From the NCBI GenBank assembly GCA_949130485.1, contig OX422194.1, positions 4,724,699 through 4,788,698 on the forward strand: DNA of 64,000 bases. Reading direction: 5' to 3'. This document shows positions 1 through 64,000 of the stretch, one piece after another. The notes under the pieces were generated by a model. The model was not told where the DNA came from. It did no database searches and worked only from the letters and a program-made list of their open reading frames with translations. The stretch's first letter is position 1. Each line of letters starts with the position of its first letter. The position numbers and the translations under genes were made by a program. The DNA comes from Agelas oroides. Its lineage: Eukaryota > Porifera > Demospongiae > Agelasida > Agelasidae.

Positions 1-2930
1 TGTCGAGACTTGTCCGAATGCTGTCGAGACTTGTCCCAATGCTGTCCATTCTTGTCCCAATGCTGTCCTGTCTTGCCACAATGCTGTCCAGTCTTGACCC
101 AATGCTGTCCAATCTTGTCCCAGTCTTGTCTGAATGCTGTCCAATGTTGTGTTATTGCTGTTCCGTCTTATCCCAATGCTGTCCAGTCTTGTTTGAATGC
201 TGTCTCGTCTTGTCTCAATGCTGTCCATTCTTGTTTGAATGCTGTCGAGACTTGTCCCAATTCTGTCCCGTCTTGTCCCAATGCTGTCCAATCTTGTCCC
301 AATGCTGTCCGGTGTTGTCCCAATGCTGTCCAGTCTTGTCCCAATTCTGTACAGTCTTGTCCTAACGCGGTCGAGTCATGTCCCAATGCTGTCCATTCTT
401 GTCTCAATGCTTTCCCGTCTTGTCCTATTCCCGTCCATTCTTGTCCCAATGCTCTCAAGTCTTGTCCTAATGCTGTCCTGTCTTGTCCCAAATGCGGTCT
501 ATTCTTGCCCTTATGCTGTCCCGCCTTGTCCTAAATGAGGTCCAGTCTTGTCCACACACTGCCGAGTCTTGTCCCAATGCTGTCCAGTCTTGTCGACACG
601 CTGCCGAGTCTTGTCCCAACGCTGTCCAGTCTTGTTCAAATGCTGTCCATTCTTGTCCGAATGCTGTTCCGTTTTGACCCAATGCTTTCCCGTCTTGCTC
701 CAATGCTGTCCATTCTTCTCCCATTGCTGTCCAGTCTTGTCCCAACACTGTCCAGTCTTGTCCGAATGCTGTCAAGTCTGGTGTTATTGCTGTCCGGTCT
801 TGTCCCAATGCTGTCAAGTCTTGTTCCAATGCTGTCCAGTCTCGTCCCAATACTGTCCAGTCTTGTCCCAATGCTGTCCCGTCTTGTCCCAATGCTGTCC
901 TTTCTTGTCCGAATTGTGTCCAGTCTTGTCCCAATTCTGTCCAGTCTTGTCCCAATTCTGTCCCGTCTTGTCCCAATGCTGTCCCGTCTTGTCCCAATGT
1001 TGTCCATTCTTGTCCCAATGCTGTCCAGTCTTGTCCCAATGCTGGCGAGTCTTGTCCTAATTTAGTCCAGTCTTGTCCTAATTCTGTTCTGTCGTGTGCC
1101 AATGCTGTCCCGTCGTGTCCCAATGCTGTCAAGTCAGGTGTTATTGCTGTCCTGTCGTGTCCCAATGCTGTCAAGTCTGGTGTTATTGCTGTCGAGTCTT
1201 GTCCCAATACTGTCCATTCTTGTCCCAATGCTGTCAAGTCTGGTGTTATTGCTGTCCAGTCTTGTCCCAATGGTGTTCAGTCTTGTCCTAACGCTTTCGA
1301 GTCTTGTCCCAATAATGTCCATTCTTGTCCCAATGCTGTTCCGTCTTGTCCCAATGCTGTCCTTTCTTGTCCAAATGCTGTCCAGTCTTGTCCCAATTCT
1401 GTCCAGTCTTGTCCCAATGCTGTTCCGTCTTGTCCCAATGCTGTCCTTTCTTGTCCAAATGCTGTCCAGTCTTGTCCCAATGCTGTCCAGTCTTGTCCCA
1501 ATGCTGTCGAGTCTTGTCCTAACGCTGTTGAGTCTTGTCCCAATGCTGTCCTTTCTTGTCCAAATGCTGTCCAGTCTTGTCCCAATTCTGTCCAGTCTTG
1601 TCCCAATGCTGTTCTGTGTTGTCCCAATGCTGTCCAGTCTTGTCCCAATGCTGTTGAGTTTTGTCCTAACACTGTTGAGTCTTGTCCCAATGCTGTTGAG
1701 TCTTGTCCCAATGCTGTCCAGTCTTGTCCGAATGCTGTCCAGTCTTGTCCCAATGCTGTCCAGTCTTGCCCTAATGCTGTCCATTCTTGTCCGAATGCTG
1801 TCCAGTCTTGTACCAATGCTGTCCAGTCTTGTCCCAATGCAGTTCCTTCTTGTCCCAATACTGTCCATTCTTGTCCAAATGCTGTTCTGTCTTGTCCCAA
1901 TGCTGTCCAGTCTTGTCCAAATGTTGTCGAGTCTTGTACCAATGCTGTCGAGTGTTGTCCCAATGCTGTCCAATGCTGTCCTTTCTTGTCCGAATACTGT
2001 CCAATCTTGTCCCAATTCTGTCGAGTCTTGACCCAATCTGTCAATTCTTGGCCTAATGCTGTCCAGTCTTGTTTTAATGCTGTCCAGACTTGTCCTAATG
2101 CTTTCCTTTTCATTCCTAATCCTGTCCATCTTGCGCTATATAATGCTGTCCAGTCCTCAATTCTGTTTCGTCGTGTCCTTATGCTTTCAAGTCTTGTCCT
2201 AATGGTGTCCTGTCTTGTCCCAAATGCGGTCCATTCTTGCCCTAATGCTGTCCTGCCTTGTCCTAAATGCGGTCTAGTCTTGTCCTCACGATGCCGAGTC
2301 TTGTCCGAATGCTGTCCAGTCTTGTCCCAATTCTGTCCAGTCTTGTCCCAATGCAGTTCCTTCTTGTCCCAATACTGTCCATTCTTGTCCAAATGCTGTT
2401 CTGTCTTGTCCCAATGCTGTCCAGTCTTGTCCAAATGTTGTCGAGTCTTGTACCAATGCTGTCGAGTGTTGTCCCAATGCTGTCCAATGCTGTCCTTTCT
2501 TGTCCGAATACTGTCCAATCTTGTCCCAATTCTGTCGAGTCTTGACCCAATCTGTCAATTCTTGGCCTAATGCTGTCCAGTCTTGTTTTAATGCTGTCCA
2601 GACTTGTCCTAATGCTTTCCTTTTCATTCCTAATCCTGTCCATCTTGCGCTATATAATGCTGTCCAGTCCTCAATTCTGTTTCGTCGTGTCCTTATGCTT
2701 TCAAGTCTTGTCCTAATGGTGTCCTGTCTTGTCCCAAATGTGGTCCATTCTTGCCCTAATGCTGTCCTGCCTTGTCCTAAATGGGGTCTAGTCTTGTCCT
2801 CACGATGCCGAGTCTTGTCCGAATGCTGTCCAGTCTTGTCCCAATTCTGTCCAGTCTTGTCCCAATGCTGTTCTGTCTTGTCCCAATGCTGTCCAGTCTT
2901 GTCCAATGCTGTTGAGTCCCAATGATGTGT
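1..2930. repeat. 21-bp minisatellite array
   Basis: The whole stretch is a degenerate tandem array of a 21-bp unit, approximately CCAGTCTTGTCCCAATGCTG plus T. Because 21 is a multiple of 3 and the unit lacks stops in several frames, it creates long spurious reading frames with a seven-residue period (SCPNAVQ on +, a TALGQDW-type heptad on -). Variant units such as GGTGTTATTGCTGTC recur. The array ends near 2930. The open frames have no start context, splice signals or domain, so I treat it as non-coding. Confidence 0.93.
1821..2866. repeat. 514-bp higher-order duplication inside the minisatellite
   Basis: About 1821-2334 is repeated nearly unchanged at about 2335-2866, an offset of 514 bp. 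Both copies share rare landmarks such as the AGTTCCTTCTTGTCCC variant (1841 and 2355) and the CATCTTGCGCTATATAATGC stretch. The near identity points to a recent unequal exchange. Confidence 0.85.
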
Positions 2931-4515
2931 TTTGAACTTTCTAATCTGCTCGAATCACTTTTACACTGAGTAAACCAGGAGTATAAGGTAATTTAACATG
3001 AGTGTGATGTGTTTCAAATCCTTGGAACCTCATCAAAGTACTTTTAGACTGAGTTAAGCAGGACTACACGGTAGTTTAACATCTGTTCGATGTGTCTCGA
3101 AACTTTCGAATCTGTTTGAATGAGTAGGACTATAAGATAGTTTCACACGAAGTTGATGTGTTTCGAAACTTTTGAATCAGCTCAAATCACTTTTAGACTG
3201 AGTAAACCAGGATTATAAGGCTGTTTCACATCAATTCATTGTGTTTCGAAAGTTTCGAATCCATTGGAAACATTATTAGACTAAGGAAACCAGTACTATA
3301 AGGTAGTTTCACATGAATTTTGAAAGGTTCGAATCTGTTCGAATCACTTTTAGAATGAGTTAACCAAGACTATAAGGTAATTCACATGATGTTGATGTGT
3401 TTTGAAAGTTTCGAACCTCCTCAAACTACTAGTAGACAGAGTAAACCAGGGTTATGAGGTAGTTTTACATGAATTCGATGTGTTTTGAGCTTTCTAATCT
3501 GCTCGAATCACTTACACTGAGTAAACCAGGACTATAAGGTAGTTTCACATGAATTCGATGTGTTACGAAAGTTTCGATTCTCTTCGAACAACTGGTAGAC
3601 TGAGTTAACCAGGAGTATAACGTAGTTTCACATGAATTCGATGTTTTTTGAAACTTTCGAATCTGCTGGAATCACTTTTAGACAGAGCTAACCAGGACTA
3701 TAAGGTAGTTTCACATAAATTTGATGTGTTTTGAAAGTTTCGAATCTATTCAAACGACTAGTTGACTGAGTAAACCAGGACTAAAAGGTAGTTTGACATG
3801 AATTCGATGTTTTTCGAAACTTGTGAATCTGCTTGAATCACTTTTAGACAAGTAAACTAGCAGTATTAGGTAGTTTCACAAGAATTCAACGTGTTTCGAA
3901 ACTTTTGACTGCTCGATCACTTTTGGACTGAGTGAACCAGGACTATAAGGTAGTTTCGTATGATTTCGATGTGTTTTGAATCTGTTCGAACCACTGGTTG
4001 ACTAGTTAACCAAGATTATAAGGTAATTTCACACGATACTGTTGTTTCGAAAGTTTTGAACCTCCTCAAATCACTTTTAGATGGAGTAAACCAGGGTTAT
4101 GAGGTAGTTTCACATGAATTCGATGTGTTTCGAGCTTTCGAATCTGTTCAAACGACTAGTTGACTCAGTAAACCAGGAGGACTATAAGGTAGTTTCACAT
4201 GATTTCAATGTGTTTAAAATGTTTCCAATCTGTTTGAACCACTAGTTGACTGAGTACACCAGGACTATAAACATTTGTTTTGAAACCTTCAAATCTGTTC
4301 GAATCACGTTTAGAATGAGTAGACCAGGATTATAAGGTAGTTTCACATGAACTGGATGTGTTTCAAACTTTGTATTCTGCTCAAACACTTTAGACTGAGT
4401 TAACCAGGACTATAAGGTAGCTTCACACGCGTTTGATGTGTTTTGAGCTTTCGAATCTGTTTGAACTACTAGTTGACTCAGTAAACCATGACTGCAAGTT
4501 GATTTCACTTGAATT
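2930..4515. repeat. 83-bp satellite-like array
   Basis: Roughly 19-20 degenerate head-to-tail copies of an AT-rich unit of about 83 bp. Landmarks in each unit are GAATTCGATGTGTTTCGAAA, GAATCTGTTCGAATCACTTT, then AAACCAGGACTATAAGGTAG and TTTCACAT. Units are palindrome-rich (TTCGAA). One truncated unit lies near 4270. No coding potential is seen. Confidence 0.9.
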
Positions 4516-4526
4516 CATATGAAACA

Positions 4527-4630
4527 ACCTTATAGTCCTGTTTTTCTCTGTCTAAACGTGGTTTGAACAGATTCGAAAGTTTCGATACACATTGAAATCA
4601 TAGGATACTACTACCTTATAATCACTCAGT
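4527..4630 (-). repeat. Inverted terminal unit of the 83-bp array
   Basis: After the last direct unit the same sequence appears reverse-complemented: CCTTATAGTCCTG, then GAACAGATTCGAAAGTTTCG, then CTACCTTATAATCACTCAGT. The array therefore ends in a head-to-head copy. Confidence 0.75.
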
Positions 4631-5985
4631 AGTAGAGCCATGGTACAGTGTTGCAAGGTCGAGTAGAGTGAAGTAGAGCCATGGTAGAGTGAAACAGAGT
4701 CAAGTAGAGTAAAGTAGAGCCATGGCAGAGTGTAGTAGAGTCAAGTAAAATCAAGTAGAAGTATCATATACTATGGTAGAGTGTAGTAATTAAAGTCAAG
4801 TAGGGTCATGAAGTTGAAACATTGCATGCAGAGTGTAGTACGTAGAGTCAAGTAGATTCAAGAAAAACCATGCTAGAGTGTAATAGAGTCAAGTAGAGTC
4901 AAGTAGAGCAATCGTAGAGTGTAGTAGAGTTCAAGTAGAGCCATGGTACAGTGTTGCACAGTCGAGTAGAGTGAAGTAGAGCCATGGTAGAGGGTGGTAG
5001 AGTCAAGTAGGGTAAAGTAGAGCCATGGTAGGGTGCAGTAGAGCCAAGTAGAGTCAAGTAGAGGTATGGTAGAGTGTAGTAGAGTCAAGTATATTCATGT
5101 AGAGCCATGGTACAATGTTGCACAGTCAAGCAGAGTGAAGTAGAGACATTCACTCCAGAGACACTCTATCCCTGTATCTTTTTACACTAGAGTACAACTG
5201 TAGTGTAAAAAGAAGCAGGGATGAGGCTTTGTATATTTACCTTCACTTTTACCTCATCCCTACCTTGTTTCCATATACTTTTTGGCATGCCATCCCTACA
5301 TCTTTTTTACATTTTTAAGTAGTAGAGTGACTAGAGTCAAGTAGTACAGCCATGGTAGAGTATAGTGGAGTCAAGTAGAGTCCAATAGAGCCATGGTAGA
5401 GTATAGTAGAGTGAAGTCGATTTAAATAGAGCCATTGTCGAGTGTAGTAGAGTCAAGTAGAGTCACGTAGAGCCATGCATGGTATAGTGTAGCAGGGTCG
5501 AGTAGATTCAAGAAGAGCTATGGTACAGCGATGTAGAGTCAAGTTCAGTCAAGTGGAGTCATGGTTCAGTAGCGCTTAGTCAAGTAAGCTGATATACAGT
5601 GCAGCTGAGTGTAGTAAAGTCAAGTAGAGTCATGGTACACTGTAGTAGAGTCAAATAGAGCCAAGGAGAGACAGTCCGGTAGTGTCATTATGGTTGAAGT
5701 AGATAACGCAGTAGAGTCAAATACAGTCAAGTAGAGTCATGGTAGAGTTCCTTAGAGTCAAGTAGATCCATGGTACAGTACAGTAGAGTGCATTAGATTC
5801 AAGTAAGTTCATGGTAGCTACACTATAGTAGAGTGTAGTAGAGTCAAATTGAGCAAATAAAGCCATGGAGTTAAGTAGAGCCATGCCATAGTAGAGTGAA
5901 GTAGAGTGAAATAGACTCAAGTAGGGCTATTGTACAGTGAAGTAGAGTCAAGTAGAGCAGTCGAGTGAAGTAGAGTCAAGTAGAG
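4630..5985. repeat. AGTAGAGTC/AGTAGAGCCATGG minisatellite
   Basis: A degenerate array built from about 10-bp words (AGTAGAGTCA, AGTAGAGCCATGGTAGAGTG) combined into longer units. It is interrupted at about 5145-5325 by unrelated sequence. The same words occur, partly inverted, at 47580-47755 inside a terminal-inverted-repeat element. Confidence 0.88.
5168..5222. repeat. Hairpin inside the interruption of the minisatellite
   Basis: Arms 5168-5188 and 5202-5222 (21 bp each, two mismatches) are inverted around a 13-nt loop. The arms read ATCCCTGTATCTTTTTACACT-like and its complement. This may be the end of a small foldback element inserted into the array. Confidence 0.7.
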
Positions 5986-6697
5986 GCATGGCCAGGATGC
6001 ATATACTTAATTCAAACTTGGAACCGATGCCACTGCATGGCTCCATCCTTAGGAATACTGATGATCCAAAAGCACGGTGTAGAAATGCACAACAGGCCAT
6101 CCTTGTTCAAGACAACAGACTCAAGCTTGAGGTTGCTTCTCAATGCCAATCAGTCGAACTGTTCCTGAACATCAACTGGCTCCATGTCTGGGAGGCTGCC
6201 TGAGTACATACTCGACCTGAAACACTCATTCTTGAAAGTTCTCACACACCCTCTGTTTGGAGAACAATACTGTCCAAAGTCTATAGTACTAAGTGAGATC
6301 TCTTAGCGATAACTATTGCCCCACATGCACTGCATGGGTGTACAATATCTGAACTAAACTCTGAATCTGAACTCACATTATTCAACCTTAGAGTCATTGT
6401 TTCTTCTCTTTCTACGTAAGTCAGTGCACATACTTTAAGTTGGTTTGTCACGTTTTTAGTATACTCCATCCCAAACAAAGGGGACCGTGCTATTCATATG
6501 AACTTTTGAACCTTTGAACCTGTGACTAGCTGCCAGTGAACACATAGCTCGACATTGGCATTGTTGCTCAGAGAGTCAGTAGGTGGATATAATATTCATT
6601 TGCGCAAATATGTGCATGGGCGTGTCGTTTTTGAAGTTTGCCAACGGCGACTCCACCCGCTCGTATTGTAGCTAGTCTAGCTATTAATTTAAGAGAG
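5986..6697. other. Unique sequence upstream of gene A
   Basis: This is the first non-repetitive sequence and lies directly 5' of the gene A signal-peptide exon, so it should hold its promoter and 5' UTR. I see no convincing TATA box and no conserved protein. A 71-codon open frame at 5988-6203 begins inside the repeat border and has no recognisable domain. Confidence 0.4.
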
Positions 6698-6773
6698 ATG
6701 ATCGGTTCATCGAGAGTATTGGTACAGCTGCTACTAGCGCTGTGGACCTATCTACAGGGAACGAAGTCACAAG
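6698..6773 (+). CDS. Gene A exon 1: signal peptide
   Basis: Starts MIGSSRVLVQLLLALWTYLQ, a typical hydrophobic signal peptide, and ends after 25 codons plus one base at a strong donor (CAAG|GTAAGCT), giving phase 1. The reading frame stays open upstream, but 6698 is the first ATG that precedes the hydrophobic core, so I chose it. Confidence 0.7.
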
Positions 6774-9700
6774 GTAAGCTGAACTGTTTTAGCGGCTATC
6801 TAGAAAGCAGTGTATCATTCATCTGAACTGTTAGGAGTCACTTGGCGGCCTGTGAAGGCTTTGAAAACTCTCTGGGTGCCCAGACTGTTTTGGATAATGT
6901 TATTCAGGCGTGGGCTCGGTGTGATGGTTGCAACTATTTTCACGTAAAGTTTTGTAGTTAGTCAGGATAAAATAATTGCCTCAGATTAGCTAACGAGGTC
7001 TACTCAAGGTGCCTTGCACACGACTGCATGATGTGCTTTGCAGCGCAAGTGCATTATTTAATCCGATTGCTAGTGCACGAGCTAATGCTGCCTGGGCCAC
7101 CTGTCCCTAGTATGTTGGTGGCCTGGTTTTGCTTAATCAGCCGACCCTGGTATAAGGCCATTTCAAATGGTTGGCCATCAGCAGCATACATCAAAACTAC
7201 CTGGTAGTCTATCCTTGTTATACTCAGTGAACGTTAAGGGGAAATGCTAGTGTTAGTATAAGTAGTTGTTACACATCAGGTCTGTAGGTGCCTCCTCAGA
7301 ATCATCTGCATTTATATTCAGTGTGCAAGATGATATGATTTGTGTCACTGCCACTCCAATAAACATTTATGTTTCAGGTCGTGGCTACATCATTTCTTTG
7401 ACTTTCTGACAAAGAATTAGTAGTATTCATGCACAGCAGCACTATAATGTGAACTTGGAATTGTGCTGGAGCACAAGTCGATATGACACTAGTTCCAACT
7501 GGTTTTGAGTGGACGCTGTGGCAAGCAATGATTGCTTTGGTACTAGAGTGGAAAGTGTGTATGCGTAAATGTATGTGTATGACGGTGGTCCAAAAAATGG
7601 AAGCATGGTTGTTCGCAAATAGTAGTTACTACATGCCAGTAAAATTTCAGTTAACCATGCAGAAACATTAATGGAGTGATCTAAAAGAAGGAAGGTTGTT
7701 TGAATTATTTTCGTTACCATAGTTTCCTGTGCACCCCTTGTCTGCAATACTGAACACAGTGGAGTTCTGCTGTCTGCTTTAGATAGCAAATAGCAAGCAA
7801 CTTGATTGGAATTTTTAGTACATTAGTAAACAGCATGGCAGAATTTGTCCTATGATGTGCAAAAATGACGTAACCATAAAATTTGGTTTCCAGAATTGAT
7901 TGACTATACATATGCTCAACATAAACACTATCACAACACTAACAGAGATTTCAAAACAGAGTGAATTTTGGGTACTTAGCAGATATGCTTTGTCTATCCT
8001 TGGCAACCTTTCAGAGTGCATGTTCTAAGATCATCCTGATCTCAAGTTTTAGAAGAACCACCTGGCTGATCAAGCTTCTCCTCTACTAGTGTATAGTTTG
8101 GTACATTATTACTGTATTCATAGCATAATCAGGGTTTCATAGTTGTGGTTACGTGTCTCCTAGTCTTATCTTATAAAAACTATATCATGTTGCCATCACG
8201 TGTCCCCATACATGGGCAGGTGGTTTAGCATTTCAGGCCTTGTTCATACTACTAGGGAGCTGCTTGATCATTGTGGTCGAGCAGCACACTGCTGGCTTCA
8301 TATTTTGTCATGGCACACACACCATGCATGTAGAGCAACAGAATTGCCAACAGGGTCTGTTAGCCAGAGCAGCCACAGAGGCATGGGCTAAGATCATGGG
8401 CTGGATTTCTGCCATGCATGGGCATCGTTCATGCATGGCCCTTTACCTGAAATGATTTCTGTAAACCATCTTGCAAAATTCCTGCTGTCCCCTCACGGTC
8501 TGTCATCACTGGCATAGTTCAGGTAGCTTACAGAAACAAAGAGTAAGTTGCTACGCATACTTCAATTTCAGTTGTCTTCGCTCCCAGTCTCTTTCACGCT
8601 GACACTACAAATGGCAGTAGCCCTTTATGCTCTATTGCCAGCTAGATGCTCAACCTTCGTGAGATTTATGAATGTGAAATATACAGTAAGTGGCCGGTCC
8701 AAACCAACAAACCTATAACCATACACACGCATGTGTGCAATGATGTCACACTAGTGTTCATCTCAGTCAGGCTTGCCCCAATTGTTATTAGTACTTCCGG
8801 TACCACCAGCGCTTCTGTACACTCGTGGTGCTTTCGAGCAGCTTCTATTGACTTTCCGGATAAAACAAGCCACATGACTGCATTCTGTGCATGAGATAGC
8901 TGTCCCCATTTTCTGGTCACCCAGTGCAGCTAATGAAACCTGGTATTGGCCAAAACGGAGGAGGATGGAATGTAAGTCACTGTCAAATGATCGCTATTAT
9001 GCCTGGATTCTTATAGTCTCATTCCCAGACTATTTTTTGCAGTTGAGCAGGGCAACTTTGGTCTCAAACTAGGAATATTAATGTTCATTGTTCGTTAGAC
9101 AGTGCTTCACAGCAGTGTGGTCCATGGCTATGTTCTGCAACTACTAGTAAAGATAAGAATCTTGTAGTGCTCTTGGAATGCGGGAAGCTCTGTCATGCTT
9201 TGTGAATACACTAGTCGTGTATGGGTCATGAATAGCTTTCACTCATTGACAAATTAGGAAGTCCAGATTTTGACAATCGCTGTAGTATTTTTTGTGGAGC
9301 CTTTTGGAAGATGACGTGATACATTCATCCCCCTCTGTGGCCGAAAACTATCCTGCGCAGTGGGTGACTTTGCATAACATCGACACCTATTTTTATTTCG
9401 TTGATTGTTCGTGCATAAGCTATGTATAGCACCTGATTGCAATAGTATAATCGTACACCTTGGGACATTTAATAATATATTATAAAAATACATGACTTGT
9501 ACAAATTATTTCACTTGCCTGCTAATTCTGTAATGACACTTCAGTTTTGTACTACAGGTATTACATTAACTCTGAACAATGTGGAGTATACCAACAACAG
9601 TGTTGTGACCATCACGGATATTGGAACTGGTAGTGCTGCTCTGCTCTGCACAACTACCTACCAAGCCTGCTGTTTATCCACTGATGGGTCTCAGTGGTAC

Positions 9701-12700
9701 TTTCCTAATGGAAGTGCAGTCCAACGTTCTGAGTCTCTGCCATACTACAGAACTAGGACTTTTTTGGGTAGTGGGACAGTACGTCTCAACCGTAACCCTG
9801 GGGCAACCACAACAGGAGTCTTCCACTGTGACATACTTGATGCCAGTGGAGACCTGCAGAGCATCTATGTGGGGATATATACTGCCACCACAGGTGAGTC
9901 CTGTACATTGTGTATCATTTGATGTCTTACCATCTCAAAGAGTATGGAGGTGAATGTGAGACAATGTGTGTCATCATTGACCACTGAAGCACAGACTCTT
10001 TGAAGAGTGGTTGTTCAGCTGCAAGAGTTGGCATACAGACAATATTCACTCTCTCTTAAGCTTACTTTGACAGCCTGTCAGGACGACAAGTGGTTTTTTT
10101 ATGGAAAGAAAACCTTGAACCACAGATTGGGCCGTTTGGCTTGTTTAAATTTTTCCATGGTGGCAACCGGAATCAACAAGGGGGTGCGTCCCTTTGATGT
10201 GACATACGGCCCTTTGTAGTTGCCTGGCGGCACTTCCATATGGTTGGGCTGAGGTTTGAAGAATCTTCCAGCACACAGAAAAAGCAACGACAAAAAAAAC
10301 ACTACCTGGAAGATAGGTGTCATCACACAGTTGTCTGGCAAAAGTATTGTAGTAAAGTGACTCTTCAGGCTTATAGGCGGCCACTTTTGTGCTGGTGTGA
10401 ATATGTGTAAGGTTATAACTCTGTGGCTTGGAGGTCAGTGGGAAATAGCATGCTAGTTTTGTAGGTGATGAGTTGAGCTTTCTGAAACTGGGCTCAGTTT
10501 TGGTTAGTTTCAGTGGGGGTGTGTTAAATTTTTCTTGAAAGCCAACAAATATATTGATTTTTGAGGTGAAATGTGAGTTTTGCCTATAGGCTGGAATTAA
10601 TTAAAGTGGTGCCGGGACAAATCCATATGGAAAATTTTCACTTGTTTTTGTGTGTGTGTTTATGATGTGGTCAGACTGGGGCTGGAGCCTTGGAGAGGGT
10701 GCAAATTTTTTTAGTGGTACATGTTCATAAATAAAATGTCCCAAACGAGCCTGTAGAACATTTCCTACACAAATTTTTACGACAAACATTCACTAAAGTT
10801 GGCACTCAGCTATAGTTTGGTATAGCACTAACTTAACTGCAGTACACAATGAAGTAGGAGTAAGCAGCTCTGTTCGATAGAGTACGAGTAATGTCATTCT
10901 GCACAGAATGCTGTATGCCAGGGTTTTATCTACTTGAATGACATCGTAGTGCACTGCCAGGCCACACAAGTTTCCAGTTTGTCATAGGCTGTTTTGAAGC
11001 ACCTTCAACCACTACCACTCTCTTCTTGTCTGAAATGCAAATGAAAAATGCTTTGTGCAGCTCTGCATGTGCGTGTGTGTACTTTAAAAGCGTTTGAGTT
11101 ACTTCAACCATATTATTGTCATTTCAGTCGTATGCCTGTTGTATATGTGACACATCATCAATTCAAAGGATGCTTAAATTTGTTAAATTAGAATGTTCTT
11201 GAAGAAATCCTACAAGACAGCATTTTTGGTGAGGTTTGGTGTTTCTTTGGTTTTACACATCTGACCCTGAAGGAGAAGCTAGTCAAATACATCTTGTGAA
11301 AAAAGAGACTAAAACGGAAGCTCCTCAATGGAATCTGAAGGAAACCTTTTAGGTAACAGTTTTGGATAATAGTCACATTGATGTAACTGTGAATATGGTT
11401 GAAGTAACCCAAAGTTTTTAGGGTGTCAATTGAAAGTTGCTCTGGCTCTGTTTAAGTCATACGTACTCAACCAAACAGCCACTTGCTCTCACTTGACTGT
11501 GTACTGTAGCGATGTTGGTGTTAAGCCGAACTATAGCTGCCCTCTGTAGCAACTGGTTGTTGCAGAAATGTGGCAGCTTAGGAGATGTGATACAGACAAG
11601 TTTGTGACACACTATGAACATGTGCCCATAACCTTAGTGACACATACTGTGTTCCTTTGAATAGACACCACCCTCGAATAGTCACTGCCCATCGAAAGCT
11701 CTGAGTGAAATAAAACGCCAACTTTGAATAGTAGCCAGGGCTATAATACATGGCACATGCACTCGTGTGCAAATAATTTCTGACGACGGTCACCAGGCTA
11801 CTACTAGAGTTGTTTGTGTAGGACTCATCTTCACGGCTGAAAGCAGGACTGAGAGACTGCGCAAACTACTGACAGCATCTAACAGTCGTCGCTGTATGGC
11901 TCGTACGTACCTTATCCAGCCGTTGTTGATGTCAGCGGGCTTCCCAAAGTAATAAACGCCGCCCTCGAATATAGTAGCTAGTAGCCATGGCATTGAAATA
12001 CGGTATTTTGTCCATGACTTCACAATCAATCAAACCTGGCTGTTGTCTTATCGTGTATCAGGATGTCTCATGGTGTCTCATGGTGATTTATGGAGTCTGA
12101 TGGTGTCTTATGGATGTAGATAATAGGACACATTGGTCTGACAATTAGGTTTGTTTGTGAAGCTTTATAAATATTAGTAATCCAAATTGTTTCACTTGCT
12201 AGGCCTCCCCAGTATTTCTAGACTGGTGTTTAATGCAACCTCCATGATGCTCATCTGCACTTCCACTGGCGGGCCTGCTACCAATGTCACTTGGAGGAAG
12301 GATGGTAGTGCACTGACTGTTGATGGAATAACACACCGCCAGACACAGACGGTGATTAATGCCATGACAGCAACTTACCAGAATGTACTCACTATTGCTC
12401 AGTCTGTGTCCAGTATCTATGGTGTATATAGGTGCACAGTAGGGAATGCTAGGGGGACCTCCAGTGCACTCGAAGTTAGAGGTGAGTGCACAGATTATGG
12501 GAACAGCTTTCTTCTATTCCAAGGTGGTTTTTAATGTTAGTGATCTTATACTGGGTCACAGATATTAGAGTGCACAAAGCTTTCAAGAAAGTCTGTCTCA
12601 TGATATGCTAGCTACCTTACCTATTCTAATAGAATGCAAACAAAATACACATTGAGTTTGATCTACCCATAAATTTCAGAAATTGGGTTTTTGCTGATTG

Positions 12701-15700
12701 TAGTGAAATTCACACCTAAGTTACTGGTCTTCTGCCCACAGTCTGAAACCCTTGTAGAAGTGAAGTTCGTGATACATAGCAGTCACCATAGCAACAGCTA
12801 AAGTGGGACATTTGTGGGCTAACTGTTTTCCTGGCAGTTGTCTTTAACATGCTTTCTTGTCACAAAATAAACTGGCTGTGACAACTGAGAGGCGTCATTC
12901 ACTCTAAATTGGATCAACCCAGCTCTGGCTTGGCCTAAGTTTGATCCACCCATTAATTTGCAGAACAAAATTTCTTGGGCTAGATTTTATCATGCATTTT
13001 ATTAGAATAGGGTGCTGTGTCCCAGCTACATCTCTAAGAAAAGTGCAATTCCATCCTTAAGCCTTAATTTGCATGGGATAGTTAGAAACCAAGTTCAGTT
13101 TGAACAAGCCTTTATGGTCAGTTTGTTGTTGACTAGTTCATGTTTAGGAAAATTAAAGCTGTTTCAGTGTTGTTTGTCTCCTTCTAGTATACATGAAGTT
13201 TTAAACTGTTCTGACAAGCAGCAAACAATACATTTTCATGAGAATAAGACATGTTTAAAAGCACTTGTGTTGGATAACATTACTTTTTCTGGCCAGTCAA
13301 CTCCAGCGTCACTTTCTTTTCAGCCCTTGGGTTTGTGTTGAATAACACAGCTATCCCTGAGCATGGCATTGTCACTCTGGACAATATTGGAATTGATGGA
13401 GCAGCTCTACGCTGTATGACAGACAACACACAATGTTGCTCAATTTTTCAAACACGAGGTGTCAGTGGTGTTGGACAGTGGTACTTTCCAAATGAAACTG
13501 CAGTACCAAATCCAGATGCACTTTCACGTGAAACTGGAATGACTGTGCAACCTGCAGATCTGCCACTCTATAGAACAAGAAATGACAGGGTTGTACTGCT
13601 ACATCACAATTTTGGTGGGGTGAATGGAATATATCGTTGTGAGGTACCCGATGCAAGTGGTGTCACACAAAATCTGTACATTGGAATCTTCACTGCAAAT
13701 CTTGGTAAGGCTGCAATATTCCGGTTGTTAGCATCCACCAAAAGAGTAACTATTGTGTTGAGTATATTTAGAGTGAATGAAAATGCATACCTTTCCATGA
13801 ATATCATTAGTGGTAGTGGTAAATCTGACCTTAGCTATCCACCCACATTCTTTGATCATGAATATAAATAGCTCACTATATCTTATCTGTAGTTAGTGTA
13901 CATATTTACATATACCTCATGTACAGGCACACCCACTGTAACCAGCCTGACATTTAATGATGCCATCAAGACCCTCACCTGCATTTCCACTAGTGGACCT
14001 GCTAGCTACATCATCTGGGAAAGAGCTGGTACTACATTGACTGTTGATGGAATAACATACCGCCAGACACAGACGGTGATTAATGCCACCACAGCAACTT
14101 ACCAGAATATACTCACTATTGCTCAGTCTGTGTCCAGTATCTATGGTGTATATAGGTGCACGGTAGGGAATGCTAGGGGGACATCCAGTGCACTCGAAGT
14201 TAGAGGTGAGTGCACAGATTATGTGAACAGCTTTCACAATTTCAGAATGGATATAGAAGCACTAAAGTTAACGATCTTGTAATTTGTTGTAGCATGCATG
14301 AAAGTTTCATGCAGATTTAATAGCATTCCATTTACCATTGTTGAGAGTGATTGTGTATGATCTTAGCTTCAAAGGCCAAGTGTTTCCGAGCGATAACCAT
14401 TCCCACACTATTAACTTGCAGCCAACTTCATGTGGAGCTATTTTGTCTTTCTTTGCAGTGTCTGCGCTGCAGCTGTCGGTCTCTTTGGGACAAAATCCAA
14501 CACTTGGACAGCAGTACACTCTGACATGTAATGTCAGTGCTACCTTAGGTACTCCCACTGTGCAGTGGGTGGGGCCTGGCAGCTCTGCCCCCATTGCTAC
14601 TGGTGGAGACCTCACTGTGAGCAGTACACCACCCTACACCCTCACCATCAACCCACTACGCCAGTCCCATGCTGGACAGTACACCTGCCAGGCCAGGGCT
14701 CAAAACGTTACAAACACTGCTTTAGTATCACTAGTAGTTGATGGTACGACTGTAGCTACATACTAAAGTTTATATCATTTGAAGTTCATGCAAACTCTAA
14801 GAACTTGACCGTATATACCTAGATGTGTCACTGACACTAGCAATCCATGTAACCATAATCAAAAAGAAAGTTGGAAATCAGCCGAGTGACAGGATATGAG
14901 ATGTATATGTTATTGTTTCACATAGAAAATACATAGTACTCCAACAGTTTATTACAGTAAGAGTGTGCAACTCCCATATGATTTCTATATCCGCCATCTG
15001 GATAGGATGACGTAGGCAATCAGCAGTGAATATGCTTAGCTGTGAAAACACAGCAGCAAAGAGGCGCTTTAGCTACAATGTTCACATAGCTAATGTACAC
15101 TAGAACCTAAAGTGACTTCATGCTAAGTACCTGCTAAGCATATTCACTGCTGATTGCCTAAGTCATCCTACCCAGACAGTGGGTATAGAAACCATATGGG
15201 AGTTGCACACCCTTACTACTCTAAACTCTAAGTACTATATACTGTACACACTTCTCTACTCAGTTTCTGAAATCTCAGTGGTGATCACTTACAGTGGTGT
15301 ACCTACAGTTGGACAAAGCTATTCCCTCACCTGTTCTGTATCTGGAGCAGACTACCTCAATCCCAACATTGTCTACCAATGGTTTGAAACTGGTGATCCT
15401 GGAGTGGTGCTGGCAAGGTCAGCCAACCTTCAGCTACCTCCTTTGCAACTAACTGAAGATTCACATTATACTTGCCAAGCCACAATCAGTTCTCCGTATC
15501 TCACTGAGGATCTGACCTTCAACCAAACACTGGATGTGACTATCCCTAGTAAGTTACACCATGACTTATGAGTATTTTATCAGTGGTACCACTTCTTGCA
15601 TAATGATGTTGCTATGTTCTCTCTCTTCTTTAGTTCCTGGTCCACCACAGAACTTTACCATCAGGGTGATTTCATCCCAAACACTCGGTTTTTCATGGAA

Positions 15701-17650
15701 GCCCCCATCTGTAACAAATGGTGTTGTGCTTGGATACATAGTGGCTTGTCGGTCTACCATATCAGGCATACCATTACCTGCATTCCCACTAGTAGTGAAT
15801 GTAACTGAAATGGAGGCGTCACAGCCTCAGAATGGTTCACTGACAGATTTTTTCCCTGGCATTCCATACAACTGTAGTATTTCAGCTTTGAATGTGGCTG
15901 GCAATGGACTTCCTGCTTACGCAGTTGTTACAACCACAGAGATATGTAAGCCAGCTTATCAATCTCAACTGAGAGCTAATCCTTGGTTTGTAATGCATAT
16001 AGTGTTCTGTGCTGAAGCATAGGTTGACAGGATGTTGTAAATTACCAACAACCTCTGCAATACTTTTACGCACATGTATGCAGCTCCTACTGGTTCCCCA
16101 GAAGAGTTCACAGTCGCCCAACGTAGAGCAAGAAATGTTACATTCTCGTGGTCCCCTCCTGCTCCTACCCTGCGTAATGGGGTGATCACTGGCTACTTCC
16201 TCTCCTGTGTCCCTGAGGCTGGTGGGGGGAACAGCATTTCCATGCAGTATACAGCAACAGGTACCTTCACACTGGAAGGGTTCACACCAGCTACCTCCTA
16301 CAATTGCTCTATCTCTGCCAGCAACAGTCAGGGACCTGGACCAGTTGCACATGTGGATGTTACAACATTGGATGATGGTCAGTACATGATGCTGATGGGT
16401 TACTGAGTAATGGTTACCAGTTTTTGTTTTCCAACCATGTAGTAATGCTCTTTCAGTTGCGTCTGAGTCGCGTTCCCACTTGTGTGGACTGGGTGGTGAG
16501 TGTTGATACTAAATATTATTGGAGAAAGCCTGAACAAGCACCACACTGTGTGTAGTCTATCTTCTCCATTTATCTGTAATTCTGTGTGTACATGTTATGA
16601 ACTGAATAATGCTAAATGTAGCTGCCGTTTCTGCTGTGAACACCTGTGCATATTTTACACTGAATGCCTTGGGAACTACATGAAATATGTAATTCATGCT
16701 ATTGTTGTTCTTAAAATAGCAGCAAACTTCACATGCGTCTGCCTGACTTTAAATTGCTATACCTATAGTATCAATGTTAAGAACTAGGTACACAAACCTA
16801 AACACAAATTAGTTGGTGATAGCAACTCTGCAACAAATATACCCTCTTAGCTTGCTCAGGCTCCCTCCACAATTAATGCCTGTTCAAGCATGTTGATAAT
16901 GAATCCTTGTGTGCTTTCAGACCGTTACTGCAGATGCCAAACTAAATGACATCATTGGTGCCGTAGTTCAGAATACAGAGTTGGCCTGTCAATGTACACT
17001 CAGTGCTGAACGCATCACAGAAGGTGCCTTTCAGTGTTTTGAAAACTCTGAGCAACAGGTGACATTTAGAGCAAGGTTACATGGAACAGCCCAAGTGACC
17101 AGCTCACAGCTATTAACATATATTGAGCAGTGGAGGGCTGGGGGTGTGACAATTGCTGTCCAAGGTGTTCGCCTGAGTGTGGACAGTGGTTGCGTAGTTG
17201 CTATTTCAACCTTCAGTGACCTTGAATGTGGGGTTCCATCATCAGTAAATGCAGCTATTATAGGATCAGTGGTGGCAGTGGCTGTGCTGTTGATTGTGGT
17301 AGCAGCAATTGTTATTGTAGTGGTGATTTTCCTGAAAAGGCATCAAGCAAAACACTCATTACAGAAACATACCGGGTGAGTTGTCCATGTGTATTTACAT
17401 ACAGTTGTGATTGATTTGGCAATATGTGGTTTTTAAATGTAGGGAAGACCAACCAGTGGTCATGCAATGGAGTAACATTTCTGAGCCAGAAATGCCAGGT
17501 ATCACTACCACAGAGCCAGACTGGAAGATGGGGCCTGGGGAAGCACCAAGTGACTATGAATTGCCTATGACACAATGTGCTGCATATGGTCAGGGCTTTA
17601 ACCCTGGAGACAGAATAGAAGATGCTGTGTATGAAAAAGTTGATGTGTAA
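6698..17650 (+). CDS. Gene A: Ig/FN3 single-pass membrane receptor (11 exons)
   Basis: Predicted type I membrane receptor. Exons: 6698-6773, 9558-9893, 12203-12481, 13324-13704, 13927-14205, 14459-14743, 15264-15548, 15634-15945, 16084-16377, 16934-17375, 17443-17650. All have AG/GT borders; introns are phase 1 except the last, which is phase 2. The exons total 3177 nt, exactly 1058 codons plus stop, which supports the model. Domain order: signal peptide, IgV-like, Ig, IgV-like, Ig, Ig, Ig, FN3, FN3, cysteine-containing juxtamembrane domain, transmembrane helix, short tail of about 75 residues with tyrosines. No kinase or phosphatase domain is present. Extracellular adhesion or recognition with cytoplasmic signalling is inferred from architecture alone. 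A 39-nt phase-1 micro-exon at 16457-16495 may also be used. The gene is convergent with gene B, which shares its IgV/Ig cassette. Confidence 0.75.
6774..9557 (+). other. Gene A intron 1
   Basis: 2.8 kb without a recognisable exon or protein domain. A stretch at about 9345-9420 is a dispersed repeat that recurs inverted at 18953-19033. The remaining open frames are short and featureless. Confidence 0.6.
9345..9420 (-). repeat. Dispersed repeat, copy 1
   Basis: The reverse complement matches 18953-19033: both contain GCACGAACAATCAA, AAAATAGG and GATGTTATG[CT]AAAGTCACCC followed by ACTG[CT]GCAGGAT. The copies lie in opposite orientation in the introns of genes A and B. Family unknown. Confidence 0.65.
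9558..9893 (+). CDS. Gene A exon 2: IgV-like domain 1
   Basis: 336 nt, phase 1-1. Hallmarks: NNSVVTITDIG, an ALLC cysteine followed eight residues later by a CC pair, WYFPNGSAV, YYRTR, then GVFHCDILDASG and YVGIYTATTG. The two cysteines of the Ig fold are ALLC and FHC; the CC pair is an extra feature shared with four other exons in this window. It has the same exon length as the gene B exon at 58579-58914. Confidence 0.8.
11490..11640 (+). repeat. Dispersed repeat shared with 60876-61060
   Basis: Shared landmarks are CTGTGTACTGTAGC, GCCGAACTATAGC, CTCTGTAGCAACTGGTTGTT and CAAGTTTGTGACA, in the same order and orientation at both places. Probably an old transposon fragment. Confidence 0.65.
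11646..12005. mobile_element. MITE-like element with AATAG[AT]C-type inverted ends
   Basis: Left end reads TTTGAATAGACACCACCCTC; the right end carries GCCGCCCTCGAATA near 11950. The interior resembles 33756-34034 on the opposite strand, including CTGAGAGAC and TCCAGC landmarks. I interpret both as copies of one non-autonomous DNA transposon; no transposase is seen. Confidence 0.6.
12203..12481 (+). CDS. Gene A exon 3: Ig domain
   Basis: 279 nt, phase 1-1. Shows the LICTSTGGPATNVTW B-C strand pattern, RQTQTVINA, and YGVYRCTVGNARG with the second cysteine. Closely similar to exon 5 (same length, identical blocks), so exons 2-3 and 4-5 are a duplicated two-domain cassette. Confidence 0.82.
12482..13323 (+). 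other. Gene A intron 3
   Basis: 842 bp, AT-rich. Nothing coding is recognised; an open frame at 13012-13341 is intronic and has no domain. Confidence 0.6.
13324..13704 (+). CDS. Gene A exon 4: IgV-like domain 2
   Basis: 381 nt, phase 1-1. Contains ALRCMTDNTQCC, GQWYFPNETAV, LYRTRNDRVVLLHH, GIYRCEVPDASG and LYIGIFTANLG. It is longer than exon 2 by about 15 residues between the FPN motif and YRTR. Closest local relatives are the gene B exons at 35747, 45797 and 58579. Confidence 0.82.
13927..14205 (+). CDS. Gene A exon 5: Ig domain
   Basis: 279 nt, phase 1-1. Contains TPTVTSLTFN, LTCISTSGPAS, RQTQTVINATTATYQ and YRCTVGNARGTSS. The pattern VTS-TFN / TCIST / QTQ-V-N-TT-TYQ / CTV-NARG-SS is shared with the gene B exons at 34474 and 44517, so the cassette is common to both genes. 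Confidence 0.83.
14459..14743 (+). CDS. Gene A exon 6: Ig domain
   Basis: 285 nt, phase 1-1. Shows YTLTCNVSATLG, VQWVGPG and HAGQYTCQARAQN, a standard Ig pattern with both cysteines and the core tryptophan. Confidence 0.82.
14956..15217. mobile_element. Intronic MITE with ~85-bp inverted arms
   Basis: Arms at about 14956-15040 and 15133-15217 are near-perfect inverted repeats (ends AGTAAGAGTGTGCAACTCCC; inner GGCAATCAGCAGTGAATATG). The whole 262-bp element lies inside the intron between exons 6 and 7 and carries no coding sequence. Confidence 0.85.
15264..15548 (+). CDS. Gene A exon 7: Ig domain
   Basis: 285 nt, phase 1-1. Shows YSLTCSVSGAD, VYQWFETGD and EDSHYTCQATISS. Related to exon 6 in length and pattern. 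Confidence 0.82.
15634..15945 (+). CDS. Gene A exon 8: fibronectin type III domain 1
   Basis: 312 nt, phase 1-1. FN3 signature PGPPQNFTIRV, LGFSWKPPSVTNGVVLGYIV, PGIPYNCSISALNVAGNG. Potential N-glycosylation sites are present (NFT, NVT, NGS, NCS). Confidence 0.85.
16084..16377 (+). CDS. Gene A exon 9: fibronectin type III domain 2
   Basis: 294 nt, phase 1-1. FN3 signature GSPEEFTVAQ, VTFSWSPPAPTLRNGVITGY and ATSYNCSISASNSQGPGP. Donor is GATG|GTCAGT. Confidence 0.85.
16457..16495 (+). CDS. Possible 39-nt micro-exon of gene A
   Basis: A CTTTCAG acceptor and a GTGAGT donor bracket 39 nt that are phase 1-1 and would add VASESRSHLCGLG. Including or skipping it keeps the frame. Only transcript data can decide. 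Confidence 0.25.
16934..17375 (+). CDS. Gene A exon 10: juxtamembrane domain and transmembrane helix
   Basis: 442 nt, phase 1 to phase 2. Begins DAKLNDIIGAVVQNTELACQ; contains four cysteines before the membrane (CQC, QCF), then VTFRARLHGTAQ, IEQWRAGG, SVDSGC and FSDLEC. The membrane helix is AAIIGSVVAVAVLLIVVAAI and the following isoleucine/valine run, with stop-transfer basic residues KRHQAK. I chose the acceptor at 16933 (ACTGCAG) because it is phase 1; the upstream TTTCAG at 16920 would need phase 0. The extracellular part is a compact domain I cannot name with confidence; it may be SEA-like. Confidence 0.72.
17443..17650 (+). CDS. Gene A exon 11: cytoplasmic tail
   Basis: 208 nt, phase 2, ends in TAA at 17648-17650. 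The tail is acidic and proline-containing, with four tyrosines in the last 30 or so residues, in SDYELPM, AAYGQGF and DAVYEKVDV contexts. YELP and YEKV are plausible SH2-docking motifs. No catalytic domain is present. Confidence 0.75.
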
Positions 17651-18479
17651 TGGTGTTACAAACTGCTGTGTATGTTTTTTTTTTGTAAGAGTGTTATTGT
17701 TATCATGAGGATAGGATTATATGTTTTGTTTTGCTATGTAGATTTGCCTATTGTTTTCTGAACTACTGAAATGTGAACACATCAAGTGAAAGTGGAACCT
17801 TAGTCACTTTTAATTTATCACATTAAAGACATATGTTTTGATAAAATGTGACTAAGGTCTGAATTTTGTTTTGTTCCTAGACCTCATCTGGCATGTATAT
17901 TACTTCCAGTATAACGCACTTGATACTAGCAATCTGCACAGGGGTTGGTTTGGGTCTGGGACTGAGACTAGTCTAAATTCTACTTGATGCAGTCGCAAAC
18001 GGCAGTACTGCAAGAGAGCTCACCTCCACCAGATGCAGAGCAATATAGATATCCAGCTAGGTCAGGCTGTTCAGACTTAGCTGAGATTGTGCCAAGAAAA
18101 ATGTTTTGGCAATGTCTGTGGTTTCAATAATACAGTATTACTGGTCTAATTCCTCTAAAATTGCCTCCCCTTGTACCCTTTATCCTTGAAATTGTGTTCT
18201 ACAGGTGGAATAATGATTTGCAGTGTGCAATGCATAAAACTGATATTTTAAGGCCCTCACATTCCTAAGCCACAGAGGTGTTGTAATCAGCTGTCCAATA
18301 AGATTGTATAAGTTCAATGTTGAAAGTTGCAAAAAAATTATTAGTATCCAACTATCTCTTAAACAGCCATTGAACAAAAACATAATTATGCAGACGCACT
18401 CTAGCCAATAAGCTGCTATCAACAGTAGTCAAGTGAATAGGTGCTAATAGTCAAGTGAATAGGTGCTAATAAACAAGTA
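17651..18479. other. Convergent intergenic region
   Basis: 829 bp separating the two 3' ends. It holds an ATTAAA (17822-17827) that may serve as the gene A polyadenylation signal, a hairpin around it, and a 22-bp direct repeat (AGTCAAGTGAATAGGTGCTAAT type) twice at about 18427-18470, just beyond the gene B stop. Confidence 0.5.
17798..17857. repeat. Inverted repeat around the putative gene A poly(A) signal
   Basis: CCTTAGTCAC at 17798-17807 pairs perfectly with GTGACTAAGG at 17848-17857, with further imperfect pairing inward. ATTAAA lies in the loop region. It could be a tiny MITE or a 3'-end RNA structure. Confidence 0.55.
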
Positions 18480-18808
18480 TCAGTTGCATTGGGAAACGTC
18501 AAAACGACTAAACTGGTAGCCACTCTCACTAAACAGTTCTGGTACTATGTAATCTTTGTAGGAAGATCCATCAAGTACACGATCATTAGGGTCTTGAATT
18601 TCTCTGTCAGCTCCACCTTGCCTGTCACCCACATAAAGGCAAGGTCCTTTCTCAGACTCCCAAGTATAGTCAAAAATGAACCCTGTGAAGGAAGCCACCT
18701 TGTTAGTGCCTGGCCGGGTAACGTTCACCACGTAATAAACTTCAGAAGTGTTCCAGCCTATTTCCCCAGTGTATGCTGACACCCTTATGGGAACATTCCA
18801 AAACTGGC
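18480..18808 (-). CDS. Gene B last exon: ITIH C-terminal-like domain, second half
   Basis: Phase 1 start, TGA stop. The exon junction creates HGLLG-QFWNVPIRV, and near the end it reads VLDGSSYKDYIVPELFSESG. From memory, inter-alpha-trypsin inhibitor heavy chains end with an HGLLGQF block and a final [IL]DG.Y.DYIVP motif, in the same order and spacing class. No transmembrane or GPI tail is seen; the protein ends DVSQCN. Confidence 0.72.
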
Positions 18809-21800
18809 CTGCAGAGAAAGAATAGTTATGCAAATTTTGAGACATTGCCTACCTACTTCACTTGAGTATTATGGCATGTTATCATTAAAGAATGAATAAC
18901 AAACTTTGCATTTTGTGTAATGAACAAAATGGGCAGTGACAAAACAAAAAATGAATGCACGAACAATCAATGAACCACATCTCCCTAAAAAATAGGCCTA
19001 GATGTTATGTAAAGTCACCCACTGTGCAGGATGTGTTTAAGCCAATACCAGGCCTCATCAGCTGTGCTGGGGTGACTGGGAGATGGGGACTGCTATCTCA
19101 TGCACAAAATGCAGTCAAGACATTCAACCATTGATAGGGGTGCATACAATCTGTATGAGTAGTGCTAACATTTACTACATTTAGATACTGGACTAAGGGG
19201 ACCTCACTCAGGATGCTATATTAGGTGATGGAGAGAGCAATGCACCAAATCCACCTTACCCAGAAGACCATGAGCATTTCTATGTCCAAAGTTCAGCCCT
19301 CTCATAACTGCTATCTTAATCATCTCGGCAGTAATCTTCCCACCATTGACGTGATCATCTACGGTGTTGTTCTGACAAAAGACCCAAATCACCAGGCTGA
19401 GATCGTTACAGTTTGGGACAGCCACCCTCACACGCCGGGGATATTGCCTCACTCGAATACCTCTATAGTTGTAGCGGACAGTCTGATTAAGAGGCCTGCC
19501 ATCAATCATGGCAGAGCAGCCATTGAGGTCAACAGAGATGTTCCTGCAGTGTCTCTCACCACCAGACTCTACAGCCCGTATGCCAACTCTGTCAATTACA
19601 TTTAGATGAGCAGTTATATCGATGTAGTGTGCATTTACAGAAGCACAGTCATCTGTCACAAAGTTGAAATATTCTCTGGGTCGACCATGAATCTCGTAGC
19701 AGAGTGACAATCTCTCCGCACCAAGCTGGGCTAGATCTGACTCTTGAACCAGAACAGGGACAGTTAGTAGAGGGTCACCAATCACAGTGTCGTTCACCTC
19801 AATAGCTGCATCTAGTGTTATAAGAGTAAACAACAGTCATTAGCGCTAACCCTACACACTAAACTATAGCAAACTAAATGGACAGCTAACTAGTAGGAGG
19901 AATATGGTATCTGTACCTGTTCTATACATAACTTGAACTACTTATGTACCATCAATAAACACTGTTGCTGTAGCAGGAATCCCAGTCTGAACTTGAGAAA
20001 GGTTGGCAGGCAGTTGTATGGAAATGTTGAAATGTTCCTGTCTCTCTCTTATGGAATCAGGAAGGATTGTGATTGATATGCATTGCTGTGCATCAACTTG
20101 TCTTCCCAGAGTTACTGGAAAACTTCCACCAATGTAGTCCTCACCATCTACACAGTGAAAAGGATATGACTGTACTCATGCCCACTGGCACAGTTAGATA
20201 GTAAATATTAAATTAAAATGTTTATCATAGTTCCGCCTAGAAATGGTTTGCTAAAAAACTTTAATCAATCAATCTACATAACTGTCCAAAGGTTTCTAAA
20301 GAGCGTACTTCCCATAGAACAGAGTGTCTAACTCATCTAGAGTATAGCAACAATAACCATTGGACACACTTCCAGTCCATTTATTGGTGACCTGCCACCT
20401 GTTTGGTTGCTGGGCTGCTGTGAATTTGAAGCTTCAGTTCACACCCGAAAACAACTTGAACAGAACAGATATCAAGCTCCACTTTTCGCTAATTAATACT
20501 ATCCTTGGTTACTGTTGCTACCATTCGATAGATAATAGAGTCGTATGACTCTATTATCTATGACCATAGTAAATGTATATAGAGGGAAAGCATCTATCAC
20601 AGATACATCTATCATAGATGCTTTTCCTCAAGTCTCCATGATATTTAGTTACCTAATCAAATTTCACTATTCTTGGTAGCTATACTCTAAGGTGTGCACT
20701 ATGCAGGCTATGCTCACCCAGTGCACTGCCGTTGATTGTGAACACCAACACAGAAAACTCCACACCAGTCTCTAAGTCTTTCGTGAGGCACACAGTGGCA
20801 GGACCACTGTTCTCATTGATGGTGTACTCTGGCTGCACAAACCGCACATTCACAACTGTACAGCACAAGGTCATAAAATAAACAGATTATTTGTAGGTTT
20901 ACAATACACTTTACGCTACAGTATATGCGTATACCTCTCTAATGCAATTTGATCAATGAGTGTAAATAGATACATTAGTGCAACCGTGGAAAACTTTATT
21001 GGTCTAGTTGGGATTTATGTGTGAAGTGAAACATGGAGCTTATAGAAGTTCATGATATCCTAGTGATTCAAATCCAATACCAGAGATGGGGTCCGGACTC
21101 GGATTTTCAGCAACAATGATGGTGGTTGTGCTGGTGGCAAGCGCCACATTTTGTCCTTCGGTTCTCAGTCCTAAGCTGAATGCCTCTGTTTCGAGTGCAA
21201 TTGGATCAACTACAGCTGTCAAGTTCACACACTGTTGTCTCACAGTTGAAGAGAAAGTTAACTCCTCATTGATAGGAATGTAGTCATCGTTGGCTGCATG
21301 ACAGACAGACAGGTGAAATGAGAGATACCGCAATTATTCTACTACTACTACTATGATTCAGTTTAACATAAAAAATTCAATTCCAGGAATTTGTCATGAA
21401 TCCAATTCTAAGTAAGCCGGAGTCTTAATTTATTCACGCTAATCCAATTTAGCATAAGAAAATGACTGAAGCCAACCTTTGTGGCCTTCCTACCAGTCCA
21501 AGCTATGCTTGGTGCAGCCTTCATAGGTCACAGATTTCAATGCACACAATTCGAGGAAAAAACAGCTGTACACTTACCTAGGCAGCAAAGAATGCTTGGG
21601 ACTGCCTTTATTGGTTGTAGAGTTTGACAAGGTACAAACGCAATTCAAGGGAAAGACAGCTATACACTATAGGTAGCTTAGAATAGACTCCAGACCCTAC
21701 GTCAAACTAGCGAAAGGACACTTGGCATATTGCCTTCATCAGTTACAGAGTTCAATAAGGTCTGTACACAATTCTAGGAAAACAGGCTTGCGAAAAAACA

Positions 21801-24800
21801 CCTTCACGATTCCACTTATTGTGATTCTCTAGGAAAAACAAGCTATACACTTACCTAGCTTGCAAAAGCATGCCTTTCATGTTTCCACATATTGTTATTC
21901 TTTTGCAACCTAAGATCTAATTTTACGCAACAAATTCAATTTCAGGAATTTATGATGAATCAAATCCATAGTATTAGAATAATTACGGAAGGTATGTACA
22001 TGAAATAGGCATAGTATCATGTCATACCACAGGGAAATTTGTGTAGACTATGCATGAAAAGTTGTTTTAGGAAATCCAGTGAACAGCACATAGAATTCAA
22101 ATTTCATTCATTGACACACTGATTGGTGCTCTTGGAAATAAATTTTGCAAAACATTTATAATTCTTGTAACCCAATGGTTGGCACAAATTTGTGTGCGCA
22201 TCTCTATATACAGCAATACATACTGTAGTGTATCTTCCATTTATAGTACATGTACCTGTTGCTGTGTCATCAGAGCTGAATACTGTAACCACGACAGTTT
22301 TCTCAAGTATGTCTGACAGTACAACTACACATGCTTTTGCTGTCACTCCCTCTGTAGTTTCATAGGTGGTCTGCTCAAAACCAATGGTCACATCTAGGGA
22401 AGATTGTGTGTGTGTGTGTGTGTGGTGATACCACTCAGGATGTTTGAAACCTTAATACAGACTACTGTATAGAGTCACTGTTTTGTTATAAAATTCGTGT
22501 GGGCATAGCTACATCAAAGGTTAAAGTAATGAATCAGTCTGTCAACAAAGTATCAACTTAGAATGAGACTATGCATGAAATGTGTCATGCCCACCATCAT
22601 TGCATTTAGACTTCAAGCAGTTCCTCATGCAGCATTTGTCACTGTTAGGACAGACCTTATGCACTGTTGTTGCTAACTGTGCTGTAAGCCGTGATTTCTT
22701 GCATGAGGACAGGGATTAAGGGATAGACTTGCTACATTCTCATGGGGGTGCAGTTTCACAAAGAAAGTGTGCGAGGTAACTGTCCTACTTGGCACCTTTA
22801 GTGTTTGCAAATTTGATGGATCTGTTTCATTTGTGAACATTACTCTTGCTTATTTCGCTGTAGCTTTACTGCCACAATTAGCAGATGAATTCATCCTCCA
22901 ACAAATTACTGTAACCTCAGGAACTAAGCAGTGGTGCCTATTTTCAAAATCAGTTGCCAGAATTTGTGCTTGTAATCATGGGGTGCTTATATTCATGGGT
23001 ACTAATAAATGCATGTGTCAGCGATATGGCGCTTCAAAGGCAGCGATGTGATCGAAATACGCGATAGAATAACCTTCGATTTCTACACGGGACTGGCACA
23101 TGTAGTATCCTAATAGTATTGAGAATGTAATAGCTGTGGTGTGTTTAAGGCCTTGCTTGAGGTTCTTTTCTAGCTATTGTCCCACACTTTAAGCTTTCAA
23201 GAAGCAGAGATACAGTTTGACGATCATTGCCAACCCCTGCCCACCAAAGGATCATGTTTGGTGTTTAGAACTAACAAATCCCCAGAGGTTTTGCTGATCC
23301 CTAGATACAATTATCTGGTGGCATATACTGTATGTTGGTTTTCATCCTGTGTTGATAGCTTATTTACAACTGGCAGAGATAAATGTTAGCCTGGCATTAC
23401 GTTTGAAAAGTCTGAATCAGCAATTGACTCATTTGCATGGTAATTAATACTTTAAATGGGGTGCCTATTTTTTATGGGTGCTTAATGTAGTTGTTGTAAT
23501 CCAAGGAGGTGCTTATATTATCAACTTCAACGTACTGTCTCCTTCATCTTGAATTATGACTGTTGCCTCATCTGGTGAAATGTTCACAGGGTCACCAACA
23601 TCATTCACCAAATAAGCAGAGAATATCTCAATCTCCTCCTCCAAAATGTTGTCATCATAGATTGGGACACTGACAAGCTGTTGCAACATTCCTGGTCCAA
23701 ATGTTATACTAGTCATCACCATTTCATAGTCAGCTGGAGCTGGTTGGAAGAAAGAAATAACGACCAATATCACTACACCATCAACAGTTATGACTTGCCA
23801 TTAATTTGGTAATCATGTGACCAAGTATGACATCACTATTCCAAAAAGGGACTAAAAATACATTGCTAAAATACCATTTATTCTCCTTTAGATATAAGGT
23901 TGAAACTAGTGTGAGGCAAAAGTAAATGGTTGATATTACCAGGATCCTGGGTTGGAAACAAAAGCATGTACTACAAGATGACTATAGCCAAAAATGTCAT
24001 TGTGATGGTGTACACCAAGAGCGCATAATGACACGTCATTTTTATTTGGGAGGGAGGAGGAAGAGCGTGTAACTTCCTATTCTGGCCGTGGTGAAAGCAG
24101 AATCTTTCGCGTGTACTATAAATAGCACATTCGGTTGAGTTGTAGCTAGTGTGCAGGTGAAGCGTGAGTAAAAGTAGCTGCCAAACAATCGAGTTAGAGG
24201 CTTATCCGTTGGATAAGGACCGCGCGTTACTCAAGGAGATGCTCAAGAGTTTGACTGAAAAGGCTACGCGGCCCTCTTCGACTGTCAGGTGTGGATAGCA
24301 TCGTAACACAAAGTTCCTCACATCAGGAAGGGCCGACAACCGTTCCTGCGAAGGTAGAACTTGCCAGGTAAGCTTTGAGCGTTCTCACCTTGTTGACTAC
24401 GAGGGTATCACTGCATTGTGAGGTTGTAGATCGTGGAACAGTGAACTTGTGCGAAGGCGTGTTCTATTTTTAGTACACGCGGGAGATTCTGCCTGTTTCG
24501 AAATTTTGCCAGTTACACGCTCTTCCTCCTCCCTCCCAAATAAAAATGACGTCATTATGCGCTCTTGTGTACACTAATCAGAAAGTCACTGTTTTCTCCA
24601 AAATTATGAGGCCATGCTTCATATTGTGATCACCTGACTTTTATATTGGAGCCAGTGACGGCCAAGCCAAAAACCATGTTTAGCACCTTAGCCACCAACT
24701 TTTCCCCCCCTACTTATGTGATAAAGCACATCCTCCTCACTAAGAATACTGGATGGGAAAATATGAATCTATTCACCTTCATTAGTTCTAGTGCATTGTG

Positions 24801-27800
24801 AAGTTAGGTGCAATTTGGTGAGTACAGTTTTTGAGGTATTCAAACTTTGCATCTAAGGAACTGTTAACAAGCTGCCCATGCCTTAATGCTGCTGAGCATG
24901 CGCATCTACACAACCCCACCAACAGTCATGGACACACAAGCTCACGTGTAGAAGTAGCACTGGCACGACTGGTCTCAAAATTAATGGTGACGTTTCTCTG
25001 CAGTGAGCCTTCCCTAAGAGCCACAGTCAATATTACAGCTCCACCACTCTCTGCAACTGTGTATTCGGTTGGCTCAAACCCAATAGTAACTCCTGCAGAA
25101 AGGATGTACCAGTGTGTGTTCAGGATGGGTAACTACATAGTAAACACCTAATATTTTAAGGTCAGAATTCTTCTGTCAGTGTTAGTGCATCTCTACATAT
25201 ACACAATGCACAGCAGGCTTCTGAGGATTCATTACAGTCACATATAATATACTATATGAAGTGCTTCACAATTGAAATAATTTATTATACTGTTCCCATT
25301 ACACAATGCATGCACACTTAATGAACAAATAATTTATCATTTTGATTTCCTGGTGTGTGTAAGTCTGTTTCTGGCATACTCAATATTTGCTGTAGGGTAA
25401 CCCAATTTGTATCTCGTATTGACAGTTGCCAATGCAAGGTGCGGAAAACGACACAAAGACATAGGCCCAGTTTTGGCTATCACATGCCAAAGATGATGGC
25501 CTCATGTAAAGATGATGGCCTCATATAAGATGATGTAAGACCCATATTCCATATCTTGCAGAGGATTTACTATGTACTGTATTTGGTCTCAGGGCCAAAA
25601 GTGGTCAATTCAATAATGGAATGGTTGGTTGATTGATTGATAATAGTATGCCAAATATAATGGGAGTGCTTTCTGAGCAATAGAGAAGTATATGAAATGA
25701 AAGGAGTCTACACTTCATGTAAAAATTATAATCACCTCCTTTATGAGACCATTGTTTGGCTATGCCACAGGAAGGGCCTCGGATACATGTACATTTGATT
25801 TCAAAACTCATATAGGACCTCTCACTTACTGTCAGCACTGTCCTCAACAATGGTGATTGCAGCTGTCTGTGGAGCTACAATGACTCCTTGGTCTATCGCT
25901 TCAAGATTACCAACAAAGGTTTCATTGTTCTCCAAAACATCATCATTTTCAATCATGATGATGACAGGTTGTGATCTGAAGACTCCATTGAACTGCAGAA
26001 CAATTCCTAGTGTATTAACAAAATCGTCAGGGGCTGTAGAAAGAGGAAATGTATTATATACCATGAGTAACATTATAACCATTAGTAAAATTGATATTTT
26101 GGCTGAGAGTGCTAGTATTTAAGAAGGTCTTGGGTTCAAACACCAACTGGATCCCGGAATTTATTCCTGTATGTTTATTTCATTTATTTCTCACTATCTC
26201 AGCAAAAACATCAATATTCATAAGTACCTGCTGTGGTGAATAACATCAAGCCTCTGTATTAGCATAAGTGTTGCCTAACTGGAGTATCACAGATCTAGAA
26301 ATTATTGTTCTAATAATACCTTTTCGTGGTTTGTTTAAATCATGAAAATTAATTATAGTGGAGTCTAGCTGTATTGATATACATAGGTTACAAATATATG
26401 CGCATTTCTCAACAAAGATTATATTACACCTGTCAGTGGCCTTCACACGCAGTAGCTAGTGTATGTGCCTGAGTTTATTATTGCAGCTCACGTACAGAAG
26501 GCAGTGCCATTGGTCAATGTGAACAAGAGAGAAACGGCCCTCTGCGCTATTCCTGTGGTTATTGAGACATTGAGCTCAACCCTCCCAGCAGCCTCATTCA
26601 CCTGGTAGGCCATAGGGGTAAACCCAATGGTAACATCTATAGGAAAGGGATGGGAAGGAAAGAGATAATGTTAGTGATATTGAGTGAGCCCAAATTGGAA
26701 AAAGGATGTGGTCACACATTTTCCATACGTGTTTATTTAGCATAGTATTACCACTTGCATGGAAGATCATGACGTAGCTAGCTACTGTTGACAATAACAT
26801 TACAGAGTGTGTGGAAAAACCTTGCCAAGAAGCAACTAGCAGCTAATTCGATACAGAGGTAGGCACCTCACACATAATGGCACCTGTTACTGCCCAAATA
26901 GATATACAATTGCTGAATCCAGTTTCTGAACACAGTGGCCAACTTTCTTTGCCTGCTTTTACTGTAAGCTTGTGATAATACACTACTCTTTAAGCACACT
27001 ACAAGATCTAAGATAAAGGAAGTTGTGCATACAGAACACAGACGATACTGAGAGTGGTAGTGATTCTTGAGTGTGCAAGCTGAATACTAGCAAGAATGGT
27101 AGCTTCCCCTAAGCTGTCTCAAGTAAGAAATATGCATGGCACACCAAGCTAGACTAATTGCCAGGCCAGCCCCAATTATTAATGTTTTACATTGTAGAAC
27201 TGTGACAGTGGATGTTAGCTACCCAAACAACAAGCTCAGTGCTGGTCCACCAAAAATACTATCTCAGGCTCTTCTTTTATGCACTAGGTAATAATGCTCA
27301 TGTTCACATCTGAATTGTGGTAATGTTTGTAACTTGTGTACTATGATGACCAACTCACTATCATCATCCATAATGCAGCACAGTGTGCTATCATTTCCTG
27401 GAGCAATGCCCAACATGTCTGGAGAACCATCTGGTAGCTGAATCCTCAGTACCAGGCACTCTAGTAGCTCCTCCAGCACAGTGTCATCCAGCACTGACAA
27501 GGTGAAGCATGTTTCACCTGCTGCACTGTCCATCAATGTCACATTGATTGTCAGGTCTATTGCTTCATAGTCAACATTAGGTGTGGCTGCAGATGAAGTA
27601 AATTCATGTGTAATCTGCAACAGCAAGATTAATGTGACATGCAGCAAAGCCATGTTACAAGCGGTATAGCTTTGTGGTGCCGGCAAGCAGCAAAACGTAA
27701 TAGGTAGCAGCAAGTTAGTCTGATGAACTGTTCTCTCAAAATGAAGGTTGTGACATTGATACATTAACTACGGCAGGCAGCTGTGACAGATAGCAAAGTT

Positions 27801-29148
27801 GGGCAACATGCAGCAGCAAAGTTGTGTGATATGCATAATTTGCAAGGGAATAAAATGTGTCACATTCTGTATTGCACATGTAGCCTTGATTCTAGACATG
27901 AATTTCTAGTACCTACCAGCTATGATGCCGGTCATGTTAAACTCTGAAGGTACCATGGACCGAACATTGATCTGGAATGGCTGTAAAAATTGATGGCTAA
28001 ATTTTACACAAACATCAGTTGTTCCAATGTTCTCTGGAATATCAGTAGTAGTCTTCACCAGGGAAAGGAGGAGCTCTGTGAGGGAGGAAGGAAAGTGTGA
28101 CAGCATAGAAAAGATGAAGTAGAGAGGTGTCAGGATTACAGTAAAGGGAGTGGTGGGTAAAAACTGAGTCGACTTCTGATATAATGAACAGCACTGAAGT
28201 GCAGAACCCTCAGCGCAAGCGAGATGATAAGTTGCCATATGTGTTCAGTTCTGTTCTTGCCTATGCAAAGTCTGCTCACGTGTTTCAGAAGCTCTCTTAC
28301 TCGCTTTGCAGACTTTGTCTCTCTCTTTCCTCACTAATAACTCTTCCTCAGACAGTAAGGCTTTTCTACGTTTCATTATGTTCTCAGGCTCTCCAACAGC
28401 AGTACACCGTGCTTTCCTTTTCTTCGATGCGAAGGCATGGCCACAGTCACAAACTGACCTCTTCACATGCACTACGGGATTACACTGTGGCATAACTTTC
28501 TCAGATACATAGACCTATTGCACTCCATTGCATGCACTACGGTATTACACTTTGGGCATACCTTTCTGAACCTCTCGTAAAAGACAGTCACAAGCGTCTA
28601 ACAGGTCTAAGTTCGACGGAAAAACCACAATACCGCAAGTTTATAACACTTCTGACTTTGAACTAAGCAGTTTTAGAGAAAATGGCTTTTTAGTTTTACT
28701 GCATTTTCTGTGCTGTAGCCGCTGGTACCAAGCCCGAGAAGGCAGAATAGAGAAAACGGACACACAGACACACACACACACACACACAGACACACAGGAC
28801 AATTACTGTAACACTCGCGCATGCGCGCTGAGGGTTAATAACACTAGCTGATATAATAACACTAGCTCCAATAAAGGCATACATCATGTGCAATGCACGT
28901 ACACATACACACACATGAACAAATTATCTTACCATCATCATCCATAATCCCAACATATGTTGTATTGTACATCCCAAAAACATGCGATCCATTATCAAGG
29001 TTGCTTAGTGTAAATGTAAGAGTTTCTGTAAGCTCAAGAGCCATGTCATCATCATTTATGAGGAAGTCCACACATGATTCATTGTCTTGGGGTGCGAATG
29101 TCACAATTTGGGCAATAGACCCCAATCCTTGCTGTAAATCTGGTACGT

Positions 29149-29179
<31 letters not shown>

Positions 29180-32100
29180 GGGGGGGGAGTTCATACATTT
29201 AGCCATACATTTAGCCATGAATGCTCTAAAAGGACAGGGACCACCAGCATATATGTTTGTCTACTTAATCTGTGCTGACAACTCAGACAGTAATGTTCCT
29301 TTCGTGGATCCTGAGTGTATTGAAGCTAGATAAAGCTGTGGCACTATGCAGTCTCTGTATTATGTTACTGTGAGAATCTTGAGGGGTTTTACTTGTAAGC
29401 AAGGATTGTGACAATAGGAGGGCTGTAGTATCCAAAATCATGCCATATACCGCTCTGAACCACTCTCAACAGCCTAGACCAAGTAATTGGTTTTTCAATC
29501 TGTTTCTCGGTCCATCTGTCTCATTGTCAACATATATCACTCAAACTAGATGGTTTAATGACTCTTCGTGCATAATGCAGACCATCATATTTTAGTACAT
29601 AGCTATGTACTTCAATGTGTATATTTCACAAGTTGAACAATTTCTCATTTACCAGGAGTCTTTCCAGACAGCAGGTGAAACCCACCCGGATACATGTCTA
29701 TGTTCTCCTGATAGTGAATCTTGTAGTAAAAGTCTGCAAGTAAGTGCTCTACTGGGCACCTTAGCTTCCACTGCTCTGTTTATATAGGCAGGCATTGCAA
29801 GTAAGGTGTCTAGTGATAATCATCTTCAGCAATACAAATAAGGGCTGAAGCTGATTTAGGGAGAGAGTAGCCACAATGTCCAGGTTTGGATGGTTCAATC
29901 TTGAAACTAGTATGTACTGGCCTCCTTCTGGCATAATCATTCTGGGCTAGTCAACTGACGGGGCAGCATCATGGCAGTTCTCTCAGCCCAGCTGTTAATA
30001 GGGTGGTCTATTACCAGCCGAACCACTGTTGGTTGGTAACAGCGAAGCTGTTAGAGTGCTTGGGTGTAAACAGGCACCGAGGCAATTTAATTGTCTTACA
30101 GTCAATCCTCACAGTCCTGATAGATCATACTTTGCAGATAAAGTATGAATATGTTCATTTATTATCCAGTTGATATTTCTACAACAGTATTTTCCTATTC
30201 CCGTGCCGTGCAATATCACACGATATTGCACGGGTAGTTATTGCACAGGTAGTTATTGCACGGGCCCTGAGGCTATAATTATACGCGCGATATCCTAGCA
30301 ACCAGCGTGCACTTCAATTAGAACCAGTGCGTTTGAACGGCGAGTTACTCGGGACTTTGTGTGAGAAGAGACACGACGCTGTTGTGGTAGTGGATAATAA
30401 ATACTTTATTACACTCGTTAGCGTGCATATCGCGGTTATTCCACTCGTGGGCTGCATTTCCACTCGCCTTCGGCTCGTGAAAATACCATCCCCACTCGTG
30501 CAATAACTCGCGATATTGCACGCTAACTCGCGTAATAAGGTATATCTAAGTATAGAGTTAATTTAAGTATTCAGTTGCCCTAAAGGGGCAACTGAATACT
30601 TAAATTAACTGATTACCGATAACTTATTACCGATTGATGACCCACTGCAGGATACAGAAGGGTCAAAATTGAGCATGACTAACTTACCTCAACTGACTCA
30701 ATACTCACCTCCATAGGTCATGACTAACTCAACACTCATGTTCATGGATCATGACTAAATTAACATTTACTTTCACTGATCATGACTAACTTAATAACCC
30801 TTTAATACCGAAAATAAATTTTCATTCAACGTTTCTCACCAGCTTCCTAGTATATGGTGATACACTACGCTAAGCGCTTTCCGTGGTCAACTAAAACTTG
30901 GGGGACTTCCCTCACAAATATCAGCAATCCCAAACGTGCAGTTATCTAAACAGCAAAGGGTGGGAATGAATGAGGCGGGGCCAATTACGGACCTAACCGT
31001 ATGCCAGGACTCCATTCAAACAGCTGTACAAAAGCACTCATTCTCTACAAAAATTTGTTGATTTTTACTTGGCTGACGGAGAGAGGGGACCAACAGGGAC
31101 TCATAAATGAAGTGCTATTTCAGTTAAGCTTAGAACGAAGGTAGAGTAAGTTAGCAATTATCGGACGACAGCTATATTCGGACGCTCAAACGCTGAGGGA
31201 AATCTGCAGAAACATTCGGCGATACCACAAGACTGTAGCAGAGGTACGCGGTACCTGGTGTACCAAAAATGACACCCGCTCATTGTTTCCTGTTGGCATT
31301 AGAAGCGATAAAATGGCTGTCCAAAAAACATCAATATTTGGAGAAGCTGCACTACACATAAATCAACCAGCGTACTTTATGGAAAAACATGAAATATATT
31401 TATATCTCGAGAACTACTCAACGCACAAACAACAGTGTCTGAAAATAGATACACTTCTCCGAATATTGATGTTTTTCTCGCTTCTAGCGCCAACAGGAAA
31501 CAATGAGAGGACGTCATTTTTGGTACATCAGGTACTGCGTACGTCTTGTGGTATCGCCGAATGTTTACGCAGTTTTCCCTCAGCGTTTGAGCATCCGAAT
31601 ATAGCTGTCGTCCAATAATTGCTAACTTACTCTACCATAAGCCTTTTTAGTCATACCGTTCGAATGGTCATAGTTATAGGATGTGGGGATACTTACCTAC
31701 CACCCAGAGTAGTATCAATCTCTCTCACCTCATGTCCAGGGAGAAAGAAGCAGTAGAAATTATCACTATTAAATTGTTACCAAAAGAGCACTATCGGTGT
31801 TAAAGGGATAACACTCATGTTCACTGATCATGATTAACTTAACCCTTACTTCCACTGATCAGACTAACTTAGAACTTATCTCCATGACTATCTTATCAAC
31901 ACTCACCTCCACTGATCATAATTTGAAGAGTCTCTGAGGTGCTGTTTACTTTGTCTATGCACACTGTCCCCATGCCAACATTCTCCATGAACACGTACAT
32001 CTGTTGCCTGAACGCGAACATCACATCTGCAGAGAGATATCAAAATGAAGCTGGATCACCTCAATTGTAAGGCAATTGGAAATGTCATGAATTTGACGTT

Positions 32101-35100
32101 GATGTGTTAGGGAGGATAGATTTCACACATCATATGGTGGAAAAGTTCTACTAGGGAACACTTTTTTGTCAATTTAACCAGTAATTTCATGCCAGTAGCA
32201 AAATGTTACCAGCAAAATTGTTGTGTTTGTTGGCTTTTAAATGTAATGATAACATTTCTTGAGGCCACTGATAATATCACCTAAATCCAGACCTATTCTG
32301 TTTTGCTGGCCGGGAAGGGTGGGTTAGGGTAGTGAGTGATTAAGGGACCAAACACTTCTCACCCAGAATCACCACAATTATGAGGTTGCTTGGCATGGGT
32401 CACGGTGGAGCCACCACTCACCCCGCCACTCCACAATATGTTCAGCTTTCCTAGCTACCCCAACCCATTCGCTCCAGGGGAACTACTAGGCAAAATTGGC
32501 TATAAAATTTGCACATAATTGCAGCGCCATTGATGAAAAAAAGGATTAATCAGCTAGCTGATTGAAGCTTGGAGAAAAGACAGTCATGTCCAGTGTTGCC
32601 TAGTAGTGTCTTGAAGATATTCTTGGTGCAGTCCTAGGATATCAGACCTCCTGGGATTGTCCTGGGACACCCCTGTGGCTGGTGTCTGAAGGATGAATAT
32701 CCCAGTACAGCCCTGGGTCATCCCTGCAGGCTGGGGTGACCTTGTTTTCAAAGATCCAACAAGGGACGTCCCAGGACTGTCCTGTGATATCCCTGCGAGC
32801 TGGGCGGGTGATGCGATGCCTGGAGGATCCCATGAGGGCCATCCCAGGACAGCCCTGGCACATCCCTGTACATTTGTGATCTTCCTAAAGCTAAAGAACT
32901 AATGTCCACAGTCATTGTTAGTTGTATTTGGAAATTATTGATTCAAATGTGCATGTTCTGTTTCACACAACACACAGTCATGCAGCCATGGGATCTTCCA
33001 GACACCAAGTCATACGTATCTTCAAGGACTATCCTAGGATGATGGATGTCCCAGGACTGTCCCAGGATTTCCCTTCAGACATCAAGTTACACCAATCTTT
33101 AGGGTGTCCCAGAACTGTCCTGGGATGTCCCTCATGGGATCCTCCGGACACCAAGTCACCCCAGCCAAAACATCCCATTTGGTCCGGACTGTACTGGATA
33201 TCCCATTATGTCCAGACAGTCCTGGTATGTGTCAGAGATTTGTAGGAAACACTGGACATCCCTTAGAAAAGGGGGTAAAGTACAGTTGCTGGATGGTGGT
33301 AGTGCGGCTGGACATGGATCCAACAACAAAATACTCTTGTTTAGCCATGCTTGGCACAATTTCCCAACTACTGGGAAACCATACCTTTTGGTGAATGCTA
33401 ATAGCGTTTAGCACTTTCCCATTGTGAGTTCAGTATAGGTATGCTTACTTCACATTCCCCCATACAAATTATGTTTAAGTATCTGTGTAAAGACCAACCA
33501 ATAGGTGTGACTTTCCAATTGTTATTTGAAGTAAGTCTGGAGAACAAGCAGTTTGTTTAAAATGATCATATTTCAGAATGATATGCTGTAAACAATGAGT
33601 GGGAGAAATATATTTACTGTATGGCTGGAAAATCTGGTAGGATTAAATTTGACGGATTGTTCCATATGGCTGTGTACCGTATTTCTTCGATCAGGTGCTG
33701 CGGCTACTATTTATTGCGCTGCTCGTTTTATGCGGCTACTATTCAAGGGTGGCGTTTATTTCTTTGGAAAGCCTGGAGACATCCACGACAGCTGGATAGG
33801 GTAAGAACGAGTGAGACAGTGATGGTTGCTAGACACTGTCAGTAGTACGTGTAGTCTCTCAGTCCTGCTGTCAGTTGTGGGAATGACTCGTATAACACAA
33901 ACAGTCCTAGCGCTAGCGTGGTGACCGTTGTCAGAAATCATTCGCACACATGTGCGCGTGCTGTGTTTACTAGCCGCAGCTACTATTCGAGGGTGGCATT
34001 TATTTCGTTCAAGAGCTTCGGATTGTGTGGCCACTATTTGAGGGCAGCCACTATTCGAGGGTGGCGTCTATTCGAAGAAATACAGTATATAGAAAAAATT
34101 TGGGAATTTCTCCATACAAGCCAGTGTGTGTGCCATCACTTATGCACCTGCTAAATGGATGATAGTCAATGAGTCTAGTCAGCCAGCATTTGCTTCTTGT
34201 ATTTCCCTCTCTTTGAGGGAGGGGACCTTCGTAGGCACCACTGGACAAAAATACTTGAGTAATGTCATAGTCTAGTCCACTTCACACTAGTTTACGCTTG
34301 TGATCAATCAACAACGTCGACTGATCGACGTCTCGTGCCTGGATGCTTGGGGACCTATTTGGATAAACGGAATTTAATTTGTGGTATGCTTGTCCAACTC
34401 CCAATCTGCCAAATATAATTCACCAAATTTTCCGGCCATACGCTATGTCAGGGTGTAAGGATTCAAATCTCACCTGTTACAACCACCGTTCCTGAAGACA
34501 TTCCCCTGGCATTCTGCACTGTGCAGCTGAATGTTCCCATAATGGCATTCTGATTCATTGATGTGTCAATGGTGAGCACTGTCTGGTATGTGCTAGTTGT
34601 TGTGTTCATCACCATCTGTGTCTGCTGGTGAGTAGTATTGGGGGTTATCACAACCCCATTCCTACTCCAGGTGACGGTCCTAGCCGACCCACCAGTGGAG
34701 ATGCAGGTGAAGCTGTTAGACTGCGCATTGAATGTTACACTAGTTACACTAGGTGAGCCTGCATAAATATAATATAATCAAAATTAAAATAAAGTGCAGC
34801 TGGTTTGTGAGTAGAATATGATAAGGCAGAAATCCATGTTATTTCAGTATGCACATAGATCACTGCCAGTACACATTCATTATATGGTCCTGTACTACAG
34901 CACTTGGGGCCCAGAAATAGTTGCATCTCTGGGAAAATTATAAGACCCAGCGAGAATATGTTCTACTATCTATGTATAGATACAGTTAAAAGCAACGACT
35001 TAACAATTGTATACGACTTTTATTCATGCCATAGTAAAACCTGGTACAGTAGCGAAAATAGCTTGCAAATAAGTAAATTGACTTGTACATACAAGGTTCA

Positions 35101-38100
35101 TATGCATTAGTCAGGTTCTAAAGACAATTGTGTCTACGAGACATGCTGCAGTGGTTGTCCCAGGAGCCAACTGTCTTTTTATGGTTCAGCCATCGATCTG
35201 TGGTTTGTTCAAAATCTCACATGTCATTTGATCACAAAACTTAACATTCTGCCAACAAGCGCATCCAGTCTTTTTTATCCGTAAGCTACCTGTTACTGTT
35301 GAATTATATGGGAGGTATAGTGAACCTTTTAATGGTTTACGCTATTTAGCTCCACTTCCAACATTTGCTATTTTTTCACAGGATAGGTGCACCGTGGCAC
35401 TAACTACTATGCACTCAGACTGGATGTCCATTGTTTTCTTGGGTCTGTGTATTATTTTGTTTATTAAATTTCTTGCATATTGGAATATTATATACTGAAA
35501 GTAAAGTTGGGTAGAATGTCTTTACCCACAGGCGAAATTTTCTACGCAGCAGTGCGTAGTTGCAAAATTTTGGCAAGTGAATAGGTACATAGATACTTAA
35601 GATTAGGACATACATAACCAAACTGTAGGGGTGGAGCTCTGCATACTGACCCCTGCTTGATTACAAGTGTACTCTAATATGGTTGAAGTTTACTTTCCAG
35701 CAGCATGAGCATTTGAAAGCAACAGTTGTATACATGCACCACTCACCAATGTTTTCTGTATACACTCCAATGTATAATGTCTGAGTAACATTGCTTGCGT
35801 CAGGTACAACACAGCAGTAAACTCCTTCCTCTCCACCTCTCCTCCTGTGCAGAAGTACCGTCATATTACCTCTTGTACTGTAGAAGTTCCATGGTTCATT
35901 GGTTGTTGAATTATCAGTTTCATTAGGGACTGTAGTTCCATTGGGGAAGAACCAGTTCCCTCTGACACCCTCCATGGCACCAGCATAAGGAGGTCGGCAA
36001 CAATCAGTTGCATTAGTCAGGCAGAGCAGAGCAGCATCACTTTCACCGATGTCCTCCAGGGTCACAAGACTGTTGTTCTGGTAGGTTGTACCATTGAGCG
36101 AGAACCTGACTTCCTCAGGGATAGGAAGTTCTGTTGCCCCGATTGTTATAATGGCAAAATTTGAATAAACTTTTATGACAACTGAACAAGCTTGATGTAA
36201 TTGTTTACTGTTGTTACATGTAACTCCACCCTTAAAGTTTACTGTGACATCATTTCTGGTCATGCCCATAAACAGGTTAGCTCTATCAAGCCCCTCCCTT
36301 GGGGTATATCAGTGGACTAAATGTGACATGCAGAATTCACATCAGCAAGATTTCGTGATGTTTCTGCACCAATACATTCTATTTAATCTGACCCAACTTT
36401 TCATCCAAAGTTCTTCAGGTGGCGGTGAAGTCTTTCGGCGGAGGTTAATGAAAACATAAACTTGGGTTACAGTCAGGACCAAGGTTACTCCTAGTTTCAG
36501 GGTTAGGGTTTGCTTTAGGGCAATCTTGCTTTGCGTAATTTTAAAAAGGGTTTTAGTGGCTCATTAATATATTCATGAACCCAAAATTGCCACTCGATGG
36601 ACGCATCTACACACTCACTGTAGGTAGCGTCCTAACCACCAATGTATCTCAAATCAATCTATGCCAACGTTTGTTCAGAGCTACTCTCAAGGTCAGGCTA
36701 GACTCATGTTTGTCACTAACTCTTGGAATGGACAACTTTGACTGCACCAAAATGAAAGCACATCTCGAAAAATTCACAGTTTGTCTATGGGAGGGGCTCA
36801 TTCACGAGTGGAAGCAAACATTACTAGCCCCACCTCTCCCCCTTATGTCACTAAACAACTCACGGCTCTGTTCCACACACAACCACCGTTCAGCTCCCTT
36901 GGGTACCAGAGTGTAGCACCAACGATAAATTGTGTATTCTAGTTAAAGCCCAGCCCAGCACTCGAAGCACCTGGCCACGGTCACCAACTAGGCTAGGCAT
37001 ACGGCCGTGAGACCTGGGCCTACTCAACAAATACAGTCTTGGCCACTGTGGCCTTTCTGCTGCTTCTAGACACAAGTTTGCTTTCACAAGCAGGCATTAC
37101 GCACTACTCATAGCTATGACACTACAGCACTCTACTAAACTCCTGTTTTGTGTTTTTTTAATTTATTTTTTATTATTTTTTTAAAGTCGATCTAAGCTTA
37201 TCTTCAAAGTTCCGACCAGGTTCCGCCAGGCCACATTTTAACTAACTTAATTATAAACTGATTATTGGATGCCAATGCCAACAGGAAATGGGGAAAATCC
37301 CCAATTTTACGGATAGTGAACGGATGAAGACTCCCAAAACTGACTGTTTGCTACTAGCTTAACAAGACAAAGATGTCTATCAGCTTGGATTCCAGGCTTG
37401 TCGACCTTGAAAGTACAGGGTTCTCTGCCACCTTAAGATGCTGCAAATGACTGAACTATGAATATTCCACACGTTACATTTGTCAAGTCAGCCCAATCCA
37501 GTGCTACCACAGAACAAACATGACACCACTAATCATATTCTTGAGGACCAATGAATGGAATTTTGCCTAGGGGTACCACACAGAGCTAGCTAAATCCTAT
37601 TAATATGCATGAGGGAAGAGATTGCCTGACTTCCAGCCGGAATTACATCTTAATGAGATTCATTGATCTCAATTCGGACATTAACTCTTTACCCCCGACG
37701 CGCATGCGCAGAAATCAATCTCGTAGCCACGAGATAAGATATTGATAAAATGGCGATTTTGTATCATGATGATTCATAGTGTTATATCTTGTAAACTAGC
37801 TGAGTTCACAGGTTGATAGTTAGGCTTAGTTTAATCAAAAACAAACCTGCTTTACTCAGGAAGTAGTCATACGAGTTGATGGTGAAGTTCGACTAAGCCA
37901 GAACAGATGAAGAGCGGGTACTCGCTATCCATTGGAAATGACGGGAAATCCGTGGCCAAACTCCCAGCGAAGGTACGTTTTCATTGTTGTTTAGATGATT
38001 AGCTAGAAACAATTCTGTAGAACTAGTTGCGCGTAGAATACAAGCTGTTCTGTGACAATGCTAGGTTCAACACGGTCGGCAGCCAAACTTTGAATGCGAT

Positions 38101-40263
38101 TTCCGGGGAAAGTCCCTATGGGACACCCCGGCTAATTATGCTTCGATCGACTTCCTGTGGCTTATAATAACTATATGTACTAACTCAAAAACGTGCAGCT
38201 GTGGCGATAAGTAGCTGGAAACTAACTTGGGCGCATACGGGCGCTATCGGGTTTAAAGGTTGTAAAAATTCCGGGAGCATACGGGTACTATCGGGGGTAA
38301 AGGGTTAACAACATTCACAAGTATCCAAGGAGGGTTAATTAGATTCATAGCCCTGTTCTGTTCGGGTTTGAGTCCATGAAAGGCTTAGGGCATACTCATT
38401 AATATTCAACATCATTTACCCATTCCTTTCAACCCCAAGCCAAACTGCCAGTGCTTCAACAGAAGGTCAATAATGAGGTTCATGAGAGTCAACATACTCT
38501 AACCCTCCCATTGGACAGCTGACTGAACCCAGGGTTGTTCATGGGTAATGCTGAGGTCTAGTTAAAGCCAACTCATTAATATTCATGAATGGACAGGAAC
38601 ACTCCAGATTTTAGAGCTAGGTTGGCTTTAGATTCATAGCCTCAATTAGGGTTAGGGAGAGTAGGGTTAATGAGGTTAGGGTTAGGGATTTAGGGATAAG
38701 GCAAACTAGGGTTAGGGCTAGACTTAGGGTCTTAATTAGCTTCCCCACTCTCAGTCATCTACTAAGTTGTTTAGCCCTGTATGCAGTTGATATGCAGGAC
38801 AAAAATGGGAGCAAATTTGGTGAAAAAGCCTCGGATATTTTAGTTTGTGTATATATTGCCTCCCACATAGTGCAAAATAACCAACCAGGCCTACATTGAC
38901 AAGGTCTCAAGGATTCTACAGGTTTATGTTCGCGTAGAACTATCATGTTTTCCAAAATGTTTTACATTGTAGAACTGTGATGGTGGATGTTAGCTACCCA
39001 AACAACAAGCTCAGTGCTGGTCCACCAAAAATACTATCTCAGGCTCTTCTTTTATGCACTAGGTATTAATGCTCATGTTCACATCTGAATTGTGGTAATG
39101 TTTGTAAATTGTGTACCATGACGACCAACTCACTATCATCATCCATAATGCAGCACAGTGTGCTATCATTTCCTGGAGCAATGCCCAACATGTCTGGAGA
39201 ACCTTCTGGTAGCTGAATCCTCAGTAGCAGGCACTCTAGTGGCTCCTCCAGCACAGTGTCATCCAGCACTGACAAGGTGAAGCATGTTTCACCTGCTGCA
39301 CTGTCCATCAATGTCACATTGATTGTCAGGTCTATTGCTTCATAGTCAACATTAGGTGTGGCTGCAGATGAAGTAAATTCATGTGTAATCTGCAACAGCA
39401 AGATTAATGTGACATGCAGCAAAGCCATGTTACAAGCGGTATAGCTTTGTGGTGCCGGCAAGCAGCAAAACGTAATAGGTAGCAGCAAGTTAGTCTGATG
39501 AACTGTTCTCTCAAAATGAAGGTTGTGACATTGATACATTAACTACGGCAAGGAGCTGAGACAGATAGCAAAGTTGTGCAACATGCAGCAGCAAAGTTGT
39601 GTGATATGCATAATTAGCAAGGGAAAAAAATGTGTCACATTCTGTATTGCACATGTAGCCTTGATTCTAGACATGAATTTCTAGTACCTACCAGCTATGA
39701 TGCCGGTCATGTTGAACTCTGAAGGTACCATGGACCGAACATTGATTTGGAATGGCTGTAAAAATTGATGGCTAAATTTTACACAAACATCAGTTGTTCC
39801 AATGTTCTCTGGAATATCAGTAGTAGGCTTCACCAGGGAAAGGAGGAGCTCTGTGAGGGAGGAAGGAAAGTGTGACAGCATAGAGAAGATGAAGTAGAGA
39901 GGTGTCAGGATTACAGTAAAGGGAGTGGTGGGTAAAAATTGAGTCGACTTCTGATATAATAACACTTGCTCCAACAAAGGTCTACATCAAGTGCAATGCA
40001 CATACATACACACACACACATGAACAAATTATCTTACCATCATCATCCATAATCCCAACATAAGTTGTATTGTACATCCCAAAAACATGTGATCCATTAT
40101 CAAGGTTGCTTAGTGTAAATGTAAGAGTTTCTGTAGGCTCAAGAGCCATGTCATCATTATTTATGAGGAAGTCCACACATGATTCATCGTCTTGTGGTGC
40201 GAATGTCACAATTTGGTCAATAGACCCCAATCCTTGCTGTAGATCTGGCATGTGTGTGTGTGT

Positions 40264-40294
<31 letters not shown>

Positions 40295-43200
40295 GGGGGG
40301 GGGAAGTTCATACATTTAGCCATACATTTAGCCATGAATGCTCTAAAAGGACAGGGACCACCAGCATATATGTTTGTCTACTTAATCTGTGCTGACAACT
40401 CAGACAGTAATGTTCCTTTCGTGGATCCTGAGTGTATTGAAGCTAGATAAAGCTGTGGCACTATGCAGTCTCTGTATTATGTTACTGTGAGAATCTTGAG
40501 GGGTTTTACTTGTAAGCAAGGATTGTGACAATAGGAGGGCTGTAGTATCCAAAATCATGCCATATACCCCTCTGAACCATTCTCTTCTTGTCAACAGCCT
40601 AGACCATGAATTGGTTTTTCAGTCTGTTTCTCGGTCTGTCTGTCTCATTGTCAACATATATCACTCAAACTAGATGGTTTAAGGTGGCGGCAGAAGTCAC
40701 TCGGCGGAGGTTAACGAAAACATAAACCTGGGTTACAGTCAGGACCAGTGTTACTCCTAGTTTCAGGGTTAGGGTTTGGTTTAGGGCAATCTTGCGTTGC
40801 CTAATTTTAAAAATGGGTTTTAGTAGCTTATTAATATATTCATGAGTCAAAATTGCCACTCGATGGACGCATCTACATGCTCACTGTAGGTAGCGTCCTA
40901 ACCACCAATGTACCTCAAATCATTCTGTGCCAGCGTTTGTTCAGAGCTACTCCCAAAGTCAGGCTAGACTCATGTTTGTCACTACTCTTGGAATGGACAA
41001 CTTTGACTACACCAAAATGAATGCACATTTCAAAAAATTCACAGCTTGTCTACGGGAGGGGCTCATTCACGAGTGCAAGCAAGCATTACTAGCCCCACCT
41101 CTCCCCCTTATGTCGCTAAACAACTCACGGTTCTGTTCCCCACACAACTCCTCTGCAGCTTTCGTGTCAACGGCAACGTACTACGTACTACCAATGATAT
41201 ATTGCACATTCTAGTTAAAGCCCAGCCCAGCACTCAAAGCACCGGGACACGATCACCTACAAGGCTTGGCATACGATCGCAAGACCTGGGCCTGCCCAAT
41301 GAGTACAGTCTTGGCCACTGTGGCCTTTCTGCTGCTTCTAGACACAAGCTTGTTTTCACAAGCAGGCACTACACACTACTCACAGCTACTGACACTACAG
41401 CACTCTACTAAACTCCATTTTTATTTTTTATTTTTTTTAAGTCGATCTAAGCTTATCTTCAAAGCTCCGACCAGGTTCCGCCAGGCCACATCTTAACTAA
41501 CTTAATTATAAACTGATTATTGGATGTCAATGCCGACAGGATGTGGGAAAAATCCTCGAAGTTTACGGACAGTGAACGGATGAAGACTCCCAAAATGGAC
41601 TGTGCGCTAAAAGACAAAGAATTCTATCAGCTTGGATTCCAGGTTTGTTGACCTTGAAAACACAGGGTTCCCTGCCACCTTAATGACTCCGTGCATAATG
41701 CAGACAATTCATATTTTAGTGCATAACTATGTACTTCAATGCGTATATTTCACAAGTTGAACAATTTCTCATTTACCAGGAGTCTCTCCAGACAGCAGGT
41801 GAAACCCACCCCAGATACATGGCTATGTTCTCCTGATAGTGAATCTTGTAGTAAAAGTCTGCAAGCTACTGGGCACCTTAGCTTCTACTGTTCTGTTTAT
41901 ATAGGCAGGCATTGCAAGTAAGGTGTCTAGTGATAATCATCTTCTGCAATACAAATAAGGGCTGAAACTGATCTAGGGAGAGAGTGCCACACTATCCAGG
42001 TTTGGATGGTTCAGTCTTGAAACTAGTATGTACTGGCCTCCTTCTGGCATAATCATTGTGGGCTAGTCAACTGACGGGGCAGCAGCAGCATGGCACTTCT
42101 CTCAGCCCAGCTGTTAATAGGTTGGTTTCCACTGATCATGACTAACTTAACACTTATCTCCACTGATCATGATTAACTTAACACCTGTCTCCACTGATCA
42201 TGATTAACTTAACCCTTACTTCCACTGATCAGACTAACTTAACACTTATCTCCATGACTATCTTATCAACACTCACCTCCACTGATCATGATTTGAAGAG
42301 TCTCTGAGGTGCTGTTTACTTTGTCTATGCACACTGTCCCCATGCCAACATTCTCCATGAACACGTACATCTGTTGCCTGAACGTGAACATCACATCTGC
42401 AGAGAGATATCAAAATGAAGCTGGATCACCTTAATTGTAATGGAAGGAGTACTTTCACTTGTACACGACTGTTTTTTTTTGGTTTGCAGTATGTGCATGT
42501 GTTTGTATATGTGTGTGTACCGTAAAAGTGGGATACTAAGCAACTGGTGCCTATTTCCGAAATTAGCAAACCAAATGGCTGCTTATAATCATGGGGTACT
42601 TATATTCATGGGGTACTATGCTAAATACATTACATTTAAAAGCCAACAAACACAACAATTTTGCTGGTTACATTTTTGCTACTGGCATGAAATTACTGGT
42701 TAAATTGACAAAAAAGTGTTCCCTAGTAGAACTTTTCCACCATATGATGTGTGAAATCTGTCCTCCTTAACACATCAACATCAAATTCATGACATTTCCA
42801 AATGCCTATGATAACATTTCTTGAGGCCACTGATAATATCACCTAAATCCAGACCTATTCTGTTTTGCTGGCCGGGAAGGATGGGTTAGGGTAGTGAGTG
42901 ATTAAGGGACCAAACACTTCTCACCCAGAATCAACACAATTTGAGGTTGCTTGGCATGGGTCACGCTGGAGCCACCACTCGCCCCGCCACTCCACAGTTT
43001 TCCTAGCTACCCCAACCCATTCGCTCCAGGGGAACTACTAGGCAAAATTGGCTATAAAATTTGCACATAATTGCAGCGCCATTGATGAGAAAAAAAAAAG
43101 AATCAGCTAGCTGATCGAAGCTTGGAGAAAAGACAGTCATGTCCAGTGTTGCCTAGTAGTGTCTTGAAGATATTCTTGGTGCAATCCTAGGATATCAGAC

Positions 43201-46200
43201 CTCCTGGGATTGTTCTGGGACACCCCTGTGGCTGGTGTCTGAAGGATGAATGTCCCAGTACAGCCCTGGGTCATCCCTGCAGGCTGGGGTGACTTTGTTT
43301 TCAAAAGATCCAAGGGACATCCCAGGACTGTCCTGTGATATCCCTGCGAGCTGGGCGGGTGATGGGATGTCTGGAGGATCCCATGAGGGACATCCCAGGA
43401 CAGCCCTGGCACATCCCTGTACATTTGTGATCTTCCTAAAGCTAAAGAACTAATGTCCACAGTCATTGTTAGTTGTATTCGGAAATTATTGATTCAAATG
43501 TGCATGTTCTGTTTCACACAACACACAGTCATGCAGCCATGGGATCTTCCAGACACCAAGTCATACGTATCTTCAAGGACTATCCTAGGATGATGGATGT
43601 CCCAGGACTGTCCCAGGATTTCCCTTCAGACATCAAGTTACACCAATCTTTAGGGTGTCCCAGAACTGTCCTGGGATGTCCCTCATGGGATCCTCCGGAC
43701 ACCAAGTCACCCCAACCAAAACATCCCATTTGGTCCGGACTGTACTGGATATCCCATTATGTCTGGACAGTCCTGGTATGTGTCAGAGATTTGTAGGAAA
43801 CACTGGACATCCCTTAGAAAAGAGGGGTAAAGTACAGTTGCTGGATGGTGGTAGTGTGGCTGGACGTGGTTCCAACAACAACATATTCTTGTTTAGCCAT
43901 GCTTGGCACAATTTCCCAACTACTGGGAAACCATACCTTTTGGTGAATGCCAAAAGTGTTTAGCACTTTCCCATTGTGAGTTCAGTATAGGTATGCTTAC
44001 TTCACATTTCCCCATACAAATTATGTTTAAGGATCTGTGTAAAGACCAACCAATAGGTATGACTTTCCAATTGTTATTTGAAGTAAGTCGAGGGCGGTGT
44101 CTATTCGAAGAAACACAGTATATAGAAAAAATTTGGCAATTTCTTCATACAAGCCAGTGTGTGTGCCATCACTTATGCACAACTAAAAGGATGTTAGCCA
44201 ATGAGTCTAGTCAGCCAGCATTTGCTTATTGTATTTCCCTCTCTTTGAGGGAGGGGTCCTTTGTAGGCACTACTGGACAAAAATACTTGAGTAATGTCAT
44301 AGTCTAGTCCACTTCACACTAGTTTACACTTGTGATCGATCAACAACGTCGACTGATTGACGTCTCGTGCCTGGATGCTTGGGGATCTATTCGATATTTT
44401 GGATAAAAATTTGGCGGAATTCAATTTGTGGTATGTCCAACTCCCAATCTGCCAAATATAATTCGCCAAATTTTCCGGCCATACACTATGTCAGGGTGTA
44501 AGGATTCAAATCTCACCTGTTACAACCACCGTTCCTGAAGACATTCCCCTGGCATTCTGCACTGTGCAGCTGAATGTTCCCATAATGGCATTCTGATTCA
44601 TTGATGTGTCAATGGTGAGCACTGTCTGGTAGGTACTTGTTGTTGTGTTGGTCACCATCTGTGTCTGCTGGTGAGTAGTATTGGGGGTTATCACAACCCC
44701 ATTCCTACTCCAGGTGACGGTGCTAGCAGACCCACCAGTGGAGATGCAGGTGAAGCTGTTAGACTGCGCATTGAATGTTACACTAGTTACACTAGGTGAG
44801 CCTGCATAAATATAATATAATCAAAATTAAAATAAAGTGCAGCTGGTTTGTGAGTAGAATATGATAAGGCAGAAATCCATGTTATTTCAGTATGCACCTA
44901 GATCACTGCCAGTACACATGGTCTTGTACTACAGCACTTGGGGCCCAGAAATAGTTGCATCTCTCCCTGGGAAAATTATAAGACCCAGCGAGAATATGTT
45001 CTACTATCTATGTATAGATACAGTGGTTGGAAGCAGTTAAAGGCAACGACCTAACAATTGTATACCACTTTTATTCATGCCATAGTAAAACCTGGTACAG
45101 TAGCAAAAATAGCTTGCAAATAAGTAAACTGACTTGTACATACAAGGTTCATATGCATTAGTCAGGTTCTAAAGACAATTGTGTGACAAGACATGCTGCA
45201 GTGGTTGTCCCAGGACCCAACTGTCTTTTTCTGGTTCAGCCATTGATCTGTGGTTTGTTCAAAATCTCACATGTCATTTGATCACATTCTGCCAACAAGC
45301 GCATCCAGTCTTTTTTATCCGTAAGCTACCTGTTACTGTTGAATTATATGGGAGGTATAGTGAACTTGTTAATGGTTTTTCGCTATTTAGCTCCACTTCC
45401 AACAATTGCTGTTTTTTCACAGGATAGGTGCACCATGGCACTAACTACTATGTACTCAGACTGGATGTCCATTGTTTTCTTGGGTCTGTGTATTATTTGT
45501 TTATTAAATCTCTTGCATATTGGAATATTATATACTGAAAGTAAAGTTGGGTAGAATCTCTTTACCCACAGGCGAAATTTTCTACGCAGCAGTGCGTAGT
45601 TGCAAAATTTTGGGGAGTGAATAGGTACGTAGATACTTAAGATTAGGACAGCCATACATGTACATAACCAAACTGTAGGGGTGGAGCTCTGCATATGACC
45701 CCTGCTTGATTATAAGTGTACTCTAATATGGTTGAAGTTTTACTTTCCAGCAGCATGAGCATTTGAAAGCAACAGTTGTATACATGCACCACTCACCAAT
45801 GTTTTCTGTATACACTCCAATGTATAATGTCTGAGTAACATTGCTTGCGTCAGGTACAACACAGTAGTAAACTCCTTCCTCTCCACCTCTCCTCCTGTGC
45901 AGAAGTACCGTCATATTACCTCTTGTTCTGTAGAAGTCCCACGGTTCATTAGGGACTCTAGTTCCATTGGGGAAGAACCAGTTCCCTCTGACACCCTCCA
46001 TGGCACCAGCATAAGGAGGTTGGCAACAATCAGTTGCATTAGTCAGGCAGAGCAGAGCAGCATCACCTTCACCGATGTCCTCCAGGGTCACAAGACTATT
46101 GTTCTGGTAGGTTGTACCATTGAGTGAGAACCTGACTTCCTTAGGGATATCCCTGATTGTTGTTGCTATATTATGGCAAAATTTGAATAAACTTTTATGA

Positions 46201-49200
46201 CAACTGAACAAGCTTGAAGTAATTGTTTACTGTTGTTACATGTAACTCCACCCTTAAAGTTTACTGTGACATCATTTCTGGTCATGTCAGGTTAGCTCTA
46301 TCAAGACCTTCCCTTGGGGTATATCAGTGCACTAAATGTGACATGCAGAATTCACATCAGCAAGATTTCGTGATGTTTCTGCACCATTACATTCTACTTT
46401 ATCTGACCCAACTTTTCATCCAAATTTCTTAATTAGCTTCCCCACTCTCAGTCATCTACTAAGTTGTTTAGCCCTGTATGCAGTTGATATGCAGGACAAA
46501 AATGGGAGCAAATTTGGTGAAAAAGCCTCGGATATTTTAGTTTGTGTATATATTGCCTACTACATAGTGCAAAATAACCAACCAGGCCTACCTTGACAAG
46601 GTCTCAAGGATTCTACAGGTTTATGTAGAACTACCACGTTTTCCAAAAACTGTTGTTAGAGGCAATGTTGTTTACCACATTAGGCAAGAGGCATGCATGA
46701 GGCAAGGTTGCAATGTGTAATGTGCAATCAAGTTTGCTGTAGTAAGAACACCGTAATATGAATCAACAAGAAGCATGATGTGACACTAACTCACACAATA
46801 TATACTATGTGTTGGAACCTTTGCTATGAGAAAGAAATATGAGGCTGTCTTAACTTCTGATGCTGGTCAATACAGAGATTCGTTGGATGTCTGTCCCAAT
46901 CAATGTGTGTGCAAATTGGATTCACAGTAATGCAAGTATGGTAGATAAACATCCCTTCACTCTTTCTAACTCTTACACTGCCCAGTTGTTGTTCTCCTGA
47001 GCGTTTACTTGTGCAAAAACTCTTTTGAAAGAGCCACCATATCCTTATAAGGTAGGGGGTTAGTTTTGGCTTTTTAATTAGCTGAAAGTCATTGAAATTT
47101 GGGTTTTAAACTATAACACTGCATGAGGTTATTCGGCATCTCAATATGCTCTCCAACCTAGAGTTTAGCGCTGCAGACCCCTTTGTAGTGCTATCGTAAA
47201 CTCGGGAGTATAAGTACCCATCAATTGTGACCTGCTGAGCGAAAATCCGGCACTTCCCGCAAATATTGAATTTGAGTTAGAGGCGATTTTATCCGTACAG
47301 GTCATTTTCCAGCTAAACTCAGATTATTGCACCGTGTCACAGGGTGCTTGCACTGTATCATACTGAATTATGAAGCCCGGCTCTGCTACTATAACGACGA
47401 TATAAGCTTGAACTCACAGGCAGGTCAGCGAAATACGGGAACGCGTTGCTATGGACAGCTGGTACGCGTTCTTCAAAAAACGCGACTCACAAGCTTCCAG
47501 CCCATATACAGTTGTCTTTCTGTCTATAGACACAATGGAAGCTCCTGCGTTCACAACCGCTGTCTTTCCCAACTTGTCTTGAGTGTAGTAGAGTCAAGTA
47601 GAGCCACGTAGAGCCATGGTAGAGTGTAGTAGAGTCAAGTAGAGCCTACTTGGCTATACTTGACTCTACTACATTCTACGATGGCTCTACATGGCTCTAC
47701 TTGCTTCTACTACAGTCTACCATGGCTCTACTACATTCTACCAAGGCTCTACTGATGCTGAAGATTGACAGCAGGTTCGTTTGTAAGTGCACACTAGTCA
47801 AGCAGTCTACTCTAGTGGTAGCTTCGTCGGTACTGTGGCATTGCTATGGCTGCATTTGCACTGCAGTATATTTAGCCTCGTGGTATGGTATACCCCGTGA
47901 TTATAGGTACCCTACGTGATTGGCACTGCAAAAATGTGCAATTCTGAAATAAATGTACCCAGTATTTATGGTCCCGAGTTTACAGCATTTTGATAGAAAC
48001 CTTTATCAATATGCTTTATCGAAACAACGTTTAGTGGTACTTACTAGAGGGCTTCTTCAAAACAGGCTTTAATCACAAGAGAGAAACCAGACACGAGTTT
48101 ATCTATCATGCCTAATAACAAGGCATACTTTCACTTGCTTTACATACACATGTATCAATCAATATCTTAGCCCGAAGTACTGTAACATGCTTAATACATG
48201 TAGCAATGATTTTATACACAAGCATATGGAATGTGTGACATACTGCTAGTGGAGAAATCCGTTCTAGAGCTGTTAGAGGTAAGAGTGGTATAGCTCAACT
48301 TTCACCATGAAATTAACTATTATATACTTAGATTAAATGTCCATTGCTTCTTTTGAATACAGATTTACTTAAGTTATACTATTTCTACTTGATTATTTTA
48401 TTTCACATCTTCTGGTGTACCAAGGTGTTGGAAATTTGATCTAAGTTAAAGCAGGCAAACTGCACCCATATATGAAGGAAAACTTATTATTATTAGGATG
48501 ATGCAATAACCGTCTGGCTCGTGCATTATGCAACCTCGGCCGTTATTGTATCACTCTCATGTACTAATTTAAAATGCATTAAGCCCTACTTAGAGTGTTC
48601 TGAATATTATTTAGTGCAGGGCTCATTCAGGATTGTCCCAAATTGTGTTAATAACAACATACGTCGACAGATAGGTTGACCCCCAGTCCAATTCCCTGTA
48701 GCTTGACATGTGCGGTTACTGGGTCCAATTAGGTCGGAGCCTGTGTCACAACTGTAGATGGCTGTCTGTCCAACTGTTGTTCCCGCAGTATGATCCACTT
48801 GGCCCAACTCTGGATTAGGCAGAGCTCCACAATCCACAGCTGTTGAAAGGGAGGATGCTGTAATCTTGTAAAAGAGCACCCACTCTTGAAAGAGTACCCA
48901 CTCCCTACTTTCGATGTATACAGGGTCAAACTTTAATCAACGCCCATATTGGAGTGATCTTTGCATGACTAAAGGAGCATATACACTTGTGGAGTTTGGA
49001 GAATGACAGACCCCAGAGCTATTTATATCTGAGGTAAGAAACTTCATCAAATAACAGTAGCACCATATAGCAGGTTATTTTCATGGGATGTTCATTTTAA
49101 CCTAGACTCTACAAGACAAAAAAAATTTCAACTCCCCAAATTTACGGCCCATGAGCACATCCGGCCTGTAGGCAATATTATCGAACCACATGGACCTCTA

Positions 49201-52200
49201 CCATCAGCAGTCTCTCATGTTGTGATTAGAACTGAAGCCAGAAGAAATGCATTAGAAAGAGTGAGATACCTCTTGTCTACTGCGATGAAGGCAAAAGTAG
49301 CCAGCTACGAAAGCACAGTGGTAGATCTTCCGCAATACTAGCCTTTTAAAATGGACTTATAGACATGGCAACCTCTCACACATGACTGGACATTGAAACG
49401 TCACAGCTTCGTGTAAATTTTGTCTGTCTTTTGTCATCCGTGATCCAGGTTTCGGAGCCACGGAATTTAAAAACCATGGAAATTAATTCTGAGGACCCCT
49501 GCAAACTTTTCTCAAAAATTTCCACCTATGAAAATAACCTGCTATTCGGTATGTTGCCATTCAGAGTGTTGCGTGACATCAGGACATGAGCTTTGAAGGC
49601 TGGTGGCTTTGTTGTACATTATTATTCATGTGATAATTTCGCAACTGTAGTGAACTCAAGAGCATTGAGTTGTTATAAGCATATGTGCCACATGGGCACT
49701 ATATTTCGTGGTTAAAAGCAAAAACACTTGAAAGAGCACCCACCCCTCTGTTTGGTAAACTTGTAAAGTGCTCCATCCATGGGCACTCTTTTTCGAGACT
49801 ATGGCATATCATGTATGTATATGTTAAGTGATACGTATTACTCAATACAAACATACATTCACACATAGGTGCACTCCCAGACCAATTCCCTGTAGCTTGA
49901 CAAGTGCGAGTGCTCTCTCCCACCAGGTTGTAGCCTGTGTTACAACTGTAGGTGGCTGTTTGTCCAAATGTTGTTCCTGAGGTAGTAACTTGCCCATTGA
50001 CTGGGTTAGACAGTGCGCCACAGTCCGCAACTATTGGAAGGAGAGATACATATGTACTTATAGCTTGATAGTTGACACTGCTAAATAAAAACATACTTTG
50101 ACAGGTAGGTGCACTCCCAGACCACATTCCTGTAGCTTGACAAGTGCGGGTACTGTCTCCCACCAGGTTGTAGCCTGTGTTACAGCTGTAGGTGGCTGTT
50201 TGTCCAAATGTTGTTCCAGTGGTACTAACTTGACCGTTGGCTGGGTTAGACAGTGCATTACAGTCCACAACTGTTGAAAAGAGGAATACACAACATACTA
50301 GGCAGCCATTTCATGATCACTGGGCAAGTCTGAGTAAACAGTATGTGTCTTCCTTGGAGAGCACTCAGCTGTGTTTACTATTATCATATAGTTCTGATGT
50401 GAATACTAATGCAACATACTTTGACAGGTAGGTGCACTCCCAGACCAATCTCCATTAGCTTGACATGTGCGAGTACTGTCTCCCATCAGGTTGTAGCCTG
50501 TGTTACAACTGTAGGTGGCTGTTTGTCCAAATGCTGTTCCTGAGGTATTAACTTGCCCATTGGCTGGGTTAGACAGTGCACCACAGTCTGCAACTATTGA
50601 AAGGAGAGATATATATGTACTTATAGCTTGATAGTTGACACTGCTAAATAACAACATACTTTGACAGGTAGGTGCACTCCCAGACCAATCTCCATTAGCT
50701 TGACATGTGCGAGTACTGTCTCCCATCAGGTTGTAGCCAGTGTTACAACTGTAGGTGGCTGTTTGTCCAAATGCTGTTCCTGAGGTATTAACTTGCCCAT
50801 TGGCTGGGTTAGACAGTGCACCACAGTCTGCAACTATTGAAAGGAGAGATATATATGTACTTATAGCTTGATAGTTGACACTGCTAAATAACAACATACT
50901 TTGACAGGTAGGTGCACTCCCAGACCAATTCCCAGTTGCTTGACATGTGCGAGTACTGTCTCCCACCAGGTTGTAGCCTGTGTTACAACTGTAGGTGGCT
51001 GTTTGTCCAAATGCTGTTCCTGAGGTATTAACTTGCCCATTGGCTGGGTTAGACAGTGCGCCACAGTCCGCAACTATTGGAAGGAGAGATACATATGTAC
51101 TTATAGTTTGATAGTTGACACTGCTAAATAAAAACATACTTTGACAGGTAGGTGCACTCCCAGACCACATTCCTGTAGCTTGACATGTGCGAGTACTGTC
51201 TCCCACCAGGTTGTAGCCTGTGTTACAGCTGTAGGTGGCTGTTTGTCCAAATGTTGTTCCTGTGGTACTAACTTGACCGTTGGCTGGGTTAGTCAGAGTG
51301 CTACAGTCCGCAACTGTTGAAAAGAGGAATACACAACATACTAGGCAGCTGTTTCATGATCACTGGGCAAGTCTGAGTAAGCAGTATGTGTCTTCCTTGG
51401 AGAGCACTCAGCTGTGTTTACTATTATTGTATAGTTCTGATGTGAATACTAATGCAATATACTTTGACAGGTAGGTGCACTCCCAGACCAATCTCCATTA
51501 GCTTGACACATGCGAGTACTGTCTCCCACCAGGTTGTAGCCTGTGTTACAACTGTAGGTGGCTGTTTGTCCAAATGTTGTTCCTGAGGTATTAACTTGCC
51601 CATTGGCTGGGTTAGACAGTGCACCACAGTCCGCAACTATTGAAAGGAGAGATACATATGTACTTATAGCTTGATAGTTGACACTGCTAAATAACAACAT
51701 ACTTTGACAGGTAGGTGCACTCCCAGACCAATTCCCAGTTGCTTGACATGTGCGAGTACTGTCTCCCACCAGGTTGTAGCCTGTGTTACAACTGTAGGTG
51801 GCTGTTTGTCCAAATGTTGTTCCAGTGGTACTAACTTGACCGTTGGCTGGGTCAGTCAGAGCATTACAGTCCACAACTGTTGAAAAGAGGAATACACAAC
51901 ATACTAGGCAGCCATTTCATGATCACTGGGCAAGTCTGAGTAAGCAGTATGTGTCTTCCTTGGAGAGCACTCAGCTGTGTTTACTATTATCGTATAGTTC
52001 TGATGTGAATACTAATGCAATATACTTTGACAGGTAGGTGCACTCCCAGACCAATCTCCATTAGCTTGACATGTGCGAGTACTGTCTCCCACCAGGTTGT
52101 AGCCTGTGTTACAACTGTAGGTGGCTGTTTGTCCAAATGTTGTTCCAGCAGTGTGACTAACTTGGCCATTGGCTGGGTTAGTCAGATTGCCACAGTCCAC

Positions 52201-55200
52201 AACTGTTGAAAGGAGAGATACATCAATTATATACTTGATAGTTGATACTACTCAAGGACTGGGTCCAGCTGTTTTGTGTGCGCTGCCTAAATTACCCCTG
52301 GTGCAGGTGTTATCGCACCATAAACAGGAAGCTGGTTGTATCCATGTAAACAATGTGGGACCTTGGAATGCAAGTATGCACCTTGGCTACCATGGTACTG
52401 AGGAACCGGCTTAGGCTTGTAGTGGTCCTAACAACAATGTTCAGTCTTGTCCTTACCTCTTTCGACTAAAGCGTGATGTGAGACGCACGTCTGTAACACT
52501 AGAAGTTGTTCGGCCAAGTGCTTTCAGCAATTTTCAAAGCGCACATAGTGGAGTCACATGCACCGTGTAGTGTAGCACGTGGCAGCTACCTCCAAATAAT
52601 GGCCGCTTAGCAGCTCTTTTTCCAGAAGTAACTCACGAGGAGTTTTTTCGAAGAGAACTGGAGTATACTGTTGGGTTTGATCGAGACGAAATCCATTTGT
52701 CTTTAATTTCACTTTGGGAAAAGTTCATAGCTTACCGCTAACGGTGCGAAGTGGAAGTTTAAATGCCCAGTGGTTGTGGCATATTTGCCAGTTCCAGCAC
52801 TTTGGAAGGAGATATCGACTATTCCCATGGATAAAACTTTGAGCCAGATGAAATAAAACGTAATGGTGTAGAAACAATCGTGAAATTTTGCTCGCAAAAA
52901 TTCCTCATATCAAGTTTATTGTACTGATATACCCTAAGCTGTTTATGGGCATGGCCTGAAATGATGTCATAGTAAACATTAAGGGTGGGGCTACACGTAA
53001 CAACAGTAAACAATTACTTCAAGCTTCTTCACTAGTCATAAAGTTGATTTAAATAATATAGCCTCAAAAGCCATGAACCCAGTCCTTAAATGCCCCTGAG
53101 TACTAATAAAACATACTTTGACAGGTAGGTGCACTCCCAGACCACTCTTCTGTAGCTTGACATGTGCGAGTACTGTCTCCCATCAGGTTGTAGCCTGTGT
53201 TACAACTGTAGGTGGCTGTCTGTCCAAATGTTGTTCCTGTGGTAGTAACTTGACCATTGGCTGGGTTAGACAGTGTGCCACAGCCTACAGCTGAAGAAGA
53301 GGGGAATATACACACTGATGCCAAGTCACAGTGAGTGTGACATCTAACTAGCTAATTTTGTTGAAGTAGCGCAAGTGACGAAAGACTCTGGTGAAAAAGT
53401 TCATGTTAGTACAGACCAATGGCTACATTTGTGCTGCTATTGGCTAACCAGTGTTCAACTTTCACTTGTGGACCAGAGCTACTTTTATCATGAGGTTGTT
53501 GTTCTATAATTGTGACGAACCTGAGCGAGCCCCACACTAGTGAGACTGCATTATGTACGTGCATGTGTATATGTTTGTTTGCTTGTTTGTCTGCTTGCTT
53601 GTATCCACTTACCAAAAATTTAATTTAACGCATTTAAATGCTTCACAAAGATTGAACATCCACAAGCACTTTAGCTCTGTAGCGAGCAACAGTGAAGGGC
53701 TACTGCCAGAGTACAGCGTCAGTGAGGAAGAAGCCTGGAGCGAAGACGACTCAATTTGAAGCAAACATGGCAAATTCTGAATGGTTTATAGCAAGCTATC
53801 TCAACTATGGACGACCATGACAGCTTAGTCCATGCTTGTGTAGCCATAGTAGCTGCCCTGACTGACAGCAGACAGTTACAAATCCTGCTGCTATTCACGG
53901 TTTGTATGCCATGATATACATCAGCACAACGGGCTGCTTGCTCAGACTCACCCCATGATGCTGAAGCATCTCCTTAGTGCGATTGTTTTATTCTATTTTG
54001 TATATACAGGTGATTAATTTTGCTGGAAACTAATTACTCATTTTCTAACATAGGACAGTCTATGTAAAGCGATTTCTTGCCGATAATTAGAAAGCCACAC
54101 ATTGGTAATGGTGCTGTTGTCAATACAGCTATAGCCACTGGGTGTAAAGAAGGGTTCGTCAAAAGCAAAGCTTGGTGGACCATTGATAGGAGACCTTCGG
54201 CTATAAAGGTACAAAACAGTGTTTTCCAACTATCCACTTCCCAATTGAATGGCACATCACTTGTAGTGAGAACCACCGGTCAAATGAGACTACTATGAAG
54301 GCATACATTGAGAAGATTCTTCTAATGCAGCCAACAGAAAGAGGAAAGTATCTCCAGCCAGACTATCGGATCCTGCGTTGATAATTTGATAAATTTACTG
54401 GTCAAGGGATATGGACACCATTGTGGAACCTTTTGATGACAACAATATTCCTGCAGTAATGGTTCCTGCTAACTGCATGGGTTGACTGACATCATTTTTA
54501 AAAAATTAGTCAATTCCATGAGTGGTATACAGAACAAGTTTGTTCCATTGTTTAAATTTTCCACTGAAAACATGTGTATGCGGGTGTGTTGTTGTAAGGT
54601 GTACATCCAGAAGTGGGCATGGCATCGCAATAAATATTTTTGCAAAGTATTTGTCAGTGACCAATCCGTGAAAATTTGGGACCATGACAATTGCGTGCCA
54701 CGTATACACTAGACTCACCTAGAGTAACTGTAACTGTAGCAGCAGGACTTGGCAGGTAGTCAGAGAGTGCTACTAAGGTGATGTTATACGTGAGACCAGG
54801 GGTGAGGTCATTGATAGTAACAGTTCTATCCTCAGCCCCAACACTAATATTGCCACTGTCAGCCCCTCCACCTCCACTCCAGTACACCTGGTACCCAGTC
54901 ACAGTGGCTGCTGGGGTCCAGGAGACACTGATACTGGTGAGATTAACCTGTACTGCACTGAGATCAGTGGGTGAGTCTGCAGCTGTGGATGAGAAAAGAG
55001 CATTGATCATAATTTATTCTATGTACATCTCCATACAAACACCATATTTTGTTCCAACTATCTGTATAAAACAACAGGTGAAATGTTACATTCCTTACCG
55101 ACTACTGTTAGGCTACTGGTACTCGCTGAAGGTGTTCTGATGTTGGACACATTAAACTTGTACTCTCCCTCCAGCCTCCCGGTTACTGTCAGTGTGTGAG

Positions 55201-58200
55201 TGTAGGTGGCTGTTGTTGAATTTATCACTTGAGAAGCAATACTGTAGGTGCTGTTATCACTGAGCAGTGTGCCATCCCTACTCCAGGAGACAGTGGAGGG
55301 AGGGCCACCAGTGGAGGTGCAGGTGAGGGTGAACACAGGAGGGTCAGTGGCTGGGTCTGTGTCCAACTGGAAGGTCATTTCATCTTCTATAATAACCTGG
55401 CCTGTAGGAGGTAAAGGTCACACAAATGTGATGTAAAATATCACCATCACCTGTAGCTCCTATTAAATTAAGACTGACATTGTGTTTTCACCTTTACTCC
55501 TACATGATTTAGGACTCAAGCCCTCAGCAGCACATATTGTCATTCTTTTAAATTACACAGATTAAGGGAGGTGGAACCACGGGGGCTACATGGAGGGGCT
55601 ATAGCACCCCCAACAGTACAGTATGTAAATTAAACATGTAAATATGTAAAATATGTTTCATTAATCAAACACACATACACACACACATATACACAATTGA
55701 TAGCAAAATGAAAGGACAAGTTAGTTGTAAAACTAAGTATGTAATTTCTAAAGTGGTAACAAAATCAAAGGATAAAAGACTATGCTGTGAGTGCTGTGGC
55801 TATAGTACTACTGGCCATTAATAACCACAATTGTTAGCAAATGGGATAGCAAGTTGTTGGAACTGAGCCATTACAACTGTAATACAACAGGGAGCAGCAT
55901 GATGACACACAGCCAGAAGCTGGCAGGTGTGATGATGCAATGGCTAGCAATGCACCAGGGGCGATGCAGTCGCCAGTTACTACATACATGTAAAGTGCAA
56001 TAAGTCAGGTTCAGAGTTGAATTTAATAAAGCTTGATTCACAGGCCCTAAGCTCAATTCCCTATTCAATTTTTGCAGGCCTGGAACTTGATTTCAAGCTT
56101 GATTTGGCTCAAGCATGATTTGAAGTTTGATTTCCATGTTTGATTGACTGGGCTGTTGCTTGATTTAAAGTTTGATTCCAAAGTTGATTTTAAGCTCCTT
56201 TGAAAATTCAGTTCTCAAGCTCCAAGCACTGACTTGTAGTTCATAGTGCAATTTTAAGGGAATGATTTAACATGTACTGCTGCTAATTGTTTTTTCATGG
56301 TCCCATGAGGAGGAGGAGGAGCAGGTTACATAGGACATGCCAGTACTCATACAAAAGCCCTCTTAAAATTGCAACAATGCCTTGTGATGGGCTGAACAAT
56401 ATAATGCACAGCAGGTTTTCAGTACAAACTATACAAAAGCCAACAACTGACGGGTGTGATTCAGTGGTAAGCTATAATAACTGGTAGTTGTGAAGCAATG
56501 GCCATCTACTATTAACCAGGAACAATGGCCGACTTGCATAATGACGTCACGTACGAGGGCTGGGGTAAAACTTCAGCAGCTGGCCATAGAGAATGTATGG
56601 GGAATTCCAAACGCGTGTTGAGAAGATCCATCAGTTTGCTTCGCGGAAAGAGCGATCGTCTCCATGCGCTAATATTTGCTACCCAAAGAGTTGGTGCATT
56701 CATAAGTGAGTCCAATGGCCGTATTGCGTGCAGTGCGCGGCATTAATTGACTGGAAAGCCGCCGATGGTTCAGCTCATGATGTCTACCAATATGTTATTT
56801 CTGGAAAACGGCTAAGACCTCTGTCTTGAAACTATTTGTAAGCCACCTTTTTGTATATATTGTGTACAATATTTCTGTTTTGTGCAATGGTGAGGGTGGG
56901 AAGGCATGAATAAGCCAGATTTACAGCTGAATTTAATTAGTTGCAGCTGCTGGGATACTCTTGTACTTCATGTGGGTATGCAACTTTTTCTTGGAGAGAG
57001 TAACCAGAAAGTAGACTGTGTAGTCTCTTTCTCAGGCCCCCACCTGGCTTTCTGTTGCTTGCTGTATGGTGATAAGGGACAGAAAGCTGGGTGGGGCGTG
57101 CATGGGAATGAGGCTACTAAGACTGTGTATAGCTGAAGGTTTGCAGCAGGGTATCACATGTAGCATTGTTCCCAGACCTTCTCCAAGTCAACGTTCTGAT
57201 TATTTGCAGCACGGAGAAGGCCTGGGAGATTTTCACATGATTGATATGAATTCGTGACGGAGGCAAAAGGGTCAAGAGATGTCAAGGTCTTTCTGGTAGT
57301 TATTGTCTGTTGTTGTTGTTGTTGTTCAGGGCAAAAGAACGCATGCATGGGTAAAACACATCACTATGAGTGATGTTCAATTTACACATTCCCCTCCATA
57401 CGCTTTCACAGGGCCATAAATTGATGCTCTCCTTAGATGCCGATGAAGGCGACCATGAACTGTGCAGTGTGCAGACCCAAGAGACAATCCTTGAAGAGCT
57501 GCTTCTGTCCAAGAAGGAGCACAACTGAACTTGCATGATCAGTGTTATACTGTTGTTCTGTACGTACTACCATTTTAGTCTTATTATATCTCCAAAATAT
57601 GACATGGTACAATGTAGCTGAACCATGGCTAAATCATGGAGGTGTGCATGTATGTGGGCGGGGCAGCGGGTTCTGCGCCTTCTACAGGATCTATTCAAGT
57701 GAAGTAAGTTATCTCTGACGCTGACTCTAACTTGAGGTAGCTGTGAGGGCAGTTGTAGCGATTGTAATTGAGACTCTTGAGCGTGTGCGTAGCTTTGCAT
57801 GCTAGCCGAAACGTTGCGCAACGTCCGAAGCGCATAGGAACTATTCGGAGGATAGAACATTCTGCTGTGGTCAATGCATGCGAAAAGAGCAGCAACAGCT
57901 ACTATCGATCACAAGTTATAACGGTGTTTATCAGGTGGGATACAAAATCCCCATACATTCTCTATGGCACGCCGTCGAAGTTTTACCCCAGCCCTCGTAC
58001 GTGACGTCATTATGCAAGTCGGCCATTGCTGCAATGGCTGGTGACTGGCCTGTATGATGATGTAATAGGCAGTAACTGACAAGGTTAACCACTCAACAAC
58101 AGTAAATCACAGAATTGGTATACTCTCCATGTAAGGATGCTCATACATGTTAGTCATTAAACTGTAGGGGGGAAATCGCTGTTAGGTGCTTATTTCCTTC

Positions 58201-61200
58201 CTGTGGAGATATAAGTGTATTAGTCTCGTGCCCAGACCCCATCAAGAGGAGAGGGTCTGGTGACATTTGGCTGATTCCTCAGACTTTATTGAAAATTGAT
58301 AGCTTACTGTATGCATAGTTGCGAACTGATAACTAAATTATGCACCAAAAATTGCTGTGCCATCGTGCTGAAGTAGCCAAGGATTTCTGGTGTTGCAACT
58401 ATAGATTGTGTTTTCAGCAATGTGATTGGCAGTTGGAAAATTCTCCACAGAAAGCAAACAATGTTAATGAAGCCAAGGAATCCCCCGAACATCAACAGAA
58501 CCTCTCCTCTCAGGTGGGGTCTGGGCACGAGACCATAAGTGTATGTGTGTGTGAGTACAGTACGCATGTATCACTCACCGGCACTTGCTGTGTACACTCC
58601 AATGTATGTGGTCTGCTGATTACCCTCTTTATCAGGTACCACACAGTAGTAAACTCCATCCTCTCCACCTCTCCTCCTGTGCAGAAGTACCGTCATAGTA
58701 TCTCTTGTTCTGTGGAAGTCCCACTGCTGACCACTGCTAGGAACTCTAGTTCCATTGGGAAAGAACCAGTTCCCTCGGGCTGGAGATCGACAACAAGAAG
58801 TATTGTCAGTCATACAGCGCAGGGCATCTTCATCTTCACCAATGTCGTCCGAAGTCACGAGACTGTTGTTATTGAGTGCTGCACCTTTGAATGTGAACCC
58901 AACCTCACCTGCACCTGAGAAGAAGAGAACCAATGTCTTAATGTTTGGTAATTTTATAGCTCAATATTATGGAGATAACAACCCTATACCCTTGTAAATG
59001 AAATTTAACATCACTTGTAGCTATTCCCATCTGAAATTTACAAGGGTAAAGGGTTGTTACAAGGTTGTTAGGGCTGTTATGTTAGTGAGAGGCTCTAAAT
59101 GAAAGACTTAGTCTCGCAATGTACGTATGTACGTGTCAGTCACACTTAGGAGTGTCAATTGGTTTGGACATGATATATCTTTCACATGAGGTTAAGATCG
59201 GGGAAGACGGCATTATTTGGTAATAAAAGTCCGGAAGAGGATGTTGGGGGTATTTCACAGCTTGAGTGATTTTGAGCACCAGGTGTGGAAAAGCCTATGG
59301 ATGGTGACTCAGAAAGCATAAGCCAGTCCACCAGATGAGCTCCATGTATTCTTCAGTTTGCTTTGACAATACAGGAAAGTTTTGAAAAGCGGGGAAGGCC
59401 TGAGATTATTCACTAGCACTGGCATGTGTTGTTTCTTGCTGGCGAGTATGCTTATAAGCAATGGCATGAGGCATGATGCACATGTGACAGTCCCGTGTAG
59501 AAATTGAAGATTATTCCATCGGGTATTTTGTGCTGTATCGCTGAACTTCCGTTAAGGGCGAGGGTCATACATGCTTCATAGATGCATGAATATTTAATGA
59601 GTCTATGAAGCGTGTATGAGCCCCACCCTTAATGGAAGTTCAGCGATACGGTGCTGTTAATGCAGCAATGCCATTGAAAAATGTGACGGAATAATCTTTG
59701 ATTTCTCCATGGCATTGCCACACGTGTATTCCTCGTACCAAATAATTTTTTTGACAATTGTTTATTCAAAACAACCAGAACTAATGAAAGGTGGTGCAGT
59801 GATGCGTTTCCAATACTTTTAGAAGCTGTATTTTCTGGACATGGTTCTCGCCATCACTACCTGTTAAAAAACTCTGTCACAACTGGTCTGACAGTGTCTT
59901 GCTTCATCTTGCACTTCAGAACTAACTGCCCAAAGGGACTTAAAACACAGGCGTGGGTACTTAGCTAATAATTTAAACCATATCAAGAAGGTGCAGATGT
60001 AGCTAAATCTTGGTATCTTAGTGAATACGTAACAGTAACTATGGCATGTTCTGATTAACAGATAAATTATGCTAAAGATGTGAAACAAGCTTTGACAAAA
60101 GGTTCTGTTGTTGCTGTTGTCCTATTCAGAGTGCACACTCGTGGAAATCATTGAGGTGTGATGGTTGGGGTGACTTCAAAGTGTCAATATTTAAGCTGCA
60201 GTGTTGTGTTCCCCATGATATTATTTTATAAAAGGTTCTTGACATCACTATCTGTTACAAAGGTCATTCAACAGTCTCGTATCTTGCTTCCATAGCAGCT
60301 GTTGCCCAAAGGCAAAGAAAAGAAAGATGCAGATGTAAGTGATTAAGGTTTGATTCCCATTGTTCAAAAGTTAGCTGGGGGCCTAGAGCAATATTTATAC
60401 ATACAATCAATGCAGTAAATGGTGGGATTTAAATCTTTCCATTACTTATCCAACATTATACCTATCCAACATTATACTTACCACTATGCCTACCACCAAT
60501 GCAGTAAACGCTAGCAAAAATCTATTGACCTTGGGGAAAACAGCAATAGTTATGGCTATGCATGAAGCTGGATATCAAAGATCGGCAAGGAAACTCTTGT
60601 CTTCATGTCTATCAATCACAATACAGCAGCAACCTGGAACTTCCCTCTAACACATTTGAAGTGCTGCCAGTAGTTCCGCTGAGTTTATGTATTTATATAT
60701 ACACAGGAAATAAGTACAAAGGTCACATCTGGTCACCATGGATTGAGTGACGTAAATAAGTGCTATTTTCACTTTGAGCTTTCTCGAGAACTGTATGGCA
60801 AAGCATTTTGTGCTGGAAGGTAGCTGAAAGCACTGGCTTTCGAACGAATTTTGTACTCCATCGAGCAGCCGCCTAGTGTCACTCAACTGTGTACTGTAGC
60901 AAAGTTAGTGTTATGCCGAACTATAGCCGAATGCACTCTGTAGCAACTGGTTGTTGTAAACATCCAGTAGCTTTTTTGTAGGAAATGTTATACAGGCAAG
61001 TTTGTGACATACTAATTTTATTCATGAACATGTACCCGTAACCTTAAGATGTTTCTACCCTGTGTGGTGTACCTTGACATCACACACGATAAAATATACC
61101 AGGCTGTCCCCCTCCTTAGTGCAGAGATCATGCAAACAAGGCTACTTTTCAGGTGTGTGTGTGTGAAGTTTTAAATTAATGTTTTCAAGGAGTCTGTTGA

Positions 61201-62912
61201 CTAGTTTTGGGGATGATGAAAAAAAAACTCTCCCTTCCCCAGGCAATACCCACCGACTGGCACAAGAAGACAGGCTAAATTCATTTAGTTGATTGAGAAC
61301 AGAAGTAATTGTGATTACCTTCACTAACTTTTGGAACTCTTTAATTGTTTTCACCTTTACACCAATCTTGAGGTGGCCTTGTTTGCAGGCCTTCCTCTCC
61401 TCCAGTTGTTGATAGCTTGCAGGGAAGGCCTGGGAACGAGGCTAGCTTGGGGTGTATTCACTGGACTGAATCCCTCCTTATACTCTTCACCAACAGACAG
61501 TCTGTTCAAGCTACATCTGGAGCTAGTCAATGAAGATCGAGATTGCTTGGCCTTCAGTTAACTAAATGTGTGTAAGAGCTGTCATTTTCATTCTACAATG
61601 TGTACATTCTAGCCTTGATGGACCTGGCTGGCCCTGAGTGCTCTAGCCTTTATGGCTGGAGTGTGATCGGCCATCTGAAGATGAAGCAGTACAGATTATA
61701 TGCACTTCAAATCCTCTAAAATTTAATGGCGACATTGGTGAGGATCTGAAAAGATCTGCTTACATATTGTAAATCCTGAATTACAAAATAGTAACTGTAT
61801 TTGATGTAGGATCGCCATATACGTATATTCTTAATGAAGTTAACGTCATTTCTATGGGCTGTGGTAGCTGTGTCACACTGTCAATCATGTGGATACAGTA
61901 CGTATATGTTCCTCTCCCACTCTTTTTTGAACATGTGATCAGCAGTGGATATTAATTTGCATGCATGCAAAAACAGAAGATACCAGGCTCTTTTCCTCCC
62001 ATCCTACCAAGAGCCTAGGGTATGAGGCTAATATGTACATAACTTACCTAGTGTTAAATCTGCAGAGTGAGAAGTGACATTGCCTGCTGCATTAGACACC
62101 AGACAGCGGTAGCTTCCAGTATCTGATCGCTGAACAGTTCGAATAGTGAATGTCCCATTGACAGTCACATATCTTTCATTACTGGAAAGTGCCTTCCCAT
62201 CCCCCTCCATCCAGGTGTAGGTCAGCCCAAGTCCACTAGCAACCACAGTGAATGTTGCATTAGTGCCTGGAGTGACATTGAGCATGTCGTGTGGATGTTC
62301 AATGATCATGGGAGGATCCACTGCAGAGGGTGAAGAGAGAGAAGGGGGAGTGAAGTAGGGGAGGAAGAGATGTGATGGGAGGAGATGGTATAAAGACAGC
62401 TCACTACAAGGTTAGTATAGGCCAAATAGATTTACATACTGATCGGAGGAGGGTTCACATAAGCTATTTCATGGAAAGTAAGTTAAGGGAAGTCTGGGAG
62501 TATGCCTTCCAGAACATTTTAAAGCTCTGAGATGGTTTCCGGGGCCATACTACAATTCAAATGCAACTAAGGGTGACAAGGTGATGAGGAAGTTCTGTAT
62601 GTCAAGGCGAAAAAGGAACCACATGTTACACCTATGTAGGTGTACATTTAACAAAAGATGAGCTTTCATGTGGGTTGCTGTCTAAAACAACATGTCATGA
62701 AACCTGCTGAAATACTACAAAAATAATGGAACAAATGATGGTTCTCTAGCTGGATGTAGTTAAAGAGCTATTTGATGGGAATTTGATATAAGGCCCCTGG
62801 CTAATCAAGCTGTCATTGTTCGGCCTCTGCAATAGCAGGCAACTGTCAGCCGTCATAATCCTATTGAATACTCCTACTAAAGGTAAGATGCCAAGTTTAG
62901 ACATACATGTAT

Positions 62913-62980
<68 letters not shown>

Positions 62981-63257
62981 TTACGGACAGTCAGCTGTGC
63001 AGCACTGGAGGTGACACTAACTAGAGCATTAGCGACCACACATGTGAAGTTTCCCTCATCTTCCTCCATAACATTCATCACGGTCAGAGTAGCAGTGGTG
63101 GTACCACTGTACTTGTCACCATCAGTCAAGGTCTCTCCATTTCTCTGCCACTGGTAAGTGAGGTCACTGCCATTGGCCACAATTGTGAATGTGATGGTTG
63201 TCCCTGGAACCACATTTTGTTGACTTGTGGGTTGAGCAGTAACGTCAGGGCGTTCAG
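18480..63257 (-). CDS. Gene B: giant Ig/FN3/Sushi/Calx-beta protein with ITIH-like C-terminus (5' incomplete)
   Basis: Minus-strand chain of 38 exons from 63257 down to a TGA at 18480-18482. Every junction is phase 1 with AG/GT borders. Protein order: Ig, Ig, IgV-like, Ig, FN3, Sushi x11, IgV-like, Ig, Calx-beta x2, IgV-like, Ig, Calx-beta x6, C-terminal ITIH-like region. The part seen encodes about 2,790 residues; the signal peptide lies beyond the window. No membrane helix is seen, so it is probably a secreted matrix or adhesion protein. Calx-beta arrays with a distinctive C-terminal domain recall sponge aggregation-factor cores; the Sushi array recalls complement-type binding modules. Caveat: this could be two or more genes, for example breaking in the 46.2-48.7 or 58.9-62.0 kb gaps. 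Confidence 0.6.
18953..19033 (+). repeat. Dispersed repeat, copy 2
   Basis: Inverted counterpart of 9345-9420, located in the last intron of gene B. See that entry for shared landmarks. Confidence 0.65.
19260..19811 (-). CDS. Gene B: ITIH C-terminal-like domain, first half
   Basis: 552 nt, phase 1-1. Contains VNDTVIGDPLLTVPV, then LSLCYEIHGRPREYFNFVTD, DDCASVNAHYI, and GLNFGHRNAHGLLG at the end. From memory the ITIH C-terminal domain starts at a GDPHF site, followed by an LCF.I block, a V.DP.TG..VNG block and the HGLLGQF block. Here GDP is kept but the His is Leu. It contains six cysteines, more than expected from the vertebrate family, so disulfides may differ. It could alternatively be a VWD-related domain or the C-terminal (Wreath-type) domain of sponge aggregation factors. 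Confidence 0.7.
19950..20147 (-). CDS. Gene B: Calx-beta 8, C-terminal half
   Basis: 198 nt, phase 1-1, too fragmented for a simple ORF scan. Encodes DGEDYIGGSFPVTLGRQVD, QQCISITILPDSIRERQEHF and NISIQLPANLSQ. This is the DY..-tltf-...-E.F-.-L pattern of the second half of a Calx-beta fold. Confidence 0.78.
20528..20561. repeat. 15-bp perfect hairpin
   Basis: ATAGATAATAGAGTC and its exact complement flank a 4-nt loop. A second hairpin (GCATCTAT[CG]A type) lies at about 20588-20625. Both sit in an intron of gene B and look like MITE remnants. Confidence 0.6.
20718..20855 (-). CDS. Gene B: Calx-beta 8, N-terminal half
   Basis: 138 nt, phase 1-1. Encodes VVNVRFVQPEYTINENSGPA and then VCLTKDLETGVEFSVLVFTI, the V.F....Y...E..g...v.v...- pattern opening a Calx-beta domain. 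Confidence 0.8.
21081..21293 (-). CDS. Gene B: Calx-beta 7, C-terminal half
   Basis: 213 nt, phase 1-1. Encodes NDDYIPINEELTFSSTVRQQ, ALETEAFSLGL and TTTIIVAEN. Ends in a P/S-rich linker (ENPSPDPIS). Confidence 0.8.
21470..21895. repeat. Degenerate ~110-150-bp tandem repeat in a gene B intron
   Basis: About four diverged units share GCCTTCAT-[AC]GGT-ACAGA-TTCAA, then ACAATTC.AGGAAAA.ACAG and CTATACACTTACCTAG. Located in the intron between the two halves of Calx-beta 7. Confidence 0.6.
22256..22393 (-). CDS. Gene B: Calx-beta 7, N-terminal half
   Basis: 138 nt, phase 1-1. Encodes DVTIGFEQTTYETTEGVTAK and CVVVLSDILEKTVVVTVFSS. Same length as the 20718 exon. A (GT)n tract lies 5' of it at about 22407-22424. 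Confidence 0.82.
22740..23515. other. Intron with dispersed-element sequence
   Basis: Part of the intron upstream of Calx-beta 7. Landmarks GTAATCATGGGGTGCTTATATTC (about 22970) and GGTGCTTATAT recur at 42530-42620. The segment CCTTCGATTTCTACACGGGA (23070-23089) matches the ends of the foldback at 59498-59705. No coding sequence is seen. Confidence 0.5.
23536..23739 (-). CDS. Gene B: Calx-beta 6, C-terminal half
   Basis: 204 nt, phase 1-1. Encodes PADYEMVMTSITFGPGMLQQ, IYDDNILEEEIEIFSAYLVN and EATVIIQDEG. The DD..LE-E-E.F core and terminal D.G are typical Calx-beta positions for Ca2+ ligands. Confidence 0.85.
24008..24574. mobile_element. MITE-like element with ~65-bp inverted ends, TATA box and splice donor
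   Basis: Ends 24008-24074 and 24510-24574 are inverted repeats (AAGAGCGCATAATGAC, TTTTTATTTGGGAGGGAGG, AGCGTGTAAC). The interior carries CTATAAATAGC near 24117 and, about 250 bp downstream, TTGCCAG|GTAAGC at about 24369. No protein is recognised. It lies in the gene B intron between the halves of Calx-beta 6. Confidence 0.8.
24946..25092 (-). CDS. Gene B: Calx-beta 6, N-terminal half
   Basis: 147 nt, phase 1-1. Encodes GVTIGFEPTEYTVAESGGAV, then ILTVALREGSLQRNVTINFE. It has no methionine, so it is easy to miss. Acceptor CTGCAG, donor ACAC|GTGAGC. Confidence 0.82.
25093..25829 (-). other. Gene B intron
   Basis: 737 bp, AT-rich. Nothing coding or repeated was recognised apart from a short GATGATGGCCTCAT duplication near 25492-25525. 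Confidence 0.5.
25830..26033 (-). CDS. Gene B: Calx-beta 5, C-terminal half
   Basis: 204 nt, phase 1-1. Encodes APDDFVNTLGIVLQFNG, IMIENDDVLENNETFVGNLE and AAITIVEDS. Same exon length as 23536-23739. Confidence 0.82.
26496..26636 (-). CDS. Gene B: Calx-beta 5, N-terminal half
   Basis: 141 nt, phase 1-1, using the donor TTCT|GTACGT; the overlapping downstream GTGAGC would give phase 2 and break the frame. Encodes DVTIGFTPMAYQVNEAAGRV and ELNVSITTGIAQRAVSLLFT. Confidence 0.75.
27359..27586 (-). CDS. Gene B: Calx-beta 4, C-terminal half (copy 1)
   Basis: 228 nt, phase 1-1. Encodes ATPNVDYEAIDLTINVTLMD, FTLSVLDDTVLEELLECLVL and STLCCIMDDD. Differs from the copy-2 exon (39134-39361) at three of 76 residues. 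Confidence 0.85.
27917..28075 (-). CDS. Gene B: Calx-beta 4, N-terminal half (copy 1)
   Basis: 159 nt, phase 1-1. Encodes ELLLSLVKTTTDIPENIGTT, DVCVKFSHQFLQPFQINVRS and PSEFNMTGIIAG. Counterpart of 39692-39850. The opening strand is atypical, but position, phase and the E-N-G turn fit a Calx-beta N-half. Confidence 0.75.
28186..28857 (-). mobile_element. 672-bp insertion encoding STPR-like repeats
   Basis: Present in copy 1 and absent from the same site in copy 2 (after 39959). It is bracketed by direct repeats CTGATATAAT (28176-28185 and 28848-28857), probably a target-site duplication. AACCCTCAGCGC near 28209 recurs inverted near 28825, suggesting inverted ends. It contains (CA)n and GCGCATGCGC. 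Confidence 0.82.
28245..28493 (-). CDS. Transposon-associated STPR-like ORF (fragment)
   Basis: 82 codons. A cysteine pair (VCDCGHAF) precedes basic KKRKAR, then two units with a 23-residue period: RKALLSEEELLVRKERDKVC and KRASETREQTLHRQEQN. The A-x-x-x-E-x-x-x-x-R spacing recalls the 23-residue STPR DNA-binding repeat. It lies wholly in the insertion and is probably a truncated transposon protein, not part of gene B. Confidence 0.55.
   Translation of the reverse strand: MPQCNPVVHVKRSVCDCGHAFASKKRKARCTAVGEPENIMKRRKALLSEEELLVRKERDKVCKASKRASETREQTLHRQEQN
28933..29139 (-). CDS. Gene B: Calx-beta 3, C-terminal half (copy 1)
   Basis: 207 nt, phase 1-1. Encodes DLQQGLGSIAQIVTFAPQDN, DFLINDDDMALELTETLTFT and TTYVGIMDDDG. 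Compared with 40038-40244 I count eight base differences, four of them amino-acid changing. Its acceptor lies directly beside a microsatellite. Confidence 0.85.
29145..29187. repeat. (GT)n(G)n microsatellite at a splice acceptor, copy 1
   Basis: On + this is (GT)n followed by 25 G; on the gene B strand it is a C run then (AC)n ending in GTACCAG, i.e. the polypyrimidine tract of the exon at 29139. Confidence 0.85.
30180..30545. repeat. TTGCACG-rich inverted/direct repeat segment
   Basis: Repeated words TATTGCACGGGTAGTTATTGCAC and CGATATTGCACG occur near 30200-30260 and again inverted/direct near 30500-30525, framing a core with ATACTTTATTACACTCG. No copy-2 counterpart exists, so this is probably part of a copy-1-specific insertion. 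Confidence 0.55.
30556..30610. repeat. Perfect 25-bp hairpin
   Basis: Arms 30556-30580 and 30586-30610 are exact complements (AGTTAATTTAAGTATTCAGT with TGCCC at the inner end) around the loop TAAAG. Confidence 0.85.
30640..30797. repeat. CATGACTAACTTAA minisatellite, copy 1
   Basis: About 31-bp units with TCACTGATCATGACTAACTT. The array resumes at 31808-31920 after the inserted element and appears unbroken at 42125-42290 in copy 2. Confidence 0.7.
30798..31807. mobile_element. 1,010-bp foldback element with CCCTTTA termini
   Basis: Starts CCCTTTAATACCGA and ends TCGGTGTTAAAGGG, flanked by ATAA on both sides (30794-30797 and 31808-31811). Inside, about 31143-31345 and 31455-31638 are a large imperfect palindrome (TAGAGTAAGTTAGCAATTAT and complement). 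No transposase is seen. Termini resemble the element at 37681-38308. Confidence 0.82.
31907..32026 (-). CDS. Gene B: Calx-beta 3, N-terminal half (copy 1)
   Basis: 120 nt, phase 1-1. Encodes DVMFAFRQQMYVFMENVGMG, then TVCIDKVNSTSETLQIMISG. Counterpart of 42277-42396. The intron to the next exon is 2.8 kb because of the inserted elements. Confidence 0.8.
32075..32250. repeat. Segment inverted relative to copy 2
   Basis: About 175 bp whose reverse complement is found at 42630-42808 while flanking sequence on both sides is collinear (GGATCACCT[CT]AATTGTAA before, ATGATAACATTTCTTGAGGC after). Confidence 0.8.
32640..33260. repeat. CCCAGGAC palindromic minisatellite, copy 1
   Basis: Degenerate units of CATCCCAGGACTGTCCTGGG and TCCGGACACCAAGTCACCCC; the words are self-complementary. 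The same array is at 43190-43815 in copy 2. Open frames across it are repeat artefacts. Confidence 0.75.
33673..34085. mobile_element. MITE with GTATTTCTTCGA ends (copy 1)
   Basis: Left end CCGTATTTCTTCGA, right end GGCGTCTATTCGAAGAAATA, with internal tandem ACTATTCGAGGGTGGC words. Related to 11646-12005 in the opposite orientation. In copy 2 only the right end survives (about 44085-44120). Confidence 0.75.
34474..34758 (-). CDS. Gene B: Ig domain (copy 1)
   Basis: 285 nt, phase 1-1. Encodes GSPSVTSVTFNAQSNSFTCI, VTWSRNG, QTQMVMNTTTSTYQ, GTFSCTVQNARGMSS. Full Ig fold with both cysteines. It matches gene A exon 5 strongly. Copy 2 at 44517-44801 differs at a few sites (for example R/S before the core Trp). 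Confidence 0.85.
35747..36130 (-). CDS. Gene B: IgV-like domain (copy 1)
   Basis: 384 nt, phase 1-1. Encodes NNSLVTLEDIG, ALLCLTNATDCC, GNWFFPNGTTV, MTVLLHRRRGGEEGVYCCVV and LYIGVYTENIG. Relative to copy 2 it has eight extra residues (ETDNSTTN type) after VPN, and Cys instead of Tyr in VYCC. Acceptor GCAACAG is absent from copy 2. Confidence 0.85.
36150..36400. repeat. Dispersed repeat shared with 46190-46390 and 52860-53040
   Basis: Landmarks: AATTGTTTACTGTTGTTAC, TTTACTGTGACATCATTTC, GGTATATCAGT. The copy at 52860-53040 is inverted relative to this one; the 46 kb one is its duplication partner. Confidence 0.7.
36416..37433. mobile_element. ~1.0-kb GGTGGCGG element, copy in segment 1
   Basis: Starts AGGTGGCGGTGAAGTC and ends CTGCCACCTTAA. 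Shares most of its length with 40678-41683, including GGGTTACAGTCAGGACCA and TCCGACCAGGTTCCGCCAGG. No transposase frame. It sits at one edge of a 2.3-kb insertion absent from copy 2. Confidence 0.82.
37681..38308. mobile_element. TTAA-flanked CYCTTTACCCCCGA element
   Basis: TTAA|CTCTTTACCCCCGA at 37681 and TCGGGGGTAAAGGG|TTAA ending at 38308. A TTAA target duplication with C-rich short inverted ends is the piggyBac hallmark. About 620 bp with no transposase, so non-autonomous. Confidence 0.78.
38640..38725 (+). repeat. Degenerate interstitial TTAGGG run
   Basis: Interrupted GGGTTAGGG words over about 85 bp. They match the metazoan telomere repeat but are short and mixed with other sequence, so they may simply be a transposon end. 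Confidence 0.5.
39134..39361 (-). CDS. Gene B: Calx-beta 2, C-terminal half (copy 2)
   Basis: 228 nt, phase 1-1. Duplicate of 27359-27586 with three residue changes (L to P, V to L, D to E). The next exon in gene B order would be the IgV-like exon at 36130, keeping phase 1. Confidence 0.83.
39692..39850 (-). CDS. Gene B: Calx-beta 2, N-terminal half (copy 2)
   Basis: 159 nt, phase 1-1. Nearly identical to 27917-28075 (VKPTTDIPEN here, VKTTTDIPEN there). Confidence 0.78.
40038..40244 (-). CDS. Gene B: Calx-beta 1, C-terminal half (copy 2)
   Basis: 207 nt, phase 1-1. Duplicate of 28933-29139 with four residue changes. Acceptor follows a longer (AC)n than in copy 1. Confidence 0.83.
40250..40303. 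repeat. (GT)n(G)n microsatellite at a splice acceptor, copy 2
   Basis: (GT) extends 40251-40277 followed by 26 G. The GT part is longer than in copy 1 (29145-29162). Confidence 0.88.
40678..41683. mobile_element. ~1.0-kb GGTGGCGG element, copy in segment 2
   Basis: Inserted into TTTAATGACTC of copy 1 (29561 region): here the site reads GTTTAA|GGTGGCGG ... CTGCCACC|TTAATGACTC, i.e. a TTAA target duplication. Homologous to 36416-37433. No transposase is seen. Confidence 0.88.
42277..42396 (-). CDS. Gene B: Calx-beta 1, N-terminal half (copy 2)
   Basis: 120 nt, phase 1-1. Duplicate of 31907-32026 with a synonymous change seen (GCG to ACG context on +). Confidence 0.8.
42440..42810. other. Copy-2-specific insert and inverted segment
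   Basis: 42440-42625 has no counterpart in copy 1 and resembles 22920-23000 (GTAATCATGGGG/GGTGCCTATTT words). 42630-42808 is the reverse complement of 32075-32250. Confidence 0.75.
43190..43815. repeat. CCCAGGAC palindromic minisatellite, copy 2
   Basis: Counterpart of 32640-33260 with small indels. Confidence 0.75.
44517..44801 (-). CDS. Gene B: Ig domain (copy 2)
   Basis: 285 nt, phase 1-1. Duplicate of 34474-34758 (QMVTNTTTSTYQ here against QMVMNTTTSTYQ). Confidence 0.85.
45797..46165 (-). CDS. Gene B: IgV-like domain (copy 2)
   Basis: 369 nt if the acceptor ATATAG at 46166-46167 is used, giving phase 1 and ATTIRDIPKEVRFSL. The AATCAG nearer the domain would be phase 2. Contains ALLCLTNATDCC, GNWFFPNGTRV, FYRTRGNMTVLLHRRRGG and GVYYCVVPDAS. 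It keeps Tyr before the second Ig cysteine, unlike copy 1. Confidence 0.78.
47191..47990. mobile_element. ~0.8-kb TIR element carrying the AGTAGAGTC minisatellite
   Basis: Ends are GTAAACTCGGGA at 47196 and TCCCGAGTTTAC ending at 47983, with extended similarity inward. In the middle, 47580-47755 is AGTAGAGTCAAGTAGAGCCA-type sequence followed by its reverse complement, a minisatellite hairpin. No transposase is recognised. Confidence 0.78.
47580..47755. repeat. Inverted AGTAGAGTC/GACTCTACT minisatellite
   Basis: About 65 bp in the AGTAGAG orientation followed by about 110 bp in the CTCTACT orientation. The words are those of the array at 4630-5985. Confidence 0.85.
48663..48839 (-). CDS. Gene B: Sushi/CCP domain 11
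   Basis: 177 nt, phase 1-1. VDCGALPNPELGQVDHTAGT, AIYSCDTG, NRTCQATGNWTGGQPIC: four cysteines and the Trp between Cys3 and Cys4. The most diverged member of the array; closest to the 52026 exon (both carry HTAGTT). Confidence 0.88.
48840..49856 (-). other. Gene B intron
   Basis: 1.0 kb; no exon or known repeat recognised. Confidence 0.5.
49857..50030 (-). CDS. Gene B: Sushi/CCP domain 10
   Basis: 174 nt, phase 1-1. VADCGALSNPVNGQVTTSGT, TYSCNTGYNLVGESTRTC, NWSGSAPMCE. All four CCP cysteines present. Confidence 0.9.
50097..50270 (-). CDS. Gene B: Sushi/CCP domain 9
   Basis: 174 nt, phase 1-1. VDCNALSNPANGQVSTTG, STRTCQATGMWSGSAPTCQ. CNAL instead of CGAL marks it as the partner of the 51703 exon; its MWSG also matches 51140. 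Confidence 0.9.
50420..50593 (-). CDS. Gene B: Sushi/CCP domain 8
   Basis: 174 nt, phase 1-1. VADCGALSNPANGQVNTSGT, CNTGYNLMGDSTRTC, NGDWSGSAPTCQ. Nearly identical to the 50660 exon. Confidence 0.9.
50660..50833 (-). CDS. Gene B: Sushi/CCP domain 7
   Basis: 174 nt, phase 1-1. Near-identical to 50420-50593 including its flanking intron, with a period of 240 bp. Confidence 0.9.
50900..51073 (-). CDS. Gene B: Sushi/CCP domain 6
   Basis: 174 nt, phase 1-1. As the preceding exon but GYNLVGDSTRTCQATGNWSG. The third unit at the 240-bp period. Confidence 0.9.
51140..51313 (-). CDS. Gene B: Sushi/CCP domain 5
   Basis: 174 nt, phase 1-1. Opens VADCSTLTNPANGQVSTTGT and ends TGMWSGSAPTCQ. CST instead of CGA. 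Starts the 563-bp higher-order unit. Confidence 0.88.
51463..51636 (-). CDS. Gene B: Sushi/CCP domain 4
   Basis: 174 nt, phase 1-1. VADCGALSNPANGQVNTSGT, STRMCQANGDWSG. Donor is GTATAT rather than GTATGT. Confidence 0.88.
51703..51876 (-). CDS. Gene B: Sushi/CCP domain 3
   Basis: 174 nt, phase 1-1. VDCNALTDPANGQVSTTG, STRTCQATGNWSGSAPTC. Offset 563 bp from the 51140 exon, with matching long intron on its 5'-coordinate side. Confidence 0.88.
52026..52202 (-). CDS. Gene B: Sushi/CCP domain 2
   Basis: 177 nt, phase 1-1. VDCGNLTNPANGQVSHTAGT, CNTGYNLVGDSTRTC, NGDWSGSAPTC. Donor GTATAT like the 51463 exon; same 563-bp offset. Confidence 0.88.
52203..53116 (-). other. Gene B intron with dispersed repeat
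   Basis: About 0.9 kb. 52860-53040 is an inverted relative of 36150-36400 (TTTATTGTACTGATATACCC, CCTGAAATGATGTCATAGTAAAC, AACAGTAAACAATT). Confidence 0.6.
53117..53290 (-). CDS. Gene B: Sushi/CCP domain 1
   Basis: 174 nt, phase 1-1. VGCGTLSNPANGQVTTTGT, CNTGYNLMGDSTRTCQATEE, WSGSAPTCQ. First Sushi in protein order; DCG is replaced by GCG. Confidence 0.88.
53291..54718 (-). other. Gene B intron
   Basis: 1.4 kb between FN3 and the first Sushi exon. Short open frames on both strands show no domain. Confidence 0.5.
54719..54982 (-). CDS. Gene B: fibronectin type III domain
   Basis: 264 nt, phase 1-1. DSPTDLSAVQVNLTSISVSW, TGYQVYWSGGG, LTPGLTYNITLVALSDYLPS. Canonical FN3 with both Trp/Tyr core positions. 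Confidence 0.88.
55099..55401 (-). CDS. Gene B: Ig domain
   Basis: 303 nt, phase 1-1 from the acceptor CTACAG at 55402-55403; the overlapping GGCCAG would be phase 0. VFTLTCTSTGGPPSTVSW, INSTTATYTHTLTV, GEYKFNVSN. The usual second cysteine (YxC) is replaced by F in YKFNVSN, so the intradomain disulfide is missing. Confidence 0.83.
56523..58028. mobile_element. 1.5-kb element with 81-bp terminal inverted repeats
   Basis: Arms 56523-56603 and 57948-58028 are near-perfect inverted repeats (CAATGGCCGACTTGCATAAT, ACGTACGAGGGCTGGGGTAA, CATAGAGAATGTATGGGGA). The interior has no open frame with a recognisable transposase domain, so it is non-autonomous or decayed. Confidence 0.88.
58223..58533. mobile_element. 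Small MITE with GTCTCGTGCCCAGACCCC ends
   Basis: 18-bp ends at 58223-58240 and 58516-58533 are perfect inverted repeats. It lies within 50 bp of the IgV-like exon donor at 58579. A related GGCCTGGGAACGAGGCTA word occurs at about 61428. Confidence 0.75.
58579..58914 (-). CDS. Gene B: IgV-like domain (first)
   Basis: 336 nt, phase 1-1. GFTFKGAALNNNSLVTSDDI, ALRCMTDNTSCC, GNWFFPNGTRV, MTVLLHRRRGGEDGVYYC and TYIGVYTASAG. The block DxAL-C-TDNT-CC is nearly the same as in gene A exon 4. Confidence 0.85.
59498..59705. mobile_element. Foldback element, ~208 bp
   Basis: Inner arms about 59530-59585 and 59598-59652 pair (CTGTATCGCTGAACTTCCGT, TCATACATGCTTCATAGA). Outer ends GATTATTCC[AG]TC also pair. 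Its outer sequence matches 23055-23100. Confidence 0.82.
60876..61060 (+). repeat. Dispersed repeat shared with 11490-11640
   Basis: Same landmarks as listed for 11490-11640. Confidence 0.65.
62048..62320 (-). CDS. Gene B: Ig domain (I-set type)
   Basis: 273 nt, phase 1-1. DPPMIIEHPHDMLNVTPGTN, ATFTVVASGLGLTYTWMEGD and RSDTGSYRCLVSNAAGNVTS. The B-strand cysteine is replaced by V (FTVVAS), so only one canonical cysteine remains. Confidence 0.88.
62900..62976. repeat. (CA)n microsatellite beside a splice donor
   Basis: About 60 bp of uninterrupted CA (62915-62976), ending about 9 bp from the exon 62985 donor (GTAAGTGAGTGTGTG on the gene strand). Confidence 0.9.
62985..63257 (-). CDS. Gene B: Ig domain (first exon seen in the window)
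   Basis: 273 nt, phase 1-1. AERPDVTAQPTSQQNVVPGT, TITFTIVANGSDLTYQWQRN and EEDEGNFTCVVANALVSVTS. Same length and organisation as the 62048 exon, again with the B-strand cysteine replaced (FTIVAN). Since it begins in phase 1, at least one more 5' exon must lie outside the window. Confidence 0.88.
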
Positions 63258-64000
63258 CTGTGTGGAAAAGTGGGAGAGCAACATCATACATAGCAGTATG
63301 GGTAGTGAAATCCATTTTTGTAAGCTCCCCACCCCCCCTCCCCCCCCCCCCCCCCCCCACCACCATATCGTACACTACTTCAAGTCTAAAGTAGGGAGGG
63401 GGTGTTTACTTCAATATTAAATTAGTCCTGACCATACGCCCTCCAGTTCAATGTGGTTTTATGCACAAGCTTGACAATACATTTACATGCATTCATGATG
63501 ACTGCCAAGGCATTTTGGGAGTACAGCAGCTGATTGTGTACTACAGGAAATCAGCAGCTCCTGTGTTGGTACTAAGCCGACTGAAATCAAAGTAACTTAG
63601 ATTAGCAGTGTTGATGGGGGTCGACTTGTGCAAGCTAGTACCGCAGGGTGGATGGTGGCCTGTGAATGAGGGTAGCTGTTTCGTGTGTACATATTTATGA
63701 AAACACTCAATGACTGAGCTAAACTAGAATGCCTAGCAGTACAGAGCAATTAAGAATGAGTGAGAAGGACCTATGTAAGAACTTGGAGTATTGGGAATGG
63801 TGTTTGTTTGAAAGGGGTGTATTATCATGAGCTTATGGTATGTGCTACATTGTTGTATAGCCTCATGCCAGGGCCTTGCCATTATCCAGTTTTTGAACAT
63901 TCAAAGCAACAAAAAAACCACAACAATGATTACACCCCAAGTAGGAAGAAAAAAAAAGATCCGGGATAAAAAGACACAAGAGTGCTCGTACCTATCTACT
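63258..64000. other. Upstream intron of gene B, to the window end
   Basis: Contains a C-rich homopolymer (about 63332-63358) and otherwise no recognisable exon on either strand. Confidence 0.55.

What the first reader, a model, noticed from the sequence alone, without database searches (positions are those of the whole stretch)
18480..19811. ITIH-like C-terminal domain at the end of a Calx-beta/Ig/Sushi protein
The last two gene B exons read, in order, GDPLLTVP, LCYEIHGRPREYFNFVTDD, VNAHYI, HGLLG|QFW across the splice junction, and VLDGSSYKDYIVPELF. As I remember the family, inter-alpha-trypsin inhibitor heavy chains end with a GDPHF site, LCF.I, VNG, HGLLGQF and [IL]DG.Y.DYIVP in that order. 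Here the VIT and VWA domains that normally precede it are replaced by Calx-beta, Sushi and Ig modules. I know of no protein with this combination. It may also be how sponge aggregation-factor C-terminal domains relate to ITIH.
Basis: partly seen in the sequence, partly recalled or inferred. Interest (0 to 1): 0.85.

Follow-up and report, generated by a model that had tools for sequence, protein, structure and literature searches.

The report
ITIH-like tail on Calx-beta proteins

Summary
The exons are real. Minus-strand exons 19811-19260 and 18808-18480 join in frame through a split Gly codon (292 aa), follow eight exons coding four Calx-beta domains, and are under purifying selection (dN/dS about 0.26 against the nearest paralog). 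The window copy alone has no Pfam hit. Of 11 aligned family members (14 loci), 4 match ITI_HC_C, but only one clearly (E 5.3e-5; the two others whose E was printed are 0.05 and 0.07). A second group (17 loci) keeps DPHF/Y; 5 of 5 tested match ITI_HC_C (E 2.1e-5 to 2.8e-3). The two groups align by profile (E 1.8e-12) and share a phase-1 intron. No hit reaches the curated cut-off. I conclude: a divergent ITIH C-terminal domain. No VIT lies at these loci; Calx-beta, Ig-like, EGF-like, VWD or (once) VWA precede it. The Ig and Sushi modules 5' in the window are mostly splice-compatible but not shown to be in this transcript. Most likely it ends aggregation-factor-like adhesion proteins. Group 2 probably self-cleaves at Asp-Pro; the window group lost the His and gained cysteines, so is probably an uncleaved, disulfide-braced cap. 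Relation to the sponge "Wreath" domain could not be tested.

The parts
18480..18808 (-). terminal coding exon: second part of the ITI_HC_C-like domain (QFWNVP...CLYVGD...VLDGSSYKDYIVPELF...QCN), then stop
   Evidence: frame and AG acceptor; 15 genome matches including itself and fragments, E 5.3e-72 to 0.245
19260..19811 (-). penultimate exon: first part of the ITI_HC_C-like domain (GDPLLTVP...LCYEIHG...HGLLG)
   Evidence: frame, AG/GT, phase 1; 15 genome matches including itself and fragments; family hits to Pfam ITI_HC_C, none for this copy
19950..20147 (-). Calx-beta 4, second half
   Evidence: Pfam Calx-beta E 3.6e-17 for the joined pair; phase 1 at both ends
20718..20855 (-). Calx-beta 4, first half
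21081..21293 (-). Calx-beta 3, second half
   Evidence: Calx-beta E 1.6e-18 for the joined pair
22256..22393 (-). Calx-beta 3, first half
23536..23739 (-). Calx-beta 2, second half
   Evidence: Calx-beta E 4e-23 for the joined pair
24946..25092 (-). Calx-beta 2, first half
25830..26033 (-). Calx-beta 1, second half
   Evidence: Calx-beta E 8.4e-18 for the joined pair
26496..26636 (-). Calx-beta 1, first half
27308..32026 (-). further Calx-beta-type exons (32026-31907, 29139-28933, 28075-27917, 27586-27308), colinear with the C6:388k paralog; the 27308 donor is uncertain
   Evidence: tblastn colinearity; borders in phase 1; Calx-beta E 3.4e-6 for the first pair, query with a stray 11-residue prefix; the second pair was not scanned
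34474..36169 (-). Ig and V-like modules; 5' border of the V-like module unclear; membership of this gene not shown
   Evidence: Ig_3 E 5.2e-8; V-set only E 0.011; phases
39083..46165 (-). duplicate copy of the Ig/V-like plus Calx-beta block; same gene or a neighbour, undecided; 5' border unclear
   Evidence: paired tblastn matches of the Calx-beta exons to the same paralog exons; the Ig and V-like copies seen as near-identical reading frames
48610..53351 (-). Sushi array 5' on the same strand (reading-frame limits); membership of this gene not shown
   Evidence: Sushi E 4.5e-39, three stretches, for part of one frame; phase 1 in 3 of 3 exons checked

Best explanation
[quoted passage not shown] Shown: homology by a chain of profiles, a shared intron, coding constraint, and position next to Calx-beta exons. 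Inferred mechanism: the domain is a VWD-like beta-sandwich that starts at a Gly-Asp-Pro site. In the second group (Asp-Pro-His kept) it self-cleaves at Asp-Pro as VWD domains with GDPH do and as I recall for ITIH precursors, which frees the Calx-beta chain and may leave a reactive Asp end for linkage to a polysaccharide. Likelihood by part: ITI_HC_C homology about 0.9; aggregation-factor-type adhesion protein about 0.6; cleaved/uncleaved split about 0.45; covalent sugar linkage about 0.15.
For: Family: 4 of 11 members hit ITI_HC_C, best 23.3 bits, E 5.3e-5; in Pfam no other family is hit by more than one member; two reversed and one shuffled sequence hit nothing. The one site found by the genome-wide ITI_HC_C scan (E 0.5) lies in that same member. 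Group 2: 5 of 5 hit it as best family, E 2.1e-5 to 2.8e-3, one over profile positions 106-186. Groups align over 209 columns, prob 97.7, E 1.8e-12; 50 column-shuffles reach at most prob 0.99, score 20.3 against 87.6; reversed prob 0.10. Exon 1 alone E 6.7e-10, exon 2 alone E 5.9e-6 over 25 columns, its 50 shuffles score at most 17.4 against 35.3. Same intron position in the HGxxG|QF Gly codon in 11 of 11 group-2 loci read and 12 of 12 group-1 loci. Calx-beta domains. VWD within 2.3 kb 5' of three group-1 loci. VWA, EGF-like exon and group-2 domain in this order at C11. DPH[FY] in 11 of 11 group-2 loci read, of 17 found; no His in 13 of 13 readable group-1 loci. PMC10880436 (sections 8 and 11 and passages read): changing Asp or His of GDPH prevents or inhibits Asp-Pro cleavage in FCGBP D10; ITIH3, 5 and 6 have GDPH in a predicted VWD-like fold.
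Against: The window sequence alone hits no Pfam family at E<=10 and scores only 11.6 bits against the group-2 profile (E 0.14; best of 220 shuffles 3.8); window alone and window plus nearest paralog against group 2 by hhalign give prob 5.1 and 7.3 only, scores 25.2 and 26.7 against a shuffle maximum of 20.4 for the window alone. Of the four ITI_HC_C hits in group 1, two are only E 0.05 and 0.07 and one E was not printed; hits of that strength occur by chance (NCBIfam ahpD in 2 of 11 members, best E 0.061). A consensus of 11 scored lower for ITI_HC_C (E 0.18) than for an unrelated DUF (0.12). No hit passes the 27-bit cut-off. VWD relationship was not recovered by hhalign (prob 2.6 and 3.5, at shuffle level). 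AlphaFold on single exons failed (pLDDT 39.6 and 36.7). Species, expression, cleavage and sugar linkage are all untested.
Confidence: 0.6

Rival explanations
1. It is the already described sponge aggregation-factor Wreath and/or VWD region, and the ITIH likeness, though real, is the only new element.
For: Calx-beta arrays on C6 around the family loci, with a VWD next to three group-1 loci, fit the Calx-beta, VWD and Wreath set that I recall from Grice et al. 2017 (not held).
Against: No Wreath sequence could be compared; no held paper has the phrase. Ig-like, EGF-like and VWA neighbours are not part of the definition as I recall it.
Confidence: 0.45
2. It is a new domain family of its own that only converged on a few ITIH motifs (GDP, LCxxI, HGLLGQF, DGxYxDYxV).
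For: Window copy has no Pfam hit; every ITI_HC_C score is under the cut-off; three group-1 hits are weak or not printed.
Against: ITI_HC_C is hit by 9 of 16 scanned members across two groups, and the printed stretches lie in the same part of the profile, near HGLLGQF; profile comparison of the groups covers 209 columns at E 1.8e-12 with shuffles far below.
Confidence: 0.08
3. The two exons belong to a separate small gene, not to the Calx-beta gene.
For: No transcript is available.
Against: Ten exons from 26636 to 18480 splice in one open frame, all introns phase 1; the C6:388k paralog keeps the Calx-beta and ITI exons in the same order; three of three group-2 loci read further 5' also have Calx-beta-like or Ig-like exons there (by eye).
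Confidence: 0.05

Closest known systems
[quoted passage not shown] Pfam ITI_HC_C, PF06668)
   Same: C-terminal position, Asp-Pro start, LCxxI, HGLLGQF, C-aromatic and DGxYxDYxV order (ITIH motifs recalled); sub-threshold profile hits in two related groups
   Different: No VIT among nine matches lies at these loci; VWA lies next to 1 of 31 loci; window group lacks the His of DPHF and has six more invariant Cys than group 2
Sponge aggregation factors (Calx-beta, VWD, Wreath; recalled from Grice et al. 2017)
   Same: Clustered genes near Calx-beta arrays; VWD near three loci
   Different: Wreath not compared; Ig-like, EGF-like and VWA neighbours; ITIH-type domain not in the definition as recalled
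VWD domains with the self-cleaving GDPH site (FCGBP, MUC2, SUSD2)
   Same: Gly-Asp-Pro start; ITIH3/5/6 predicted to share the fold (PMC10880436, section 11 read)
   Different: Profile comparison with 10 or 12 VWD sequences of this genome is at shuffle level; window site is GDPL

Membership tests
ITI_HC_C superfamily | significant match of the sequence to the Pfam model | tested here: inconclusive
   window 0 hits; 4 of 11 relatives, best 23.3 bits against cut-off 27, two others E 0.05 and 0.07; group 2 5 of 5, best 24.7 bits
ITI_HC_C superfamily | homology through intermediates over the whole domain | tested here: met
   group 1 to group 2 hhalign 209 columns E 1.8e-12, shuffles, shared intron; group 2 to ITI_HC_C
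ITI_HC_C superfamily | ordered motifs GDP, LCxxI, HGLLGQF, C-aromatic, DGxYxDYxV (motif list recalled) | tested here: met
   seen in the window sequence and in the alignments
ITIH protein family | VIT and VWA domains 5' of the C-terminal domain | tested here: not met
   9 VIT matches, none at these loci; of 33 VWA matches at E<=1e-5 one lies next to a group-2 locus and none in the window
ITIH protein family | DPHF cleavage site | tested here: not met
   window GDPL; His absent in 13 of 13 readable group-1 loci, present in 11 of 11 group-2 loci read
sponge aggregation factor | Calx-beta repeats | tested here: met
   four Calx-beta, E 3.6e-17 to 4e-23
sponge aggregation factor | VWD domain | tested here: inconclusive
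   near 3 of 14 group-1 loci; no match in the window
sponge aggregation factor | Wreath domain | not testable with these tools
   no sequence or paper held
VWD | sequence-profile similarity to VWD | tested here: not met
   hhalign prob 2.6 and 3.5, at the level of shuffles; no Pfam VWD hit in 11 members; the fold itself was not tested

The most novel reading that the evidence does not exclude
Sponge-type Calx-beta adhesion proteins are made like ITIH heavy chains: a C-terminal ITIH-type domain cleaves itself off at Asp-Pro and the new Asp end is esterified to a polysaccharide, which would build the glycan-bearing adhesion particle; in the window's group the cleavage was switched off by loss of the His and the domain became a permanent structural cap.
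Probability: 0.12. Interest if true: 0.85.

Novelty: new variant of a known kind. Interest (0 to 1): 0.58.

Why it matters
It ties a vertebrate serum and matrix domain, known (recalled) for Asp-Pro processing and linkage to glycans, to Calx-beta adhesion-type genes of what is probably an early-branching animal. It gives a concrete, testable idea of how such adhesion proteins could be processed, and it indicates that the ITIH C-terminal domain circulates independently of VIT and VWA.

Tried and rejected
Single-sequence Pfam and PDB searches of the window copy gave nothing useful; a profile of the family found no PDB chain. Pattern-based scans of the viral and prokaryote genome collections confirmed no relative. 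NCBIfam gave only an unrelated weak family (ahpD, 2 of 11 members, best E 0.061). AlphaFold on each exon alone was too poor to search with, so no fold search was run. An alignment of own-genome loci was not sent to structure prediction because its stated rule does not list such loci. A consensus query did worse than the best single members. The idea that the domain is an ordinary VWD found no support in profile comparison with this genome's VWDs, though with few sequences. Literature searches with no hit: (the term was read as itihcc); some searches listed papers, none with a title or opening abstract on this domain in sponges; passages of four of them were looked at. The library holds open-licence papers only, so that the combination is unpublished is not claimed.

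Full report
What is there. They join through a split Gly codon into 292 residues followed by a stop. The window lies at C12:4724699-4788698 of a 259-Mb genome in 141 contigs. Its species is not given; animal and probably sponge is my inference from gene content and was not tested.

The gene. Eight exons directly 5' (26636 to 19950) join with these two in one open frame of 753 residues, all introns in phase 1 with GT and AG borders. They encode four Calx-beta domains, E 8.4e-18, 4e-23, 1.6e-18 and 3.6e-17. The paralog at C6:388-398 kb has matching exons in the same order. The domain copies of window and paralog are 72% identical with dN 0.18 and dS 0.67. Further 5' on the same strand lie more Calx-beta-type exons, Ig and V-like modules, an FN3 module and a Sushi array. 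Of 12 such modules checked, 10 have clear borders in phase 1; for the two V-like modules at 46 and 36 kb the acceptor is unclear. A block of V-like, Ig and Calx-beta exons is present twice, near 46-39 kb and 36-27 kb. Whether all this is one gene cannot be told without transcripts.

The family (group 1). Exon 1 has 15 matches in the genome (E<=0.001) and exon 2 also 15 (E<=10), pieces counted apart. Together I count 14 loci: the window, twelve on C6 between 0.22 and 1.73 Mb (two of them broken or fragmentary), and one at C22:2.82 Mb. Twelve loci have both exons, one of them with its second exon in two pieces, and the donor sits in the same Gly codon in 12 of 12. Eleven joined sequences form alignment A1; a near-copy, a broken copy in two pieces and a fragment were left out.

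Relation to ITIH. The window copy hits no Pfam family at E<=10. Of the 11 A1 members, 4 hit ITI_HC_C: the C22 member at E 5.3e-5, 23.3 bits against a cut-off of 27; two at E 0.05 and 0.07; one whose E was not printed. No other Pfam family is hit by more than one member. Weak hits mean little here: NCBIfam gave an unrelated family in 2 of 11 members at best E 0.061, and a consensus of the 11 hit ITI_HC_C only at E 0.18, behind an unrelated family at 0.12. A search with the C22 member found a second group, 17 loci in all on C1, C4, C6, C7 and C11. The 11 fetched read DPHF or DPHY at the start, and most second exons read GLIDGTYxDY or close to it near the end. Five of five tested hit ITI_HC_C as the best family, E 2.1e-5 to 2.8e-3, again under the cut-off. 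Groups A1 and A2 align over 209 columns at E 1.8e-12, 19% identity; 50 column-shuffles never pass prob 0.99 and the reversed alignment gives prob 0.10. The intron lies at the same Gly in 11 of 11 group-2 loci read. A tree of the 16 aligned sequences separates the two groups with full support and puts the window with C6:388k (100/100). The window copy and C6:388k are the most diverged from group 2: 11.6 and 9.4 bits against its profile, above 220 shuffles (best 3.8) but weak, while the nine other members score 28 to 48 bits. So homology rests on the family, not on this copy.

Architecture in the genome. VIT has nine matches, none at these loci. VWA has 33 at E<=1e-5, one of them 1.2 kb 5' of the group-2 member on C11, with an EGF-like exon between (EGF-like by eye). 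VWD has 19 matches at E<=0.01, three of them within 2.3 kb 5' of group-1 members. Three group-2 loci that I read further 5' show Calx-beta-like exons, followed by EGF-like exons at two loci and by a run of near-identical Ig-like exons at the third, C1:8.07 Mb (by eye). These searches go exon by exon and give lower bounds. The domain thus looks like a mobile C-terminal module of modular extracellular proteins, often with Calx-beta.

Mechanism. In VWD domains the GDPH motif cleaves itself between Asp and Pro; in FCGBP D10 changing the Asp prevents and changing the His to Asn inhibits this, and ITIH3, 5 and 6 carry GDPH in a predicted VWD-like sandwich (PMC10880436; sections 8 and 11 and passages read). 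From memory, ITIH precursors are cleaved at this bond and the new Asp end is esterified to chondroitin sulfate. Group 2 keeps DPH[FY] in 11 of 11 loci read, so self-cleavage is expected. Group 1 keeps Asp-Pro in 11 of 13 readable loci but has no His in any, and has eight invariant Cys (11 sequences) against two in group 2 (5 sequences). I infer that the window domain is mostly an uncleaved, disulfide-braced end module. Sponge aggregation factors are described as extracellular proteoglycans in cell adhesion (PMC8380372, passages seen); a sugar link made by this domain is speculation.

Limits. Structure prediction on single exons failed (pLDDT 39.6 and 36.7). VWD likeness was not seen by profile comparison. 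The Wreath domain of aggregation factors could not be compared, since the paper is not held and no held paper has the term.

Noticed in passing
window 9476-17650 (+): A convergent neighbour on the plus strand reads as V-like and Ig-like exons, FN3-like exons, a transmembrane stretch and a short tail with a tyrosine motif (DAVYEKV): an Ig-type receptor, by eye.
   Followed up: no
window 168-2990: What looks like a long repeat tract gives long spurious frames on both strands (up to 630 aa).
   Followed up: no
window 27308-46165 (-): A block of about 7-9 kb with V-like, Ig and Calx-beta exons occurs twice in tandem.
   Followed up: partly
window 33670-34090 and 11610-11970; L037 near 2817850-2818290; L028 near 2823040-2823450: Open stretches at both window places match the same two places on C22 at 43-84% protein identity: probably an interspersed repeat.
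   Followed up: no
L029 (C6:992080-999650): One group-1 copy is split by about 6.4 kb and carries an in-frame TAG, so it looks broken.
   Followed up: no
L041 (C4:8181660-8182145): One group-2 copy carries an in-frame TAG in its first exon.
   Followed up: no
L061 (C1:8073224-8078050): Fourteen nearly identical Ig-like exons stand in tandem 5' of a group-2 member, a sign of recent exon duplication (by eye).
   Followed up: no
G000:C13:8363308-8417170: VWA matches lie among a Calx-beta cluster on C13, another combination of these modules.
   Followed up: no
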